Part shown: one piece after another, positions 1-64,000 of the stretch
How positions within the stretch are numbered: position 1 is the first letter of the stretch
Layout: each line of letters starts with the position of its first letter
Source: Pseudocercospora fijiensis CIRAD86
Taxonomy: Eukaryota > Ascomycota > Dothideomycetes > Mycosphaerellales > Mycosphaerellaceae
Reading direction: 5' to 3'
Assembly: GCF_000340215.1 (NCBI RefSeq)
Contig: NW_006921538.1
Coordinates: forward strand, 682,001 to 746,000
Length of the DNA: 64,000 bases
Notes under the pieces: generated by a model
The model's database searches: none
Seen by the model: the letters and a program-made list of their open reading frames with translations, nothing else
What the model was told of the DNA's origin: nothing
Position numbers and translations under genes: made by a program

Positions 1-452
1 CATATCACTGCCTGCCAAGCATACTTCATCAATCAGTGGAAGAGCAAAACTTCGCGAGAAGGGGGTTTTAGCAGGCCCTTCGTCCTCTCCACCCTTCTGA
101 TTTGCCCTTTTTGAATTCTTGTGGCTCAGATAGGACTATTTAATGGACGGACATTCATGTGCTGTACTTTGACGGAGGTGTTGAGGGGCGAGCGGTCCGT
201 ATACTGTATACAGGTTGAATCTCTACATTGACATTGTTTCTTCGTTGTCGCTGCGTCGTATCGTGCTGAGGGCATTGCTACAGGCACGCTTTGATATGCA
301 TGTGGCCGAACATCTCCGGCGACGTCGTTTGCACCAACAAAATTCTCCTACCCTTGTAACACGCCGACGAAATTCTTTTTCCACTCGTACACGCCGCCTT
401 CTGATCTTTAACTCGTAATTAATATTGCTTGCTCTTCGACATTTCGGGCGTA
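1..452. other. upstream region of the SET-domain gene
   Basis: No gene was recognised here. The composition is ordinary, with CpA and TpG present, so this stretch is not RIP'd. It probably holds the promoter and 5' UTR of the SET-domain gene. A short palindrome GTATACTGTATAC lies near 199-211, and C-rich runs near 75-110 could be promoter elements; neither can be assigned. Confidence 0.4.
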
Positions 453-1672
453 ATGGCACCTCCAGTCTTTGGAATCAAGACCACTGAAGTAAAGGGCTAT
501 GGCGTCTTCGCACTCAAGCCGATATTGAAAGGCACGATCATTCTTCGAAATCGCAGAGTCCTGACTATCAGCAAGCCTACGAAAGATGTCACTCGGCGAG
601 ATACAGAGCTGGCATGTTCCAAACTCAATCCGAAAGACCAGAACGCTGTCATGCAACTTGCCGAATATCACAAGCCCGACATGGACGAGACGAAGCTCCA
701 ACGGATTCTTCGGACAAACTCTTTCGGCCGGCTACCTTTACCTCACAATCTCTCGCATAAATCACGCTTGCGTACCCAATGCAAGCCATCAAGACGGCGT
801 CATAATAGCAGAGGAAACCATTGCTACTGGAGAGGAGATCTCCATTTCGTACGACTCCGACAAGTATGAGTGTCTCACAGCAGAACAACGAGGCAAGATC
901 ATTCAGAACACTTATGGTTTCCAATGTGACTGCATAGCCTGTCGGGCATCAGACATTCGGATGATATCCGACGCCAGAAGACAGCTGATCCTCCATCTCA
1001 AATCAGCCCTACAAGGATTCCAGCCACCCGATCTCAACTTTTTGAATACTGCAACGCAGACAGGCCTGTGGCATTTGGACTGGCCGCCCACTCGATCTCG
1101 ATTACCAAGACCTCTGAGCAAGACTCAAAAGATCGAATACACCTTCCTCCTAGCCAAGCTTCGTGAAGCAGAAGGCCTCCCAGGCGTGACTATCGGCAAA
1201 GCCTACTCTGAGGCCGCATGGCTCCTATTCCAACATCTGGAAGACTACGTGCTGGAAGTAAGTCCAGACTCAAGCCCCACTCTCTGAATTAACCTCGCTA
1301 ACCCTCCTTCTCCAGTGCCCATTCCTCGAAGATCTCGTCTTCCTCGAACCCGCTCGTTGCGTTCAAGCCTGGATGCTAAAAGCCCTCGACCTCTACCAAA
1401 AGAGTTGTCCACCTGGACATCAAAATCTGCGTACCATGCAAGAAAATTGGGTTGAAATGCGCCAGTTGCGCTTCGTCGGCGACTCAAATCTGGCAGGAAG
1501 GTTTGTGAGTATGACAGCGTTGAGGAGATTTTGAGAATTGACCTTCAGACAGCCTGCGGGTGCTTTTGCTGTTCGGCTCGCCACTCCAATAATCAGCGCG
1601 CTTCGGCCCAAGCGAGGCTTGTCGATGGCGGAATGCGAGAGACTTGTTCGTGAACGGGCAAGCATGAACTGA
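453..1672 (+). CDS. SET-domain protein (putative lysine methyltransferase), three exons, one apparent frameshift
   Basis: This is a fungal SET-domain protein, a family that uses S-adenosylmethionine to methylate lysines. The ATG at 453 starts a frame with the N-terminal SET motif GYGVFALKPILKG. The frame then shifts near 720-735: the upstream frame ends ILRTNSF and the downstream frame continues GYLYLTISRINHACVPNA, the catalytic/SAM motif, followed by GEEISISYDSD and the cysteine-rich post-SET GFQCDCIAC. No intron fits at that shift, so it is a real indel or a sequence error. Inferred introns are 1258-1315 (GTAAGT...CTCCAG) and 1505-1552 (GTGAGT...GACAG). The last exon ends RLVRERASMN at the TGA at 1670-1672. 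The downstream exons remain well coding, which suggests a recent lesion or an error. Substrate unknown. Confidence 0.78.
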
Positions 1673-2126
1673 AGAGAGGCTACTGGATCATCCGACTGCC
1701 CGTACGCACATCGAGCCTCATTGCCAGTAATAAGGAATTTTCGATGGTTTCGCGTATCGACAGCTTTGAATGTTTGCTGGCCAGACTGTGGCCATCTTCT
1801 GCTGTGAAACCTTGAATAATGCTGCATGGAAAGGCGCTCGTTCATGTCTGCACGATTGTGCTTTTGCTTTTCACAATAAGCTGGCACCTGAATTCGGAGC
1901 GGATCGAGCCTTCTCGCGAAACCTCGTCGCAATCTCACAGGTCGGTCTCTTCCAACCGACTTGTCCATGACGACGAGCAACGAGTCTTCAGTCTGGTAAT
2001 AGTAAGTCCGACTTTGCCGTCGCCCACCAGAGATATGCCAGCAAGCAACAAAGCTATTTCTACGACCCCCTCATCGGCCTTCCCGAACACGCTATCGTCT
2101 CTTTATAGCCGCTTCCAAGCCTCATC
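1673..2126. other. intergenic region, no gene supported
   Basis: Ordinary-composition DNA between the SET gene and the first transposon. An ATG-initiated frame at 1819 opens with a hydrophobic stretch (VCTIVLLLFTISW) and runs into the TIR element at 2127, but no family is recognisable and no splice model improves it. The minus-strand frame over 1420-1980 overlaps the SET exons and is taken as antisense noise. Confidence 0.4.
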
Positions 2127-2635
2127 AGGCCCTGTTCTCTTTCGTAATATATAGCATATTATCGTCCATTAATATGCTTAATATAGCTGTTCTCTTTCAT
2201 AATATAGTGTTGACTCTAAGCCACCTAATCTCGCTGCTCGCTGCCCTCTTCCGGCAGGTATAGGCGTGTTTTAATAGCAGGATTAAGCAGAGTGAAGTAA
2301 TAGATTTGCGATACGCCTAGAGCGTATCGCAATGCGCTTTTACTAGGGGTTGCTAACCGCCTACGCTTCTTCGAGCCGGTTAGAGAGCTATATTTATTCT
2401 TCGTAGACACCTTCTTCTTAGAAGACTTCGGAGCTATAGTTATAACACACTAATATAGACTGCAATAGCATAGAATATAGATACTATCTATACACGAAGT
2501 TAGAGCCGCCGCTAAGAGCTAGAAAGCTTAAAAACCGGTCTTGTTCTCTTTAATAATATAGACAATATGCGCTAGTTAAATCGACCTTATTAATCTCGAC
2601 TAATATGCTATATATTACGAAAGAGAATAGGGCCT
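2127..2635. mobile_element. 509-bp TIR element (MITE-like), RIP-affected
   Basis: Perfectly placed inverted termini of 35 bp (2127-2161 and 2601-2635) begin AGGCCCTGTTCTCTTTCG and differ at a single G/A position, a RIP-type change. Shorter direct copies of the TGTTCTCTTT core recur inside the ends (near 2190 and 2531). A perfect hairpin with arms GCGATACGC/GCGTATCGC lies near 2306-2330. A minus-strand frame from about 2446 down to 2225 (basic, rich in Lys/Arg/Ser) may be a transposase fragment, but no family is recognisable. No target-site duplication was found, so the superfamily is unassigned. The size and the lack of a full transposase fit a non-autonomous element. Confidence 0.75.
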
Positions 2636-3635
2636 TATAGGCTTATAGCTAGATAACGCTAGCATCTACGAACCTTTGCCGAGATTGCTTAACCGTCTAC
2701 CCGTAGCGAGGTAGTATAGTACCCGAGAAACTAGCATAGTATATATATTTAATTAGGACAATAATAGATGTAATAAAATTGCTATAATAAACCTTACGGG
2801 CTTAGATTACATCCCTAGTTAAGGCCGTAGCGAACTTAGATATTTAGTAGGCCTATACGACATCCTTAGCTAAGTAGTTAGCTTAACCGTATATCGTATA
2901 GAGAACCGAAGAGAGTATGTAATATAGCGCTTTTATTTCTTCTTACAAGGCTATACTACTAGGGGCTATACTAAATACCGCATATACGGTCTTTTTACCC
3001 CTACGCTCGTTACGAAGAGTAACTTGCTATAGAATACGGAGGAAGAAAGAAATTAGACGAGAAATTAGACGAGAAATTAGACGAGAAATTAGACGAGAAT
3101 TTAGACAACGTTTATTCGCGACGTTTTTAAAAATAAAGATACTAATAGCCTCCGGCGGAAGGGGCAGTATCTCGTATAGAATAGTACCCCTACGCCTTAA
3201 GTATACCTTACGGACGGGTCCCCCCTTCCTACGGTCGTACCTCTCTACAGAGGGACCCCGCCGTCCGACGGTCTCGGCTAGCGAGAGCCCCTACTATTCT
3301 TTGCCCTAGGGCGGAGTAGGATTCCGAAGAGAGGGGGGGGGCGACAGCGAGGTTAGATTTGCTAGAAAGGGACCCCTACGCGAAATATATATACCGCGTC
3401 TACGCGATATATATCCCCTATCCTCCTATATATTAAAGTTAGCGGTAAATAGAGGGAGGGATAGAACTTATAGCGACAGCGAGGTTATTATAGGAAAGAG
3501 GAAGAACGCGATAGGAAGATATATATATATATACCGAGAAGTAAACAAACATCCTGTTTAGGACGTAGGGGTATGCGGTATTAGATTTAGTGCCGTGCTG
3601 CGAGGCACTGCCTAGCTGTCGCCTTATACGATCTA
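2636..3635. other. RIP'd repeat-derived DNA, unassigned
   Basis: One kilobase strongly depleted in CpA/TpG and rich in TpA, lying between the TIR element and the Fot1 element. It contains a 12-bp tandem array (3049-3106), GC-rich blocks with runs of C and G near 3200-3340, and TA-rich stretches near 3380-3540. No reading frame, LTR or TIR could be recognised. It is probably the remnant of another repeat, because RIP needs a repeat as trigger or close neighbour. Confidence 0.5.
3049..3106. repeat. 12-bp tandem repeat, about 4.8 copies
   Basis: The unit GAAATTAGACGA is repeated four times without change and followed by a partial fifth copy. It lies inside RIP'd unassigned DNA. The unit lacks CpA and TpG, so it would be invisible to further RIP. 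Confidence 0.9.
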
Positions 3636-3726
3636 TCCGTAGCTTCCGTTCCTACCGCTACCTCTACGAGGTAGTTGCAAGCTACCTTATAATTTCTACT
3701 TTTTCGACAAGTTACATTATAATATA
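3636..3726 (+). repeat. left terminal inverted repeat of the Fot1-like element (RIP'd copy)
   Basis: Pairs with 6330-6420. Six transitions relative to the right arm, all CpA/TpG to TpA. Confidence 0.92.
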
Positions 3727-3849
3727 ACTATACTACTATTGTAACTACTATTTCGCTTTCCTAATCGCTTTACTACGTACTTATCGAATTTCTAACAATA
3801 CCTCGAGTCTATAACACCGCTAGTGCGCGTATACGCCGCCCTATCGCTA

Positions 3850-5560
3850 AACTAACGCTATACGCGCACGAAGAAGCCCGCATTTAGGCGGTTTTAGATA
3901 AGATACTATCCTTCTACTAAGACTACGACGATTACGTGCCTAATATTAAACAATAGTCTACCGACGAGCACGTTAGCTATTAGAAGCTTCGCTTTCGATA
4001 TCTAAATGCTATAGGTCGTCGTAGTAGTCGTAGTGCGCTAACTAAGCGACAGCTACCAAACATAAAGATAAAGCCTACTTAGCAAGCAGCCCTCCTCGAA
4101 TACTGCCGTAGACGCGAGGTTATAGGCCTAGACATACCTATACGGCTATTATACTGCATTGCTAACGAAATCCTTCTTCGCAATACTATAGATCTACTTA
4201 ATCTATCTTTAGTCGATAGGCGCTAGACGAAGAGGTTTATAAAGGAACATAGGCTTTACTAGGTGTTGTAGAAGCCGATTGAAATAGCAAGGAAGGAGGC
4301 TTATAAACCTAATCAGATAAGACGATAGTATATACGGCTACAATAGACAATGGCATACTATAAGATTGCTAATCTACGTCTTATATAGAACTTCGACGAG
4401 ACTAGTTTCCGGATTAGTATTAGAGGCAAGGAATACGTCGTTACAATAGACCTAAAACGTCGCTCTTAGAGCGCGTCTAAGACTAACCGGAAGCATATAA
4501 CCTCTGTTGAATTAGTTAATGCCGCAGATAACTATATACCGCCTATATTAATCGCTGCTAGCAAGGTGTTATAAGAACGATAGTTTACTAACCTGTCCGG
4601 CTCGACCCTAGTTAATGTAATAGAAAGTAGGTATTTAAACGACAACTCGGCCTATTACTACATTCAGCACTTCTATAAGTATTCGAAACGATACATAGCT
4701 AACTAGGACCAATGGCGCATACTAATATGCGATAATTATAGCTCTTACGACTTCTAGGAGTTCTTGGAATTTGCATAGTCTTACAAGATAGTAGTCTTCG
4801 GCCTACTAGCTTACACTTTACACTTCCTTTAACTACTAGATATAGTCCTATTCTAGCCATTTAAACACTATCATAAGCAAGCTGTAATAGACGCTATACG
4901 TACTAGTTATATACAGTTTAGCGTAACCGAGTTCATAGCCGCAATCGACTCTATTCGAACTAACACCTTTAAGCCGAGTAGCATTAAATCCTCTTTCCGC
5001 AAGACAGGTCTCTTTCTGTACGATCCGGAGCGCGCTATAGAGTTCCTTAGGCTCGAATACAACGCTAGTAATACTATACAATATTGGCAGAAGCGCGAAC
5101 GATTAGACGCGCTTGCTATCGACTATATAGACCGAGTTATAGACTTAGTCGGAAGCCTAGAATACCTCCGCGGAGATAACTATTCGCCGACTATTCCTTA
5201 ACGCCTCTGTAACCTAGAGGTGCCTTAGCTAGTAGTAGAGAGCTAGACCGGATTAATAAGTATACGGACTACTACAAGACATACTAACTTCCTCTAATAG
5301 AGGCTCGAAGGCCTCCTATCGTTACTATCCGCCGAGGTAGTTAGGCGGCTATTTACATATACTAAGGTTAATACTCAATTAGCCGCCTAAGCAACCTTCG
5401 ACCTCTCTTAAACCGAGGCAGCAACTCGAGTACGTAAACGACGAGAAGAGGCCTCTTTAAGGCCTATTGTTGCTAGCGGTCTATTGTATGCTTCGAAGGC
5501 AAGGAAGGCTATTAAGAAGCGGAGGTTTAACGACGAATAAGCAGCACTTCAATAGGCTAG
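3850..5560 (+). pseudogene. pogo/Fot1 DDE transposase, RIP-inactivated
   Basis: Reading through TAG/TAA stops gives a recognisable DDE_1-family transposase. Visible in order: a basic N-terminal DNA-binding region; the linker PIEIARKEAYKPNQ (about 4273-4320); the first catalytic Asp in NFDETSFRISIRGKEY (about 4389-4440); KTNRKHITSVELVNAAD with the conserved PPI...I; the second Asp in ILICDNYSSYDF (canonical DGHGSH region, about 4720-4755); the third Asp in LLDIVLF followed by PFKHYHKQAVIDAI (about 4830-4890); and the helix ending SSIKSSFRKTGLFLYDPERA. All three metal-binding Asp are still visible. The family normally transposes by cut and paste into TA. Inactivation is by C-to-T stops, not by deletion. 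The exact start is lost; sequence 5560-6240 is a lysine-rich C-terminal extension or non-coding. Confidence 0.9.
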
Positions 5561-6329
5561 GGATAAGGCAAGGCGCTCGAGAACGTTATAGACTAACTAT
5601 AAGAAGCGCTGTCGCAAGGCTCTTAATGTAAGCGTTAACAGTCGTCCTAATACGAAAGTTAAGGTCCAACTATTGCGTGAAACAGGCTATAATCTATAGT
5701 CTACTAGCGGTTAGTTAGTAAAGACATATAAGCTAACCGAGCTACTACTACTAGAAGCGCTTAAGGTCTTTCCTATTCTACGCATAATAGTCAAAATCGC
5801 CGGAGCTAAGAAGACTATAGTTTCCGTCTATAACGTGCTTACCTACGGTAGTAAGCCTAGCAGTAACATTAATCCGGATACTAAAGAAGAAGGTCTACTT
5901 AAGCCCTTATACAAGCTTGTTATTTAGACTTATAAGGAAGAAGAGCGTAGACAGCAATAAGCTATAGTTGCTATAAGGTAGGCGGCTAAGAAGCGCTTAA
6001 TAAAGCAGTTCAGAAGAGACAATAGCATAATAGATAGCAGCGATTATAGTAGTAGACTAAGTAACGACGATAAGCTAATACCTGTCTAGTAGTATATACA
6101 GCCTGCTATACTACTGCGTAGTCTATCTAGTAGGTACGACTTGCCTATTAGGTCGTTACTACTATTGCCAGTTTCCTCGCTATAGCCGGTTTCCCTAGTA
6201 TTGCCTAAGAATAGTAAGTAAACACAGCAATATAGTAGACCTATAACACTACCTAATAGTCTATATTATATATAGAGGTCTTTATTATATTCTATAGGTC
6301 TTGTTTGCTCGATTTGGTGCCAATCTACC

Positions 6330-6420
6330 TATATTATAATGTAACTTGTCGAAAAAGTGGAAATTATAAGGTGGCTTGCAACCACCTCGTAGAGGTGGCG
6401 GCAGGAACGGAAGCCACGGA
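6330..6420 (-). repeat. right terminal inverted repeat of the Fot1-like element (un-RIP'd copy)
   Basis: Retains CpA/TpG at all six sites where the left arm has TpA, so it shows the pre-RIP terminus. Followed directly by the TA duplication at 6421-6422. Confidence 0.92.
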
Positions 6421-6422
6421 TA

Positions 6423-6715
6423 GCGCACTGCTATTCTGAATACTCAATTTCAGCTAGAGCCTTGGCGTCGGTAGCTTACAGGTCAGCTCCAGGCCTTCTA
6501 TCTAGTATCCGCACGCTCAAGTCCGCTGCATATTTCTGCACAGGAATACGATGCTCGCCACGCACTTGAACGGGCCGTCGCGGCATGGCTGTAATGGCCT
6601 GAGCTGAATGAAAGTACACCTAAGTCGGCGTACCCATGTCGTGAGACAACTACTACTTCTTAAAGACGTGTGCTTGGTTCGATTGCTCGGAGCACTTTCG
6701 TTAATCGGAGCAAGA
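6423..6715. other. upstream region of the GMC dehydrogenase gene
   Basis: Normal-composition DNA between the Fot1 element and the dehydrogenase start. It should hold that gene's promoter and 5' UTR, leaving only about 290 bp to the transposon. The minus-strand frame over 6517-6840 overlaps the signal-peptide exon and has no family features; it is treated as noise. Confidence 0.4.
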
Positions 6716-8430
6716 ATGGCAATTGGCAAGAAGGTCTTGCTCTTGGCTTCGGCGATTTGTGTCCATGCATTGCCAGCCGGTCCAACTGATGGAGCACAAC
6801 AGGCATGGGACGTGATCATTGTCGGTAAGCGGTGAGCCATCTGACAGACCCTGTCTTCAAGACTTACGACATTGTAGGTGCTGGACCTGCTGGAATTGTC
6901 ACTGCAAATCGCATGAGTGAGGCAGGCAAGAAGACATTATTGCTTGAACAGGGCGGACCAAGTTACTACATTACTGGAGGACGAGATCGACCACCCTGGC
7001 TGGACAACACTCAGTTGAGCCGCGTAGATGTGCCGGGATTATACAAGTCGATCTTTTCGAACCAAGGCAACCTCACATGCCAGGGCAAAGTCGATAAGTT
7101 GTTTACCGGATGCACAATTGGTGGTACCTCTGCTATCAATGCAGAGCTCTTTTTCCAGCCTCCAGACTCAGACTTTGATCGATACTTCCCGGATACTTGG
7201 AAGTCTAAGGACGTAGCGAATGCAATTGCCAAAGTGCACAAGGCCCAGCCATCTACGGACACCCCATCCAAAGATGGTAAACGATATCTACAGAGTGGCT
7301 ATGATGCTGCGCAAAAGTGGTTAGTCGGAGGCGCAGGCTACAGTCAAGTCGACTTCAAGCAGCAACCTAACCAAAAGACCAAGGCATTTGGTCATCCTTA
7401 CTTTGCCTATGAAGACGGACAACGAAGTGGACCCGTCAAGACATACCTTCAGGCCGCGCTGTCCCGATCGAATTTCCACCTCATGAGCGGAGTGCAAGTC
7501 AAGAAGGTCATCCGGAATGGTGCCCAAGCCACTGGTGTCGAGGCAACAATCGACGGCACCAAGACCACCTTCAACACTGCAAACAACGGCAAGGTCATTC
7601 TCAGTGGAGGAGCTCTCTTCAGCCCGCAACTCCTAATGCTTTCAGGAATCGGCCCACCCGACTCGCTCACAAACCTCTCCCACAATGGCCTCCTCACCAC
7701 GCCCTCATCATCCTGGATCAACAACACCGCCGTCGGCGACGGTCTCTACGACAATCCCAACACCTTCATCCTCCTCTCCGGCCCAAGCGTGGAGGCATAT
7801 CATTGGGACTACAGCTCCCCAATCCCCTCCGACCGCGACCTCTACCTGACCTCCCATTCCGGCCCCTACGCCTTCGCCGGCGAAACCACCACCTTCTGGG
7901 ACACCATCACCTACCCCAACGGCGACACCGTCACTCTCCAAGGCACGCTCGACGCCGTAGGTTTCAGCAAATTCACCGGCAAAAACGACATCACCTTGAA
8001 CGTCTACGGCACCTCCGGCATAAAATCCACCGGCCGCGTCTCCCTCAACGAAAAAGGCATCCCCGGTGTCGCGACACCTTTCCTTTTATCCAACCCCCAA
8101 GACGTCGATGCGATTTCCACATTCGTGAAATCTATCTTGACGCATTTAGAAGGTAGTCCCCTCACATCTCTCAATCTCCCTCCTAATGCGACGAAAGATG
8201 AGATTTCGAGGTATATTACCACGCCTTCGGAGTTTACGCTTGGGTATGTGAATCATTGGAGTTCGAGTTGTGGGTTTGGGGGGTGTGTGGATGCGAATGC
8301 GAAGGTTAGGGGGATGGGGAATTTGTTTGTGGTGGATGCGAGTATTGTTCCGCCTTTGAGTGTGAATCCGGTGTTTGGGATTATGGTCGTGGCGGAGAGG
8401 GCGTGTGAGTTGATTTTAGGGTTGAAGTAG
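6716..8430 (+). CDS. secreted GMC oxidoreductase, cellobiose-dehydrogenase flavin-domain type
   Basis: A 553-residue FAD enzyme of the glucose-methanol-choline family, close to the dehydrogenase domain of cellobiose dehydrogenases (oxidise cello-oligosaccharides to lactones) but without the cytochrome domain. Exon 1 (6716-6824) gives an N-terminal signal peptide (KKVLLLASAICVHA), then WDVIIVG. The 53-nt intron 6825-6877 (GTAAGC...TTGTAG) splits the Gly of the FAD-binding GAGPAG (residues 37-42). Exon 2 runs to the TAG at 8430. Other features: LLLEQGG (ADP binding), the family signature GGTSAINAELF, and the C-terminal block with catalytic His496 (VNHWSSSCGFGG) and Asn533 (SVNPVFGIMVVAERA); a His/Asn pair is typical of cellobiose dehydrogenases. 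The gene looks intact. It is convergent with the methyltransferase relic. Substrate uncertain. Confidence 0.9.
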
Positions 8431-8582
8431 GAAGTAGGGAGGGAGTTGCTTTTCCTTTGGATTCTTTTACTGTGGGTTAGCGTTGGCGCTTTATAGTGAT
8501 GGATGGATGGATGCATTGGAAAGTAGGAGTGTGTCTCGAAATCCTTTTTCTTGAGACTGACTGTACGGGCTTCATTCACTTT
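8431..8582. terminator. shared 3' region between convergent genes
   Basis: About 150 bp between the stop codons of the plus-strand dehydrogenase and the minus-strand methyltransferase. It must hold both 3' UTRs and polyadenylation sites. No clear polyadenylation motif stands out. Confidence 0.4.
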
Positions 8583-9457
8583 TCACTTCTTCTTAACAAC
8601 CCAACTCACCATCTCCGAATCAATCACGCTCCCTCTACCAAGTTGATAACACTCCTCCTCAACCTCCGTACACAGAGCCTCAATCTTCGCAGCAATTTCA
8701 TCCTGTCCCCGCGCCTTCATATTCGCAACCCACTCCCTACACGCAAGGAACGTGATCTCTTGCTTCAACCCCAGCATTTCTTTCGCAGTCCAGACCCTCT
8801 CATTGACAAGCAATTCCCCACCTTCTCGTTCAAACCTCGTATGCATATTGAGGACCCAATTCATATCCGGGAAATTCGCGGCAGCGGTTCCTCGGAATTC
8901 GTCTCTCAGGGCTTCTAACTTCGGCGCAGAAGCGCTAGGTTCGGCGAGGATAAGTTTGTCTATACTAGGGTTATATTCTTGCTATTAAAGATATTCGCTA
9001 GGTTTTAGAAGTTTAAGGAGGTAACGGAGTAAGGGTGTTAGGTCGCCTTTTTCTACGACTAGTATAAAGAGGCGGATATATACGATATCGTAGCGGGCTA
9101 TAAGGTTTTCGGGGATTAGATCGAAGATATTAAGGTACTAGAAAGTTACGTTTAGTAGTAACTATTTTTTTAGTAGGGTTTAGGCTAAGGAGATATCGAA
9201 GGCTTCGATTATAGTATTATTATAGCGTTTTAGAGTTATAGTACGAGTAAAAGGGACTAGATTCCCGTCCTATATCTAATATCTACGATTAGGGCGTTAT
9301 CTAGGACGGGAATTTTAGGATAGAGAAGGAAGCCGGTACTTATTACCTAGAGCTAGTATTAGAGGTCGAGTCTTATTAAAGCTATAGCATTTCTACTAAA
9401 TAGATATTATTCGACTTATAGTTTTCCTTCTATTGCCTCGGCTTCTAGGCTAGGTAT
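8583..9457 (-). pseudogene. LaeA/UMTA-type SAM-dependent methyltransferase, 5' part destroyed by RIP
   Basis: Reading the minus strand through RIP stops gives a Methyltransf_23-type protein of about 290 residues. Visible motifs: motif I VDI..RTGIW (canonical DIGCGTGIW; about 9265-9290), an acidic-loop region IIEAFDIS (about 9200), NVTF..LNIFD, the post-motif IARYDIVYIRLF, and LLKLLKPSEYL**QEYNPS, where canonical GGYLQWQE has become stops (CAA, TGG to TAA, TAG). The 3' third (8583-8960) is clean and ends SEMVSWVVKKK. The probable start is an ATA (was ATG) at 9455-9457. A one-base frame slip near 9215-9235 is seen. Such enzymes methylate small molecules or regulate secondary metabolism. The retroelement block begins 112 bp upstream, in its promoter. 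Confidence 0.82.
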
Positions 9458-9569
9458 AGAGCTTTAGTAGAGAGAGTTAAATCTTAATAGTTTCCCTAAT
9501 CGTATTATTAGGACGAGTAGATATTACTAATTTCTATATACGGAAATGCTCGTATATATACTAATTCTA

Positions 9570-9776
9570 TATAAGAAGGGTTATATTAGTAGGTAGATAG
9601 GGTAGTAGTAGGTACAAGTAGTATTCGATAGAGAACTAGGAGGAGAAGGAGGAAGGTAGGCTAGTTAGCCTAACGCTAAGCGCCAAGCCCTACCTAAGGC
9701 ACTAAGACCCTAGCTTTACTCGGCCTAATTATATGCTAGTTACGTATAGCCTCTTTAGCCCTAATATACGCTTCCC
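9570..9776 (-). repeat. 3' LTR of chromovirus V
   Basis: Read on the minus strand the LTR begins TATTAGGGCTAAAGAGG (TGTTAGG before RIP) and ends CCCTTCTTATA (originally TACA). Five other LTRs of the same family are in the window (24374, 37051, 43917, 48234, 50522). The family is 187-207 bp long. Confidence 0.88.
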
Positions 9777-11467
9777 TTCTAAAGGCCGCGCCCTCGTAGC
9801 CTGTCTATATTCCAATCTCGACCTCTATTGCTACTAACTTAGCAAGTCTAATAAGCTGCTTAGCCGCGCTAAATTAAATACTTAACTACCTAATTATATA
9901 ACTATATTAAACCTTACCTCTAATACAATACAATGTCTAACTCTAACTGCGCTATTCTTGTATATAATAAAGTAATATAGTACTATAAGAATTAAGGACT
10001 ATCGACTAATTATAATACGAGTACACCTTCCCTACTATAATAGGTAGGTATACGGGGTATTGTAGTACTGCCCCCGTTCTAAGTAATGTCGTACCGAGTT
10101 CTCTACGTCTACTCTTAAAAGACCTAGAAATGTCCGCTTCCGAGGGTTGTCTGCTTCCGAGGGTTATTATTCTTATTATTACGAGGACTATTATTTACTG
10201 TCGTAGTTTTACTAGCCCTAATTAGTTAGGTTTAGCAGCCTTTAATTGTCAATCTTATCTTATCTTTTAAAAAACACAGCTCGTCTAGTTTCTATAAGTA
10301 AAGGCTATTATAAGTGTAGTAGTAGAGGTTCGTTTCGCTTAAAGGGTCGGAAAGATCGAGGAGTAACCTATTGTCCGCAAGATCGACCCCGGCTAGCTTA
10401 GCTCTATAGTTTTTGCTCTTAGTTAGTTAGTCTATTAAGCTACTTAATCTTTTAGGCGGCTTAAAGTTTTAATTAAAGTTTTAATTAACCCCTTAGTACC
10501 TTAGGCTCGTAGTATAGGTAAGGTTATATCTATAGGCGTAGTAACAATAGCAAGTAATGTTAATAATAGCGGCGCTAGCCGTCTTAGCGCTAACTTTACC
10601 TTACTTCTAATTTCCTTCTTTAACTAACAACAACTCGGCAATACTATTACTAATATAGCTATATCCTTTCTTTCTTAAATAGCAATATACTCCGCAACAC
10701 CGTTACTAATATAGCCGCGCTAGCCGCGCCGTCGTTATTATTATTATTACTATCCGCGCGCTATCCCCGCCGACCGTCTAGGCCCCGAGATCTTAATAGA
10801 ATAAGAGAGGGCGCTAAGAGGAGGGTCTTATAGAGTGCGCTAGTAAAGAGGTAGTTTCCTAGAGGAGTAGCGAATAGTTAACGCGTTATAGCGCGCTTAT
10901 TAACACTCGGTGCGCGTTCGCTATAGTAGTATAGTCTTATTGTCCTAGTTTACCGGCCCCTAATTAGTTAGCTAATAGCACCCTAGGGGTAGCATTATTC
11001 CTAGGCGACATTATAGGCCCTTAGCCTTCTTCTTATTCTTTACACTAGTCTAATATTTATCTAATAACTTAGTTATGTCTTTAAAAGAGGCTTTAGCTTC
11101 CTACGAGTCCTATTTAGGTAAATAGCCTTACTATCTTAGGAGGTATTCCTTCTTGCCTTGCCTAGTCCGGTGCTTTAGAATACGTTCTATAGACTACAGC
11201 TCTTCCCTATCGGCTAAGACTTCTTCTAACTTAGTAGGCGCTTTATCGCCTTCGCGCTAGTAATATAGTTTAAGGAGGGATACGTAGAAGGTATTATAAA
11301 TAGTGTAATAGGGTAGAAGCTATAACTAATAGGCCTATACGGAGGAGCCCTTAACTTCTCGAATACGGAATAGGCTAATATACCTTAGTGCGAGCTTAGG
11401 CCTTGTTTTACTATCGGGTAATAGGTGCTTACAAATACGGAGGTTCTTAGTGCTTAATATAACTATA
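9777..11467 (-). pseudogene. chromovirus V: polyprotein C-terminus with chromodomain, and 3' UTR
   Basis: Next to the LTR lies the polypurine tract (minus strand AGAAGGGAAGCG). The following kilobase matches the 3' non-coding regions of W (24571-24831, 34798-35770) and A (42750-43916). The chromodomain lies near 11060-11200 on the minus strand, matching the better preserved copy in A. Integrase C-terminal sequence continues to 11467, where hAT Y1 interrupts it. Chromodomains bring integrase to methylated-H3K9 chromatin in this retroelement class. Confidence 0.75.
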
Positions 11468-11684
11468 TAGACCCCGTAGTGGTTCGGTTTCTAAACTACC
11501 AAACGTATATAGTTTGGTTTCTTAGCGGCGAACTAGCTCCCTAGTTCCGGTTTAGTTTTTTCGAACTATATAGATTCCTAGTTTAAACTAGAGACTGTAT
11601 TAGTTTTACTATAAGGACACTCTTATTCGACTACCGGCTACGATTGCCGGCTATAATAGTAACTCTGTTACATTTACTACGCTC

Positions 11685-11920
11685 TTTTACCGTTGCTAGG
11701 GCGTAGTTGCCGTTACTAGGGCGTAGTTGCCGTTGCTAGGGCGTAGTTTTGCTATAAGGACACTCTTGTTCGACTATCGGCTACGATTGCTAGCTATAAT
11801 AGTTACTAGGTTGTATTTACTACGCTTTATTACCGTTGCTAGGGCGTAGTTGCCGTTGCTAGGGCGTAGTTACCGTTGCTAGGGCGTAGTTGCTATTACC
11901 GGGGCGTAGTTACCGTAGTT
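11685..11920. repeat. left subterminal 20-bp tandem repeats of hAT Y1
   Basis: Units of the form TTGCCGTTGCTAGGGCGTAG are repeated in two clusters (about 11688-11752 and 11833-11912), each preceded by the shared block CTATAAGGACACTCTT. The arrangement is thus a duplicated module of about 145 bp. Repeated subterminal motifs are typical hAT transposase binding sites, so this role is inferred. The mirror copy is in Y2 near 34340-34580. Confidence 0.8.
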
Positions 11921-12086
11921 ACGAAAGCTTACCTATATAACGTTACGTAAGCGGCAATAATTAGGGCTTCGCGATATTCTTATACTTTCAACTTCTTCCT
12001 CTATACCTATACCGATAATAACTACTATACGCTACGCCCCCGCCCCTTTCCCTTATAATAGTAAGAGAGAAGTGCGCCGCGCGCTA

Positions 12087-14375
12087 AATAGAAAATAGAA
12101 CTAAAGACCGCGAGTTTGTTTTACCTAAGCGTCTAACTAAAAAGTATAAGACTAAAGAGGAGTACTCTACGAAGAAGAATTCCGTACGAGACCGCGAGAG
12201 AAAGGAGAAGATAGATAAGGATAAAAGAGCTAAAGATAAGAGAAGAAAGGCGCGAAATAAGGCATTCTATCGATAGCTAGCGCCTATAGAAAAAAGTAAA
12301 GGTTAGAATAAGAAGATAACCTAAAAGAAGGCTAAAAGGAGGAAAGAATTGCGGCTAGTTTTCGAGCGTAAAGTTCTAGTAGCGTAAGTTAATCTAGCTA
12401 GCGGCCGTAGCTAGTAGCTATAGCCGGCAGCTATAGCCGGTAGCTATAGCCGGCATATTTTTCTTTAATACGTTAACTAATAGTATTTAGACCTATAGCC
12501 GCTACCTCTATCGATACGACCGATAGTAACGGAGATATTTAGATAACCGAGAACAATAATACTAGAGTTTAGGATACCGCGATAGAGCTTAATACTACGA
12601 ATAAAGGAACTAAAAAAAGCGAGGAGATACTATACGTCGATCTAGTAATAGGTACAGTCTTAGGGCCTAACGCTATAGACGATAAGCGCTAAGAGTAGAT
12701 CGAGTATAGTTAAAGAGACGAGATACTAGTAAAGGGCTAAGGTATAAGTCCTATTAATCTAGAAAATTATAGTTAAAGCTACTACGAAAAGCTAGCAAGG
12801 ATTAGAATCGAGACTAGTCGTCTTTATATCCTCGATATAGAGTAGAAGTTTCTTTATTAGTATTAGAGCGAAGCCTTTACGTCTATAAAGGTAAAGTAGC
12901 TTACGATTAATGCGATTAGGGCTAGGTATCTAGGGACGGCAGAAGTGTTACTATAGGAGGAAGGGGTATAGGTAATTATTCTATACTCGGTATATATAGC
13001 CGGCGTTCGTAGCCGGTAGATACTAATAGTTAAATAGAAAGCGTTTCTCGAAGGCAGAGTACTACTGCTATATAAAATCTTTACTAAGGCAGAGAGGGCT
13101 TATATCCGGAATCTAAGCTACTAGTAGGATAGGTTAGCGTTAGAATTCTCTAAATCTCTATATAAGCCTCCGAAGGATTACCTATTTTAGCGATACGGCT
13201 TTATCTCGACTACTCCGTAGGTACCTGAAGAAGCTCGAGCGCTCTTTAAGGTCTTTACTAAGAAGCGGAAGGAGTTCGAGGATTAGGATTAGTTAATAGA
13301 GCTATTAGTTAGTCTTAGGTTTCGTAGTTAGACTCGGCCTAAGTATTTGCTTATCGAGTGTCTTATACCGAAAGAGGATAGATTAAGACTAAAAACGAGC
13401 TTAGATTCGTTAGGTATAGTAGCTCGGTTCCGTTAGTAGGAGAGAGCCGCCGTATAGAAGGCAAAATTCAGGTAGTTAGGGTAGCTAGGAAAGAAATTCT
13501 AGTAGTTAGGCTAGCTAGGGTAGCTAGGAAAAAAAATCTAGTAGTTAGGTAGCTAGGAAATAAAAAAAAAGGTAGCTAGCTATTTACTACCTAGCTATTC
13601 CTAACGATACGATACTATAAAAGAAAGGGTGTTTCCCTATAGCTACTAGTATATATCTACTACTCCTAAGTCCTTACCTTACTATACGAAACCTTAAAAC
13701 ATACCGACCGATATTGTATATATACTAGGCGCTATACTAGGAAGGGTAACAACGAGACGATAGTCGAAACAGTCTAGTATACGAGCGAGATTGCGATAAC
13801 GTCGAGAGGAGGTCGTATACTTACCTTCGAGCCTATCGAGTCCTAGACGACGATTAGGGCTAGATTCATCCTCTCCGAATCCTAGTAGTAGGAATTTATT
13901 ATAGGGTACTACTACCTAGTCCTTACCTTTACGGAGTCTAAGTAGAAGGTTATTCGGAGATATAAGAATATCGAGTATTAACCCGGAAATCTTCGAAAAG
14001 GCTAGCTAGGCGTATCTTTAGAAACCCGAGTATATAGAGCAGTTTAATTAATAGGTCTATAAGATATAGTTCCCTTTATACTTACGTTTAAAGGAGTGTA
14101 AACTCCGGAAGTACTCGATACGATAGGGGAGTAAGGAGCGAACGGATATATTCTAGAAGTTCTTTATAGAGGGGGCATTATACCGTTATACGACTTCTCG
14201 ACTTAAAGGTTAACTAGTAATTGTCTACAACTTCTACGGTTTAATCTTGAAATACCCGAAACTAGGGGATAGGAACTTATCGCCTATAAACTATCTCTAT
14301 TCTAAACGGTATCGGGAATCTTAAGGAGAGAGGAGAGTTAATATAAATATAGCGTTCTAGAAAGAGGTACGTCTT
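12087..14375 (+). pseudogene. hAT Y1: coding region upstream of the transposase, no recognised domain
   Basis: Three consecutive stretches have coding character when RIP stops are read through. (a) About 12087-12400: a lysine/arginine-rich frame containing LTKKYKTKEEYSTKKNSV and RDRERKEKIDKDKRAKDKRR, likely nuclear. (b) About 12480-13470: a frame with an apparent intron near 12991-13032 (GTATAT...ACTAATAG) that contains GCCGG repeats. (c) About 13640-14375, containing YLRLKECKLRKYSIR and LVIVYNFYGLILKYPKLGDR. They could be 5' exons of the transposase, where hAT proteins usually have a BED zinc finger that I cannot see here, or separate genes. Stops are almost all TAG/TAA, as expected from CAG, CAA and TGG. 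The mirror copy is in Y2 at about 31890-34178. Confidence 0.6.
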
Positions 14376-14381
14376 CTAAAA

Positions 14382-14506
14382 TACCGGCTATAGCTACCGG
14401 CTATAGCTGCCGGCTATAGCTACCGGCTATAGCTACCGGCTATAGCTACTAGCTATAGATTCCGGCTATAGATTCCGGCTATAGATTCCGGCTACTTGAA
14501 TTAACC
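14382..14506. repeat. CCGGCTATAG tandem array inside hAT Y1
   Basis: About nine units of 12-13 bp (CCGGCTATAGCTA and variants) lie between two coding stretches, probably in an intron. The same motif occurs in smaller arrays near 12417, 13004, 15484, 16886, 17898, 18945, 19190, 19757, 20378 and 21234, always between coding segments, and at mirrored sites in Y2. Confidence 0.85.
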
Positions 14507-14529
14507 GTAGAGGTCTAGCTAATTATTAT

Positions 14530-16883
14530 AGGCTACGCTTAAGGAAGCTCTAGGATTAAAGGCTACCGATTTCTCTCCCGAAGACTTTAAGCAACTAGCA
14601 AACGAAATGCTAGCTACAAACGGTCTTCCGGAAGACTTTTATAAAAGGGAGTCTATATAGAAGATATATCTATATCTTATAAACTACCCTCCCCTATTTC
14701 TCGGCGCGATAACCTAGCGTATTATATTCGAAAAGAATAAAGAGGCTACGTTAGACGATATTCGGGAGATCCTCCGTAATACTCGCCGAGTAGCTATTAC
14801 TATCGATAGCTAGTTAAGCCGGACTATAAGAGCCTCCTTCCTCTCGATTATACTATACTTTATTAATTCGGATTAGAAACTCTAGGAACTTATAATCGGA
14901 TTCCCTAAAATTCTAGGTTCCTATACTAGTAAGGATATAGCGAAGCTTGTCTATACGGTAATAGATAGGGTTAGCGTAATAACGAAACTAATCTCGATTA
15001 CTACGGATAACGCTAGTAATAATCGAATATTGTATAAGGCGTTATATATACAATTTACTCGCATATATCTTTAAAATTACTAATTATATCGATAGGGTCG
15101 AGTATATAGAAGAGATTATAAGGTCTATAATCTAGCTTAATCTTCCGAATATTAAGCTCGCTACGATTCCGGATACGTACGATAATACGTACGACGATAA
15201 CGATAAAGAGGAGCCTAGTAATAGCCCTAGCCCTATTAAATCGGAGCCGACGTCGTTACTAGTTATATCCTTATAGAAGTTTCCCTACCTCGCTTATATA
15301 GTTCGAATCGCGATCCGAGCCCTCTTTAAAACGCTTAAAAATTGCACTATTAAACGACGACTAATAGAAGATCCTAGATAAGGATAAAGCAAAGTCGAAA
15401 GTCGAGAAACTCGTTATAGTAATAAGATAGGATAAGGTAGAGAGCCTCGCTCTCGTTTTATATAAGGTATAACTTTTGTCCGTAGCCGGCACCTATAGCC
15501 GGCAACCTAGTATAGTTCTAACTCTTTTTCTCTAGCTTCGTCGTCTAGCAATATATACGAACTCGAGCTTATAGAGATATAACCGATTCGAGGCTATTTA
15601 AAAGAACCTAATCGAGCGCCCTAAAACCGATACCTAGAATATCGTATAGAATAAGCGATAGCAAAAGCGGCCTCCTTAGTACCTACTCCGTTTTACCTAA
15701 GACGTTAAGACCCGGTTCGATTCGACTTTCTATATAGTTATAAGGGGATATACTTTACGGACCGCTCTCGAGATCTATTAGAGTTCCGAGGGTATTAAGT
15801 AGCTCGGCCTTACCGCCGCCGAATAGCGCTAAGTAGAGTATCTCGTTAATATTAGTAAGCATTACGCGAAGGTTACTACTACGATTAGAAGAACCCGAGG
15901 ACCGACGATCTACCTTATCTTTATATACTATAACTAGCTCTTTAACGAGCTCGAGGAAACCGTAGCTAAGCTAGCTAAGAAGAGCGTTCTCTAGAAAGTA
16001 GCTATAACGAAAGCTATAGACAGCTCCTATACTAAGTTGTATAAATATTATAGTACTACCTTTAAGTCGTTCGGGGATATCTATAGCGTTACGTACTTAC
16101 TTAACCTAGTAGAAAAGGATATATACTAGTAGAGGCCGGAATAGAAGGTAGACGAGGTATAGCCGAAGCATTACTAGACTATTCTAGAAAAGATATTCTA
16201 CGAGCGTCGGAAAGAAACTAGTCTAAATACAGCTCTTATAAAGAAAAAGAAGGTTTAGAGGGCTCCGATATTATACCTATTTTATAGGTAGGAAGTAGAG
16301 GTAGAAGAGGAAGCAACTACTAAAGGGAATAAAGAAGAGTTCGATCTCTATCGGCGCGCGAGTAAGTATAAACCCGTAGGCTTAGAAAGAGGGCTAATAA
16401 TCTCTAGATCTTACCGGTCTTCTAGACGAATTCGGAGACGATATTCTCGCTATATAGTAGCGGTTAGAGCCTAAGTTTCTAACGATAGCGTCGGTCGCTC
16501 GGGACGTCCTCGCTATTCCGAGCGTAGGTATAGGCTATAAAAGGTCTTTTAGTATCGCTCGTTACTAGGGCCGCTTTAATCGAATATACTCGCCTACTAC
16601 CTTCGAATCTATTATAGTATTCCGATACTATCTCCTCTACTAGAATCGCTAAGGTAGGTTATTAAAGATTATACTAAAGGAGTTAATTGAGGAATTAGAA
16701 AACCTTAAGATCGAAGAAACCTAAAAGCGCGAAGAGAATACGAAATTTAGTCTAAGCGAAACCCTAATTAGCGATAACGAAGAGGAGGAGGTCGGAGGTA
16801 GAAGGCGATACCGGGTCGAGAAGCGGAAACGTATATAGGCTTAGAGTAGCTTTAAGGAGACGAAGCGTTTACGTATAAGGTAA
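14530..16883 (+). pseudogene. hAT superfamily transposase, RIP-inactivated
   Basis: The RNase-H-like hAT core is plain when stops are read through. First catalytic Asp block: VAITIDS*LSRTIRASFLS (about 14786-14845; canonical hAT LxxDGWTSxN...SF), then a helix through PKILGSYTSKDIAKLV. Second Asp block: LISITTDNASNNRILY (about 14988-15035). The insertion region ends with VEYLVNISKHYAKVTTT and GPTIYLIFIYYN*LF (about 15835-15945), then SSYTKLYKYYSTTFKSFGDI. The C-terminal dimerisation domain reads LEPKFLTIASVARDVLAIPS followed by SFSIARY (about 16460-16560; family ...DYLAIPASSVPSERVFS). A charged tail ends near 16883. One intron near 15480-15530 contains GCCGG repeats. Cut-and-paste transposition with 8-bp duplications is the family activity. 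Confidence 0.9.
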
Positions 16884-17051
16884 TATAGCCGGCGTATATA
16901 GCCGGTATATATCCGAAATATGTTTCGAATTCCTAGGACCTAAATAGACTAGTTGCTATAGTAACCGACCCCGCTTACCTACAGACTATTTCTAATTCTC
17001 TATTCGCTCTTCCTCTTCTTCTTCCCTTTCCCTATATTCTTAAAGATAAAT

Positions 17052-17860
17052 ATACCTTAAGGATTCGGCTCTTCGGGCCTTCCTAAGCCGGCTACCTCCC
17101 CTTCCTTAAGCTACTATCCTTTATTCGAATCTAACGATAACCTACTAAGGCGGTTTAATAGAAGACTATTTATTCTAGAAGGTAAGAAGCATTAATATCT
17201 TCTTACGATTATATACTTATTAATTTTCTAGGTCCTACCGATATACCCTCGTCGCTTAAACGCGTAGATAAATATCTTTAGAGGCTAAAGGGTAAGGGTA
17301 AAGTAAGCTAAGTATAGGGAGACTATAGCGAGAACGAGATATCGGAAGAGTAAGGCTCTCCGTAATATATACGAAGGAAGGGGGTTCCTCGGAAAATAGT
17401 ACTAAAAAATAAGAAGGCTTTAAGTAGATAGGAGAAGGCTAAAAAAAGTAGGCGGACGAAGACTATCGCGAAGAAAAGTTATCTTTCTATTAAAAAAAAG
17501 GGAATAAGGTAGGACTTAACGATAAAGAAGCGGCGCTTTAAACTAGGTACTATTGCCCTTCGCTAGATCCGGCTTTTCTAAAATAAAAGAGGGACCGAGC
17601 TTTTAATCCCTAAGACTCCCTTCTAGCGACTCGTCCGAGAAATTATATTAGATTTTCGGTCTAGTATACGATTTACGGCTAAGGCGATTAGTACTCTTTA
17701 GGAAGCTACGGAGGCATTTCTCGTAACTAAGCTTAAGCTTTTAAACCTCCTTACTATCTATACGAAGCGGGTTACTCTTTAAAATAAAGATATATAGCTT
17801 CTAGCTAAAATTCGGCGTCGGTTTATAGCGGATTAGTTAGAAATTGTATTTAGTCGTTAA
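17052..17860 (+). pseudogene. divergent histone H3 variant carried by hAT Y1 (RIP-inactivated)
   Basis: The C-terminal about 100 residues form a histone H3 fold: RFKLGTIALR*IRLF* (alpha-N), GTELLIPKTPF*RLVREI (alpha 1), FTAKAISTL*EATEAFLV (alpha 2), LLTIYTKRVTL*NKDI*LL (loop 2 and alpha 3). Stops sit where H3 has Gln: YQ, PFQRL, LQEA and DIQL. Alpha-N carries two extra residues before TELLI. The N-terminal part, about 150 residues, is Lys/Arg/Ser-rich and has none of the canonical H3 tail motifs, recalling centromeric CENP-A variants, but loop 1 is not lengthened, so CENP-A status is not shown. Inferred start: ATA (was ATG) at 17052. Inferred intron: 17182-17231 (GTAAGA...TTCTAG), which restores the frame. 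H3 histones wrap DNA in nucleosomes. Mirror copy in Y2 at 28405-29213. Confidence 0.88.
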
Positions 17861-17894
17861 ATAAACCTAGGAGGAGGCCTATTTTCGTATTCTT

Positions 17895-19475
17895 TTACCG
17901 GCTATAGGTACCGGCTATATTTCTAATTTTATCTCCGCGCCGTCCCTAAATCTAAGATACGAAGTAGAAACCTAGCGCTCTATATTTACCCGGCTATTAT
18001 AGAGACGAGCTATATTTAGATTAGTTTCTTCGTATATCGCGACCTAGCGGGTAGTAAGCGAAAGGGCGATAGAACGTTTATAATACGTCTCTATTTAGAC
18101 CTAAAATATAAAGGTCCTAAGAAGCCCTAGTATCCTAACTATAAGGAGATTCTTTAGTATTAGCACTTTAATCCTCTATACTACGAGGCAGATAGTAAGC
18201 CTACGAGAGAGAAACTTTAACGAGAAATTCTCTATAATACGTAGCGCTATTATATAGCTATAGATACGTACTAAGTCCGGCAACTCGAAGAAGATTTAAG
18301 ATAGCGACCGAGTAGGAGAATAATAGTATATTAGTAGAGTCGAGGTCTTATAAGCGAAGTATAAGATAATATAGGCTCTTAGTCGTATAGAGTAACGTAC
18401 TATATAAATAACTAAGCGTACTACTCTTATTTACTTACGACCTATATCCTAGGATACTCTACTCGTACTTTTTATACTCTTTTCTAATACTTTACCTATA
18501 ATCGCTCCGCGATAACCGAGTAAATATAAGCTATAGGATTTCCGCTCGGTACCTTAGCCTTCGAGATACGGCGGAGTTAATTCTCTATAATACGTAGCGC
18601 TATTATATAGCTATAGATACGTACTAAGTCCGGTAACTCGAAGAAGATTTGAGATAGCGACCGAGTAGGAGAATAATAGTATATTAGTAGAGTCGAGGTC
18701 TTATAAGTAAAGTACGAGATAATGTAGGCTCTTAGTCGTATAGAGTAACGTACTATATAAATAACTAGGCGTGCTACTCTTATTCACTTACGACCTATAT
18801 CCTAGGATACTATTCTCGTACTTTTTATACTCTTTTCTAATACCTTACCTATAAGCGCTCCGCGACAACCGAGTAAATATAAGCTATAGGGTTTCCGCTC
18901 GGTACCTTAGCCTCCGAGATAGGGCGGAGTTGAATTTAGAGCGATAGCCGGCACTCGTAGCCGGTATATAGAGACGGTAGTAGGCCTTTTCCTACTAAAT
19001 AACTAGCTTGTTTAGTATAGCCTACCTGATATTTCTTATATTTACTAGCAATAGGCCTAGGTTACTTATAAGATTACTATAGCTAGTAAAGGCATTACTA
19101 AAGAATATCTATACTATAGTAGGATACTATTATTACGCCGGCTATTTATTAAAAGGAGGCTTTCGCCTATTACTATACCGGCTATATATACCGGCTATAT
19201 TTCAAAGTCTGCCGTACCTGCCTTTTTTAGCCGTACCTACCTTTTTTAGCCGTACCTACCTTCTTTCCTTACTCTAACGTTACTATAATATAGGCTTATA
19301 CGAAGCTTACTCTATTACCTAGCGATACCGCGATACTATCTCTCTCGCTATATTTAACCTTCGTATCGATACCTATACCTCTACGCTCTATATCTACTAC
19401 CTCCGTAATACCCTCGCTCCGCGCGCGCCTTCGTATACCTTCGTAACGCACTTTTTTCCTTAATTCGACGACTTT
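17895..19475. other. hAT Y1 spacer between the two histone genes
   Basis: Holds GCCGG-type repeats near 17898 and 18945, a tandem duplication (18225-18935), three copies of a 19-bp GCCGTACCTACCTTTTTTA unit (about 19208-19262), and the presumed promoter of the H3-like gene. Around 17960-18230 a plus-strand frame looks weakly coding (SFFVYRDLAGSKRKGDRTF) but no family is assigned. The block near 17935-18015 is similar, inverted, to the end of each duplicated unit, so a nested element or diverged inverted repeat is possible. Confidence 0.55.
18225..18935. repeat. direct tandem duplication of about 365 bp inside hAT Y1
   Basis: Two adjacent copies, each running from TTCTCTATAATACGTAGCGC to CGGCGGAGTT, meet near 18588. 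They differ mainly by transitions. The same duplication is in Y2 (about 27330-28045), so it predates the split of the two copies. Confidence 0.85.
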
Positions 19476-19479
19476 TATA

Positions 19480-20290
19480 ATACCGAGTCTACTTAACTAA
19501 GTTACGACGCCTCGTAAGAAGGGACCTACTACTTCTATAGGTCGCAATAAGACCGGAAATAATAGAACGAGTATAGTATATTAACGTAAGAGGGCTGCTA
19601 CTACTACCGCTAGCTCCGGTGCTAGAAAGGGCGTCGCGAGTAAGGCTCCGTATAAGACAATAGCGGGCAAGGCTCTATATAAGACGACAACTAGCGCTTC
19701 TACTACTAGAAGTAATCGTACGAAGCGTCGATAGCGCCTAAGAAGTAAGTCCTATTTATAGCCGGTAGCGTAGCCGGCAGCGTAGCCGGTAGCGTAGCCG
19801 GCATTCTTACTATCTTTTTACTAATCCTTCTTTAGCTATAGCCCTCCGTTAGATTCGGTAGTATTAGAAGAGTTTTAAGCTCCTAATCCGTAAAGCTCCT
19901 TTCCGACGACTTATTCGCGAAATTGCCTAGGTTTATAGAACGGACCTTCGCTTCTAAGCCTCCGCGATAGACGCCCTTTAAGAGGCTATAGAAGCCTACC
20001 TAGTTCGTATCTTCGAATATATATTTCTCTCCTACCTCTTTTCGGACTATACTAATACTATTTTAGCGGTTAACCTTATAGCTATCTACGCGAAGCGTAT
20101 AACGATTATAGATAAGGATTTCAAAGTACTCGATTAGATTCTAAAAGGCTAGAATATCTATATTCGAGATAGTGCTAGATAGGATAGATATTCTAGTAGG
20201 AAGGATGTTCGTAGTATCGTCTATAAGCTTTTCTATATACGAAATAAGCCGCGGTTATACGGCGCTATATACCGCGCTCTAAATACTCTC
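19480..20290 (+). pseudogene. histone H3-like gene carried by hAT Y1 (RIP-inactivated, two introns)
   Basis: The H3 histone fold is clear: TIALR*IR*Y*KSFKLLIRK (alpha-N), APFRRLIREIA*VYRTDLRF (alpha 1 to loop 1), ASAIDAL*EAIEAYLVRIFE (alpha 2), NLIAIYAKRITIIDKDFKVL (loop 2 and alpha 3). Stops at Y*K, IA*, RF* and L*E match glutamines conserved in canonical H3. The N-terminal tail contains ARKGVASKAP, resembling the H3 K9-S10 region ARKSTGGKAP, after an extension of about 60 residues. Introns: 19745-19835 (GTAAGT, TACTAAT branch, TTCTTTAG), which holds four GCCGG repeat units; and about 20019-20066, with branch TACTAATAC and a donor GT mutated to AT. The C-terminus seems longer than in H3. Start ATA (was ATG) at 19480. 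Mirror copy in Y2 at about 25975-26785. Confidence 0.9.
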
Positions 20291-20474
20291 TAAGTATATA
20301 TATATAGTATAGTATACTTTATTAGCCGTACGGAATAGAAGTCTTTAAAAATCCTATTAGTACTAAGGAGTTAAAAGGCCGGCTACGCTACCGGCTACGC
20401 TGCCGGCTACGCTACTAGGTCTTATAAAGAACTAAAAGAAGATAGAAATTCTAGTTAATTTGTATTAGTTTAGA

Positions 20475-21002
20475 TTTTTAGAAAAAGAAAACAAGGAAAA
20501 AAGGAAGAAGATTAAAGAACCTAATACTTATAGTTATAGGCATTATCCCTATTCTCTAGACTATATTATATACCTGCTTTCGCAACTCTACCTAATACTC
20601 CTACTAAATATCCTTATACTCTACCTACTAGAAATTCAACTAGGTACCTAGACCTATAGCTGCCTCTATATCTTTTACTATCTTCTATAGGTTAAAGGAA
20701 TCCTCTATAGTAGCCTCTACTTCCTTATATAATACGAAGTTACTACCTACCCTATCCTTAATATCTACTAAATAACCTAGAGTTCTAAAGAACGAACTAG
20801 TATTCGGCCGTAGTATAGCGAGTAACTAGTAGAACGCCCTATAGAGCTGCCTTATAGCTGTTTCGTATATAGTACCGATATCGAGGGAGGAGCTATCTTA
20901 GTACTTAATATTAGAGTATAGTTTAGTAGGAAAGTGCTAGAACTTCTTATAGAGAGCTTCGACGGAAATCGATAAGTTCTGCCTAGATCTAGATAAAGAC
21001 AT
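20475..21002 (-). pseudogene. hAT Y1 cargo gene of unknown function
   Basis: A minus-strand frame of about 175 codons starts with ATG at 21000-21002 (MSLSRSR...). Its only interruptions are TAG codons, as expected for RIP of CAG/TGG. Visible parts: LSISVEALRKKF, DSSSLDIGTIYEIAI, LLAILRPNASSFFRTLGYL, DIKDRVGSNFVLYKEVEATI. It looks soluble and helical, without signal peptide or obvious membrane segment. No family was recognised. It is read towards the histone genes and starts about 430 bp from the right transposon end. The mirror copy at 25263-25790 in Y2 keeps the same ATG and frame, which supports a real gene. Confidence 0.7.
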
Positions 21003-21444
21003 TCTACTAAGCAGTTAGGGAATTAAACCGTAAACGAAAGGATAAAATTTATACCTAAGGAGTACAGTTTCCGAACTAAACTATAATGCCTTATATATAT
21101 ATATATATATGCTTTTGATTAGTTAGTGCCTTTAGCTAATTGTCTATAGATTTAAGGTTATATAAGTACCTTTATACAACTACGTAGCCTAAGTAGGATT
21201 CGAAAATTCTATAAGTACTAAGGACTAAAAATGCCGGCTACGCTGCCGGCTATACTACTAAGTCTTACAAAGGGCTTGCTTAAAGCTACGTATACATTCG
21301 TATACTTCTTAAAAACCGATAAATTATATAGTTCGAACTAGCTACTTATATAGTTGCTTAGCAAACCAACCTAAACTAAACTAGAGTTTCGGCTTAGTAA
21401 ACTAAACTAAACCAACCCGAACCACTGCGGGGTCTATAACTATA

Positions 21445-24373
21445 TCGCCTTACTTGAAGGTTATTAGGGTATAGTGTCTGTTATAATAGGCCTTCTAATA
21501 GGCCTAGGCCTTTGCTAGTTTGTTAGCTAACTTAGCGTAAATTTCCCGTATCTTTTAAACCCTCTTAATAGCCGCTAGTGTTTTAGGTACTTAACGCGCT
21601 TCCCTTTCCTTACGCTCGGCCTCGAGCGATAGGGGGTCTTATAGCATAGCAGCGTTCTAGCCTATTATAGCTATATAGGGTGAAACCTTTGTTAATAAGT
21701 GCACGCTATTATTATATACGAATTCTATAGGCTATAAGAGATTAACCTAATCTTCTAGGTTCTCGTTAATGTAGCTACGCAGGTACTACTATAGGGTAGC
21801 ATTCTGCCTCTCTATCTAACTATCTGTTTATAGGTAGAATACTATAGACAGGCGATACTTAAGTCTCAGCTATAGGCAAATCTCACTCTAATAGTAAGAT
21901 ATAAATATTATGCCTCTATTAGAGACTATCCCCTTAGGGGTTCCCTAATAGCTATAGAAGATATTGTTCTATAGTGACTTAGCTAGGTTAAGAGCTATCT
22001 AATCCTTCCGAGTAGGGATATAACGAGCGCCCTTAGTAAACTAGTCTACGACAACTAGGATAGCATTATACATATCCTTGCTACCCCTACGCTTAGCAGG
22101 CGGAAGGCCTATAATAAAATCTATTATAAGCTTAGCAAATAGCTTCTTTAGAACAGGGAGTAAAGACAACTCGCTAAATAGTAAGTGCTTTAGTGCTTTA
22201 ACTCGTTAATATACGGCATACGTATTTACGTAGTCCTTTATATCCCGCTTACTATTTAGCTAGTAGTATGTACGCGATAGTAGCTCGTACGACCTCTCTA
22301 TGCTATAGTAACCGGCGAGCTTACTATTATAGTGCCTCTTTAAAAGCTCTTGTCTAATCGATTGTTTAGCGGGGACATAGTATCTACCCTTAAACTTTAA
22401 GTAACCTTTGTCGTCGATCGACTAATTATTATTACTCTTGCTAGATCGAGTCGCCCGTCTACTTACAAGCCTATTAATACGCTCGACAGCAAAGGCGTCC
22501 CTCTACTAAGTACGCAATAGCTTATCTATAAACGATTAACTATCCCTATTTATAAGGTCATTTAATAGCATCCTCGCCGTTAAACAAGGTACGTATTATA
22601 TACATCTAATAGCACTAGCAGCCGGATTAACTACAACCTCTTCTATAGTGCTATCGCTATAGATAGTAATATCTTTAATCGAGTCGTTATAGCTCGAGCG
22701 ATCTACGTCCTTTCTTTTAACGTATACTAGAAGAACGACAACTCCGCTATAGTATTTGTTACCGCCGCGGGGTCTAGAAGTCCGCTTATCCTACGCTTAC
22801 TTATTAACGATACGGGCTATAGCAATCTTATGCTATAGGGTTAGAAACAAAGAATTAATATGTTAGGTCTCGCTATCGTAATTAGGTCGCCTCGATAGGC
22901 TATCGGTAGGGTTACTTACGCCTAGCCGGTATAATATATTAAAATTAAACCCGGCGAGGTAGACGGCCTATCTAGCCTGTCGACCTATAACCCTAGTAAC
23001 CTTAGTAATGCTACGGAGGTTGTTATAGTCTATATAGACCTAAATTGTGTACTAAGCACTATTAAGATAGTAGCGCTAATGCTTAAAGGCTCCTACGATT
23101 GCTAAGAGCTCTTGCTCGTAGGTCTCGTATCGACGCTCTATATCGATTATCTTCCGTAAAAAGAAGGCAATCGGGTGCTAATAGGTGTTATTAGCCTATT
23201 GTAATATAATAGCTAATATAGCGAACTGTAAAGCGTTAGTCTTAATTCGGATCTGCTTACTTAGTACGAAATAGTGTAATAAGGGGACTTTAGTAAATCG
23301 TTTCTTTAGACCGTTAAAAGCGGCTTGTGTCTTGTTAGTCTATCTAAACTCTCTAGATAGATTAGCCTTAGTTTTAGTAAGCTTAGTTAATAGCATTACA
23401 TGCCTCGAATAGCCCTTAATAAAACGGCGGTAGAAATTAGCGAATCCGAGGAACGATTAAAGCTCCTTAATAAACGTAGGAATAGGCTATTTAGTAATTG
23501 TTTTAATCCGATTAGGATTAGCCTTAATACTATTAGTTAATACGATAAAGCTAAGGAAGGCTACCTCCTTAGCAGTAAAGGTGCACTTAGAAGGCTTATA
23601 ATATAGTCTATAGGCTTGTAGGCGGTCGAGGACCTTACGTACTATAGCCTAGTGCTCTATAATATTAGGTAAATAGATATAAACTAGGATATTATCTAGG
23701 TAAACTATATAGAGGTAGTCCAATAGGCCTAACAGGGCCCGATTAATATAGGACTAGAATGTTGCAAGGGTATTAGCTAAGCCGAATAGTATAACTAAGT
23801 ACTTAAAATAGCTATAGCGAGTACAGAAGGCTGTTTTCTATTCGTCGCCCTTACGAATACGGATGCGGTAGTAGGCATCCTTAATGTCTAGCGTAGTATA
23901 AAAGCAGGCGCTAGAAAGGCGATCGAGGGTCTTATTAATAAGCGGAAGTAGATAGCGGTCCTTAATAGTAATAGCGTTAAGCCTACGGTAATTAACACAT
24001 AGACGCAGGCTACTATCCTTCTTTAGTACAAACAGGATAGGTGCACTAGCAGGGCTATTGCTGTACTAAATTCGACTATTAGCTAGGTTTTTATCTAAGT
24101 ACTTACGTAGTATAGCAAGCTCGCGTTTACTAAGGTTATAGAGGGGCCCGAAAGGAACCTCCTTACCCTATATAATATCGATCTTATAGTCCGTCTCTTT
24201 AAATATAGGCAATATCGATACTAGGTAGTGTTTAAACACATTAATATAGGTCTCGCGAATAGGCTAGGGGATACGAGCGAGTTAATTAGAGTCTATACTA
24301 TCGGGGGGCATAGGTTTATCGTTATCTCTACTAAGAAGATTAGCTATCGGATTAGCTAAAGCAGGTGTTAGGT
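21445..24373 (-). pseudogene. chromovirus V: reverse transcriptase, RNase H and integrase
   Basis: Minus-strand pol of V between hAT Y1 (left) and element W (right). Compared with the better preserved element A: reverse transcriptase at about 23550-24220, RNase H at about 22900-23300, integrase zinc-binding region at about 22250-22400 and integrase core at about 21900-22150. W entered just upstream of the RT domain (duplication TAGGT at 24369-24373). Frames carry numerous TAG/TAA stops. Confidence 0.8.
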
Positions 24374-24570
24374 TGTAAGAAGGGTTATGTTAGTAGGTAG
24401 ATAGGGTAGTAGTAAATTAGTGTAGTATTCGATAGAGATCTAAAAGGAGAGGGAGGAAGGCAGGCTAGTTAGCCTATCGCTAAGCGCTAAGCCCTGCCTA
24501 AGGCACTAAGACTCTAGCTTTACTCGGCCTAGTTATATACTAATTACGTATAACCTCTTTAGTCCTAATA
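24374..24570 (-). repeat. 3' LTR of chromovirus W
   Basis: On the plus strand it starts TGTAAGAAGGGTTATGTTAG, so this copy retains the unmutated TG...CA terminus on that side. It ends CCTAATA next to the polypurine tract complement (CGCTTCCCTTCT). Confidence 0.9.
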
Positions 24571-24831
24571 CACGCTTCCCTTCTAAAGGCCGCGCCCTCG
24601 TAGCCTGTCTATATTACAACCTAATCTCCGTTACCGCTAACTTAGCAGACTAACTAAGCTGTTTAGCCGCGCTAAATTAAATACTTAACTACCTAATTAT
24701 ATAACTATATCAAACCTTACCTCCGATAATGTCTAACTTCTAACTGCGCTATTACTACTACTATAGTAACAATAAGGGGTTATATAGCTATATGAATTAA
24801 AGGCTAGTAACTAATTATAATACGAGCGTAA
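24571..24831 (-). other. chromovirus W 3' non-coding region, distal part
   Basis: Matches the corresponding regions of V (9777-10030) and A (43650-43916 on the other strand). Interrupted by hAT Y2 at 24832 and resumed at 34798. Confidence 0.8.
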
Positions 24832-25262
24832 TAGACCCCGCAGTGGTTCGGGTTGGTTTAGTTTGGTTTGCTAAGCCGAAACTCTAGTTTGGTTTAGGTT
24901 AGTTTGCTAAGCAACTATATAAGTAGCTAGTTCGAACTATATAATTTATCGGTTTTTAAGAAGTGTACGAATGTATACGTAGCTTCAAGCAAGCCCTTTA
25001 TAAGACTTAGCAGTATAGCCGGCAGCGTAGCCGGCATTTTTAGTCCTTAGTACTTATAGAATTTTCGAATCCTACTTAGGCTACGTAGTTATATAAAGGT
25101 ACTTATATAACCTTAAATCTATAGACAATTAGCTAAGGGCACTAACTAATTAAAAGCATATATATATATATATAAGGTATTATAGTTTAGTTCGGAAACT
25201 GTACTCCTTAGGTATAAATTTCATCCTTTCGTTTACGGTTTAATTCCCTAACTGCTTAGTAG

Positions 25263-25790
25263 AATGTCTTTATCTAGATCTAGGTAGAACTTATCGATTT
25301 CCGTCGAAGCTCTCCGTAAGAAGTTCTAGTACTTTCCTACTAAACTATACTCTAATATTAAGTACTAGGATAGCTCCTCCCTCGATATCGGTACTATATA
25401 CGAAATAGCTATAAGGTAGCTCTATAGGGCGTTCTACTAGTTACTCGCTATACTACGGCCGAATGCTAGTTCGTTCTTTAGAACTCTAGGTTATTTAGTA
25501 GATATTAAGGATAGGGTAGGTAGTAACTTCGTATTATATAAGGAAGTAGAGGCTACTATAGAGGAGTCCTTTAACCTATAGAAGATAGTAAAAGATATAG
25601 AGGCAGCTATAGGTCTAGGTACCTAGTTGAATTTCTAGTAGGTAGAGTATAAGGATATTTAGTAGGAGTATTAGGTAGAGTTGCGAAAGCAGATATATAA
25701 TATAGTCTAGAGAATAGGGATAATGCCTATAACTATAAGTATTAGGTTCTTTAATCTTCTTCCTTTTTTCCTTGTTTTCTTTTTCTAAAA
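25263..25790 (+). pseudogene. hAT Y2 copy of the unknown cargo gene
   Basis: Plus-strand counterpart of Y1 20475-21002, with the same ATG (25263), the same frame and only TAG interruptions. It ends in a Phe/Leu-rich stretch near 25770-25790, followed by a GCCGG array. That the frame is kept in both copies argues for a real protein of about 175 residues. Function unknown. Confidence 0.7.
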
Positions 25791-25974
25791 ATCTAAACTA
25801 ATACAAATTAACTAGAATATCTATCTTCTTTTAGTTCTTTATAAGACCTAGTAGCGTAGCCGGTAGCGTAGCCGGTAGCGTAGCCGGCCTTTTAACTCCT
25901 TAGTACTAACGGGATTTTCGAAGACTTCTATTCCGTATAGCTAATAAAGTATACTATACTATATATATATGCTT

Positions 25975-26785
25975 AGAGAGTATTTAGAGCGCGGTATATA
26001 GCGCCGTATAACCGCGGCTTATTTCGTATATAGAAAAGCTTATAGACGATACTACGAATATCCTTCCTACTAGAATATCTATCCTACCTAGTACTATCTT
26101 AAATATAGACATTCTAGCCTTTTAGAATCTAATCGAGTACTTTAAAATCCTTATCTATAATCGTTATACGCTTCGCGTAGATAGCTATAAGGTTAACCGC
26201 TAAAATAGTATTAGTATAGTCCGAAAAGAGGTAGGAGAGAAATATATATTCGAAGATACGAACTAGATAGGCTTCTATAGCCTCTTAAAGGGCGTCTATC
26301 GCGGAGGCTTAGAAGCGAAGGTCCGTTCTATAAACCTAGGCAATTTCGCGAATAAGTCGTCGGAAAGGAGCTTTACGGATTAGGAGCTTAGAACTCTTCT
26401 AATACTACCGAATCTAACGGAGGGCTACGGCTAAAGAAGGATTAGTAAAAAGATAGTAAGAATGCCGGCTACGCTACCGGCTACGCTACCGGCTACGCTA
26501 CCGGCTATAAATAGGACTTACTTCCTAGGCGCTATCGACGCTTCGTACGATTGCTACTAGTAGTAGAAGCGCTAGTTATCGTCTTACGTAGAGCCTTGCC
26601 CGCCGTTGTCTTACGCGGAGCCTTACTCGCGACGCCCTTTCTAGTACCGGAGCTAGCGGTAGTAGTAGCAGCCCTCTTACGTTAATATACTATACTCGTT
26701 CTATTATTTCCGGTCTTATTACGACCCGTAGAAGCAGTAGGTCCCTTCTTACGAAGCGTCGTAACTTAGTTAAGTAGACTCGGTA
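25975..26785 (-). pseudogene. hAT Y2 copy of the H3-like histone gene
   Basis: Minus-strand counterpart of Y1 19480-20290. The alpha-N block reads KSSKLLIRKAPFRRLIREI here (KSFK in Y1), one step closer to canonical KSTELLIRK, showing independent RIP hits. The intron with GCCGG units (about 26430-26520) and the tail with ARKGVASKAP-like sequence are present. Confidence 0.88.
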
Positions 26786-27329
26786 TTATAAAAGTCGTCG
26801 AATTAAGGAAAAAAGTGTATTACGAAGGTATACGAAGGCGCGCGCGGAGCGAGGGTATTACGGAGGTAATAGATATAGAGCGTAGAGGTATAGGTATCGA
26901 TACGAAGGTTAAATATAGCGAGAGAGGTAGTATCGCGGTATCGCTAGGCAATAGAGTAAGCTTCGCGTAAGCCTATATTATAGTAACGTTAGAGTAAAGA
27001 AAGAAGGTAGGTACGGCTAAAAAAGGCAGGTACGGCTAAAAAAGGTAGGTACGGTAGACTTTGAAATATAGGTAGTATATATAGCCGGTATAGTAATAGG
27101 CGAAAGCCTCCTTTTAATAAATAGCCGGCGTAATAATAGTATCCTACTATAGTATAGATATTCTTTAGTAATGCCTTTACTAGCTATAGTAATCTTATAA
27201 GTAACCTAGGCCTATTACTAGTAAATATAAGAAATATTAGGTAGGCTATACTAAATAAGCTAGTTATTTAGCAAGAAAAGGCCTACTACCGTCTCTATAT
27301 ACCGGCTACGAGTGCCGGCTATCGCTCTA

Positions 27330-28045
27330 AATTCAACTCCGCCCTATCTCGGAGGCTAAGGTATCGAGCGGAAACCCTATAGCTTATATTTACTCGGTTA
27401 TCGCGGAGCGCTTATAGGTAAAGTATTAGAAAAGAGTATAAAAAGTACGAGAATAGTATCCTAGGATATAGGTCGTAAGTGAATAAGAGTAGCACGCCTA
27501 GTTATTTATATAGTACGTTACTCTATACGACTAAGAGCCTATATTATCTCGTACTTTACTTATAAGACCTCGACTCTACTAATATACTATTATTCTCCTA
27601 CTCGGTCGCTATCTCAAATCTTCTTCGAGTTACCGGACTTAGTACGTATCTATAGCTATATAATAGCGCTACGTATTATAGAGAATTAACTCCGCCGTAT
27701 CTCGAAGGCTAAGGTACCGAGCGGAAATCCTATAGCTTATATTTACTCGGTTATCGCGGAGCGATTATAGGTAAAGTATTAGAAAAGAGTATAAAAAGTA
27801 CGAGTAGAGTATCCTAGGATATAGGTCGTAAGTAAATAAGAGTAGTACGCCTAGTTATTTATATAGTACGTTACTCTATACGACTAAGAGCCTATATTAT
27901 CTTATACTTCGCTTATAAGACCTCGACTCTACTAATATACTATTATTCTCCTACTCGGTCGCTATCTTAAATCTTCTTCGAGTTGCCGGACTTAGTACGT
28001 ATCTATAGCTATATAATAGCGCTACGTATTATAGAGAATTTCTCG
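27330..28045. repeat. hAT Y2 copy of the 365-bp tandem duplication
   Basis: Two adjacent units with the same junction as in Y1 (18225-18935), in reverse orientation. Confidence 0.85.
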
Positions 28046-28404
28046 TTAAAGTTTCTCTCTCGTAGGCTTACTATCTACCTCGTAGTATAGAGGATCAAAG
28101 TACTAATGCTAAAGAATCTCCTTATAGTTAGGATACTAGGGCTCCTTAGGACCTTTGTATTTTAGGTCTAAATAGAGACGTATTATAAACGTTCTATCGC
28201 CCTTTCGCTTACTACCCGCTAGGTCGCGATATACGAAGAAACTAATCTAAATATAGCTTATCTCTGTAATAGCCGGGTAAATATAGAGCGCTAGGTTTCT
28301 ACTTCGTACCTTAGATTTAGGGACGGCGCGGAGATAAAATTAGAAATATAGCCGGTACCTATAGCCGGTAAAAGGATGCGAAAATAGGCCTCCTCCTAGA
28401 TTAA

Positions 28405-29213
28405 TCTAACGACTAAATACAATTTCTAACTAATCCGCTATAAACCGACGCCGAATTTTAGCTAAAAGCTATATATCTTTATTTTAAAGAGTAACCCGCT
28501 TCGTATAGATAGTAAGGAGGTTTAAAAGCTTAAGCTCGGTTACGAGAAATGCCTCCGTAGCTTCCTAAAGAGTACTAATCGCTTTAGCCGTAAATCGTAT
28601 ACTAGACCGAAAATCTAATATAATTTCTCGGACGAGTCGCTAGAAGGGAGTCTTAAGGATTAAAAGCTCGGTCCCTCTTTTGTTTTAGAAAAGCCGGATC
28701 TAGCGAAGGGTAATAGTACCTAGTTTAAAGCGCCGCTTCTTTATCGTCGAGTCCTACCTTATTCCCTTTTTTTTAATAGAAAGATAACTTTTCTTCGCGA
28801 TAGTCTTCGTCCGCCTACTTTTTTTAGCTTTCTCCTATCTACCTAAAGCCTTCTTATTTTTCGGTACTATTTTCCGAGGAACCCCCTTCCTTTATATATA
28901 CTATAGAGAGCCTTACTCTTTCGATATCTCGTTCTCGCTATAGTCTCCCTATACTTAGCTTGCTTTATCTTTACCCTTTAGCCTCTAAAGATATTTATCT
29001 ACGCGTTTAGGCGACGAAGGTATATCGGTAGGACCTAGAAAATTAATAAGTATATAATCGTAAGGAGACATTAATGCTTCTTGCCTTCTAGAATAAATAG
29101 TCTTCTATTAAACCGCCTTAATAGGTTATCGTTAGATTCGAATAAAGGATAGTAGCTTAAGGAAGGGGAGGTAGCTAGCTTAGGAAGGCCCGAAGAGCCG
29201 AATCCTTAAGGTA
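28405..29213 (-). pseudogene. hAT Y2 copy of the divergent histone H3 variant
   Basis: Minus-strand counterpart of Y1 17052-17860. The histone-fold block (about 28440-28740) reads as in Y1, including GTELLI, PF*RLVREI and EATEAFLV. One residue of the alpha-N/alpha-1 region differs (LKTPF against PKTPF), so the copies were mutated independently. Confidence 0.86.
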
Positions 29214-29381
29214 TATTTATCTTTAAGAATATAGGGAAAGGGAAGAAGGAGAGGAAGAGCGAATAGAGAATTAGAAATAGTCCGTAGGTAAGCGGGGTCG
29301 GTTACTATAGCAACTAGTCTATTTAGGTCCTAGGAATTCGAAATACATTTCGGATATATACCGGCTATATATACCGGCTAT

Positions 29382-31735
29382 ATTACTTTATATATAAACG
29401 CTTCGTCTCTTTAAAGCTACTCTAAGCCTATATACGTTTCCGCTTCTCGACCCGGTATCGCCTTCTACCTCCGCCCTCCTCCTCTTCGTTATCGCTAATT
29501 AGGGTTTCGCTTAGACTAAATTTCGTATTCTCTTCGCGCTTCTAGGTTTCTTCGATCTTAAGGTTTTCTAATTCCTCGATTAACTCCTTTAGTATAATCT
29601 TTAGTAACCTACCTTAGCGATTCTAGTAGAGGAGATAGTATCGGAATACTATAATAGATTCGAAGGTAGTAGGCGAGTATATTCGATTAAAGCGGCCCTA
29701 GTAACGAGCGATACTAAAAGACCTCTTATAGCCTATACCTACGCTCGGGATAGCGAGGACGTCCCGAGCGACCGACGCTATCGTTAGAAACTTAGGCTCT
29801 AACCGCTACTATATAGCGAGAATATCGTCTCCGAATTCGTCTAGAAGACCGGTAAGATTTAGAGATTATTATCCCTCTTTCTAAGCCTACGGGTTTATAC
29901 TTACTCGCGCGCCGATAGAGATCGAACTCTTCTTTATTCCCTTTAGTAGTTACTTCCTCTTCTACCTCTACTTCCTACCTACGAAATAGATATAATATCG
30001 GAGCCCTCTAAACCTTCTTTTTCTTTATAGGAGCTATATTTAGACTAGTTTCTTTCCGACGCTCGTAGAATATCTTTTCTAGAATAGTCTAGTAATACTT
30101 CGGCTATACCTCGTCCGCCTTCTATTCCGGCCTCTACTAGTATATATCCTTTTCTACCGGGTTAAGCAAGTACGTAACGCTATAGATATCCCCGAACGAC
30201 TTAAAGGTAGTACTATAATATTTATATAACTTAGTATAGGAGCTGTCTATAGCTTTCGTTATAGCTACTTTCTAGGGAACGCTCTTCTTAGCTAGCTTAG
30301 CTACGGTTTCCTCGAGCTCGTTAAAGAGCTAGTTATAGTACGTAAAGATAAGGTAGATCGTCGGTCCTCGGGTTCTTCTAATCGTAGTAGTAACCTTCGC
30401 GTAATACTTACTAATATCGACGAGATACTCTGCTTAGCGCTATTCGGCGGCGGTAAGGCCGAGCTACTCAATACCCTCGGAACTCTAATAGATCTCGAGA
30501 GCGGTACGTAAAGTATATCCCTTCGTAACTATATAGAAAGTCGAATCGAACCGGGTCTTAACGTCTTAGGTAAAACGGAGTAGGCGCTAAAGAGGCCGCT
30601 TTTGCTATCGCTTATTCTATACGATATTCTAGGTATCGGTTTTAGGGCGCTCGATTAGGTTCTTTTAAATAGCCTCGAATCGGTTATATCTCTATAAGCT
30701 CGAGTTCGTATATATTACTAGACGACGAAGCTAGAGAAAAAGAGTTAGAACTATACTAGGTTGCCGGCTATAGGTACCGGCTACGGACAAAAGTTATACC
30801 TTATATAAAACGAGAGCGAGGCTCTCTACCTTATCCTATCTTATTACTATAACGAGTTTCTCGACTTTCGACTTTGCTTTATCCTTATCTAGGATCTTCT
30901 ATTAGTCGTCGTTTAATAGTACAATTTTAAGCGTCTTAAAGAGGGCTCGGATCGCGATTTAAACTATATAAGCGAGGTAGGGAAACTTCTATAGGGATGC
31001 GACTAGTAACGACGTCGGCTCCGATTTAATAGGGCTAGGGCTATTACTAGGCTCCTCTTTATCGTTATCGTCGTACGTATTATCGTACGTATCCGGAATC
31101 GTAGCGAGCTTAATATTCGGAAGATTAAGCTAGATTATAGACCTTGTAATCTCCTCTACGTACTCGACCCTATCGATATAATTAGTAATTTTAAAGATAT
31201 ATACGAGTAAATTGTATATACAACGCCTTATATAATGTTCGATTATTACTAGCATTGTCCGTAGTAATCGAGATTAGTTTCGTTATTACGCTAACCCTAT
31301 CTATTGCCGTATAGATAAGCTTCGCTATATCCTTACTAGTATAGGAACCTAGAATTTCAGGGAATCCGATTATAAGTTCCTAGAGTTTCTAATCCGAATT
31401 AATAAAGTATAGTATAATCGAGAGGAAGGAGGCTCTTATAGTCCGGCTTAACTAGCTATCGATAGTAATAGCTACTTGGCGAGTATTACGGAGGATCTCC
31501 CGAATATCGTCTAACGTAGCCTCTTTATTCTTTTCAAATATAATACGCTAGGTTGTCGCGCCGAGAAATAGGGGAGGGTAGTTTATAAGATATAGGTATA
31601 TCTTCTATATAGACTCCCTTTCGTAGAAGTCTTCCGGAAGACTGTTTATAGCTAGTATTTCGTTTACTAGTTACTTAAAGTCTTCGGGGGAGAAATCGGT
31701 AGCCTTTAATCCTAGAGCTTCCTTAAGCGTAGCCT
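29382..31735 (-). pseudogene. hAT Y2 transposase, RIP-inactivated
   Basis: Mirror of Y1 14530-16883. The C-terminal dimerisation block lies at about 29700-29850, the second Asp block (ITTDNASNN) at about 31230-31280 and the first Asp block at about 31420-31480. Confidence 0.86.
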
Positions 31736-31889
31736 ATAATAATTAGCTAGACCTCTACGGTTGATTTAAGTAGCCGGAATCTATAGCCGGAATCTATAGC
31801 CGGAATCTGTAGCCGGCAGCTATAGCCGGTAGCTATAGCCGGCAGCTATAGCCGGTAGCTATAGCCGGTAGCTATAGCCGGCATTTTAG

Positions 31890-34178
31890 AAGACGTACCT
31901 CTTTCTAGAACGCTATATCTATATTAACTCTCCTCTCTCCTTAAGATTCCTAACACCGTTTAGAATAGAGATAGTTCGTAGGCGATAAGTTCCTATCCCC
32001 TAGTTTTAGGTGTTTTAAGATTAAACCGTAGAAGTTGTAGATAATTACTAGTTAACCTTTAAGTCGAGAAGTCGTATAACGGTATAATACCCCCTCTATA
32101 AAGAACTTCTAGAATATATCCGTTCGCTCCTTACTCCCCTATCGTATCGAGTACTTCCGGAGTTTATACTCCTTTAAACGTAAGTATAAAGGGAACTATA
32201 TCTTATAGACCTATTAATTAAACTACTCTATATACTCGGGTTTCTAAAGATACGCCTAGCTAGCCTTTTCGAAGATTTCCGGGTTAATACTCGATGTTCT
32301 TATATCTCCGAACAACCTTCTACTTAGACTCTATAAAGGTAAGGACTAGGTAGTAGTACCCTACAATAAATTCCTACTACTAAGATTCGAAGAGGATAAA
32401 TCTAGCCCTAATCGTCGTCTAGGACTCGATAGGCTCGAAGGTAAGTATACGACCTTCTCTCGACGTTATCGCAATCTCGCTCGTATACTAGACTATTTCG
32501 ACTATCGTCTCGTTATTACCCTTCCTAGTATAGCGCCTAGTATATATACAATATCGGTCGGTATATTTTAAGGTTTCGTACGGTAAGGTAAGGACTTAGG
32601 AGTAGTAGATATATACTAGTAGCTATAGGGAAACACCCTTTCTTTTATAGTATCGTATCGTTAGGAACAGCTAGGTAGTAAATAGCTAGCTACCTTTTTT
32701 TTGTTTCCTAGCTACCTAACTACTAGATTTTTTTTTCCTAGCTACCCTAGCTAGCCTAACTACTAGAATTTCTTTCCTAGCTACCCTAACTACCTAAATT
32801 TTGCCTTCTATACGGCGGCTCTCTCCTACTAACGGAACCGAGCTACTATACCTAACGAATCTAAGCTCGTTTTTAGTCTTAATCTATCCTCTTTCGGTAT
32901 AAGACACTCGATAAGCAAATGCTTAGGCCGAGTCTAACTACGAAACCTAAGACTAACTAATAGCTCTATTAACTAATCCTAATCCTCGAACTCCTTCCGC
33001 TTCTTAGTAAAGACCTTAAAGAGCGCTCGAGCTTCTTCGGGTATCTACGGAGTAGTCGAGATAAAGCCGTATCGCTAAAATAGGTAATCCTTCGGAGGCT
33101 TATATAGAGATTTAGAGAATTCTAACGCTAACCTATCCTACTAGTAGCTTAGATTCCGGATATAAGCCCTCTCTACCTTAGTAAAGATTTTATATAGTAG
33201 TAGCACTCTACCTTCGAGAAACGCTTTCTATTTAACTATTAGTATCTACCGGCTACGAACGCCGGCTATATATACCGAGTATAGAATAATTACCTATACC
33301 CCTTCCTTCTATAGTAATACTTCTACCGTCCCTAGATACCTAGCCCCGATCGCATTAATCGCAAGCTACTTTGCCTTTATAGACGTAAAGGCTTCGCTCT
33401 AATACTAATAAAGAAACTTCTACTCTATATCGAGGATATAAAGACGACTAGTCTCGATTCTAATCCTTGCTAGCTTTTCGTAGTAGCTTTAACTATAATT
33501 TTCTAGATTAATAGGACTTATACCTTAGCCCTTTACTAGTATCTCGTCTCTTTAACTATACTCGATCTACTCCTAGCGCTTATCGTCTATAGCGTTAGGC
33601 CCTAAGACTATACCTATTACTAGATCGACGTATAGTATCTCCTCGCTTTTTTTAGTTCCTTTATTCGTAGTATTAAGCTCTATCGCGGTATCCTAAACTC
33701 TAGTATTGTTGTTCTCGGCTATCTAAACATCTCCGTTACTATCGGTCGTATCGATAGAGGTAGCGGCTATAGGTCTAAATGCTATTAGTTAACGTATTAA
33801 AGAAAAATATGCCGGCTATAGCTACCGGCTACGGCTACCGGCTATAGCTACTAGCTACGGCCGCTAGCTAGATTAACTTACGCTACTAGAACTTTACGCT
33901 CGAAAACTAGCCGCAATTCTTTCCTCCTCTTAGCCTTCTCTTAGGTTGTCTTCTTATTCTAACCTTTACTTTTTTCTATAGGCGCTAGCTATCGATAGAA
34001 TGCCTTATTCCGCGCCTTTCTTCTTTTATCCTTAGCTCTTTTATCCTTATCTATCTTCTCCTTTCTCTCGCGGTCTCGTACGGAATTCTTCTTTATAGAG
34101 TACTCCTCTTTAGTCTTACGCTTCTTAGTTAGACGCTTAGGCAAAACAAACTCGCGGTCTTTAGTTCTATCTTCTATT
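31890..34178 (-). pseudogene. hAT Y2 copy of the coding region upstream of the transposase
   Basis: Mirror of Y1 12087-14375, including the Lys/Arg-rich start region (about 33870-34178) and the GCCGG array at about 31770-31885. No recognised domain. Confidence 0.58.
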
Positions 34179-34339
34179 TAGCGCGCGGCGCGCTTCTCTC
34201 TTACTATTATAAAGGAAAGAGGCAGGGGCGTAGCGTATAGTAGTTATTATCGGTATAGGTATAGAGGAAGAAGTTAAAAGTATAAGAATATCGCGAAGCC
34301 CTAATTGTTGCCGCCTACGTAACGTTATATAGGTAAGCT

Positions 34340-34580
34340 TTCGCAACTACAGTAACTACGCCCCGGTAATAGCAACTACGCCCTAGTAACGGCAACTACG
34401 CCCTAGCAACGGTAACTACGCCCTAGTAACGGTAATAAAGCGTAGTAAATACAACCTAGTAACTATTATAGCCGGCAATCGTAGCCGGCAGTCGAATAAG
34501 AGTGTCCTTATAGCAAAACTACGCCCTAGCAACAGCAACTACGCCCTAGCAACGGTAACTACGCCCTAGCAACGGCAAAA
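34340..34580. repeat. subterminal 20-bp tandem repeats of hAT Y2
   Basis: Mirror of the Y1 array, with units such as CTACGCCCTAGCAACGGTAA. Copy numbers differ slightly from Y1. Confidence 0.8.
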
Positions 34581-34797
34581 GAGCGTAGTAAATATAATAG
34601 AGTTACTATTATAGCCGGCAATCGTAGCTAGCAGTCGAATAAGAGTGTCCTTATAGTAAAACTAATATAGTCTCTAGTTTAAACTAGGAATCTATATAGT
34701 TCGAAAAACCCAAACCGGAACTAGGGAGCTAGTTCGCCGCTAAGAAACCAAACTATATACGTTTAGTAGTTCGGAAACCGAACTACTACGGGGTCTA

Positions 34798-37050
34798 CTC
34801 GGAGCGTACCTTCCCTACTATAATAGGTAGGTATACGGGATATTGTAGCACTGCCCCCGTTCTAAGTAAGGTTGTCCGAGTTCTTTGCGTCTACTCTAAA
34901 AGACCTAGAAATGTCCGCTTCTAAGGGTTGTCTGCTTCCGAGGGATTGTTCTTATTATTACGAGGGCTATTATTTACTATCGTAGTTTTACTAGCCCTAA
35001 TTAGTTAGGTTTAGCAGCCTTTAAGTGTTAACTAATTATATCTTTTTAAAAAACTTAGTTCTTCTAGTTTCTATAGGTAAAGGCTATTATAAGTGCAATA
35101 GTTAAGGTTTGCCTCGCTTAAAGGGTCGGAGAGATCGAGGAGTAACCTATTATCCGCAAGATCGACCCTAGCTAGCTTAGCTCTATAGTTTTTGCCCTTA
35201 GTTAGTCTATTAGTCGCTTAATCTTTTAGGCGGCTTAAAGTTTTAACTTAGCCTTAAAGTTTTGATTAAACCTTTAATATAGCTATTCTTTTAACTTAAC
35301 TAGTATAGTACGCTCCGGCTCGTAGTATAGGTAAGGTTGCGTCTACGGCGTAGCGACAATAGCAAGTAATGTTAATAATAGCGGCGCTAGTCGTCTTAGC
35401 GCTAACTTTACCTCGCTTCTAATCTTCTTCTTTAACTAATAACACACTCCGCAACACCGTTACTAATATAGCCGCGCCGGCCGCGCCGTCCTCGCCGATT
35501 GCCTAGGCCTCGAGGCCTCGATAGAATAAAGGAACAAGAGAGGGACCTATAGGGCTTAGTAGTAGAGAGGTAGATGTCTTTTAGAAGAGCAGGTAGTTAA
35601 TTAACGCGTTATAGCTCGCTTGTTAATACTTAGTGCGCGTTTACTATAGTAGTATAGTCTTATTGTCCTTGTTACTAACAATTGCTTGCCTCTAATTAGT
35701 TAGCTAATAGTACCCCGGGGGTAGCATTAATCCTAGGCCTTAATAGTGCTATTATAAGCTTTTAGCCTTCTTCTTGTTCTTTACGTTAGTCTAATACTTA
35801 TCTAACAACTTAGTTATATCCTCGAAGGAACCTTTAGCTTTCTATAAGTCCTATTTAGGCGAATAGCCTTGCTATCTTAGCAGGTACTCCTTCTTGCCTT
35901 GTCTAGTCCGATGCTTTAGTATACGCTCTATAGACTATAGCTCTTTACTATTAGCTAAGACCTCTTCTAACTTAGTAGGCGCTTTATCGCCTTCGCGTTA
36001 GTAATATAGCTTAAGGAGGGATACGTAGAAGGTGTTATAGATAGTATAATAAGGTAGAAGCTATAACTAGTAGGCCTAGCTATTACCCTTCGGTTCTCGG
36101 ATACGGAATGGGCTAATGTATCTTAGTGCGAGCTTAGGCCTTGTTTTACTATTAGGTAATAGGTGTTTGCGGATGCGGAGGTTCTTTGTACTAAGCATAA
36201 CTATATCGCCTTACTTAAAGGTTACTAGTATGTAGCGCTTATCGTAGTAGGCCTTGTGTACTCTTAAGCCTTTATTAGCTTCTTAGCTATCTTAGTATAG
36301 ATTTCTCGCATCTTCTAAATACGTTCTATTGCCGCTAGTGTCTCTAGTACTTAACGCGCTTCCCTTTCCTTACGCTCGGCCTCGAGCGATAGTAGGTCTT
36401 ATAGTATAGCAGCATTCTAGCCTATTATAGCTATATATAGTAAGACCTTAGTTGATAAATGTACACTGTTGTTGTATACGAATTCGGCTAGTTGTAGGAG
36501 GTTAACCTATCTATTAGGGTCCTCGTTAATGTAGCTACGTAGGTACTACTATAGCGTAGCATTTTGCCTCTCTATTTAACCGTTAGTCTATAGATAGAAG
36601 GCTATTAATAGCCGATGCTTTAGTCTTAGCTATAGGCATAATTCGCTCTAATAGTGCGATATAAATATCGAGCCCCTATCGGAGACTATCCCCTTAAGGG
36701 TCCCCTAATAGCTATAGAAGATGTTGTTCTATAGGGCTTTAGCTATATTAATAGCAGTCTAATCCTTTCGAGTAGGGATGTAACGAGCCCCCTTAGTAAA
36801 TCGATCTACTACAATAAGGATAGCATTAAAGATATCCTTGCTGCCCCTATACTTAGTAGGCGGAAGGCCTATAATAAAGTCTATTATTAGTTTAGTAAAT
36901 AGTTTCTTTAGGATAGGGAGTAAAGACAGCTCGCCGAATAGCAAGTGCTTTAGTGCTTTAACTCGCTAGCAAACTATATAGGTCTGTATATATTCCTTTA
37001 TATACCGCTTACTATTTAGCTAGTAGTATATACGCGATAGTAGCTCGTAC
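34798..37050 (-). pseudogene. chromovirus W: integrase core, chromodomain and proximal 3' UTR
   Basis: On the minus strand, 36759-36944 is an uninterrupted stretch of the integrase core (KLIIDFIIGLPPTK, then GSKDIFNAILIVVDRFTKGA). Downstream come the integrase C-terminus and a chromodomain (about 35840-35970), then 3' non-coding sequence until Y2. Element A interrupts the integrase at 37050 (duplication CGTAC at 37046-37050). Confidence 0.82.
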
Positions 37051-37246
37051 TATTAGGGCTAAAGAGGCTACACGTAATTAGCATGTGACTAGGCCGAGTA
37101 AAGCTAGGGTCTTAATACCTTAGGCAGGGCTTAGCGCTTAGCGTTAGGCTAACTCTCCTACCTTCCTCCCTCTCCTCCTAGATCCTTATCGAATACTACC
37201 TGTACCTACTACTACCCTATCTACCTACTAACATACCCTTCTTATA
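37051..37246 (+). repeat. 5' LTR of chromovirus A
   Basis: Begins TATTAGGGCTAAAGAGG (TGTTAGG before RIP) and ends ACCCTTCTTATA. It contains ATCGAATACTA at 37188-37198, the complement of the sequence that follows the LTR. Confidence 0.92.
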
Positions 37247-37257
37247 TAGTATTCGAT
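37247..37257 (+). promoter_or_regulatory. self-priming primer-binding site of chromovirus A
   Basis: TAGTATTCGAT directly abuts the 5' LTR and is the exact reverse complement of ATCGAATACTA inside the LTR (37188-37198). This is the arrangement of Tf1-type retroelements, which prime reverse transcription with the 5' end of their own RNA instead of a tRNA. W and V show the same pair (next to 48234 and 50522). A 17-bp palindrome CTACCCTTTAAGGGTAG follows at 37259-37275. Confidence 0.75.
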
Positions 37258-37469
37258 CTACCCTTTAAGGGTAGTAGCTAGATAGTCCTTATTTCAAGCT
37301 TTTAGCGGTATAGCTACGAATAAGACTAATCTAACTATATTGCGCCCGAAGAACGGGACCTATACGTACTATTCTATCGAAGCAACCGTACCAATTATTA
37401 AGCAAGGCCTTCTATACGGCCTATTACACTAAGTCAATCGTACTAGACTAATATCTACTAATTCCGCTA

Positions 37470-38842
37470 TATCCGCATCTTAGGGGCTAATAATACATTA
37501 TTAGTATTACCCCCTATTACAATAGCCGGTTTATTACGAAACAACAACCGTGCTGCCGCTAGTAGCGCTAGCAATAACAACGCTAGTAGTATAGGGCCTG
37601 CTAAAGTGCCTACTAAAGTGCCTCCTACTAAGGTGCCTACTAAAGAGCCTACTAGAGGGCCTACTAGAGAACCTATAATCGAAGGGGATAACCTATCGTT
37701 GCCCGTTAACGACATTCTTAGCAATATTGTTAACCGTCGATATAGCTAACTAGCCTTTAGCCCCTAACTAGTAGGGAGACTCTAAGAAGCTACCTAAAAC
37801 AGGCTTACTGCCCTACGTTAAGAACAATAGCTAAAGGATAACCTCCTCGAGATTCGCCGCCTATAGGAAGCCCTAACAACTACTGCTAAACCGGAACTAG
37901 TAGTAGGACCTTCCGTACAGAAGAAGGACGCGAAGCTTAAGGATTGCACTATGTTTAATAGCTCTAGTCGAAAGCAATATAACGACTATATTCGTAACTA
38001 TAAGCTTAACTAACGAAACGCACTAAGGGCTCTACTAAATGACTATTCACTAGTCGTCTATGCTATATAGTACATTAACGGCGACCTAAAACGCACCTAG
38101 GATAACTATTTTGATTCCCTTTACGACTAGACCGCTACTTAATAGTAGGATTATAAGACTATTATGCTAAACACCCTTAGCAACCCTATATTGCGCTAGC
38201 AGCACGCCTAAGACTAATACCTACGTACTAAACAAAAGGCCGACTAAACCTCTCGATCCTTCGAGGCCTATCTAAAGACCCTTAAGGACGACTTGCTACC
38301 TAAGACCGACTCTATCTAGATATCTAAGATACGACCTAAACTAAGATAGGAACTAGTCCTTAAATTAGACCGCCGCCGTATGTTCGAACAGGCTAACCTA
38401 ATACGCATTCAATTTATAGTTAAGATAGAAATGGCTAAACGAGCTATCTAGCTCTAGTAACGACTAGAATTAAGGATCCGACCTACTAGCAACCGTAGTA
38501 ACCGTAGCCGCGGAGGAAACTAAGGTTCCTACTAAGACAACAATGCTAACAATAGGAACAGTAACGATCGCAGAAGAGGCCGTAGCCGGCGGCTATATAG
38601 AGGAGGCCGCGATAGGGGCCGTAGAAGGGGCTCGTATCCCTATAATACTAACCGCTCGGCTAACAACAGTAGCAACAGCTACGGTAGTCTACTAACCGGA
38701 TTGAAGTGCTTTAACTATAATAGCACTAGCTATCTGCTAGGCTAATGCGACAAACCTAAGGACTAGGCCCGAATCGACCGTACTACCGCTAAGTACCGTA
38801 AGTACCTTTTAGCCGCTAATGCTACCCCTATAGGCTAACCTT
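37470..38842 (+). pseudogene. chromovirus A gag with CCHC zinc knuckle, RIP-inactivated
   Basis: Reading through stops: a Pro/Thr repeat region (KVPTKVPPTKVPTKEPTRGP, about 37613-37680), the capsid-like region with SFEAYLKTLKDDLL, an Arg/Gly/Asn-rich basic stretch (about 38490-38690), and the zinc knuckle CFNYNSTSYLLG*C (about 38710-38750), in which the second Cys and the His have become Tyr. W keeps the second Cys (CFNCDSTSYLLG*C, about 46815-46860). Gag packages the RNA genome. Pol lies in a different frame. Confidence 0.8.
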
Positions 38843-38888
38843 CTTATTAGTCGAAAAAAGAATAAGCGCCGCACTAACTGTTAGCCTT

Positions 38889-41800
38889 ATGCGGCGTAAG
38901 ACTATCGACATCGTGCTAGCTACAATACGCTCCTACCTTATATAGGATACGAAGGGCACTACCTATTAAACTAAGGTTATACTAGATCTAGGAAATTCAG
39001 TTAGTGCCCTTATTAGCCATCGCCTAGCTAAGCAATTAGACCTTCGACAACTGCCTAGGACTAACCTACTAACCCTTGCCTAGTTTAATAACGCTCGGCA
39101 CTTAACCTATAGGGCCTACTATGTTCCTATAGTCCTAAAGGACGACCTCGGAAATAAACGCCTACTAGACTTTACTGCCTACGTAGTAGATATAGACAAC
39201 CTATATAGGGGAGCTACTATTGTTATTAGCAACCCTATTCTTAAGTACTATGCTATAGTTATAGACTTAGGCAGTTAATAATAGCGATTTAGAATCGCTA
39301 GGAAAGAGGATATTAAACATATCGATATTAGCGAGTATCCTAATAATATTAGGGTCCTGTTTATTAGTAACCTAATACTAGCCTCCGCCTTAGCTAATCC
39401 AACTACCGACCTACTCGGTAGTAATAACGATGAACCTGTACCCCCTAATAGTATAGACCCTAAACAGCTTAAGCGTATACCGGAGCCTATTCGAGAGACC
39501 TATATTAATGTGTTCAAACACTACCTAGCATCGACGTTGCCTATATTCAAAGAGACGGATTATAAGATTAATATTATAGAGGGCAAGGAGGTTCCTTTTA
39601 GCCCCCTCTACAACCTTAGTAAACGAGAGCTTGCTATATTGCGTAAGTATCTAGAGGAAAACCTAGCTAATAGCCGGATACGATATAGCAACAGCCCTAC
39701 TAGTGCACCTATCCTATTCGTACTAAAGAAGGATAGTAGCCTACGCCTATATGTTAATTATCGTAGGCTTAACGCTGTTACTATTAAAGACCGCTGTCTA
39801 CTCCCGCTTATTAATAAGACCCTCGACCGCCTTTCTAGTGCCTACTACTACACTATATTAGACATTAAGGATGCGTACTATCGTATCCGCATTCGTAAGG
39901 GCGATAAATAGAAAACAGCCTTCCGCACTCGTTATAGCTATTTCGAATACTTAGTTATACTATTTAGCCTAGCTAATACCTCTACAATATTCTAGTCCTA
40001 TATCAATCGGGCCCTTTTAGGCCTATTAGACTATCTCTATATAGTTTACCTAGATAACATCCTAGTTTACACATATTTACCTAATATTACAGAACACTAG
40101 GCCGTAGTACGTAAGGTCCTCGACTGCCTACGAGCCTATAGACTATATTGCAAGCCTTCTAAATGCACCTTCGCTACTAAGGAGGTAGCCTTCCTTAGTT
40201 TCATCGTATTAACTAATAGTATTAAGGCTAATCCTAACCGGATTAAAACAATTACTAAATAGCCTGTTCCTACGTCTATTAAGGAGCTTTAATCGTTCCT
40301 CGGCTTCGCTAATTTCTACCGCCGTTTTATTAAGGGCTATTCGAGGCATGTAATGCTATTAACTAAGCTTACTAAGACTAAGGCAAACCCTTCTAGAGAG
40401 TTTAGGTAGACTAACAAAACACAAGCCGCTTTTAACGGTCTAAAGAAGCGATTTACCGAAGTCCCCTTATTGCACTATTTCGTACTAAGCAAGCAGATCC
40501 GTATTAAGACTAACGCTTTACAGTTCGCTATATCGGCTATTATATTACAGCAATTAGATAAGGACAATTACTAGTACCTAATTGCCTTCTTTTTACGAAA
40601 GATAATCGATATAGAGCGTCGCTACGAGACCTACGAGTAAGAGCTCCTAGCTATTATCGAGGCCTTCAAGCATTAGCGCTACTATCTTAATAGTGCTTAG
40701 CACACAATTCAGGTCTATATAGACTATAACAACCTCCGTAGCATTACTAAGGTTACTAGGGTTATAGGTCGATAGGCTAGATAGGCCGTCTACCTCGCTA
40801 GGTTTGATTTTAATGTATTATATCGGCTAGGCGTAAGCAACCCTGCTAATAGCCTATCGAGGCGACCTAATTACGACGGCGAAACCTAATACATTAATTC
40901 TTTGTTTCTAACCCTATAGCATAAGATTGCTATAGCCCGTATTGTTAATAAGCAAGCGTAGGATAAGCGGCTTACCGGACTCCGCGACGGCTTAAAGTAT
41001 ATTAATGCTCTTGCTATATTAATAGTACGTATTAAGGCAAGAGCTAAGGATACAGATAGGAGAAGTTATAATAACTCCCTAGTCGATATCGCTATATACA
41101 GTAATAGCGATTAAAGCACTAATGTAGTTAATCCGGCTACTAGTGCTATTAGATATATACAATGCGTACCTCGTTTAATAGCGAGGGTACTACTAAATAA
41201 CCTTATAAATAGGGATAGTCAATCGTTTATAGATAAGCTATTACGGGCTTAGTAGAGGGACGCCTTTGCTACTAAACGTATCGACAAGCTTATAAGTAGG
41301 CGAAAGACTCGATCTAGTAAGAGTAACTAGTCGATCGATAATAAAGGTTATTTAAAGTTCAAGGGTAGATACTATATCCCCGCTAAACATTCGATCCGAC
41401 AAGAACTTCTTAAGCGACACTATAATAGTAAGCTTGCCGGTTACTATAGTATAGAGAGGTCGCACGAGCTACTATCGCGTATATACTACTAGCTAAATAG
41501 TAAGCGGGACATAAAGGACTACGTAAACACGTATGCCGTATATTAACGTATTAAGGCACTAAAGCATTAGCCTTTTAGCGAGTTGTCCTTATTGCTAATC
41601 CCTTATAAGCTATTTGCAGAGCTTACAATAGATTTTATTACAGGTCTTCCCCCTACTAAGCGAAGAGGAAGCAAAGACATCTTTAACGCTATCCTAGTCG
41701 TTATAGACCGGTTTACTAAGGGCGCTCGATACATCCCGGCGCGGAAAGATTAGACTGCTATTAATATAGTAGAAGCGCTATAGAACAATATCTTCTATAC

Positions 41801-42740
41801 CTATTAGGGGACCCCTAAAGGGATAGTCTCTAACCGAGGCTCGATATTCATATCTTATTATTAGAGTAAGATTTGCCTATAGCTAAGACTCAAGCATCGC
41901 CTGTCTATAGTATTCTATCTATAAATAGATAGTTAGACTGAAAGGCAGAATGCTACGCTATAGTAGTACCTACGTAGCTATATTAATAAGAACCCTAATA
42001 ACTAGGTTAATCTCCTACAACTAGCCGAATTCGTGTACAACAATAGTGTCTACTTATCTACTAAGGTGTTACCTTATTTCGCTATAATAGGAAGCAACCC
42101 TGCGCTGCTATAAGACCCCCTATCGCTCGAGGCCGAGCGTAAGGAAAGGGAAGCGTATTAAGTACTAATACCTAAGACACTAGCGGCTATTAAGAGGGTT
42201 TAAAAGATGCGAGAGATTTACGCTAAGATAGCTAACAAACTAGCGAAGGCCTAGGCCTATTAGAAGGCCTATTACGACAAACACTATATACCGATAACCT
42301 TTAAGCAAGGCGATATAGTTATGCTAAGCACTAAGAACCTCCGCATCCGTAAGTACCTATCCCCTAATAGCAAAACAAGGCCTAAGCTCGTACTAAGATA
42401 TATTAGTCTATTCCGTATTCGAGAAGTTAAGGGCTCCTCCGTATAGGCCTATTAGTTGTAGCTTCCTCCTTATTATACTATCTATAACACCTTCTATATA
42501 TCCCTCCTTAAGCTATATTACCTACGCGAGGGGGATGAAGCCCCTACTAAATACGAAGACATACTAGCGGATAGTAAAGAGCTGTAGTCTATAGAACGTA
42601 TCCTAGATTATCGGACTAGGCGAGGCAAGAAGGAGTACCTCCTAAGATAGTAAGGCTATTTACCTAAATAGGACTCGTAGGAGGCCGAAGACTCGTTTAA
42701 AGATATAACTAAGTTGTTAGATAAGTATTAGACTAGTGTA
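38889..42740 (+). pseudogene. chromovirus A pol: protease, RT, RNase H, integrase, chromodomain
   Basis: Protease: VILDLGNSVSALIS (about 38974-39020). Reverse transcriptase: an uninterrupted stretch 39510-39911 with [20 protein letters not shown] and [12 protein letters not shown], then IVYLDNILVYT (canonical YLDD) near 40030-40070. RNase H about 40420-40690. Integrase: H2C2 finger about 41400-41530; core with IDFITGLPPTK and VVIDRFTKGARYIP (about 41630-41745) and SNRGSIF, canonical SDRG. Chromodomain: GKKEYLLR**GYLPK near 42610-42720. Two Asp of catalytic motifs now read Asn (YLDN, SNRG), both changes of the RIP type. The first motif beyond gag is in another frame, so a -1 shift or separate ORF is implied. 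Confidence 0.88.
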
Positions 42741-43916
42741 AAGAACAAGAAGAAGGCTAAGGGCCTATAATGTCGCCTAGGAACAATGCTACCCCTAGGG
42801 TGCTATTAGCTAACTAATTAGAGGCCGGCAAGCTAGGATAATAAGACTATACTAGGCGCGCTACGACGCGTTAATTAATTAATCGCACACTCTTTCAAGG
42901 ACTCTACCTCTTTACTAACGCGCCCTATAGGTCCCCCTCTTATTCCCTTATTCTATCGGAGCCTCGAGGCCTAGGCAATCGGCGAGGATAGCGCGGCCGG
43001 CGCGACTATATTAGTAACGGTATTGCGGAGTATATTGTTAGTTAAAGAAGAAGATTAGGGGCGAAGTAAAGCTGGCGCTAAGACGACTAGCGCCGCTATT
43101 ATCGATATTACTTGCTATTATTACTGTATCTACTAAGACAACCTTACCTATACTACGAGCCTAAGGCACCTTTAATTAAAACTTTAATTAAAACTTTAAG
43201 CCGCCTAAAAGATTGAGCCTATTAAGGGTTTAATCAAAACTTTAACTAAGTCAAAAGATTAAGCGACTAATAGACTAACTAAGGGTAAAAACTATAGAGC
43301 TAAGCTAGCCGGGGTCGATCTTGCGGACAATAGGTTACTCCTCGATCTTTCCGACCCTTTAAGCGAGGCGAACCTTAACTATTGCACTTATAATAGCCTT
43401 TACCTATAGAAACCAGAAGGACTAAGTTTTTTAAAAAGATATGATTAGTTAACACTTAAAGGCTGCCAAACCTAACTAATTTAGGCTAGTAAAACTACGA
43501 TAGTAAATAATAACCCTCGGAAGCGGACAAACCCTCGGGAGCGGACATTGCTAGGTCTTTTAAGAGTAGACGCAAAGAACTCGGTACGATATTACTTAGA
43601 GCGGAGGCAGGGCTGCAATACCTCGTACGTCTATCTGTTATAGTAGGAAAGACGCGCTTGTATTATAATTAGTCGAAGGCCCTTAATTCTTATAGATATA
43701 TATTACTTTATAGTTTATTACACATAGGGATAGCGCAGTTAGAAGTTAGACATTGTATTAGAAGGTAAGGTTTGACATAGTTACATAATTAGGTAGTTAA
43801 GTGTTTAATTTAGCGCGGACTAAACGGCTTATTAGACCTGCTAAGTTAGTAGCAATAGAGGTTGAGACTAGGACAAAGACCGGCTACGAGGGCGCGGCCT
43901 TTAGAAGGGAAGCGCA
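42741..43916 (+). other. chromovirus A 3' non-coding region and polypurine tract
   Basis: About 1.2 kb without a credible frame, similar to the 3' regions of V and W. The polypurine tract AGAAGGGAAGCG lies directly before the 3' LTR. Confidence 0.75.
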
Positions 43917-44112
43917 CATTAGGGCCAAAGAGGCTATACGTAATTAGCATATAACTAGGCCGAGTGAAGCTAGGGTCTTAATGCCTTAGGCAGGGCTTGG
44001 CGCTTAGCGTTAGGCTAACTCTCCTACCTTCCTCCCTCTTCTCCTAGATTCTTATCGAATACTACCTATACCTACTACTACCCTATCTACCTACTAATAT
44101 ACCCTTCTTATA
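43917..44112 (+). repeat. 3' LTR of chromovirus A
   Basis: 196 bp, the same length as the 5' LTR. It ends CCCTTCTTATA, followed by the duplication CGTAC. Confidence 0.92.
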
Positions 44113-44117
44113 CGTAC

Positions 44118-47100
44118 GACCTCTCTATACTATAGTAACTAGCGAGCTTACTATTATAGTGCCTCTTTAAAAGCTCTTATCTAATCGATTGTTTAGCGGG
44201 GACATAGTATCTACCCTTAAACTTTAAGTAACCCTTATCGTCGATCGACTAATTATTATTACTCTTACTAGATCGAGTCGCCCGTCTACTTATAAGCCTA
44301 TTAATACGCTCGATAGCAAAGGCGTCCCTATACTAAGCACGTAATAGCTTATCTATAAACGATTAACTATCCCTATTTGCAAGGTTATTTAATAGCACCC
44401 GTACTATCGAACGAGGTACGTATTGTATATATCTAATAGCACTAGTAGCCGGAACTACTGCAACCTCTTCTATAGTACTATCGCTATATAGGCTATTACT
44501 ATAGATAGCAATGTCTTTAATCGAGTTATTATAGCTCGAGCGATCTACGTCCTTTCTAACGTATACTAGAAGAACGACAACTCCGCTATAGTATTTGTTG
44601 CCGCCGTAGGGTCCGGAAGTCCGCTTATCCTACGCTTACTTATTAACAATACGGGCTATAGCAATCTTATACTATAGGGTTAGAAACAATAAATTGATAT
44701 ACTAGGTCTCGCTATTATAATTAGGCCGCCTCGATAGGCTATTAGTAGGGTTGCTTACGCCTAGCTAATATAATATATTAAAATCGAACCTAGCGAGGTA
44801 GACGGCCTATCTAGCCTATCGACCTATAACCCTTATAACCTTAGTAATACTACGCAGGTTGTTATAGTCTATATAGACCTGAATTGTATGCTAAGCACTA
44901 TCGAGATAGTAGCGCTAGTACTTAAAGGCTTCTACGATTACTAAGAGCTCTTACTTATAGGTCTCGTATCGACGTTCTATATCGATTATCTTCCGTAAGA
45001 AGAAGGCAATTAGGTGCTAGTAGGTGTTATTAGCCTATTGTAATATAATAGCTAATATAGCGAACTATAAAGCGTTAGTCTTAATTCGGATCTACTTGCT
45101 TAGTACGAAATAGTGTAATAAGGGGACTTTAGTAAAGCGTTGCTTTAGACCGTTAAAAGCGGCTTATACTCTATTAGTCTATTTAAACTCTCTAGTTAGG
45201 TTAGCCTTAGTTTTAGTAAGCTTAGTTAATAGCATTACATGCCGTAAATAGCTCTTAATAAAGCGACGATAGAAATTAGCGAACCCGAGGAACGACTATA
45301 GTTCCTTAATTAACGTAGGAATAGGCTATTTAGTAATAGTCTTAATCCGATTAGGATTAGCCTTAATATCCTTAGTTAATACGAGGAAGCTAAGGAAGGA
45401 TACCTCCTTAGTAGCAAAGGTATATTTAGAAGGCTTGCAATATAGGCTATAGGCCCGTAGGCGGTCGAGGACCTTTCGTACTATAGCCTAGTGTTCTATA
45501 ATATTAGGTAAATAGGTATAAACTAGGATATTATCTAGGTAAACTATATAGAGATAGTCTAATAGGCCCGAAAGGGCCCGATTGATATAGGACTAGAATG
45601 TTATAGGGGCATTAGCTAGGCTAAATAGTATAACTAGGTATTCGAAATAGCTATAACGGGTACGGAAGGCCGTTTTCTATTTATTACCCTTGCGGATGCA
45701 GATACGATAGTACGCATCCTTAATGTCTAGTATAGTATAGTAGTAGGCGCTAGAAAGGCGGTCGAGGGTCTTATTAATAAGCGGAAGTAGACAGCGGTCC
45801 TTAATAGTAATAGCATTAAGCCTACAATAATTAATATATAGGCATAGGCTACTATCCTTCTTTAGAACAAACAAGATAGGCGCACTAGCAGGGCTATTAC
45901 TATATCGAATTCGACTATTAGCTAGGTTCTTATCTAGGTACTTACGTAATACAGCAAGCTCTCTTTTACTAAGGTTATAGAGTAGCCTAAAAGGAACCTC
46001 CTTGCCCTCTATTATATTAATCTTATAATCCGTCTCTTTAAATATAAGCAATGTCGATACTAGGTAGTGTTTAAATATATTAATATAGGTCTCTCGAATA
46101 GGCTCTAGTATACGAGTAAGCTACTTAGGGTCTATACTATTAGGGGGCATAGGTTTATCGTTATTATTACTAAGTAGGTCGGTAGTCGGATTAGCCGGAG
46201 TTAGGTTACTAATAAATAGGACCCTAATATCGTTAGGGCACTCGCTAACGTCGATATGCTTAATGTCCTCTTTCCTAGCGATTCTAAATCGCTACTATTA
46301 AAGGCCTAAGTCTATAGTAATAGCGTAGTACTTAAGAATAGGGTTGCTAATAACAATATCGGATCGAAGGCTATCTATATCTACTACGTAGGCGGTAAAA
46401 TCTAATAAGCGCTCGTTGCCGAGGTCGTCTCTTAGAACTATAGGAATATAGTAGGCCCTATAGGTCAAGTGCCGAGCGTTATTAAACTAAGTAAGGGTTA
46501 GCAGGTTAGCTCTATTCAATTGTCGAAGGTCTAATTACTTAGCTAGGCGATAGCTAATAAGGGTACTAACTGAATTTCCCGGATCTAGTATAACCTTAGT
46601 TTAATAGTTAGTGCCCTTCGTGTCCTATATAAGGCAGGAGCGTATTATAGCTAGTACAATGTCGATAGTCTTACGCCGTATAAGGCTAATAGTTAGTGCG
46701 GCGCTTATTCTTTTTTCGAAGGTTAGCCTATAGGGGTAGCATTAGCGGCTAAAAGGGTTTTCCGGTGCTTAGCGGTAGTACGGTTAATTCGGGTCTAGTC
46801 CCTAGGTTTGTCGCATTAGCCTAGTAGATAGCTAGTACTATCGCAATTGAAGCACTTTAATCTAGTTAGGGGATTGCTATAGCCGCTATTGCTGCTATTA
46901 TTAGTTAAGCGATTAGTACTATAGGGATACGAGCCCCTTCTACGGCCTCTATTACGGCCTCCTCTATATAGCCGTCGGCTACGGCCTCTTCTACGGTCGT
47001 TACTGTTCCTATTGTTAGTATTATTGTCCTAGTAGGAACCTTAGTTTCCTCCGCGGCTACTATAGTTGCTACGGTTAGTACTAGTTAGTCGGATCCTCGA

Positions 47101-48233
47101 TTCTAGTCTTTATTAGAGTTAAACAGCTATCTAAGTTTTAGGCGTATCTCGGAAATCTATATAGAATTAGTCTTAGCTAGAAGGTTATCCTCGAGGGTCT
47201 TTAAATAGGCCTTAAATAAGCGGGCCGATTAATTAGTCTTTTATTTAGCTCGAAGATACAGGTCCTAAGTATGTTGTTGCCTTAGTATAGGGTTTCTAAG
47301 GGTATCTAGTATAATAGTTTTATAGGTCTGCTACTAAACAGCGGTCTAATCGTTAAGGGAGTCGAAATAGTTATCCTATATACGCTTTAGGTCGCTATTA
47401 ATGTACTATATAGCGTAGACAACTAAGGAATAGTTATCTAGTAGCGCTCTTAGTACATTGCGCTAGTTAAGTTTATAGTTACGAATGTAGTCGTTGTACT
47501 GCTTTCGACTAGAGCTATTAAATACGGTACAGTCCTTAAGTTTAGCATCTTTCTTTTAGATAGGTAGTAAAGAAGGTCCTACTATTAGTTTAGTAGTAGT
47601 TATTAGGGCTTCCTAAAGGCGACGGAGCTCGAGGAGGTTATCCTTTAGCTATTATTCTTAACGTAGGGTAGTAAGCCTGTTTTAAGTAGCTTCTTAAAGT
47701 CTCCCTAATAGTTGAGGGCTAAAGGCTAGTTAGCTATATCGTCGATTGACAATGTTATTAAGAATATCGTTAACAGGCAATTCTAGATTATTACCTAGAA
47801 TTATAGGTTCTTCTTTAGCAGGCCCTCTAGTAGGCTCTTTAGTAGGAGGCACTTTAGTAGCTACTTTAGCGGGAACTGTGCTACTAGCGTTGTTATTGCT
47901 AGCGCTACTAGCGGCGCCGCGGTTGTTATTGCTTCGTAATAAGCCGGCTATTATAAGGGGTAATACTAATAATATATTATAGGCCCCTAAGATACGGATA
48001 TAGCGGAATTAGTAGATATCGGTCTAGTATAATTAACTCGGTGTAATAGGCCGTATAGAAGGCCTTGCTTAATAATTAGTACGGTTGTTTTAATAGAATA
48101 GTACGTGTAGGTCCCGTTCTTTAGGCGCAATATAGTTAAATCGATAGTTTTCGTAGCTATACCGCTAAAAGCTTGAAATAAGGACTATCTAGCTACTACC
48201 CTTAAAGGGTAGATCGAATACTATATAAGAAGG
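44118..48233 (-). pseudogene. chromovirus W: gag, protease, RT, RNase H and start of integrase
   Basis: On the minus strand: gag about 48200-46740 with knuckle CFNCDSTSYLLG*C near 46815-46860, protease near 46560-46600, reverse transcriptase including an open stretch 46051-45677 (YYRICIRKGNK at its end), RNase H about 45200-44880, integrase zinc region to 44118. The rest of the integrase is at 34798-37050. Plus-strand open frames over gag (47746-47982) are antisense. Confidence 0.85.
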
Positions 48234-48420
48234 GTTATATTAGCAGGTAGATAGGGTAGTAGTAAATTAGTATAGTATTCGATAGAGATCTAAAAAAAGA
48301 GGGAGGAAGGCAGGCTAGTTAGCCTAACGCTAAGCGCTAAGCCCTGCCTAAGGCACTAAGACTCTAGGTTCACTCGGCCTAGTTATATACTAATTACGTA
48401 TAACCTCTTTAGTCCTAACA
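48234..48420 (-). repeat. 5' LTR of chromovirus W
   Basis: Plus-strand ends TATAAGAAGGG and CCTAACA (complement of TGTTAGG, unmutated). Preceded by ATCGAATACTA (48223-48233), the self-priming site on the minus strand. Confidence 0.88.
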
Positions 48421-48425
48421 TAGGT

Positions 48426-50521
48426 TGCTAATAAACAGGACCCTAATATCGTTAGGGCACTCGCTAGCATTAATATATTTAATATCCTCTTTCCTAGCGA
48501 TCCTAAATCGCTACTATTAGCTGCCTAGGTCTATAGCTACGGCGTAGTACTTAAGAACAGGGTTGCTAATAACAATAGTAGCTCCTCTATATAGGTTGTC
48601 TATATCTACTATGTAGGTAGTAAAGTCTAGTAGGCGTTTATTTCCGAGGTCGTCCTTTAGAACTATAGGAACATAGTAGGCCTTATAGGTTAAGTGCCGA
48701 GCGTTATTAAACTAAGCAAGGGTTAGTAGGTCAGCCCTAGGCAATTGTCGAAGATCTAATTGTTTAGCTAGGCGATAGCTAATAAGGGTACTAGCTAAAT
48801 TCCCTAGGTCTAGCATAACCTTAGTTCTATAATTATTGCTATACGTGTCCTATATAAGACAGGTACGTATAATAGCTAGTATAATATCGATAGTCTTACG
48901 CCGCATAAGGCTAATAGTTAGTACGGCGCTTATTCTTTTTTCGAAGGTTAGCCTATAGGGGTAGCGTTAGCTACTAAAAGGTGTTTCTTATACTTAGCGG
49001 AAGTACGGTTAATCCGGGCCTAATCCCTAGGTTTGTCGCATTAGCCTAGGAGATAGCTAGTACTATTATAGTTAAAGCACTTTAATCTAGTTAGTAGGTT
49101 GCCGTAGCTATTATTGCTATTATTAGCCGAGCGGTTAGTATTATAAGGATACGAGCCCCTTCTACGACCCCTATCGCGGCCTCCTCTATATAGCCGCCGG
49201 CTACGGCCTCTTCTACGGTCGTTACTATTCCTATTATTAGCATTGTTATCTTAGTAAGAACCTTAGTTTCCTCCGCGGATACTACGGTTACCGCGGTTAG
49301 TACTAGCTAGTCGGATCCTCGATTCTAGTCGTTGTTAAAGCTAAACAGCTCGTTTAGCTGTTTCTACTTCGACTATGAATTAAATACGTATTAGATTAGC
49401 CTATTCGAATACGCGACGGCGGTCTAATTCGAGAATAAGCTCCTACCTAAGCTTAGGGCGTATTTCCGAGATCTATATAGAATTAGTCTTAGCCGGAAGG
49501 TTATCCTCGAGGGTCTTTAAATAGGCCTCGAATAAGCGAGCCGATTAATTAGTCTTCTATTTAGCTCGAAGATATAGGTCCTAAGTATATTGTTGCCTTA
49601 GTATAGGGTTTCTAAGGGTATCTAGTATAATAGTTTTATAGGTCTGCTACTAAACAGCGGTCTAGTCGTCGAGGGAGTCGAAATAGTTATCCTATATACG
49701 CTTTAGGTCGCTATTAATATACTGTATAGCGTATATAACTAAGGAATAGTCGTCTAGTAGCGCTCTTAGTGCATTACGCTAGTTAAGCTTATAGTTACGA
49801 ATATAGTCGTTGTATTGCTTGCGACTAGAGCCGTTAAATATAGTACAGTCCTTAAGCTTAGCATCCTTCTTTTAGACTAGTAGTAAGGAAGGCCCTACTA
49901 CTAGTTTAGTTGTCGGGGCTTCCTAAAGGCGGCGAAGTTCGAGGAGGTCGTCCTTTAGCTATTACTCTTAGCGTAGGGCAGTAAGCCTGTTTTAAGTAGC
50001 TTCTTAAAGTCTCCCTAATAGTTAAGGGCTAAAGGCTAGTTAGCTATATCGTCGATTAACAATATTGTTAAGAATGTCGTTAATAGGCAATTCTAGATTA
50101 TTACCTAGAATTATAGGTTCTTCTTTAGTAGGCCCTCTAGTAGGCTCTTTAGTAGGCACTTTAGTAGGAACTATGCTACTAGCGTTGTTATTGCTAGCGC
50201 TACTAGCGGCGCCGCGGTTGTTGTTGCTTCGTAATAAGCCGGCTATTATAATAAGGGGTAATACCGATAATATATTATAGGCCCCTAAGATACGGATATA
50301 GCGGAATTAGTAGATATCGGCTTAGTGCGATTAATTTAGTATAATAGGCCGTATAGAAGGCCTTGCTTAATAATTAGTACGGTTGTTTTAATAGAATAGC
50401 ATATATAGGTCCCGTTCTTCGAGTATAATATAGTTAAATCGATAGTTTTCGTAGCTATACCGCTAAAAGCTTGAAATAAGGACTATCTAGCTACTACCCT
50501 TAAAGGGTAGATCGAATACTA
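48426..50521 (-). pseudogene. chromovirus V: gag and protease
   Basis: Minus-strand gag (about 50500-49000) and protease region (to 48426), homologous to those of A and W, with RIP stops. It contains a stretch near 49340-49440 that is missing from W's gag. Plus-strand frame 50065-50280 is antisense to the Pro/Thr repeat region. Confidence 0.8.
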
Positions 50522-50718
50522 TATAAGAAGGGTTATATTAGTAGGTAGATAGGGTAGTAGTAGGTATAAGTAGTATTCGATAGAGAACTAGAAGGAGAAG
50601 GAGGAAGGTAGGCTAGTTAGCCTAACGCTAAGCGCTAAGCCCTGCCTAAGGCACTAAGACCCTAGCTTTACTCGGCCTAATTATATACTAGTTACGTGTA
50701 GCCTCTTTAGCTCTAACA
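50522..50718 (-). repeat. 5' LTR of chromovirus V
   Basis: 197 bp, plus-strand ends TATAAGAAGGG and CTCTAACA. Followed by the TTCTA duplication (50719-50723). Confidence 0.9.
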
Positions 50719-50723
50719 TTCTA

Positions 50724-50990
50724 CGGTTAACCGAGTTTATTACGTTAAGAAGCGAATATTACTACCTAAGACTTTCTTATAAAGCTATACGATAGTTTAT
50801 AATCGCTCGAATACCCTTAAAAGTATCTTGTAAAAATTAGCTATTGCAATAATAGTAGTTACAACCGGCAAGCGCTAGAGTACGCATTATTACTGCCTAG
50901 TTATAAGAGGTGAAAGTTAATGCCTTAGAATCCTTCGTAGGCTTAGCGGATTACGGTAACATAGTCGAGTCGTGCTCGATGCTCTGCCCG
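50724..50990. other. RIP-affected right flank of chromovirus V
   Basis: Former single-copy sequence, probably upstream of the methyltransferase. It is CpA/TpG-poor next to V and normalises over about 250 bp. No gene is seen. Confidence 0.5.
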
Positions 50991-51150
50991 CATTTCAAAA
51001 TACAGGTGCCTAGTTAGAATCACATGCTTGAACATTGTAAGATAATAAAGGCCTCTAGTATTAGGGTATAGAGGAGGAGCTAGCTAGGATAGGGATCGGG
51101 CAATCCCGAGGATCTGATTAGCATTCCATTTATCTAATCCAAATTTCTAC
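50991..51150. repeat. dispersed direct repeat, copy 1
   Basis: Shares a run of blocks with 59941-60145, such as CAAAATACAGGTG, ATGCTTGAA, AAAGGCCTCTAGT and CCGAGGATCTGAT, with indels of up to about 30 bp. It lies just beyond the end of the membrane-protein gene fragment. Origin unknown. Confidence 0.7.
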
Positions 51151-51194
51151 GGCTTATATCGGGTCGTAGAATAGTAGGATGTGAATTCTTAAAA

Positions 51195-51442
51195 TCATTC
51201 CGAAAAACATTAGTTAAGCACCCCTAATCGCTCGGCTAGCTACAGATAAGGAAATACTTAGGTCTATTGCACTATCTAGTACGCACCGCTCGGTAGAGAG
51301 GCTATACTACTAAATGCAATAACTAAGAGGTTAATGCGAGCTATTAAGTACAAACTAGCAGGTATAAAGAACATAAGGCAATAAGGCTAGCGCATCTTGT
51401 AAGCCTTGCTAGATTCGAGCCTAGGTAAGGAATAGTTCTCCT
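51195..51442 (-). pseudogene. C-terminal fragment of the membrane-protein gene split by Copia
   Basis: On the minus strand the frame continues from 56799 across the Copia insertion without a shift: ENYSLPRLESSKAYKMR, then LYLIARINLLVIAFSSIASL and PSGAY. The last part matches the usual C-terminus of this fungal membrane family as I remember it (LY..AR..LL..AF..LR.LP.GAY). Several TAG/TAA stops replace Trp and Gln codons, so RIP reached this side. The end is near 51210 or 51195. Confidence 0.72.
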
Positions 51443-51569
51443 ACTTAGAGTGTATGCCTAGGTGTTAGGGTCTATTACGTGCCTAATGCCTAAGGCTGCA
51501 ACTGCTACACTCTATCTTCGGACTTCTATATAGATTAGTCCTTCTTCTAATATATTAGTTACATTAAGT
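51443..51569 (+). repeat. 5' LTR of the Copia element
   Basis: Starts ACTTAGAGTGTATGCC (ACTTGG in the other LTR) and ends ACATTAAGT. Differences between the LTRs are C/T or G/A. AGTAGTTATAAGCCC directly inside may be the mutated primer site. Confidence 0.85.
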
Positions 51570-51929
51570 AGTTATAAGCCCCCTACGTTTCCAACGCATT
51601 CTATACGTTTTCTAATAGTTAATCCGATTGCTGCGTAGATAGCGCTCGTTACTAAAAATTGCGCCGATACTAATATCGTCGCCGCCCTCGCCGCCCTCGA
51701 GTGTTCTAGTAGGTACTAGACTCGAGTCGGCTACTGTTAGTATTAGCTGTCCGCTATACCGGTTTCTAATATTAGTGTTAGCTGTCCGCTATACTAGTAC
51801 AATACGGGCGCGCCTGTCGGCGGCCTCGTTATACCCTCGGGATAAGTTAATAGTCTCTTTCTATATTATCGCCGTCGCTATCCGTAATAGCTCCCTCTAC
51901 AACTACTAACGCTTATATAAGCAACATCC

Positions 51930-52930
51930 CTAAGCTAAAGAATAAGGAGAATTATCCAGTATAGGCCTATGCCGCTAAAGGCGCCCTTAAAGGTATATCG
52001 GTCTAGCGCTATATGTAAGGCACCCGCTAGCGACCCCTTTCTAAGGCCTCTAGTAAGTCTTCTAAGGAGTTTGAAGACCGCTAAGATAAATAGGACTCTA
52101 AAGATCAAACAGCGCGTACCTAGATCTTTGCTAATTATATTAGTAATATTCAACAATTACTGCTTAGTCTGTCTATATCCTAGGAAGTATAGGACTTCCT
52201 TAAGAAGAAATATACTAGTAAAGGTAGGTCTACTAAATTCATGCTCTACTAGGAATATATCACCCTTCGGTATAATAGTAAGGACATTAAGAAGTTCTAT
52301 AATAAGTATAAGAAGAAGCTTAGTGCCTTAAAGGATACTAAATTGGCTATTAGCTAATATTAGGCTGTCTATATGTTTATTATACAGATCGCACTATTCT
52401 ACGAGGCATTCGTACAGATACGCCGTAAGTAGATACGCGCCTTAGAATATACTATTAATAACAACACCCTTAACAACATTATTAGCGCGTTGCTTAATAA
52501 GAATATAGCTCAATTGAACTAGGCCTAATATAATAGCTTCTTTGGTCTTTAGCGCTAACTATAACAGCAAGGTAGCAATAGCAATAATAATAGCGGTCGA
52601 GGTAACTCGAACCGTAGCGGTCGTAGTAGCCGCGGAAATAGTAACAATAGTCGTAGCCGCGGTGGAAGCAACTAGAATAGTTATTAGTCTAACCGTAAGA
52701 AGTGCGCCTATTGTTAGGGGTTATACCCTTCTAACCGCTACTACACTAAGTACTCTTACCTAAAGGAGGAAGACCGTCTTCGTCGCGAGAAGCAGAAGGC
52801 TAAGAAGCAGTAATAGTAGCAGCGTAGACTAACTGCGCAGCAACAACAGCCGCTATCTAGTTAGAATAGTACCTAGGGCCTATATGCGGCTAATGCTACC
52901 CCGGGGGTGTTATTAGACCTAAGCTACAAT
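51930..52930 (+). pseudogene. Copia gag with zinc knuckle, RIP-inactivated
   Basis: A gag-like frame with an Asn/Arg/Gly-rich linker (about 52570-52690) and a knuckle KKCAYC*GLYPSNRYYTKYS (about 52708-52755), where the canonical His and last Cys are now Tyr. Many TAG/TAA stops. Confidence 0.75.
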
Positions 52931-52959
52931 TACGCCTTTACTATAAACACTATAGTTAC

Positions 52960-55900
52960 TGTTAGCGACTAGGTTTCTACGGCTCTCACTGCTAGCACTC
53001 GTACTACTAATTAGGTTGTCGACTTAGGTACTAGTATATATATAGTTAACGACCCTTTATTACTTATTAAATATAAAGGCCATTATATTCCTATCCGGTT
53101 TAGTAGCAATACGAAGCACGCTACGATAGTTAGCATAGCTTAGACTAAGGTTGTTAATAAGCGTAGTATAAGTAGCATAAAGCTATCTAATACACTATAT
53201 GTTCTAGGTCTAGTAGCTAACCTTCTGTCTACTAAGAAGCTTACCGACAAGGGCTGTTTCTATCGGAATAATAAGCGAGTACTATTTACTGTTGTTAACG
53301 GCTCTGAGGTTACTGTTGCTTAGATATACCGAAAGAATAGTCTCCCCTATTTGCATACGCCTACCTCTAGTCCTAAGGGTCAGGTTGTTGCTCTTCTATC
53401 GAAGAAGGGGGTACCGACAGGTACGATAGAAGAGTGGTATCTACGATATAGCTATATCTATTACCGCAAGCTGTTACGAATAGAAGCTAAGGGTCAGATT
53501 GTTATTACTAGAAACAAGACCGACTTCCGAAACTGTATCGCTTGTCGTATAGCAACGTTACATAAGGAATACAACCGACTGCTACGACTGCGACTATCTA
53601 CTATTTACTATATTGTCTGTATGGATGTGGTTACTATTACTAACCCTAGTCTACTGCAAGAACGCTACTTTACGTTGTTTATATGCGCTAAATTAGCCTA
53701 TCGATACGAATATGCTAGCTTACTAAAGTTAGGGGCTGCAGCAGCAATTAAGGACTACCGTATACACGTCCGTACACAAACCAGCTGTTCGATCCTAATC
53801 TACCGCCTCGATAGAGGGGGTAAATACAGCGGAAACTAGCTATTAAGCTAGGCTCGTAATCAAGGCATTGTACTACAGGTTATAGCGCCTTATTCTTCTA
53901 CTTAGAACGGACTTGCTAAGGTTAGCAATTATATTGTATATACGACAGCTCGGAAGATAATGCTCTACGCTAATTTGCTAAAGGCCCTATAGCTATATAC
54001 AGTTACTACTGCTATACAGGTCCTTAATATTACTCCTAGAACCTTGGAAGGTCTTAGCCCCTATGCTATTATAGCTAGGGAGCTTAATTAGTCTCGGAAG
54101 CAGCTACGCCTTTAACATCTTCGTGCCTATAGCTATACTGCTATTGCATACGATTACGAAGTTGCTCGTAGAAAGAAGATAGATAGCAGAGGTCTTATTA
54201 GCAAACTAGTTGGCTATACTAAGGGCTTAGTAGACTTAGGAAAATATATAATTTATCTTCCTAACTAGTATAAGGTTATTGCTTCTAAGGATATCAAGTT
54301 TATTAAGTTAGGGGAGTTGTCGCTTCTAGAGGGCATAATACTATACGCTAATCCTAATAACCTAGCTAAGAACGAGTTTGTTACACTCGAGTCTATTATG
54401 CCGGCTCTATTTAATTCTATAAGTAACGAGGCACCGTCGCTATAGGAAGCCGCTAGTGTAGTCTAGCAGCTTCTAGCCTAGTAAGAAGAGCCTCCGGACG
54501 AGCCTGCTTAAGATATAGAGGTAACTAATAAGGTCGCTAGTCCGTTGCTACTCGACGATGACCTACTAGACGTTCAACTACTAGCTTTAAGTAATGAAGA
54601 TAGCTTTTAGTTAGCCGAGGAAGAGCTAGTATATAATCCAAACGCTAAGAAGGGCGAGCCTAGCTAGCTGCCTAAGTTTAAGCGACTAGACAACGTTAGT
54701 AGTCGTTCTATACGCAAGATACGAAGCAACAAGAGCGCTCGTAAGCTGTTACGTAGCTATCTAGCCGATTGTAGTATTAAGCGGTTAACTCGACGTATAA
54801 TAGCTAATATGCCGATAGCCTATATTAAGGGCTTTATAGCCTCCTGCTACATTGCTAAGCAGTCCGACAAGCCTAAAGAAACCATCCCTATTCCGAAGAG
54901 TTACAAGGAAGCATCTTAGTCGCTATATTAGCTATAGTAGAAGGAAGCTTGCGAGGCTAAATACAAGTTACTAATTAACAACTATATATAGGTTTATATA
55001 TCTCGGTTAGAGGTGCTAGAAGGCAGGAAGGTTGTTCGTAGTCGTTAGGTCTTTACTATCAAGCGAGACGCTAATAGAAATATAAGCCGGTTTAAGGCTC
55101 GTTAGGTTGTTCGTAGCTTTACGTAGGTTGAAGGCTAGGATTACGACGAGACCTATGCGGCTGTCGCTAAGCTATCTACGCTGCGGGCCCTATTCGGCCT
55201 AATCGCTTATTACGACCTAGAAGCTAAGTAGTACGACATTCTAACTGCCTTCCTTAACGTACTTATTAGTAACAAGCACAAGATCTACGTTGAACAGCTA
55301 TACGGCTTTAAAGACCGTAGTAGCAAGGGCATAGTTTGCCTATTACTAAAGGCACTGTATAGTCTAAAGCAGTTACTAATGCTATAGTATAAAGAGCTTC
55401 GGAAGTACTTAAAGAGCCTAGACTTTATTCTAATAATGTCCGACGTCTGTGTATTTAAGTACGTTGTTAGCGGCTCTATTATTGTTATCTACGTAGATAA
55501 TATAATTATTATCGCCTATACTCTATTAGCACTAGAGGCAGTAGCTTAGTTGCTAAAGGACCGTTTTAATATGCGAGAGCTAGGCGACCTTTACTACTAT
55601 CTCGGTATGCGCATTATCCGCGACCGTAATAAGCGCACTATCTACGTCGTTTAGGACGCCTACTTAAATAGGCTCTGCGAGAAGTATAGTATACGTGGCC
55701 GTATCGGTCTAGCTACTCTAATAGCACCTCGCTATATTAAGACGTCTATTTAACGCGCACCTAAGGGCTATATAGCTAGTGCCGCCTTTAAGACTTAGTA
55801 TTAAGAAGGTGTTAGTAAGGCACTATAGCTAGCTATAATTATACGACCTAATGCTTGCTATACTATAGGCCTATTATTACGATTTATCTCTAACCCTACT

Positions 55901-56450
55901 AAAGAGCATTATGCCGCGCTCCTTTAGCTAATTAAGTACCTAGTTAGTACCCTTAGTCGTAGTATACGCTTTTAAGGCATATAGAATAATAAGCTCAATT
56001 TTGCTAGATACTGTAATGCTTTATAGGCCGACGATTTAGTTATCCGCCGCTCTATAGGCGGCTTCTACTTTACTATTATAGGCGGACCTCTATTGTATAA
56101 GTCCGGCCGCTAGATACTCGTTATACTATTATTAACTAAAGCTAAGTATATTCAACTCACTATAGGGGCTAAGGAAGTAGTTGCCTTAGCTCGTTTATTA
56201 AAGGAAATTAGCTATAAGGGCTATATTCTTCTAGTTACGCTCTACGAGGACAATTAGTCCGCTATTGCTATTACTAAGTCTACTAGTATTAATAGCCGTA
56301 CGAAGCATATAGATGCTCGTGTTTACTATATTCGAGAGAAGATTACTAATAGTACTATTGTCGTCTAATAGGTTAGCATATATAATTAGATAGCCGATAG
56401 CTTTACTAAGCCGCTTAATAAGATTAAGCACGGCCGCTTTATTAAATAAC
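52960..56450 (+). pseudogene. Copia pol: protease, integrase, RT, RNase H, RIP-inactivated
   Basis: Pre-integrase and integrase are open over 53351-53839 (GTIEEWYLRYSYI where WHxxLGH is usual; CIACRIATLHKE; catalytic CMDVVTITNPS and LDRGGKYSG). The RVT_2 reverse transcriptase spans about 55085-55690 (YDETYAAVAKLSTLRALFGL, KALYSLKQ, VIYVDNIIIIA where YVDD is usual, ELGDLYYYLGM). RNase H covers about 56140-56420 (KYIQLTIGAKEVVALARLL, RTKHIDARVYYIREK). The order integrase before RT identifies Ty1/Copia. Confidence 0.88.
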
Positions 56451-56666
56451 TAAACCTAGTAGATTGCAAGGCCGCTATTAAGAGCGCTACAAAGCTAGCT
56501 GCTAAGTACTAAGAGGAAAGGGCCTTTGTTTGCTTTATCTATATAACCTAAGAGTAGTCTAGTTTGTTTACCTGTTTCTGCTTACCTAATACCCCTTGTT
56601 TGCCTTGCTAACAGAATGGCTATTAAGTTGTTTGTTTTATAGCGATATGTACGTGCTAAGGGGGTG

Positions 56667-56793
56667 ACTTGGAGTGTATGCCTAGGTATTAGGGTCCATT
56701 ACGTACCTAATGCCTAAGGCTGCAACTGCTGCACTCTATCTTCGGACTTCTACATAGATTAGTCCTTCTTCTAATACATCAGTTACATCAAGT
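56667..56793 (+). repeat. 3' LTR of the Copia element
   Basis: Starts ACTTGGAGTGTATGCC and ends TACATCAAGT. Less RIP-affected than the 5' LTR. Preceded by the purine-rich GCTAAGGGGGTG. Confidence 0.88.
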
Positions 56794-56798
56794 CTCCT

Positions 56799-57864
56799 TG
56801 TAGTAGACTGCCATCTCCGAGCAGCTATAGATACATAGTAACAACCAAACAGATATGCAGCTAGAGCGCTAGAGTATCTGTTCCCATCTCACTGCAAACT
56901 CGAATGTCCAGCCACATAGATGGATACTCGCGAAAGCAGCAGTTCCGATTGCTAGAACAGCGTGCTGTTTGAGATTGGCTTGTATATCCCGATCGTCCGG
57001 TATGCGGTCCAGCGGCCGTTTTTGAAGGCCAGCTTGAAGTATCCATCGTAGAACATGCCTGCTCCATTTGCTTGACATGTATATACGGCCTTCAACGAAG
57101 TCCAGTGGTGTGTCCATAAAGGGGTCCTTAGCCGCTTCGCCGGCTCCGCAAAGAATGTCGGCGATGGTTGAGTTTGTGTGTAGCACAATAGGCGTGCGTA
57201 CATCGAGAGGTTTATTCCACCAAAACCCCAATGTACATAGAGCTGAGCAGGTGAGTGCCAATGTAGACAGTTCAAACGGCGTGATAGGGAGGTGCGTGAT
57301 TGCACGACCGATCGATTGCACCACCAGCCATCCACACTGGAGGAAAGTCAAGAGTTTGCCAACGCTATCCGCTTTACTTTTGTCCCAAATCTCTCGCCTC
57401 GTGGTCTTCGGGATTGATACATAGCCATGCTGAACCAGATAGTGGAGCTGCTTGGCGGTTATTGGAAAGGATTGCGAGTATAGAGGCTGGAGGACGTAGC
57501 CACCGCTATCCGCACAGAAGCCGTGGCAGAGCGACCATTGCTTTGTAGTATAGCCAAGCTTTGCGAAATCAGCAACAGATCTCTTCGCAGATGCATATTG
57601 GGCACATGCAAAGAGCATCGGGAGCTCTGGGGCAAGTACTCCCAGAATGAGCCATCGCAATTTTCGCCAGAAGACGGTCATCCAGGTGTCAGTCTCAGCA
57701 GGGACGTTCAAATGCAGCATCGTCCATAGTGCAAGGAGCAGGGCGGACAGACAACTCCAGAGAATATCGATGGTGCCGCGTTGATTGGGCGCAGACGTCC
57801 ATCCTAGCCGGACATTGTGCGGGTCGATAAATGTCGCATTCGGTGCTAGGAGGTTACCGGTCAT
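56799..57864 (-). pseudogene. fungal multi-pass membrane protein, 5' part of a gene split by Copia
   Basis: An ATG at 57864 opens 331 codons to a TAG at 56869-56871. The family is a widespread fungal membrane protein of unknown function, recognisable by PNQRGTIDILWSCLSALLLA, WTMLHLNVP, the loop KQWSLCHGFCADSGGYVL, DKSKADSVGKLLTFLQCGWL, QSIGRAITHLPITPFELSTL and FWWNKPLDV. Late in the frame IHLCGWTFEF is followed by WEQIL* where the family usually has a further Trp, so that TAG may be a RIP-type TGG to TAG change. The frame then continues to the Copia border at 56799 and resumes at 51442. Several hydrophobic helices are visible. Localisation and function unknown. Divergent from the oxygenase gene. 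Confidence 0.75.
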
Positions 57865-58423
57865 CTTGGTGTTGAAGTCATTGTACTTGACTCGAGATGT
57901 CTGAGGGAGGGTGCTATCTATGTGTGACTTCAGTCGCCAAAGCCTTGGGGCATTGCGGCTCGAGACGGCACAATACTCCTAAAGATGGCAGAGACGCCGA
58001 TGGTGGGCGAGTGGCTTCTGTGACTGGTCAGCCTTGCAGAGAAAGTCCTTCCTCCGCCCCTCGACGGGAAGGGATATGGAGCAGGCTAGGCATGAGGGTC
58101 GAGTTGCAAGGGCTACGCCAGCGCCTATCTTGTATCATGCAGTTTCAGTGCCTGCGGCAGATTTCTTGGAGGGATCGAAACCATTGTTATTCGCAGAGCT
58201 GATGGCGATGTGTGATGTTCTAGGTACCTAAGCGCGAAGGCGCAGTCGAGCTGTGCCGCACGTGCAGGAAGTCAACGTCGTTTTTCCCCTGCCCCGCATT
58301 CGATTCGTGGACTCCAAGTATTTCTGGTTGCAGAGAGGCCGGTCCTGTACCTTACTTACCTATCCTACAAGCGCTTAGACTTGCATCTAGAGGGCACGCA
58401 TACCCACCAGAAAGCTCCGCAAC
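57865..58423. other. shared upstream region of two divergent genes
   Basis: A 559-bp gap between the starts of the minus-strand membrane gene and the plus-strand oxygenase gene. It should contain both promoters. Small frames here (57897-58231) show no family features and overlap each other. Confidence 0.45.
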
Positions 58424-59746
58424 ATGTCAGCCTCCATCCCGACTTCGTCTTTCTGCCTCGTGCCAGCTTTGGTGCTGTACTTGGCTCTGGTCCACAGCCT
58501 ACGATATCGACGTAGCCATGAAGTGCAACGCAAGTACCCAACTCGAGCTTCCTTGGGCACCATGACTTTGGACGATGCATTCCGGATCCAACTCAGACTC
58601 CCGGAACTCGAATTCCCAACTATTTTCTCCGTCTCCGTATTCTTCGCGCTCTTCAAGGTATACTACGATCGTACTCTTGACTGTGGAACCACTTCTGACA
58701 AGGACAGACTTATGGAATTCCATCAATATCAAAACTATTGGTCGCAACCGGTCAACTCTCAAATGGAAAGACAGCATCGAAACGAGCTGCAGATACGGGA
58801 GTCATCCTTACAGAAGTCGTGCTTCACCACCCTTTGGATCCTCGAGCCATGGACGGAATTGCGCGCATGAACTACCTGCACGGCCTATATCGCAAATCGG
58901 GCAAGATCAGCGACGACGACATGCTCTACACTTTGAGCCTTTTTGCTCTCGAGCCAATTCGCTGGACAAAGCAGTTCGAATGGCGACAAGTCAACGACGT
59001 CGAGCGATGCGCAATAGGCACATATTGGCGCTACATGGGCGACGCCATGGAAATACCATTTAATTCTTTAAAATCTTACGAAACCGGATGGGCGGATGGA
59101 TTGCAATTTATCGACGACCTAGCAGAATGGAGTGTGGAATACGAAGCCAAAGCAATGGTACCTGCAGAATCAAACAAGGTCGTGGCGCAAGGCACGATTG
59201 ATATTGGTCTTTTCAACGTCCCTAAATTCTTGCATGGTGTAGCCCTTTCATTTGTAGCAGCTGTGCTGCAGCCCCATCTACGTCGCGCCATGATGTAAGT
59301 TACCTGGAAATCTTGCAGAGCTCCGACTGACGGTTTCCAGGTTCCCAGATCCTCCGGAGTGGGCTATTGCGACCTTTACTACGATCGTCACAGTACGAAA
59401 ATTCGTACTCCGCCACTTCTTCCTCCCGAGACCATACTTCCTCAGGGATCGATGGTGGAGTGAACATCCGAACACCCACGGACGGATCAATGCCAAGCAA
59501 TTTATATCGTTGCCTTGGTACATCGAGCCAACATTCGCTGCAAGATGGGGTTACAAAGCCTGGTTGTTACGGCTGATCGGCAGTAAAGTACCCGGTGACG
59601 ATGGTGATAGCTACGAGCCGAAAGGCTACGTAATCTCAGAGTTGGGGCCGGATTCTTTGCGACACAAAGGCGCTGAACAAATGAAGACAACACGCGATGC
59701 CCTAGCGAACGGCACTAGAGTCGGCTGCCCCTTTTCGCGCTGGTAA
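58424..59746 (+). CDS. ER-bound oxygenase, mpaB/DUF2236 family
   Basis: Three exons (58424-58657, 58708-59294, 59341-59746) encode 408 residues; the 50-nt and 46-nt introns have GTATAC...GACAG and GTAAGT...TTCCAG borders and keep the frame. An N-terminal hydrophobic anchor (LVPALVLYLALVHSL) precedes YRRSHEVQRKYPTRA. Family blocks: EFPTIFSVSVFFALFK joined to TYGIPSISKLLVATGQLS, ASKRAADTGVILTE, RMNYLHGLYRKSGKISDDDM, LYTLSLFALEPIRWT, FEWR, then HFFLPRPYFL and LPWYIEPTFAARWG. The family includes MpaB of mycophenolic acid biosynthesis, an ER-membrane oxygenase that cleaves a prenyl side chain, and is distantly related to latex-clearing proteins. The gene looks intact. Substrate unknown. Confidence 0.9.
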
Positions 59747-60528
59747 TAGCAGACGAGCTATAATGCCAATTCCTCAGATAGAATGATCGCCCATAGAGTG
59801 CAGAACCCATTAGGTTACTGGTTGACCTGATATGTGCCAGGCACGTTTACCAGGTAGCGACAGCGTAGACCTGACCATTGAAAACTTGCACCGCAAAGCC
59901 GGCGACTATGGATGAGTGCACTTACACTTTCTCAGTCCCGCAAATCAAAATACAGGTGTTTGATTGGAATCATATGCTTGAATATTGTAGGATAGTTAGT
60001 AAAGGCCTCTAGTGTTGCGATGGAGGAAGTTCTAGAAGCTCAGTCGTGGAGAGCCAAGAAGTGGCTGACGTGTGGCAGGGATCGGGCTCAATTCCGAGGA
60101 TCTGATAGGCATTTATTCACGCATTTATCTGATTCAGATTTCTACTTCGTCCATCCATTCAGCCGGGCAAGGGCAAGGTCGCCAAGGCATACCTATTGAG
60201 CCACTGCACTTCATCTCACTCGCTGCAAAAACTCCCTCACAGACAGAGCAGGAAAGCGAGCAGGCGAACACAACCCCGCTGGTGTACCTGCATTGGTGCA
60301 CTATAGACGGCAGTCAACAAGCTTCCTCGGCTGATGGGAACATCTGTGTCTTCATCATTGTGCATGAATTGGTACTAGGCGTCATGCTTTAAGACCCACG
60401 GCCAATCCAGGCGTGATCCTCCGCGCGTGAAACAATCCTTCGAGGCTCTGACCAGAAGTTGGACATGCTTGTCGAAGGAGCCTGGCCTATTCCTGTTCAG
60501 ATATTGAGCCCCAAATGATGCGTGTGAT
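59747..60528. other. intergenic region with a dispersed repeat copy
   Basis: Holds the 3' UTR of the oxygenase gene, repeat copy 2 (59941-60145) and the promoter of the Zn2Cys6 gene. An open frame at 60072-60392 runs through the repeat and has no family features; not called. Confidence 0.5.
59941..60145. repeat. dispersed direct repeat, copy 2
   Basis: Partner of 50991-51150. It retains CpA/TpG and is about 45 bp longer. Confidence 0.7.
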
Positions 60529-62156
60529 ATGCCGAACTATGGAGGCGTGTACCGTGGATGCGCTTCTTGCAGGCGGAGAAAGAAAAAGGTTACCTGATCA
60601 TGCATTGCCCGAGCGTACACATTGCTGATACAGTTGTGCAGTGCGACCAGACCTACCCTGCTTGTCAAAGATGTCTGAGCAGAGGCGAGACTTGCCCTGG
60701 TGTCGCGGCCACGGCGGACGCAATGTTTCGTCACCAAGTAGCAAACCCCTCAGACAAGTCTGCTGCCAAAAGATCAACGAGCAAACATGAGCCCGCAACT
60801 CCGGCTTCGAGTCCTTCACAGGAAATCACGATTATCCCGAGACCTGATTTGGAGTCTAAAATAAGAGAGCATCAGAAACCACCAGCAGCGTTCGCGGGTA
60901 AGATAGACGACTTGGTCGAGCCCCCTGATCTGCCACAAACTCTACATCCAAGTCTTGAGAATGTCGCCGAGTTCCACTTCTTTAGCAAGATCGTCACTTC
61001 GATTGGATGGCTTTCGTACATTCCGGATGTGTATAGCTCATCGCCTGAACAAAGCCCTCTACGAAAGCTGGTAGGAGCAGCATCGCTTTCTGTGCTCGCG
61101 AAGCAGAGAAAAGACGCGTCCCTCTTTGTGACCGCGAGAAATGCGAATGGCATGGCTCTCAGAGCTCTCCACAATGCGATAGGAGACCAAGGACAATACC
61201 TGCAAGATGACGTGCTCTTTGCCGTCGGCCTTTGTAGGATCACTTGTATCCTGCAAGGTGACCCGGGAACGACAGCAAGAACACATTCTGTGGGCCTGCA
61301 AAAACTCTTACAACAGCGATTGCGAATCTCTGACTCTTCCGAGCCCACAGATGCAATTCTCGAGTTGATCCGAAGCGCCAAGGCAGAGCTTCCTATCCTG
61401 CTGCTTCACAATACACGCGACGACATAGCGTTGCAAGGCGATTCAGACGACGACTCTTTCTGGGACTGCTCGGGCATCTGTCAATGCGAGAAGCGAATAG
61501 CGCTCCTGTGCTCTGATGTGGGCGACGTTCTCCGCAAGTTTCACTCCACCGCACAGCCGGCTCATTTCGATGTCTGCACCACGCTCACGCAGGCTCTGGA
61601 TCTGGATGCCAGACTAGTATCGTGGACTGGTGGATTGGCTCCTATTGCTTGGTCTCAGCACCTCGAACACGCTATACGCTCTGGGCTGTGGCCAAGCAGA
61701 CCAGGATACTTCTCCGACATGCAAGTTGCCACATTCTGGACTCATCTACAAGCAGCACGTATTTTACTCTTGGAATGCATCGTCAGCATGGCGGTCGAGC
61801 TGATCAGACAAGGGGAGAGCTACAACTATGCGAAGCTCGATGTTGATGGAATCCTCAGCAAGGCTATCACAACCATAGATGTGATGGCCTATTGGATCTG
61901 CTTCTGTATTCCGGTGCATCTTTACAGCGTTGGCAAGGAGGAGGAGCTGATGTTGGACTCCCCAAACGGCGTAGCAGGGGCAGCCGGCATTGTCTGGCCT
62001 CTACAAGTAGTTCTGAGTAGCGTGAGCGCCAAAGATCAGTATAAAGACCAGGCTCGAGAAACGCTGGAGAAGCTGAGAGTGGAGTATGGAATTGGCCAGG
62101 CCAGGACTACTCTGGAGAACTGCCATCATCTTGGACACTGGTCAACCTTACCTTGA
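60529..62156 (+). CDS. Zn2Cys6 transcription factor
   Basis: Exon 1 (60529-60588) and exon 2 (60642-62156) encode 524 residues. The 53-nt intron (GTTACC...TGCAG) falls inside the zinc cluster, which reads CASCRRRKKKCDQTYPACQR and ends CLSRGETC: Cys 11, 14, 21, 28, 31 and 38 with CX2CX6CX6CX2CX6C spacing. A Ser/Pro-rich linker leads to a fungal-specific regulatory domain (HFFSKIVTSIGWLSYIPDVY, GAASLSVLAKQRK, FAVGLCRITCILQGDP). The protein should bind DNA in the nucleus and regulate transcription. The neighbouring oxygenase makes a pathway role plausible but unproven. Without the intron, an in-frame later start would lose the first three cysteines. Confidence 0.9.
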
Positions 62157-62836
62157 GCTCAGTTAAACAGAGTCAGCGTTTCAAAGAAAAATCTCACCAC
62201 TTGGCAAAGGTGGGATAGCAACTTCGGAGGCCAGATGCCTTCCAGGCACTATTGGGTGCCGTGACGGAACTGGACCACAAATTTGGGTACACTGGAGCTG
62301 AAGCTGCACAGATCAATCTCAGGCTTGAATGAAAGCAAGCGAACCTCTTGGCCCTGTGATGAGAGATGCAGCTTTCCTCAGATGCTTATACAAAGCCCCA
62401 TGGGTGACCCAAGCGCCGCATCCACGGCTCCTTGTCATGCTGGTGGGACCGCTGTAGTCCCGTGGCCGTTTCTTCGAATCACAGACTGAGTGACTGGATC
62501 TCGATCAAGCAATTACAGAGAGCTAGGTGGAATAGATTGAGATATATGGAGGACTCGGAAGTAGAGTGAGCGAATCATCAGACTTATGAGCATGCGGGAA
62601 GCGGGACAATTGCATAGACGGATGCATTCGATGGCCAATGAGGGCGGCGAAACCCTGGTAGAGACATGAATTGATAAAGTACGAATCGTTGCTTAAAAGT
62701 GGTCTTAGAGGTAAATGTTCGGCGTTCGGCAGAACATTTCTCCGCCAGTGCCAATCTTATCGATACGACTCTCCAAAATCTCCATCTCCACTTTGATTCT
62801 TGCGACAACACGTCCTTCGCAGTCATCGCATTCAAA
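62157..62836. other. intergenic region upstream of RRS1
   Basis: No gene supported. It probably holds the 3' UTR of the regulator and the RRS1 promoter. The minus-strand frame 62584-62880 and plus frame 62283-62489 lack family features. Confidence 0.45.
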
Positions 62837-63462
62837 ATGTCAGCCATGGACCTCGACAACCAGCGCCCCCAACCATACACCTTCGACCTCGGCCACCTAT
62901 CCTGCTACGACCCCAACCCTCTTCCCTCCCTCCCCACCAACCCCTCAGAAAAAGAATCCATCCTCCAAACCACCGCGCAATCCTGCGCACAATCCCTCAT
63001 CCACCAGCTCCTCAAAACCTGCGCCATAACTCGAAACTCAGACGACGGGACCTTACAAATCCAACTCCCGCAACCCGAATACCGTCTCCCAAGGGAGAAA
63101 CCCGTGCCGAAAGAAAAGGAAAAGACGAAATGGGAAAGGTTTGCGGAGAAGAAGGGGATTAAGAAGAAAGGGAAGGATGGGAAACAGATGTTTGATGAGG
63201 AGAGAGGGGAATGGAGGCAAAAGTATGGGTATAAGCCGGGAGAGAAGAGGAGGGGGGAGGTGCAGGGGGATTGGATTGTGGAGGTTGATGAGAAGGCGGA
63301 GCGACAGGCGAAGAAGGAGGGGAATGGGAAGGTTAAGGGTAAGTTCGAGTTCATTCGTGAGCAGACAGATCATGGATTTCGGTGGTGGGCTAACGGAGAT
63401 TTTCAGGTGAGGGCGATATTGCGAGGAGGGATCGCAAGTTGAATAAGAGGAAAGGGAAATGA
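62837..63462 (+). CDS. RRS1: ribosome biogenesis regulatory protein RRS1 homologue
   Basis: RRS1 acts in nuclear assembly of the 60S subunit, where it brings 5S RNP proteins to pre-ribosomes. The ATG at 62837 gives MSAMDLDNQ, then family motifs: YTFDLGHLSCYDPNPLPSLP (about residues 14-33), YRLPREKPVPKEKEKTKWER with FAEKKGIKKKGKDGKQMFDE (the strongest RRS1 signature), EWRQKYGYKPG and a basic tail. I place an intron at 63339-63406 (GTAAGT, branch CTAAC, TTTTCAG). The spliced end GEGDIARRDRKLNKRKGK at the TGA at 63460-63462 is more RRS1-like than reading through to 63442. Predicted length 185 residues. It is a housekeeping gene, so the right end of the window is ordinary euchromatin. Confidence 0.92.
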
Positions 63463-64000
63463 AGAATTCATGCTGCGTGCGAACGAGAGGCGAAATTTTT
63501 ACTTGGAGAAAGACAAGACGTCCATGGACTATAAGCTTCGTGCACACGGAGAGGTCAGAAAGTAGGACGATTTGCACTGCTGTCGCTGCATCGATGCACG
63601 AAGATACCGAGACTGCAGAACACTTCGAGGTACGGAGGCGAAGCTTCCACAGCAAGCGGGCAGACGAAGAAGTCAAAAATTAGCATTCGACCTTCGACGT
63701 CTTTGTCTGCAAGTCGTGGGAACGAGGCTGGCAAAGCATGATCAACGCTAATGCTAGAGATGGAGGTTAGGCACTAGCGTTGTATGGGGATTTACTTGGG
63801 ATAGAGGTACCGATTGAGCGAGAAATTAACGCGATGTTGCCACAAGATAAGATCAGCCTCTCCCCCTCTTTAACTACATCGATACGATCCCCTAAAACGA
63901 GCACGATCACCGAAGTTCGGATGTGAGTCCTTCGAAGTGCCTATATGTCACGCCTGCGCGGTGTCCGTGCCAGAAATCGGGACCTTACACAACATGTGGA
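63463..64000. other. right end of the window, no gene supported
   Basis: Normal composition, no RIP. A short frame at 63459-63683 overlaps the presumed RRS1 3' UTR and has no family features. No tRNA or rRNA was recognised. Confidence 0.45.

What the first reader, a model, noticed from the sequence alone, without database searches (positions are those of the whole stretch)
11468..21436. hAT transposon carrying two histone H3-fold genes as cargo
Between its 8-bp target duplications and inverted termini, this 10-kb hAT element holds a hAT transposase, a divergent H3 (17052-17860), an H3-like gene (19480-20290) and an unknown gene. Both histone genes lie inside both copies of the element at mirrored positions, so they travel with it. 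A transposon encoding its own nucleosome components is not something I know from the literature. Possible roles (inference): marking its own chromatin, influencing RIP or heterochromatin, biasing insertion to particular chromatin, or regulating its transposase.
Basis: partly seen in the sequence, partly recalled or inferred. Interest (0 to 1): 0.96.

Follow-up and report, generated by a model that had tools for sequence, protein, structure and literature searches.

The report
Jumping gene carrying two histones
This is a fungal jumping gene that carries two histone H3 genes, a kind of element already described in print in 2013 and 2019; the copies examined here are crippled by stop codons, and the element likely once made its own histone variants.

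Summary
Window 11468-21436 is a 9,969-bp element with 20-bp inverted ends, a matching 8-bp target duplication (TAACTATA) and two H3-type histone genes, both present in 22 of 22 full-length copies examined. It is not new. Dhillon et al. 2019 (PMC6710886) describe what is almost certainly this element in the banana pathogen Pseudocercospora fijiensis: 784 H3-like copies in 471 hAT elements, inactivated by RIP (repeat-induced point mutation). Manning et al. 2013 (PMC3538342) describe a similar case in Pyrenophora.

Four things go beyond what I read there. (1) The published '16-AA insertion' in the second H3 is a predicted 48-nt intron, and a second predicted intron lies one codon from a host H3 intron, so capture of a spliced transcript alone does not explain this gene. 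(2) Three diverged subfamilies keep both H3 genes, which argues for working cargo; selection tests are weak and mixed. (3) GCCGG-type arrays sit at 14 fixed places, several inside predicted introns. (4) Miniature elements of about 370 bp with the same ends keep such an array. Both genes are H3-type, not centromeric H3. I built no de-RIP consensus, because the genus contains a listed pathogen (listing recalled).

The parts
11460..11467 (.). target site duplication, left copy (TAACTATA)
   Evidence: identical to 21437-21444
21437..21444 (.). target site duplication, right copy (TAACTATA)
11468..11487 (+). left terminal inverted repeat, 20 bp
21417..21436 (-). right terminal inverted repeat, 20 bp
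12062..13457 (+). gene 1, function unknown (bounds approximate); predicted intron 12384-12483, perhaps another around 12999
   Evidence: translation; GTAAGT and TAG in 22 of 22 copies; no Pfam hit above cut-off; no relative at E<=0.01
14510..16880 (+). transposase exons examined (5' limit not fixed; predicted introns 14367-14509 and 15467-15535)
   Evidence: sub-threshold Dimer_Tnp_hAT near the C-terminal end and sub-threshold TNP-like_RNaseH_N; splice signals
17052..17860 (+).
   Evidence: PF00125 E 3.1e-21 with X at stops; 10 of 10 rows of three subfamilies match; the 5' intron starts GT in 12 and GC in 10 of 22 copies, and GC to GT there could itself be RIP, so it is doubtful
19480..19744 (+). 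H3-2 exon 1: basic H3-like tail with tandem GKAPRKTTA-type units, number varying between copies
   Evidence: no Pfam hit alone
19745..19835 (+). H3-2 intron A (predicted), 79-103 nt in the 22 A copies, 69-116 nt in six B and C loci; holds a GCCGG array
   Evidence: GTAAGT in 22 of 22 A copies; lengths in A; whole pattern in 6 of 7 B and C loci, GGAAGTAAGT in 7 of 7
19836..20018 (+). H3-2 exon 2: first part of the H3 fold
   Evidence: PF00125 E 3.1e-17; PDB H3 matches
20019..20066 (+). H3-2 intron B (predicted), 48 nt: the published '16-AA insertion'
   Evidence: A copies: first two bases GT in 10 of 22, GTATGT in 6, TAG at the end in 22. B and C: a 48-nt block with a CTAAT-type site and TAG in 6 of 7 loci (L036 fetch ends before it), but starting AT, not GT, in all 6
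20067..20293 (+). H3-2 exon 3: rest of the fold and a C-terminal extension
18226..18931 (+). 353-bp tandem duplication; two units in 15 of 22 elements, one in 7
11633..21252 (.). GCCGG-type arrays; 14 aligned places in the family near 11633, 11776 (not in Y1 itself), 12423, 12999, 14383, 15485, 16888, 17087 (single), 17897, 18947, 19137, 19760, 20377, 21233
   Evidence: 12 places in 22 of 22 and 2 in 21 of 22 copies (places in fewer than 11 copies not listed); TAGCCGGY 75 in the window against 8.75 expected, 66 of 75 in Y1 and Y2
24832..34797 (-). Y2, second copy, inverted, both H3 genes present

Best explanation
This is a many-copy hAT-type DNA transposon whose 22 full-length copies examined all carry two H3-type histone genes now riddled with stop codons, and it likely once expressed them as its own histone variants. 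Shown here: the ends, target duplications, H3 identity, RIP pattern, and both H3 genes (some cut short) in three diverged subfamilies. Predicted from sequence: the introns, including two in the second H3 gene. Inferred: one host H3 copy was captured, duplicated inside the element and kept because the variants, once built into nucleosomes, would have helped the element's own genes stay expressed or its ends stay accessible; RIP then destroyed the copies. The GCCGG arrays would be docking or transposition sites (inferred).
For: Both H3 genes in 22 of 22 full-length elements, and found in 5 of 5 subfamily B places and 2 of 2 subfamily C places read (H3-2 breaks off in L035 and runs off the fetched end in L036), at 68-89% DNA identity to the common form A over the H3 pieces compared. 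H3-1 is 9 nt (C) and 24 nt (B) shorter than in A, and its frame runs from tail through fold in 4 of 5 B and 2 of 2 C loci. H3-1 fold: transversion-variable sites at codon positions 1/2/3 are 7/1/6 of 108 each, p 0.045 uncorrected. Intron A signals are kept in A, B and C. Both genes score nearer host H3 than host CenH3 (H3-1: 21 of 21 A and 2 of 2 B rows scored; H3-2 exon 2: 22 of 22 A and 3 of 3 B; C rows, L010 H3-1 and the mis-cut L003 row not scored, nor B rows fetched but not entered). The Pyrenophora H3-like gene sits in a hAT element with an unknown ORF and has ESTs (PMC3538342).
Against: No intact copy, transcript or protein was seen here. H3-2 shows no codon-position constraint (exon 2: 10/7/10 of about 60 sites each), and in three of four comparisons its exons 2 and 3 changed faster than every alignable non-coding stretch compared. 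At four-fold sites H3-1 shows fewer transversions than at positions 1+2 (1/77 against 0.050, A to B; not significant), the opposite of simple purifying selection. The indel-frame test was inconclusive (p 0.26). L038 has a frameshift in H3-1. The 2019 authors describe capture of a transcript and inactivation, and in the parts I read propose no role for the element.
Confidence: 0.52

Rival explanations
1. Passive transduplication: the hAT element captured an H3 transcript by accident, and the copies hitchhiked and were killed by RIP, with no role for the element (close to the published account).
For: PMC6710886 Results and Discussion. Every one of the 22 copies carries in-frame stops in both genes. 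H3-2 shows no detectable codon-position constraint. H3-1 reads without a break across the H3-like part (one copy, L010, is frameshifted).
Against: Both genes found in all three subfamilies, with the H3-1 frame and intron A signals retained. H3-2 has two predicted introns, so it is not simply a spliced transcript.
Confidence: 0.36
2. The H3 genes mainly matter as DNA: their similarity to host H3 would make RIP or small-RNA targeting of the element risky for the host, so the element would use H3 as a shield.
For: The host H3 exons have no stop codons while the element copies do. The 2019 paper reports RIP-like changes in the host gene.
Against: The shield evidently failed: all 22 copies read are mutated. 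DNA identity between copies and host gene is low now (51-55% in the paper). Nothing here tests it.
Confidence: 0.05
3. The H3 genes belong to a separate element nested in the hAT element.
For: None found.
Against: No inner inverted repeat with the element-end sequence among the 25 of 63 pairs shown. Gene order and flanks are shared by subfamilies A, B and C. Both genes lie at like places in 22 of 22 copies.
Confidence: 0.02

Closest known systems
Histone H3-carrying hAT element of Pseudocercospora fijiensis (Dhillon et al. 2019, PMC6710886)
   Same: Full length about 9.5-9.9 kb, 20-bp inverted ends, 8-bp target duplications, one or two H3-like genes, average identity 96.5% among complete elements (96.35% mean here), RIP at CpA, host H3 on scaffold 6 (contig 6 here), 784 H3-like copies (772 first-look candidates here, 150 scored). 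Almost certainly the same element and species (inferred).
   Different: The paper treats the two H3 genes as copies whose lengths differ by a 16-AA insertion and infers capture of an intronless transcript. Here that insertion is a predicted 48-nt intron and H3-2 has a second predicted intron. The main text has no mention of subfamilies or miniature elements (word search; [quoted passage not shown] the GCCGG arrays and the 353-bp duplication are such repeats.
H3L transduplication in Pyrenophora tritici-repentis (Manning et al. 2013, PMC3538342)
   Different: 5.6 kb, one H3 gene, nearly identical copies with ESTs. The 2019 paper found no similarity between the elements' DNA; I could not compare the proteins.
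Host histone H3 and CenH3 genes of the same genome (L029, L030)
   Same: H3-1 and H3-2 align across the H3 fold without the CenH3 loop-1 insertion.
   Different: H3-1 has a 2-residue insertion near the start of the fold and a long N-terminal extension; H3-2 has repeated tail units and a C-terminal extension.

Membership tests
hAT DNA transposon | 8-bp target site duplication | tested here: met
   Identical in 18 of 20 fetched elements and in Y1; differs in L019; not clean in Y2; L010 flank too short to tell
hAT DNA transposon | short terminal inverted repeats | tested here: met
   20 bp, 75+69 genome matches, 0 control
hAT DNA transposon | transposase with hAT C-terminal dimerisation domain | tested here: inconclusive
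   PF05699 15.4-17.4 bits, cut-off 21.4, near the C-terminal end
hAT DNA transposon | DUF659 domain | tested here: inconclusive
   Not among Pfam matches of the broken, X-marked pieces searched, a weak test; reported by PMC6710886 for this element family
P. fijiensis H3-carrying hAT family (2019) | length, inverted ends, 8-bp duplication, two H3-like genes, RIP | tested here: met
Core histone H3 | PF00125 match above the curated cut-off | tested here: met
   76.3 and 63.4 bits against 26.4 with X at stops; 10 of 10 H3-1 rows match
Core histone H3 | H3 rather than CenH3 (no loop-1 insertion, nearer host H3) | tested here: met
   (21/21, 2/2, 22/22, 3/3 rows scored are nearer host H3; C rows not scored); tree puts the four CenH3 rows apart at 100/99, and joins H3-1 with H3-2 only weakly (72/99)
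Core histone H3 | assembles into nucleosomes | not testable with these tools
   needs protein work

The most novel reading that the evidence does not exclude
The element encoded its own pair of H3 variants as an anti-silencing or chromatin-docking kit: variant nucleosomes, with GCCGG arrays spread through introns and spacers as landing sites, kept the transposon open. The kit was retained through three subfamilies and was recruited independently in Pyrenophora, which would make histone capture a repeated strategy of fungal hAT elements.
Probability: 0.18. Interest if true: 0.85.

Novelty: already known. Interest (0 to 1): 0.42.

Why it matters
The core discovery is already in print. What this adds is a testable correction: the second H3 gene has predicted introns, one at nearly the host intron position, so the 'transcript capture' account is incomplete. 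It also gives evidence, absent from the parts of the two papers I read, that both H3 genes outlived the split into three subfamilies, which is what working cargo predicts. If the cargo worked, transposons can carry their own nucleosome proteins.

Tried and rejected
Nested separate element: disfavoured. CenH3 origin: rejected; the rows scored are nearer host H3, and neither gene has the CenH3 loop-1 insertion. Strong purifying selection on both genes: not shown. mis-cut one B row (L003 reduced to five residues), so I rely; the same mis-cut row was left out. Indels in frame by gap counting: inconclusive, because the aligner split gaps. Relatives of gene 1: none among 5,529 candidates at E<=0.01. 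H3-1 relatives: 241 proteins at E<=0.001, 120 listed; those with names are H3 or CenH3 type apart from some called only histone-fold, hypothetical, unnamed or uncharacterised, and none of the 14 sequences I fetched shares the N-terminal extension. A first search at E<=1e-15 was too strict and found none. Most rows of alignment A1 were in a wrong frame; A2 replaced it. The intron B pattern was written too narrowly and matched no B or C locus; one search repeated it. The script stopped with an error after printing the tree, so its identity figures were not obtained. The tree had no H3-2 rows. A four-term literature search found nothing. Not used: structure prediction, fold search, Rfam.
Full report
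WHAT IS THERE. Window 11468-21436 is one copy of a DNA transposon with 20-bp inverted ends and the 8-bp duplication TAACTATA on both sides. A second, inverted copy (Y2) lies at 24832-34797. The end pattern occurs 144 times in the 73.9-Mb genome and never as the reversed control. Twenty further elements, chosen as end pairs about 9.5-10.0 kb apart in the listed part of that output, were fetched. Their target duplications are identical in 18 of 20 and differ from one element to the next, which shows past movement. Mean pairwise identity of the 22 copies is 96.35%. Variable columns are 1,335 two-state transitions, 71 two-state transversions and 23 multi-state, with CpA/TpG the commonest context, as RIP gives. 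Y1 and Y2 are more depleted of CpA/TpG (index 0.14-0.15) than three other copies measured (0.28-0.43).

THE HISTONE GENES. With X at each stop, H3-1 (17234-17860) matches PF00125 at E 3.1e-21 and H3-2 (19838-20293) at E 3.1e-17, both far over the cut-off. The best matches in the PDB are H3 chains. Both genes are in 22 of 22 elements at like places, and all 22 carry in-frame stops in both. The rows scored are nearer the host's own H3 than its CenH3 and lack the CenH3 loop-1 insertion. A 60-column tree puts the four CenH3 rows apart at 100/99 and joins H3-1 with H3-2 only weakly (72/99), so one capture followed by duplication is possible but not shown.

IT IS PUBLISHED. Dhillon et al. 2019 (PMC6710886; I read the abstract, all of Results and all of Discussion, and word-search passages; no supplement) report 784 H3-like copies in 471 hAT elements of P. 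fijiensis, full length about 9.5-9.9 kb, 20-bp inverted ends, 8-bp duplications, one or two H3-like genes per element, inactivated by RIP, with the original H3 on scaffold 6. Here the genome is 73.9 Mb; 772 first-look histone candidates were found, of which 150 were scored and listed, each marked over the cut-off (they include the host H3 on contig 6 and a host CenH3 exon). The host is therefore almost certainly P. fijiensis (inference). Manning et al. 2013 (PMC3538342; passages and part 1 of 2 of section 20) report a hAT element with an H3-like gene in Pyrenophora tritici-repentis. PMC4994206 and PMC8939313 were seen only in search listings.

INTRONS. The published '16-AA insertion' of the second H3 is 48 nt long (20019-20066), and the alignment to H3 chains has a gap of exactly 16 residues there. 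In 10 of 22 A copies it begins GT, in 6 GTATGT; all 22 end TAG, and a TACTAATAC- or GCTAATAC-type branch site precedes it. The copies starting AT fit RIP of TpG. In subfamilies B and C the same 48-nt block with branch-like site and TAG is present in 6 of 7 loci (the L036 fetch ends before it), but all 6 start AT, so the donor site is not seen intact there. A second predicted intron (19745-19835) has GTAAGT in 22 of 22 A copies; the whole pattern is found in 6 of 7 B and C loci and its donor in 7 of 7. It lies three nucleotides from the position of host H3 intron 2 when the Gly-Thr codons are aligned (host exons). No intron is seen in H3-2 exon 1 where host intron 1 would fall, though the tails align loosely. 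So either a host intron was kept and slid, or introns were gained; capture of a spliced transcript alone does not account for H3-2. H3-1 reads without a break across the H3-like part. Its possible upstream intron (17182-17231) starts GT in 12 and GC in 10 of 22 copies, and since GC to GT before A could itself be RIP, I count it as doubtful.

SUBFAMILIES. Besides the common form A, five places (B) and two places (C) carry diverged copies, 68-89% identical to A over the H3 pieces compared. Both genes are found in all seven; H3-2 breaks off in L035 and runs off the fetched end in L036. One place fetched as a candidate (L039) proved to be form A. H3-1 is 9 nt (C) and 24 nt (B) shorter, keeping frame in all but L038.

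SELECTION. Only transversions were used, since RIP makes transitions. Among A, B and C, the H3-1 fold has 7, 1 and 6 variable sites at codon positions 1, 2 and 3 (108 each; p 0.045, uncorrected for five pieces tested). The H3-1 tail (7/4/6), H3-2 exon 1 (10/15/7), exon 2 (10/7/10) and exon 3 (4/4/12) show no significant shortage at position 2 (some B and C pieces there were cut by hand and the exon 1 and 3 ends are rough). H3-2 exons 2 and 3 differ from A at 0.099 and 0.131 per site in B and 0.083 and 0.026 in C, against 0.00-0.08 in the alignable non-coding stretches. Four-fold sites do not exceed positions 1+2 in H3-1. An indel test was inconclusive. The evidence for constraint is thus weak for H3-1 and absent for H3-2. 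The main argument for function is joint retention in three subfamilies and the parallel case in Pyrenophora.

ARRAYS. TAGCCGGY occurs 75 times in the window against 8.75 expected (largest shuffle 17), and 66 of the 75 lie in Y1 and Y2. GCCGG-type motifs form 14 aligned arrays among those present in at least 11 copies: 12 in 22 of 22 and 2 in 21 of 22 copies, mostly with 12- or 13-bp spacing and varying unit number. Several lie in predicted introns (12384-12483, 14367-14509, 15467-15535, 19745-19835), most others between genes or near the ends. Three miniature elements of about 370-390 bp (L031-L033) align to 61-97 bp at each end of the long element, have perfect 8-bp duplications by reading, and keep two or three GCCGGC units. 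A role in transposition or as docking sites is inferred.

OTHER GENES. The transposase C-terminal piece matches the hAT dimerisation domain below its cut-off (15.4-17.4 against 21.4 bits). Gene 1 has no relative found.

LITERATURE. Phrase searches for transposon-encoded histones found nothing, nor did a four-term search. Histone H3 plus hAT transposon plus repeat-induced point mutation gave the two papers above; transduplication plus histone H3 plus hAT plus fungal gave three papers. The library holds open-licence papers only.

VERDICT. Real and striking, but already published. The introns, the subfamilies, the miniature elements and the arrays are the additions. Working cargo is my preferred reading at 0.52, against passive capture at 0.36.

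Noticed in passing
L031 (G000:C7:1817380-1817830), L032, L033: Miniature elements of about 370-390 bp with the same inverted ends, perfect 8-bp duplications by reading, a retained GCCGGC array, and RIP index 0.43-0.78 against 0.28-0.43 in three long copies and 0.14-0.15 in Y1 and Y2.
   Followed up: partly
window 18226-18931: 353-bp tandem duplication: two units in 15 of 22 elements and one in 7, matching the 9.9-10.0 kb and 9.5-9.6 kb size classes.
   Followed up: yes
window 19600-19740 and homologous places: The H3-2 tail has a GKAPRKTTA-type repeat whose unit number varies between copies and subfamilies.
   Followed up: partly
window 46202-50770: Pairs of 150-300 bp direct repeats spaced about 2.2-2.3 kb apart, perhaps another duplicated element.
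   Followed up: no
L030 (G000:C5:605500-608000): Host CenH3 gene with open exons and an apparent intron between RLV and REV in the fold.
   Followed up: partly
L010 H3-1: One full-length copy is 67 nt longer in H3-1 (691 against 624 nt), which shifts the frame.
   Followed up: no
L035 (G000:C17:213500-217000): A subfamily B element breaks off inside H3-2 close to a stretch matching the left end of the long element, perhaps a nested or rearranged copy.
   Followed up: no
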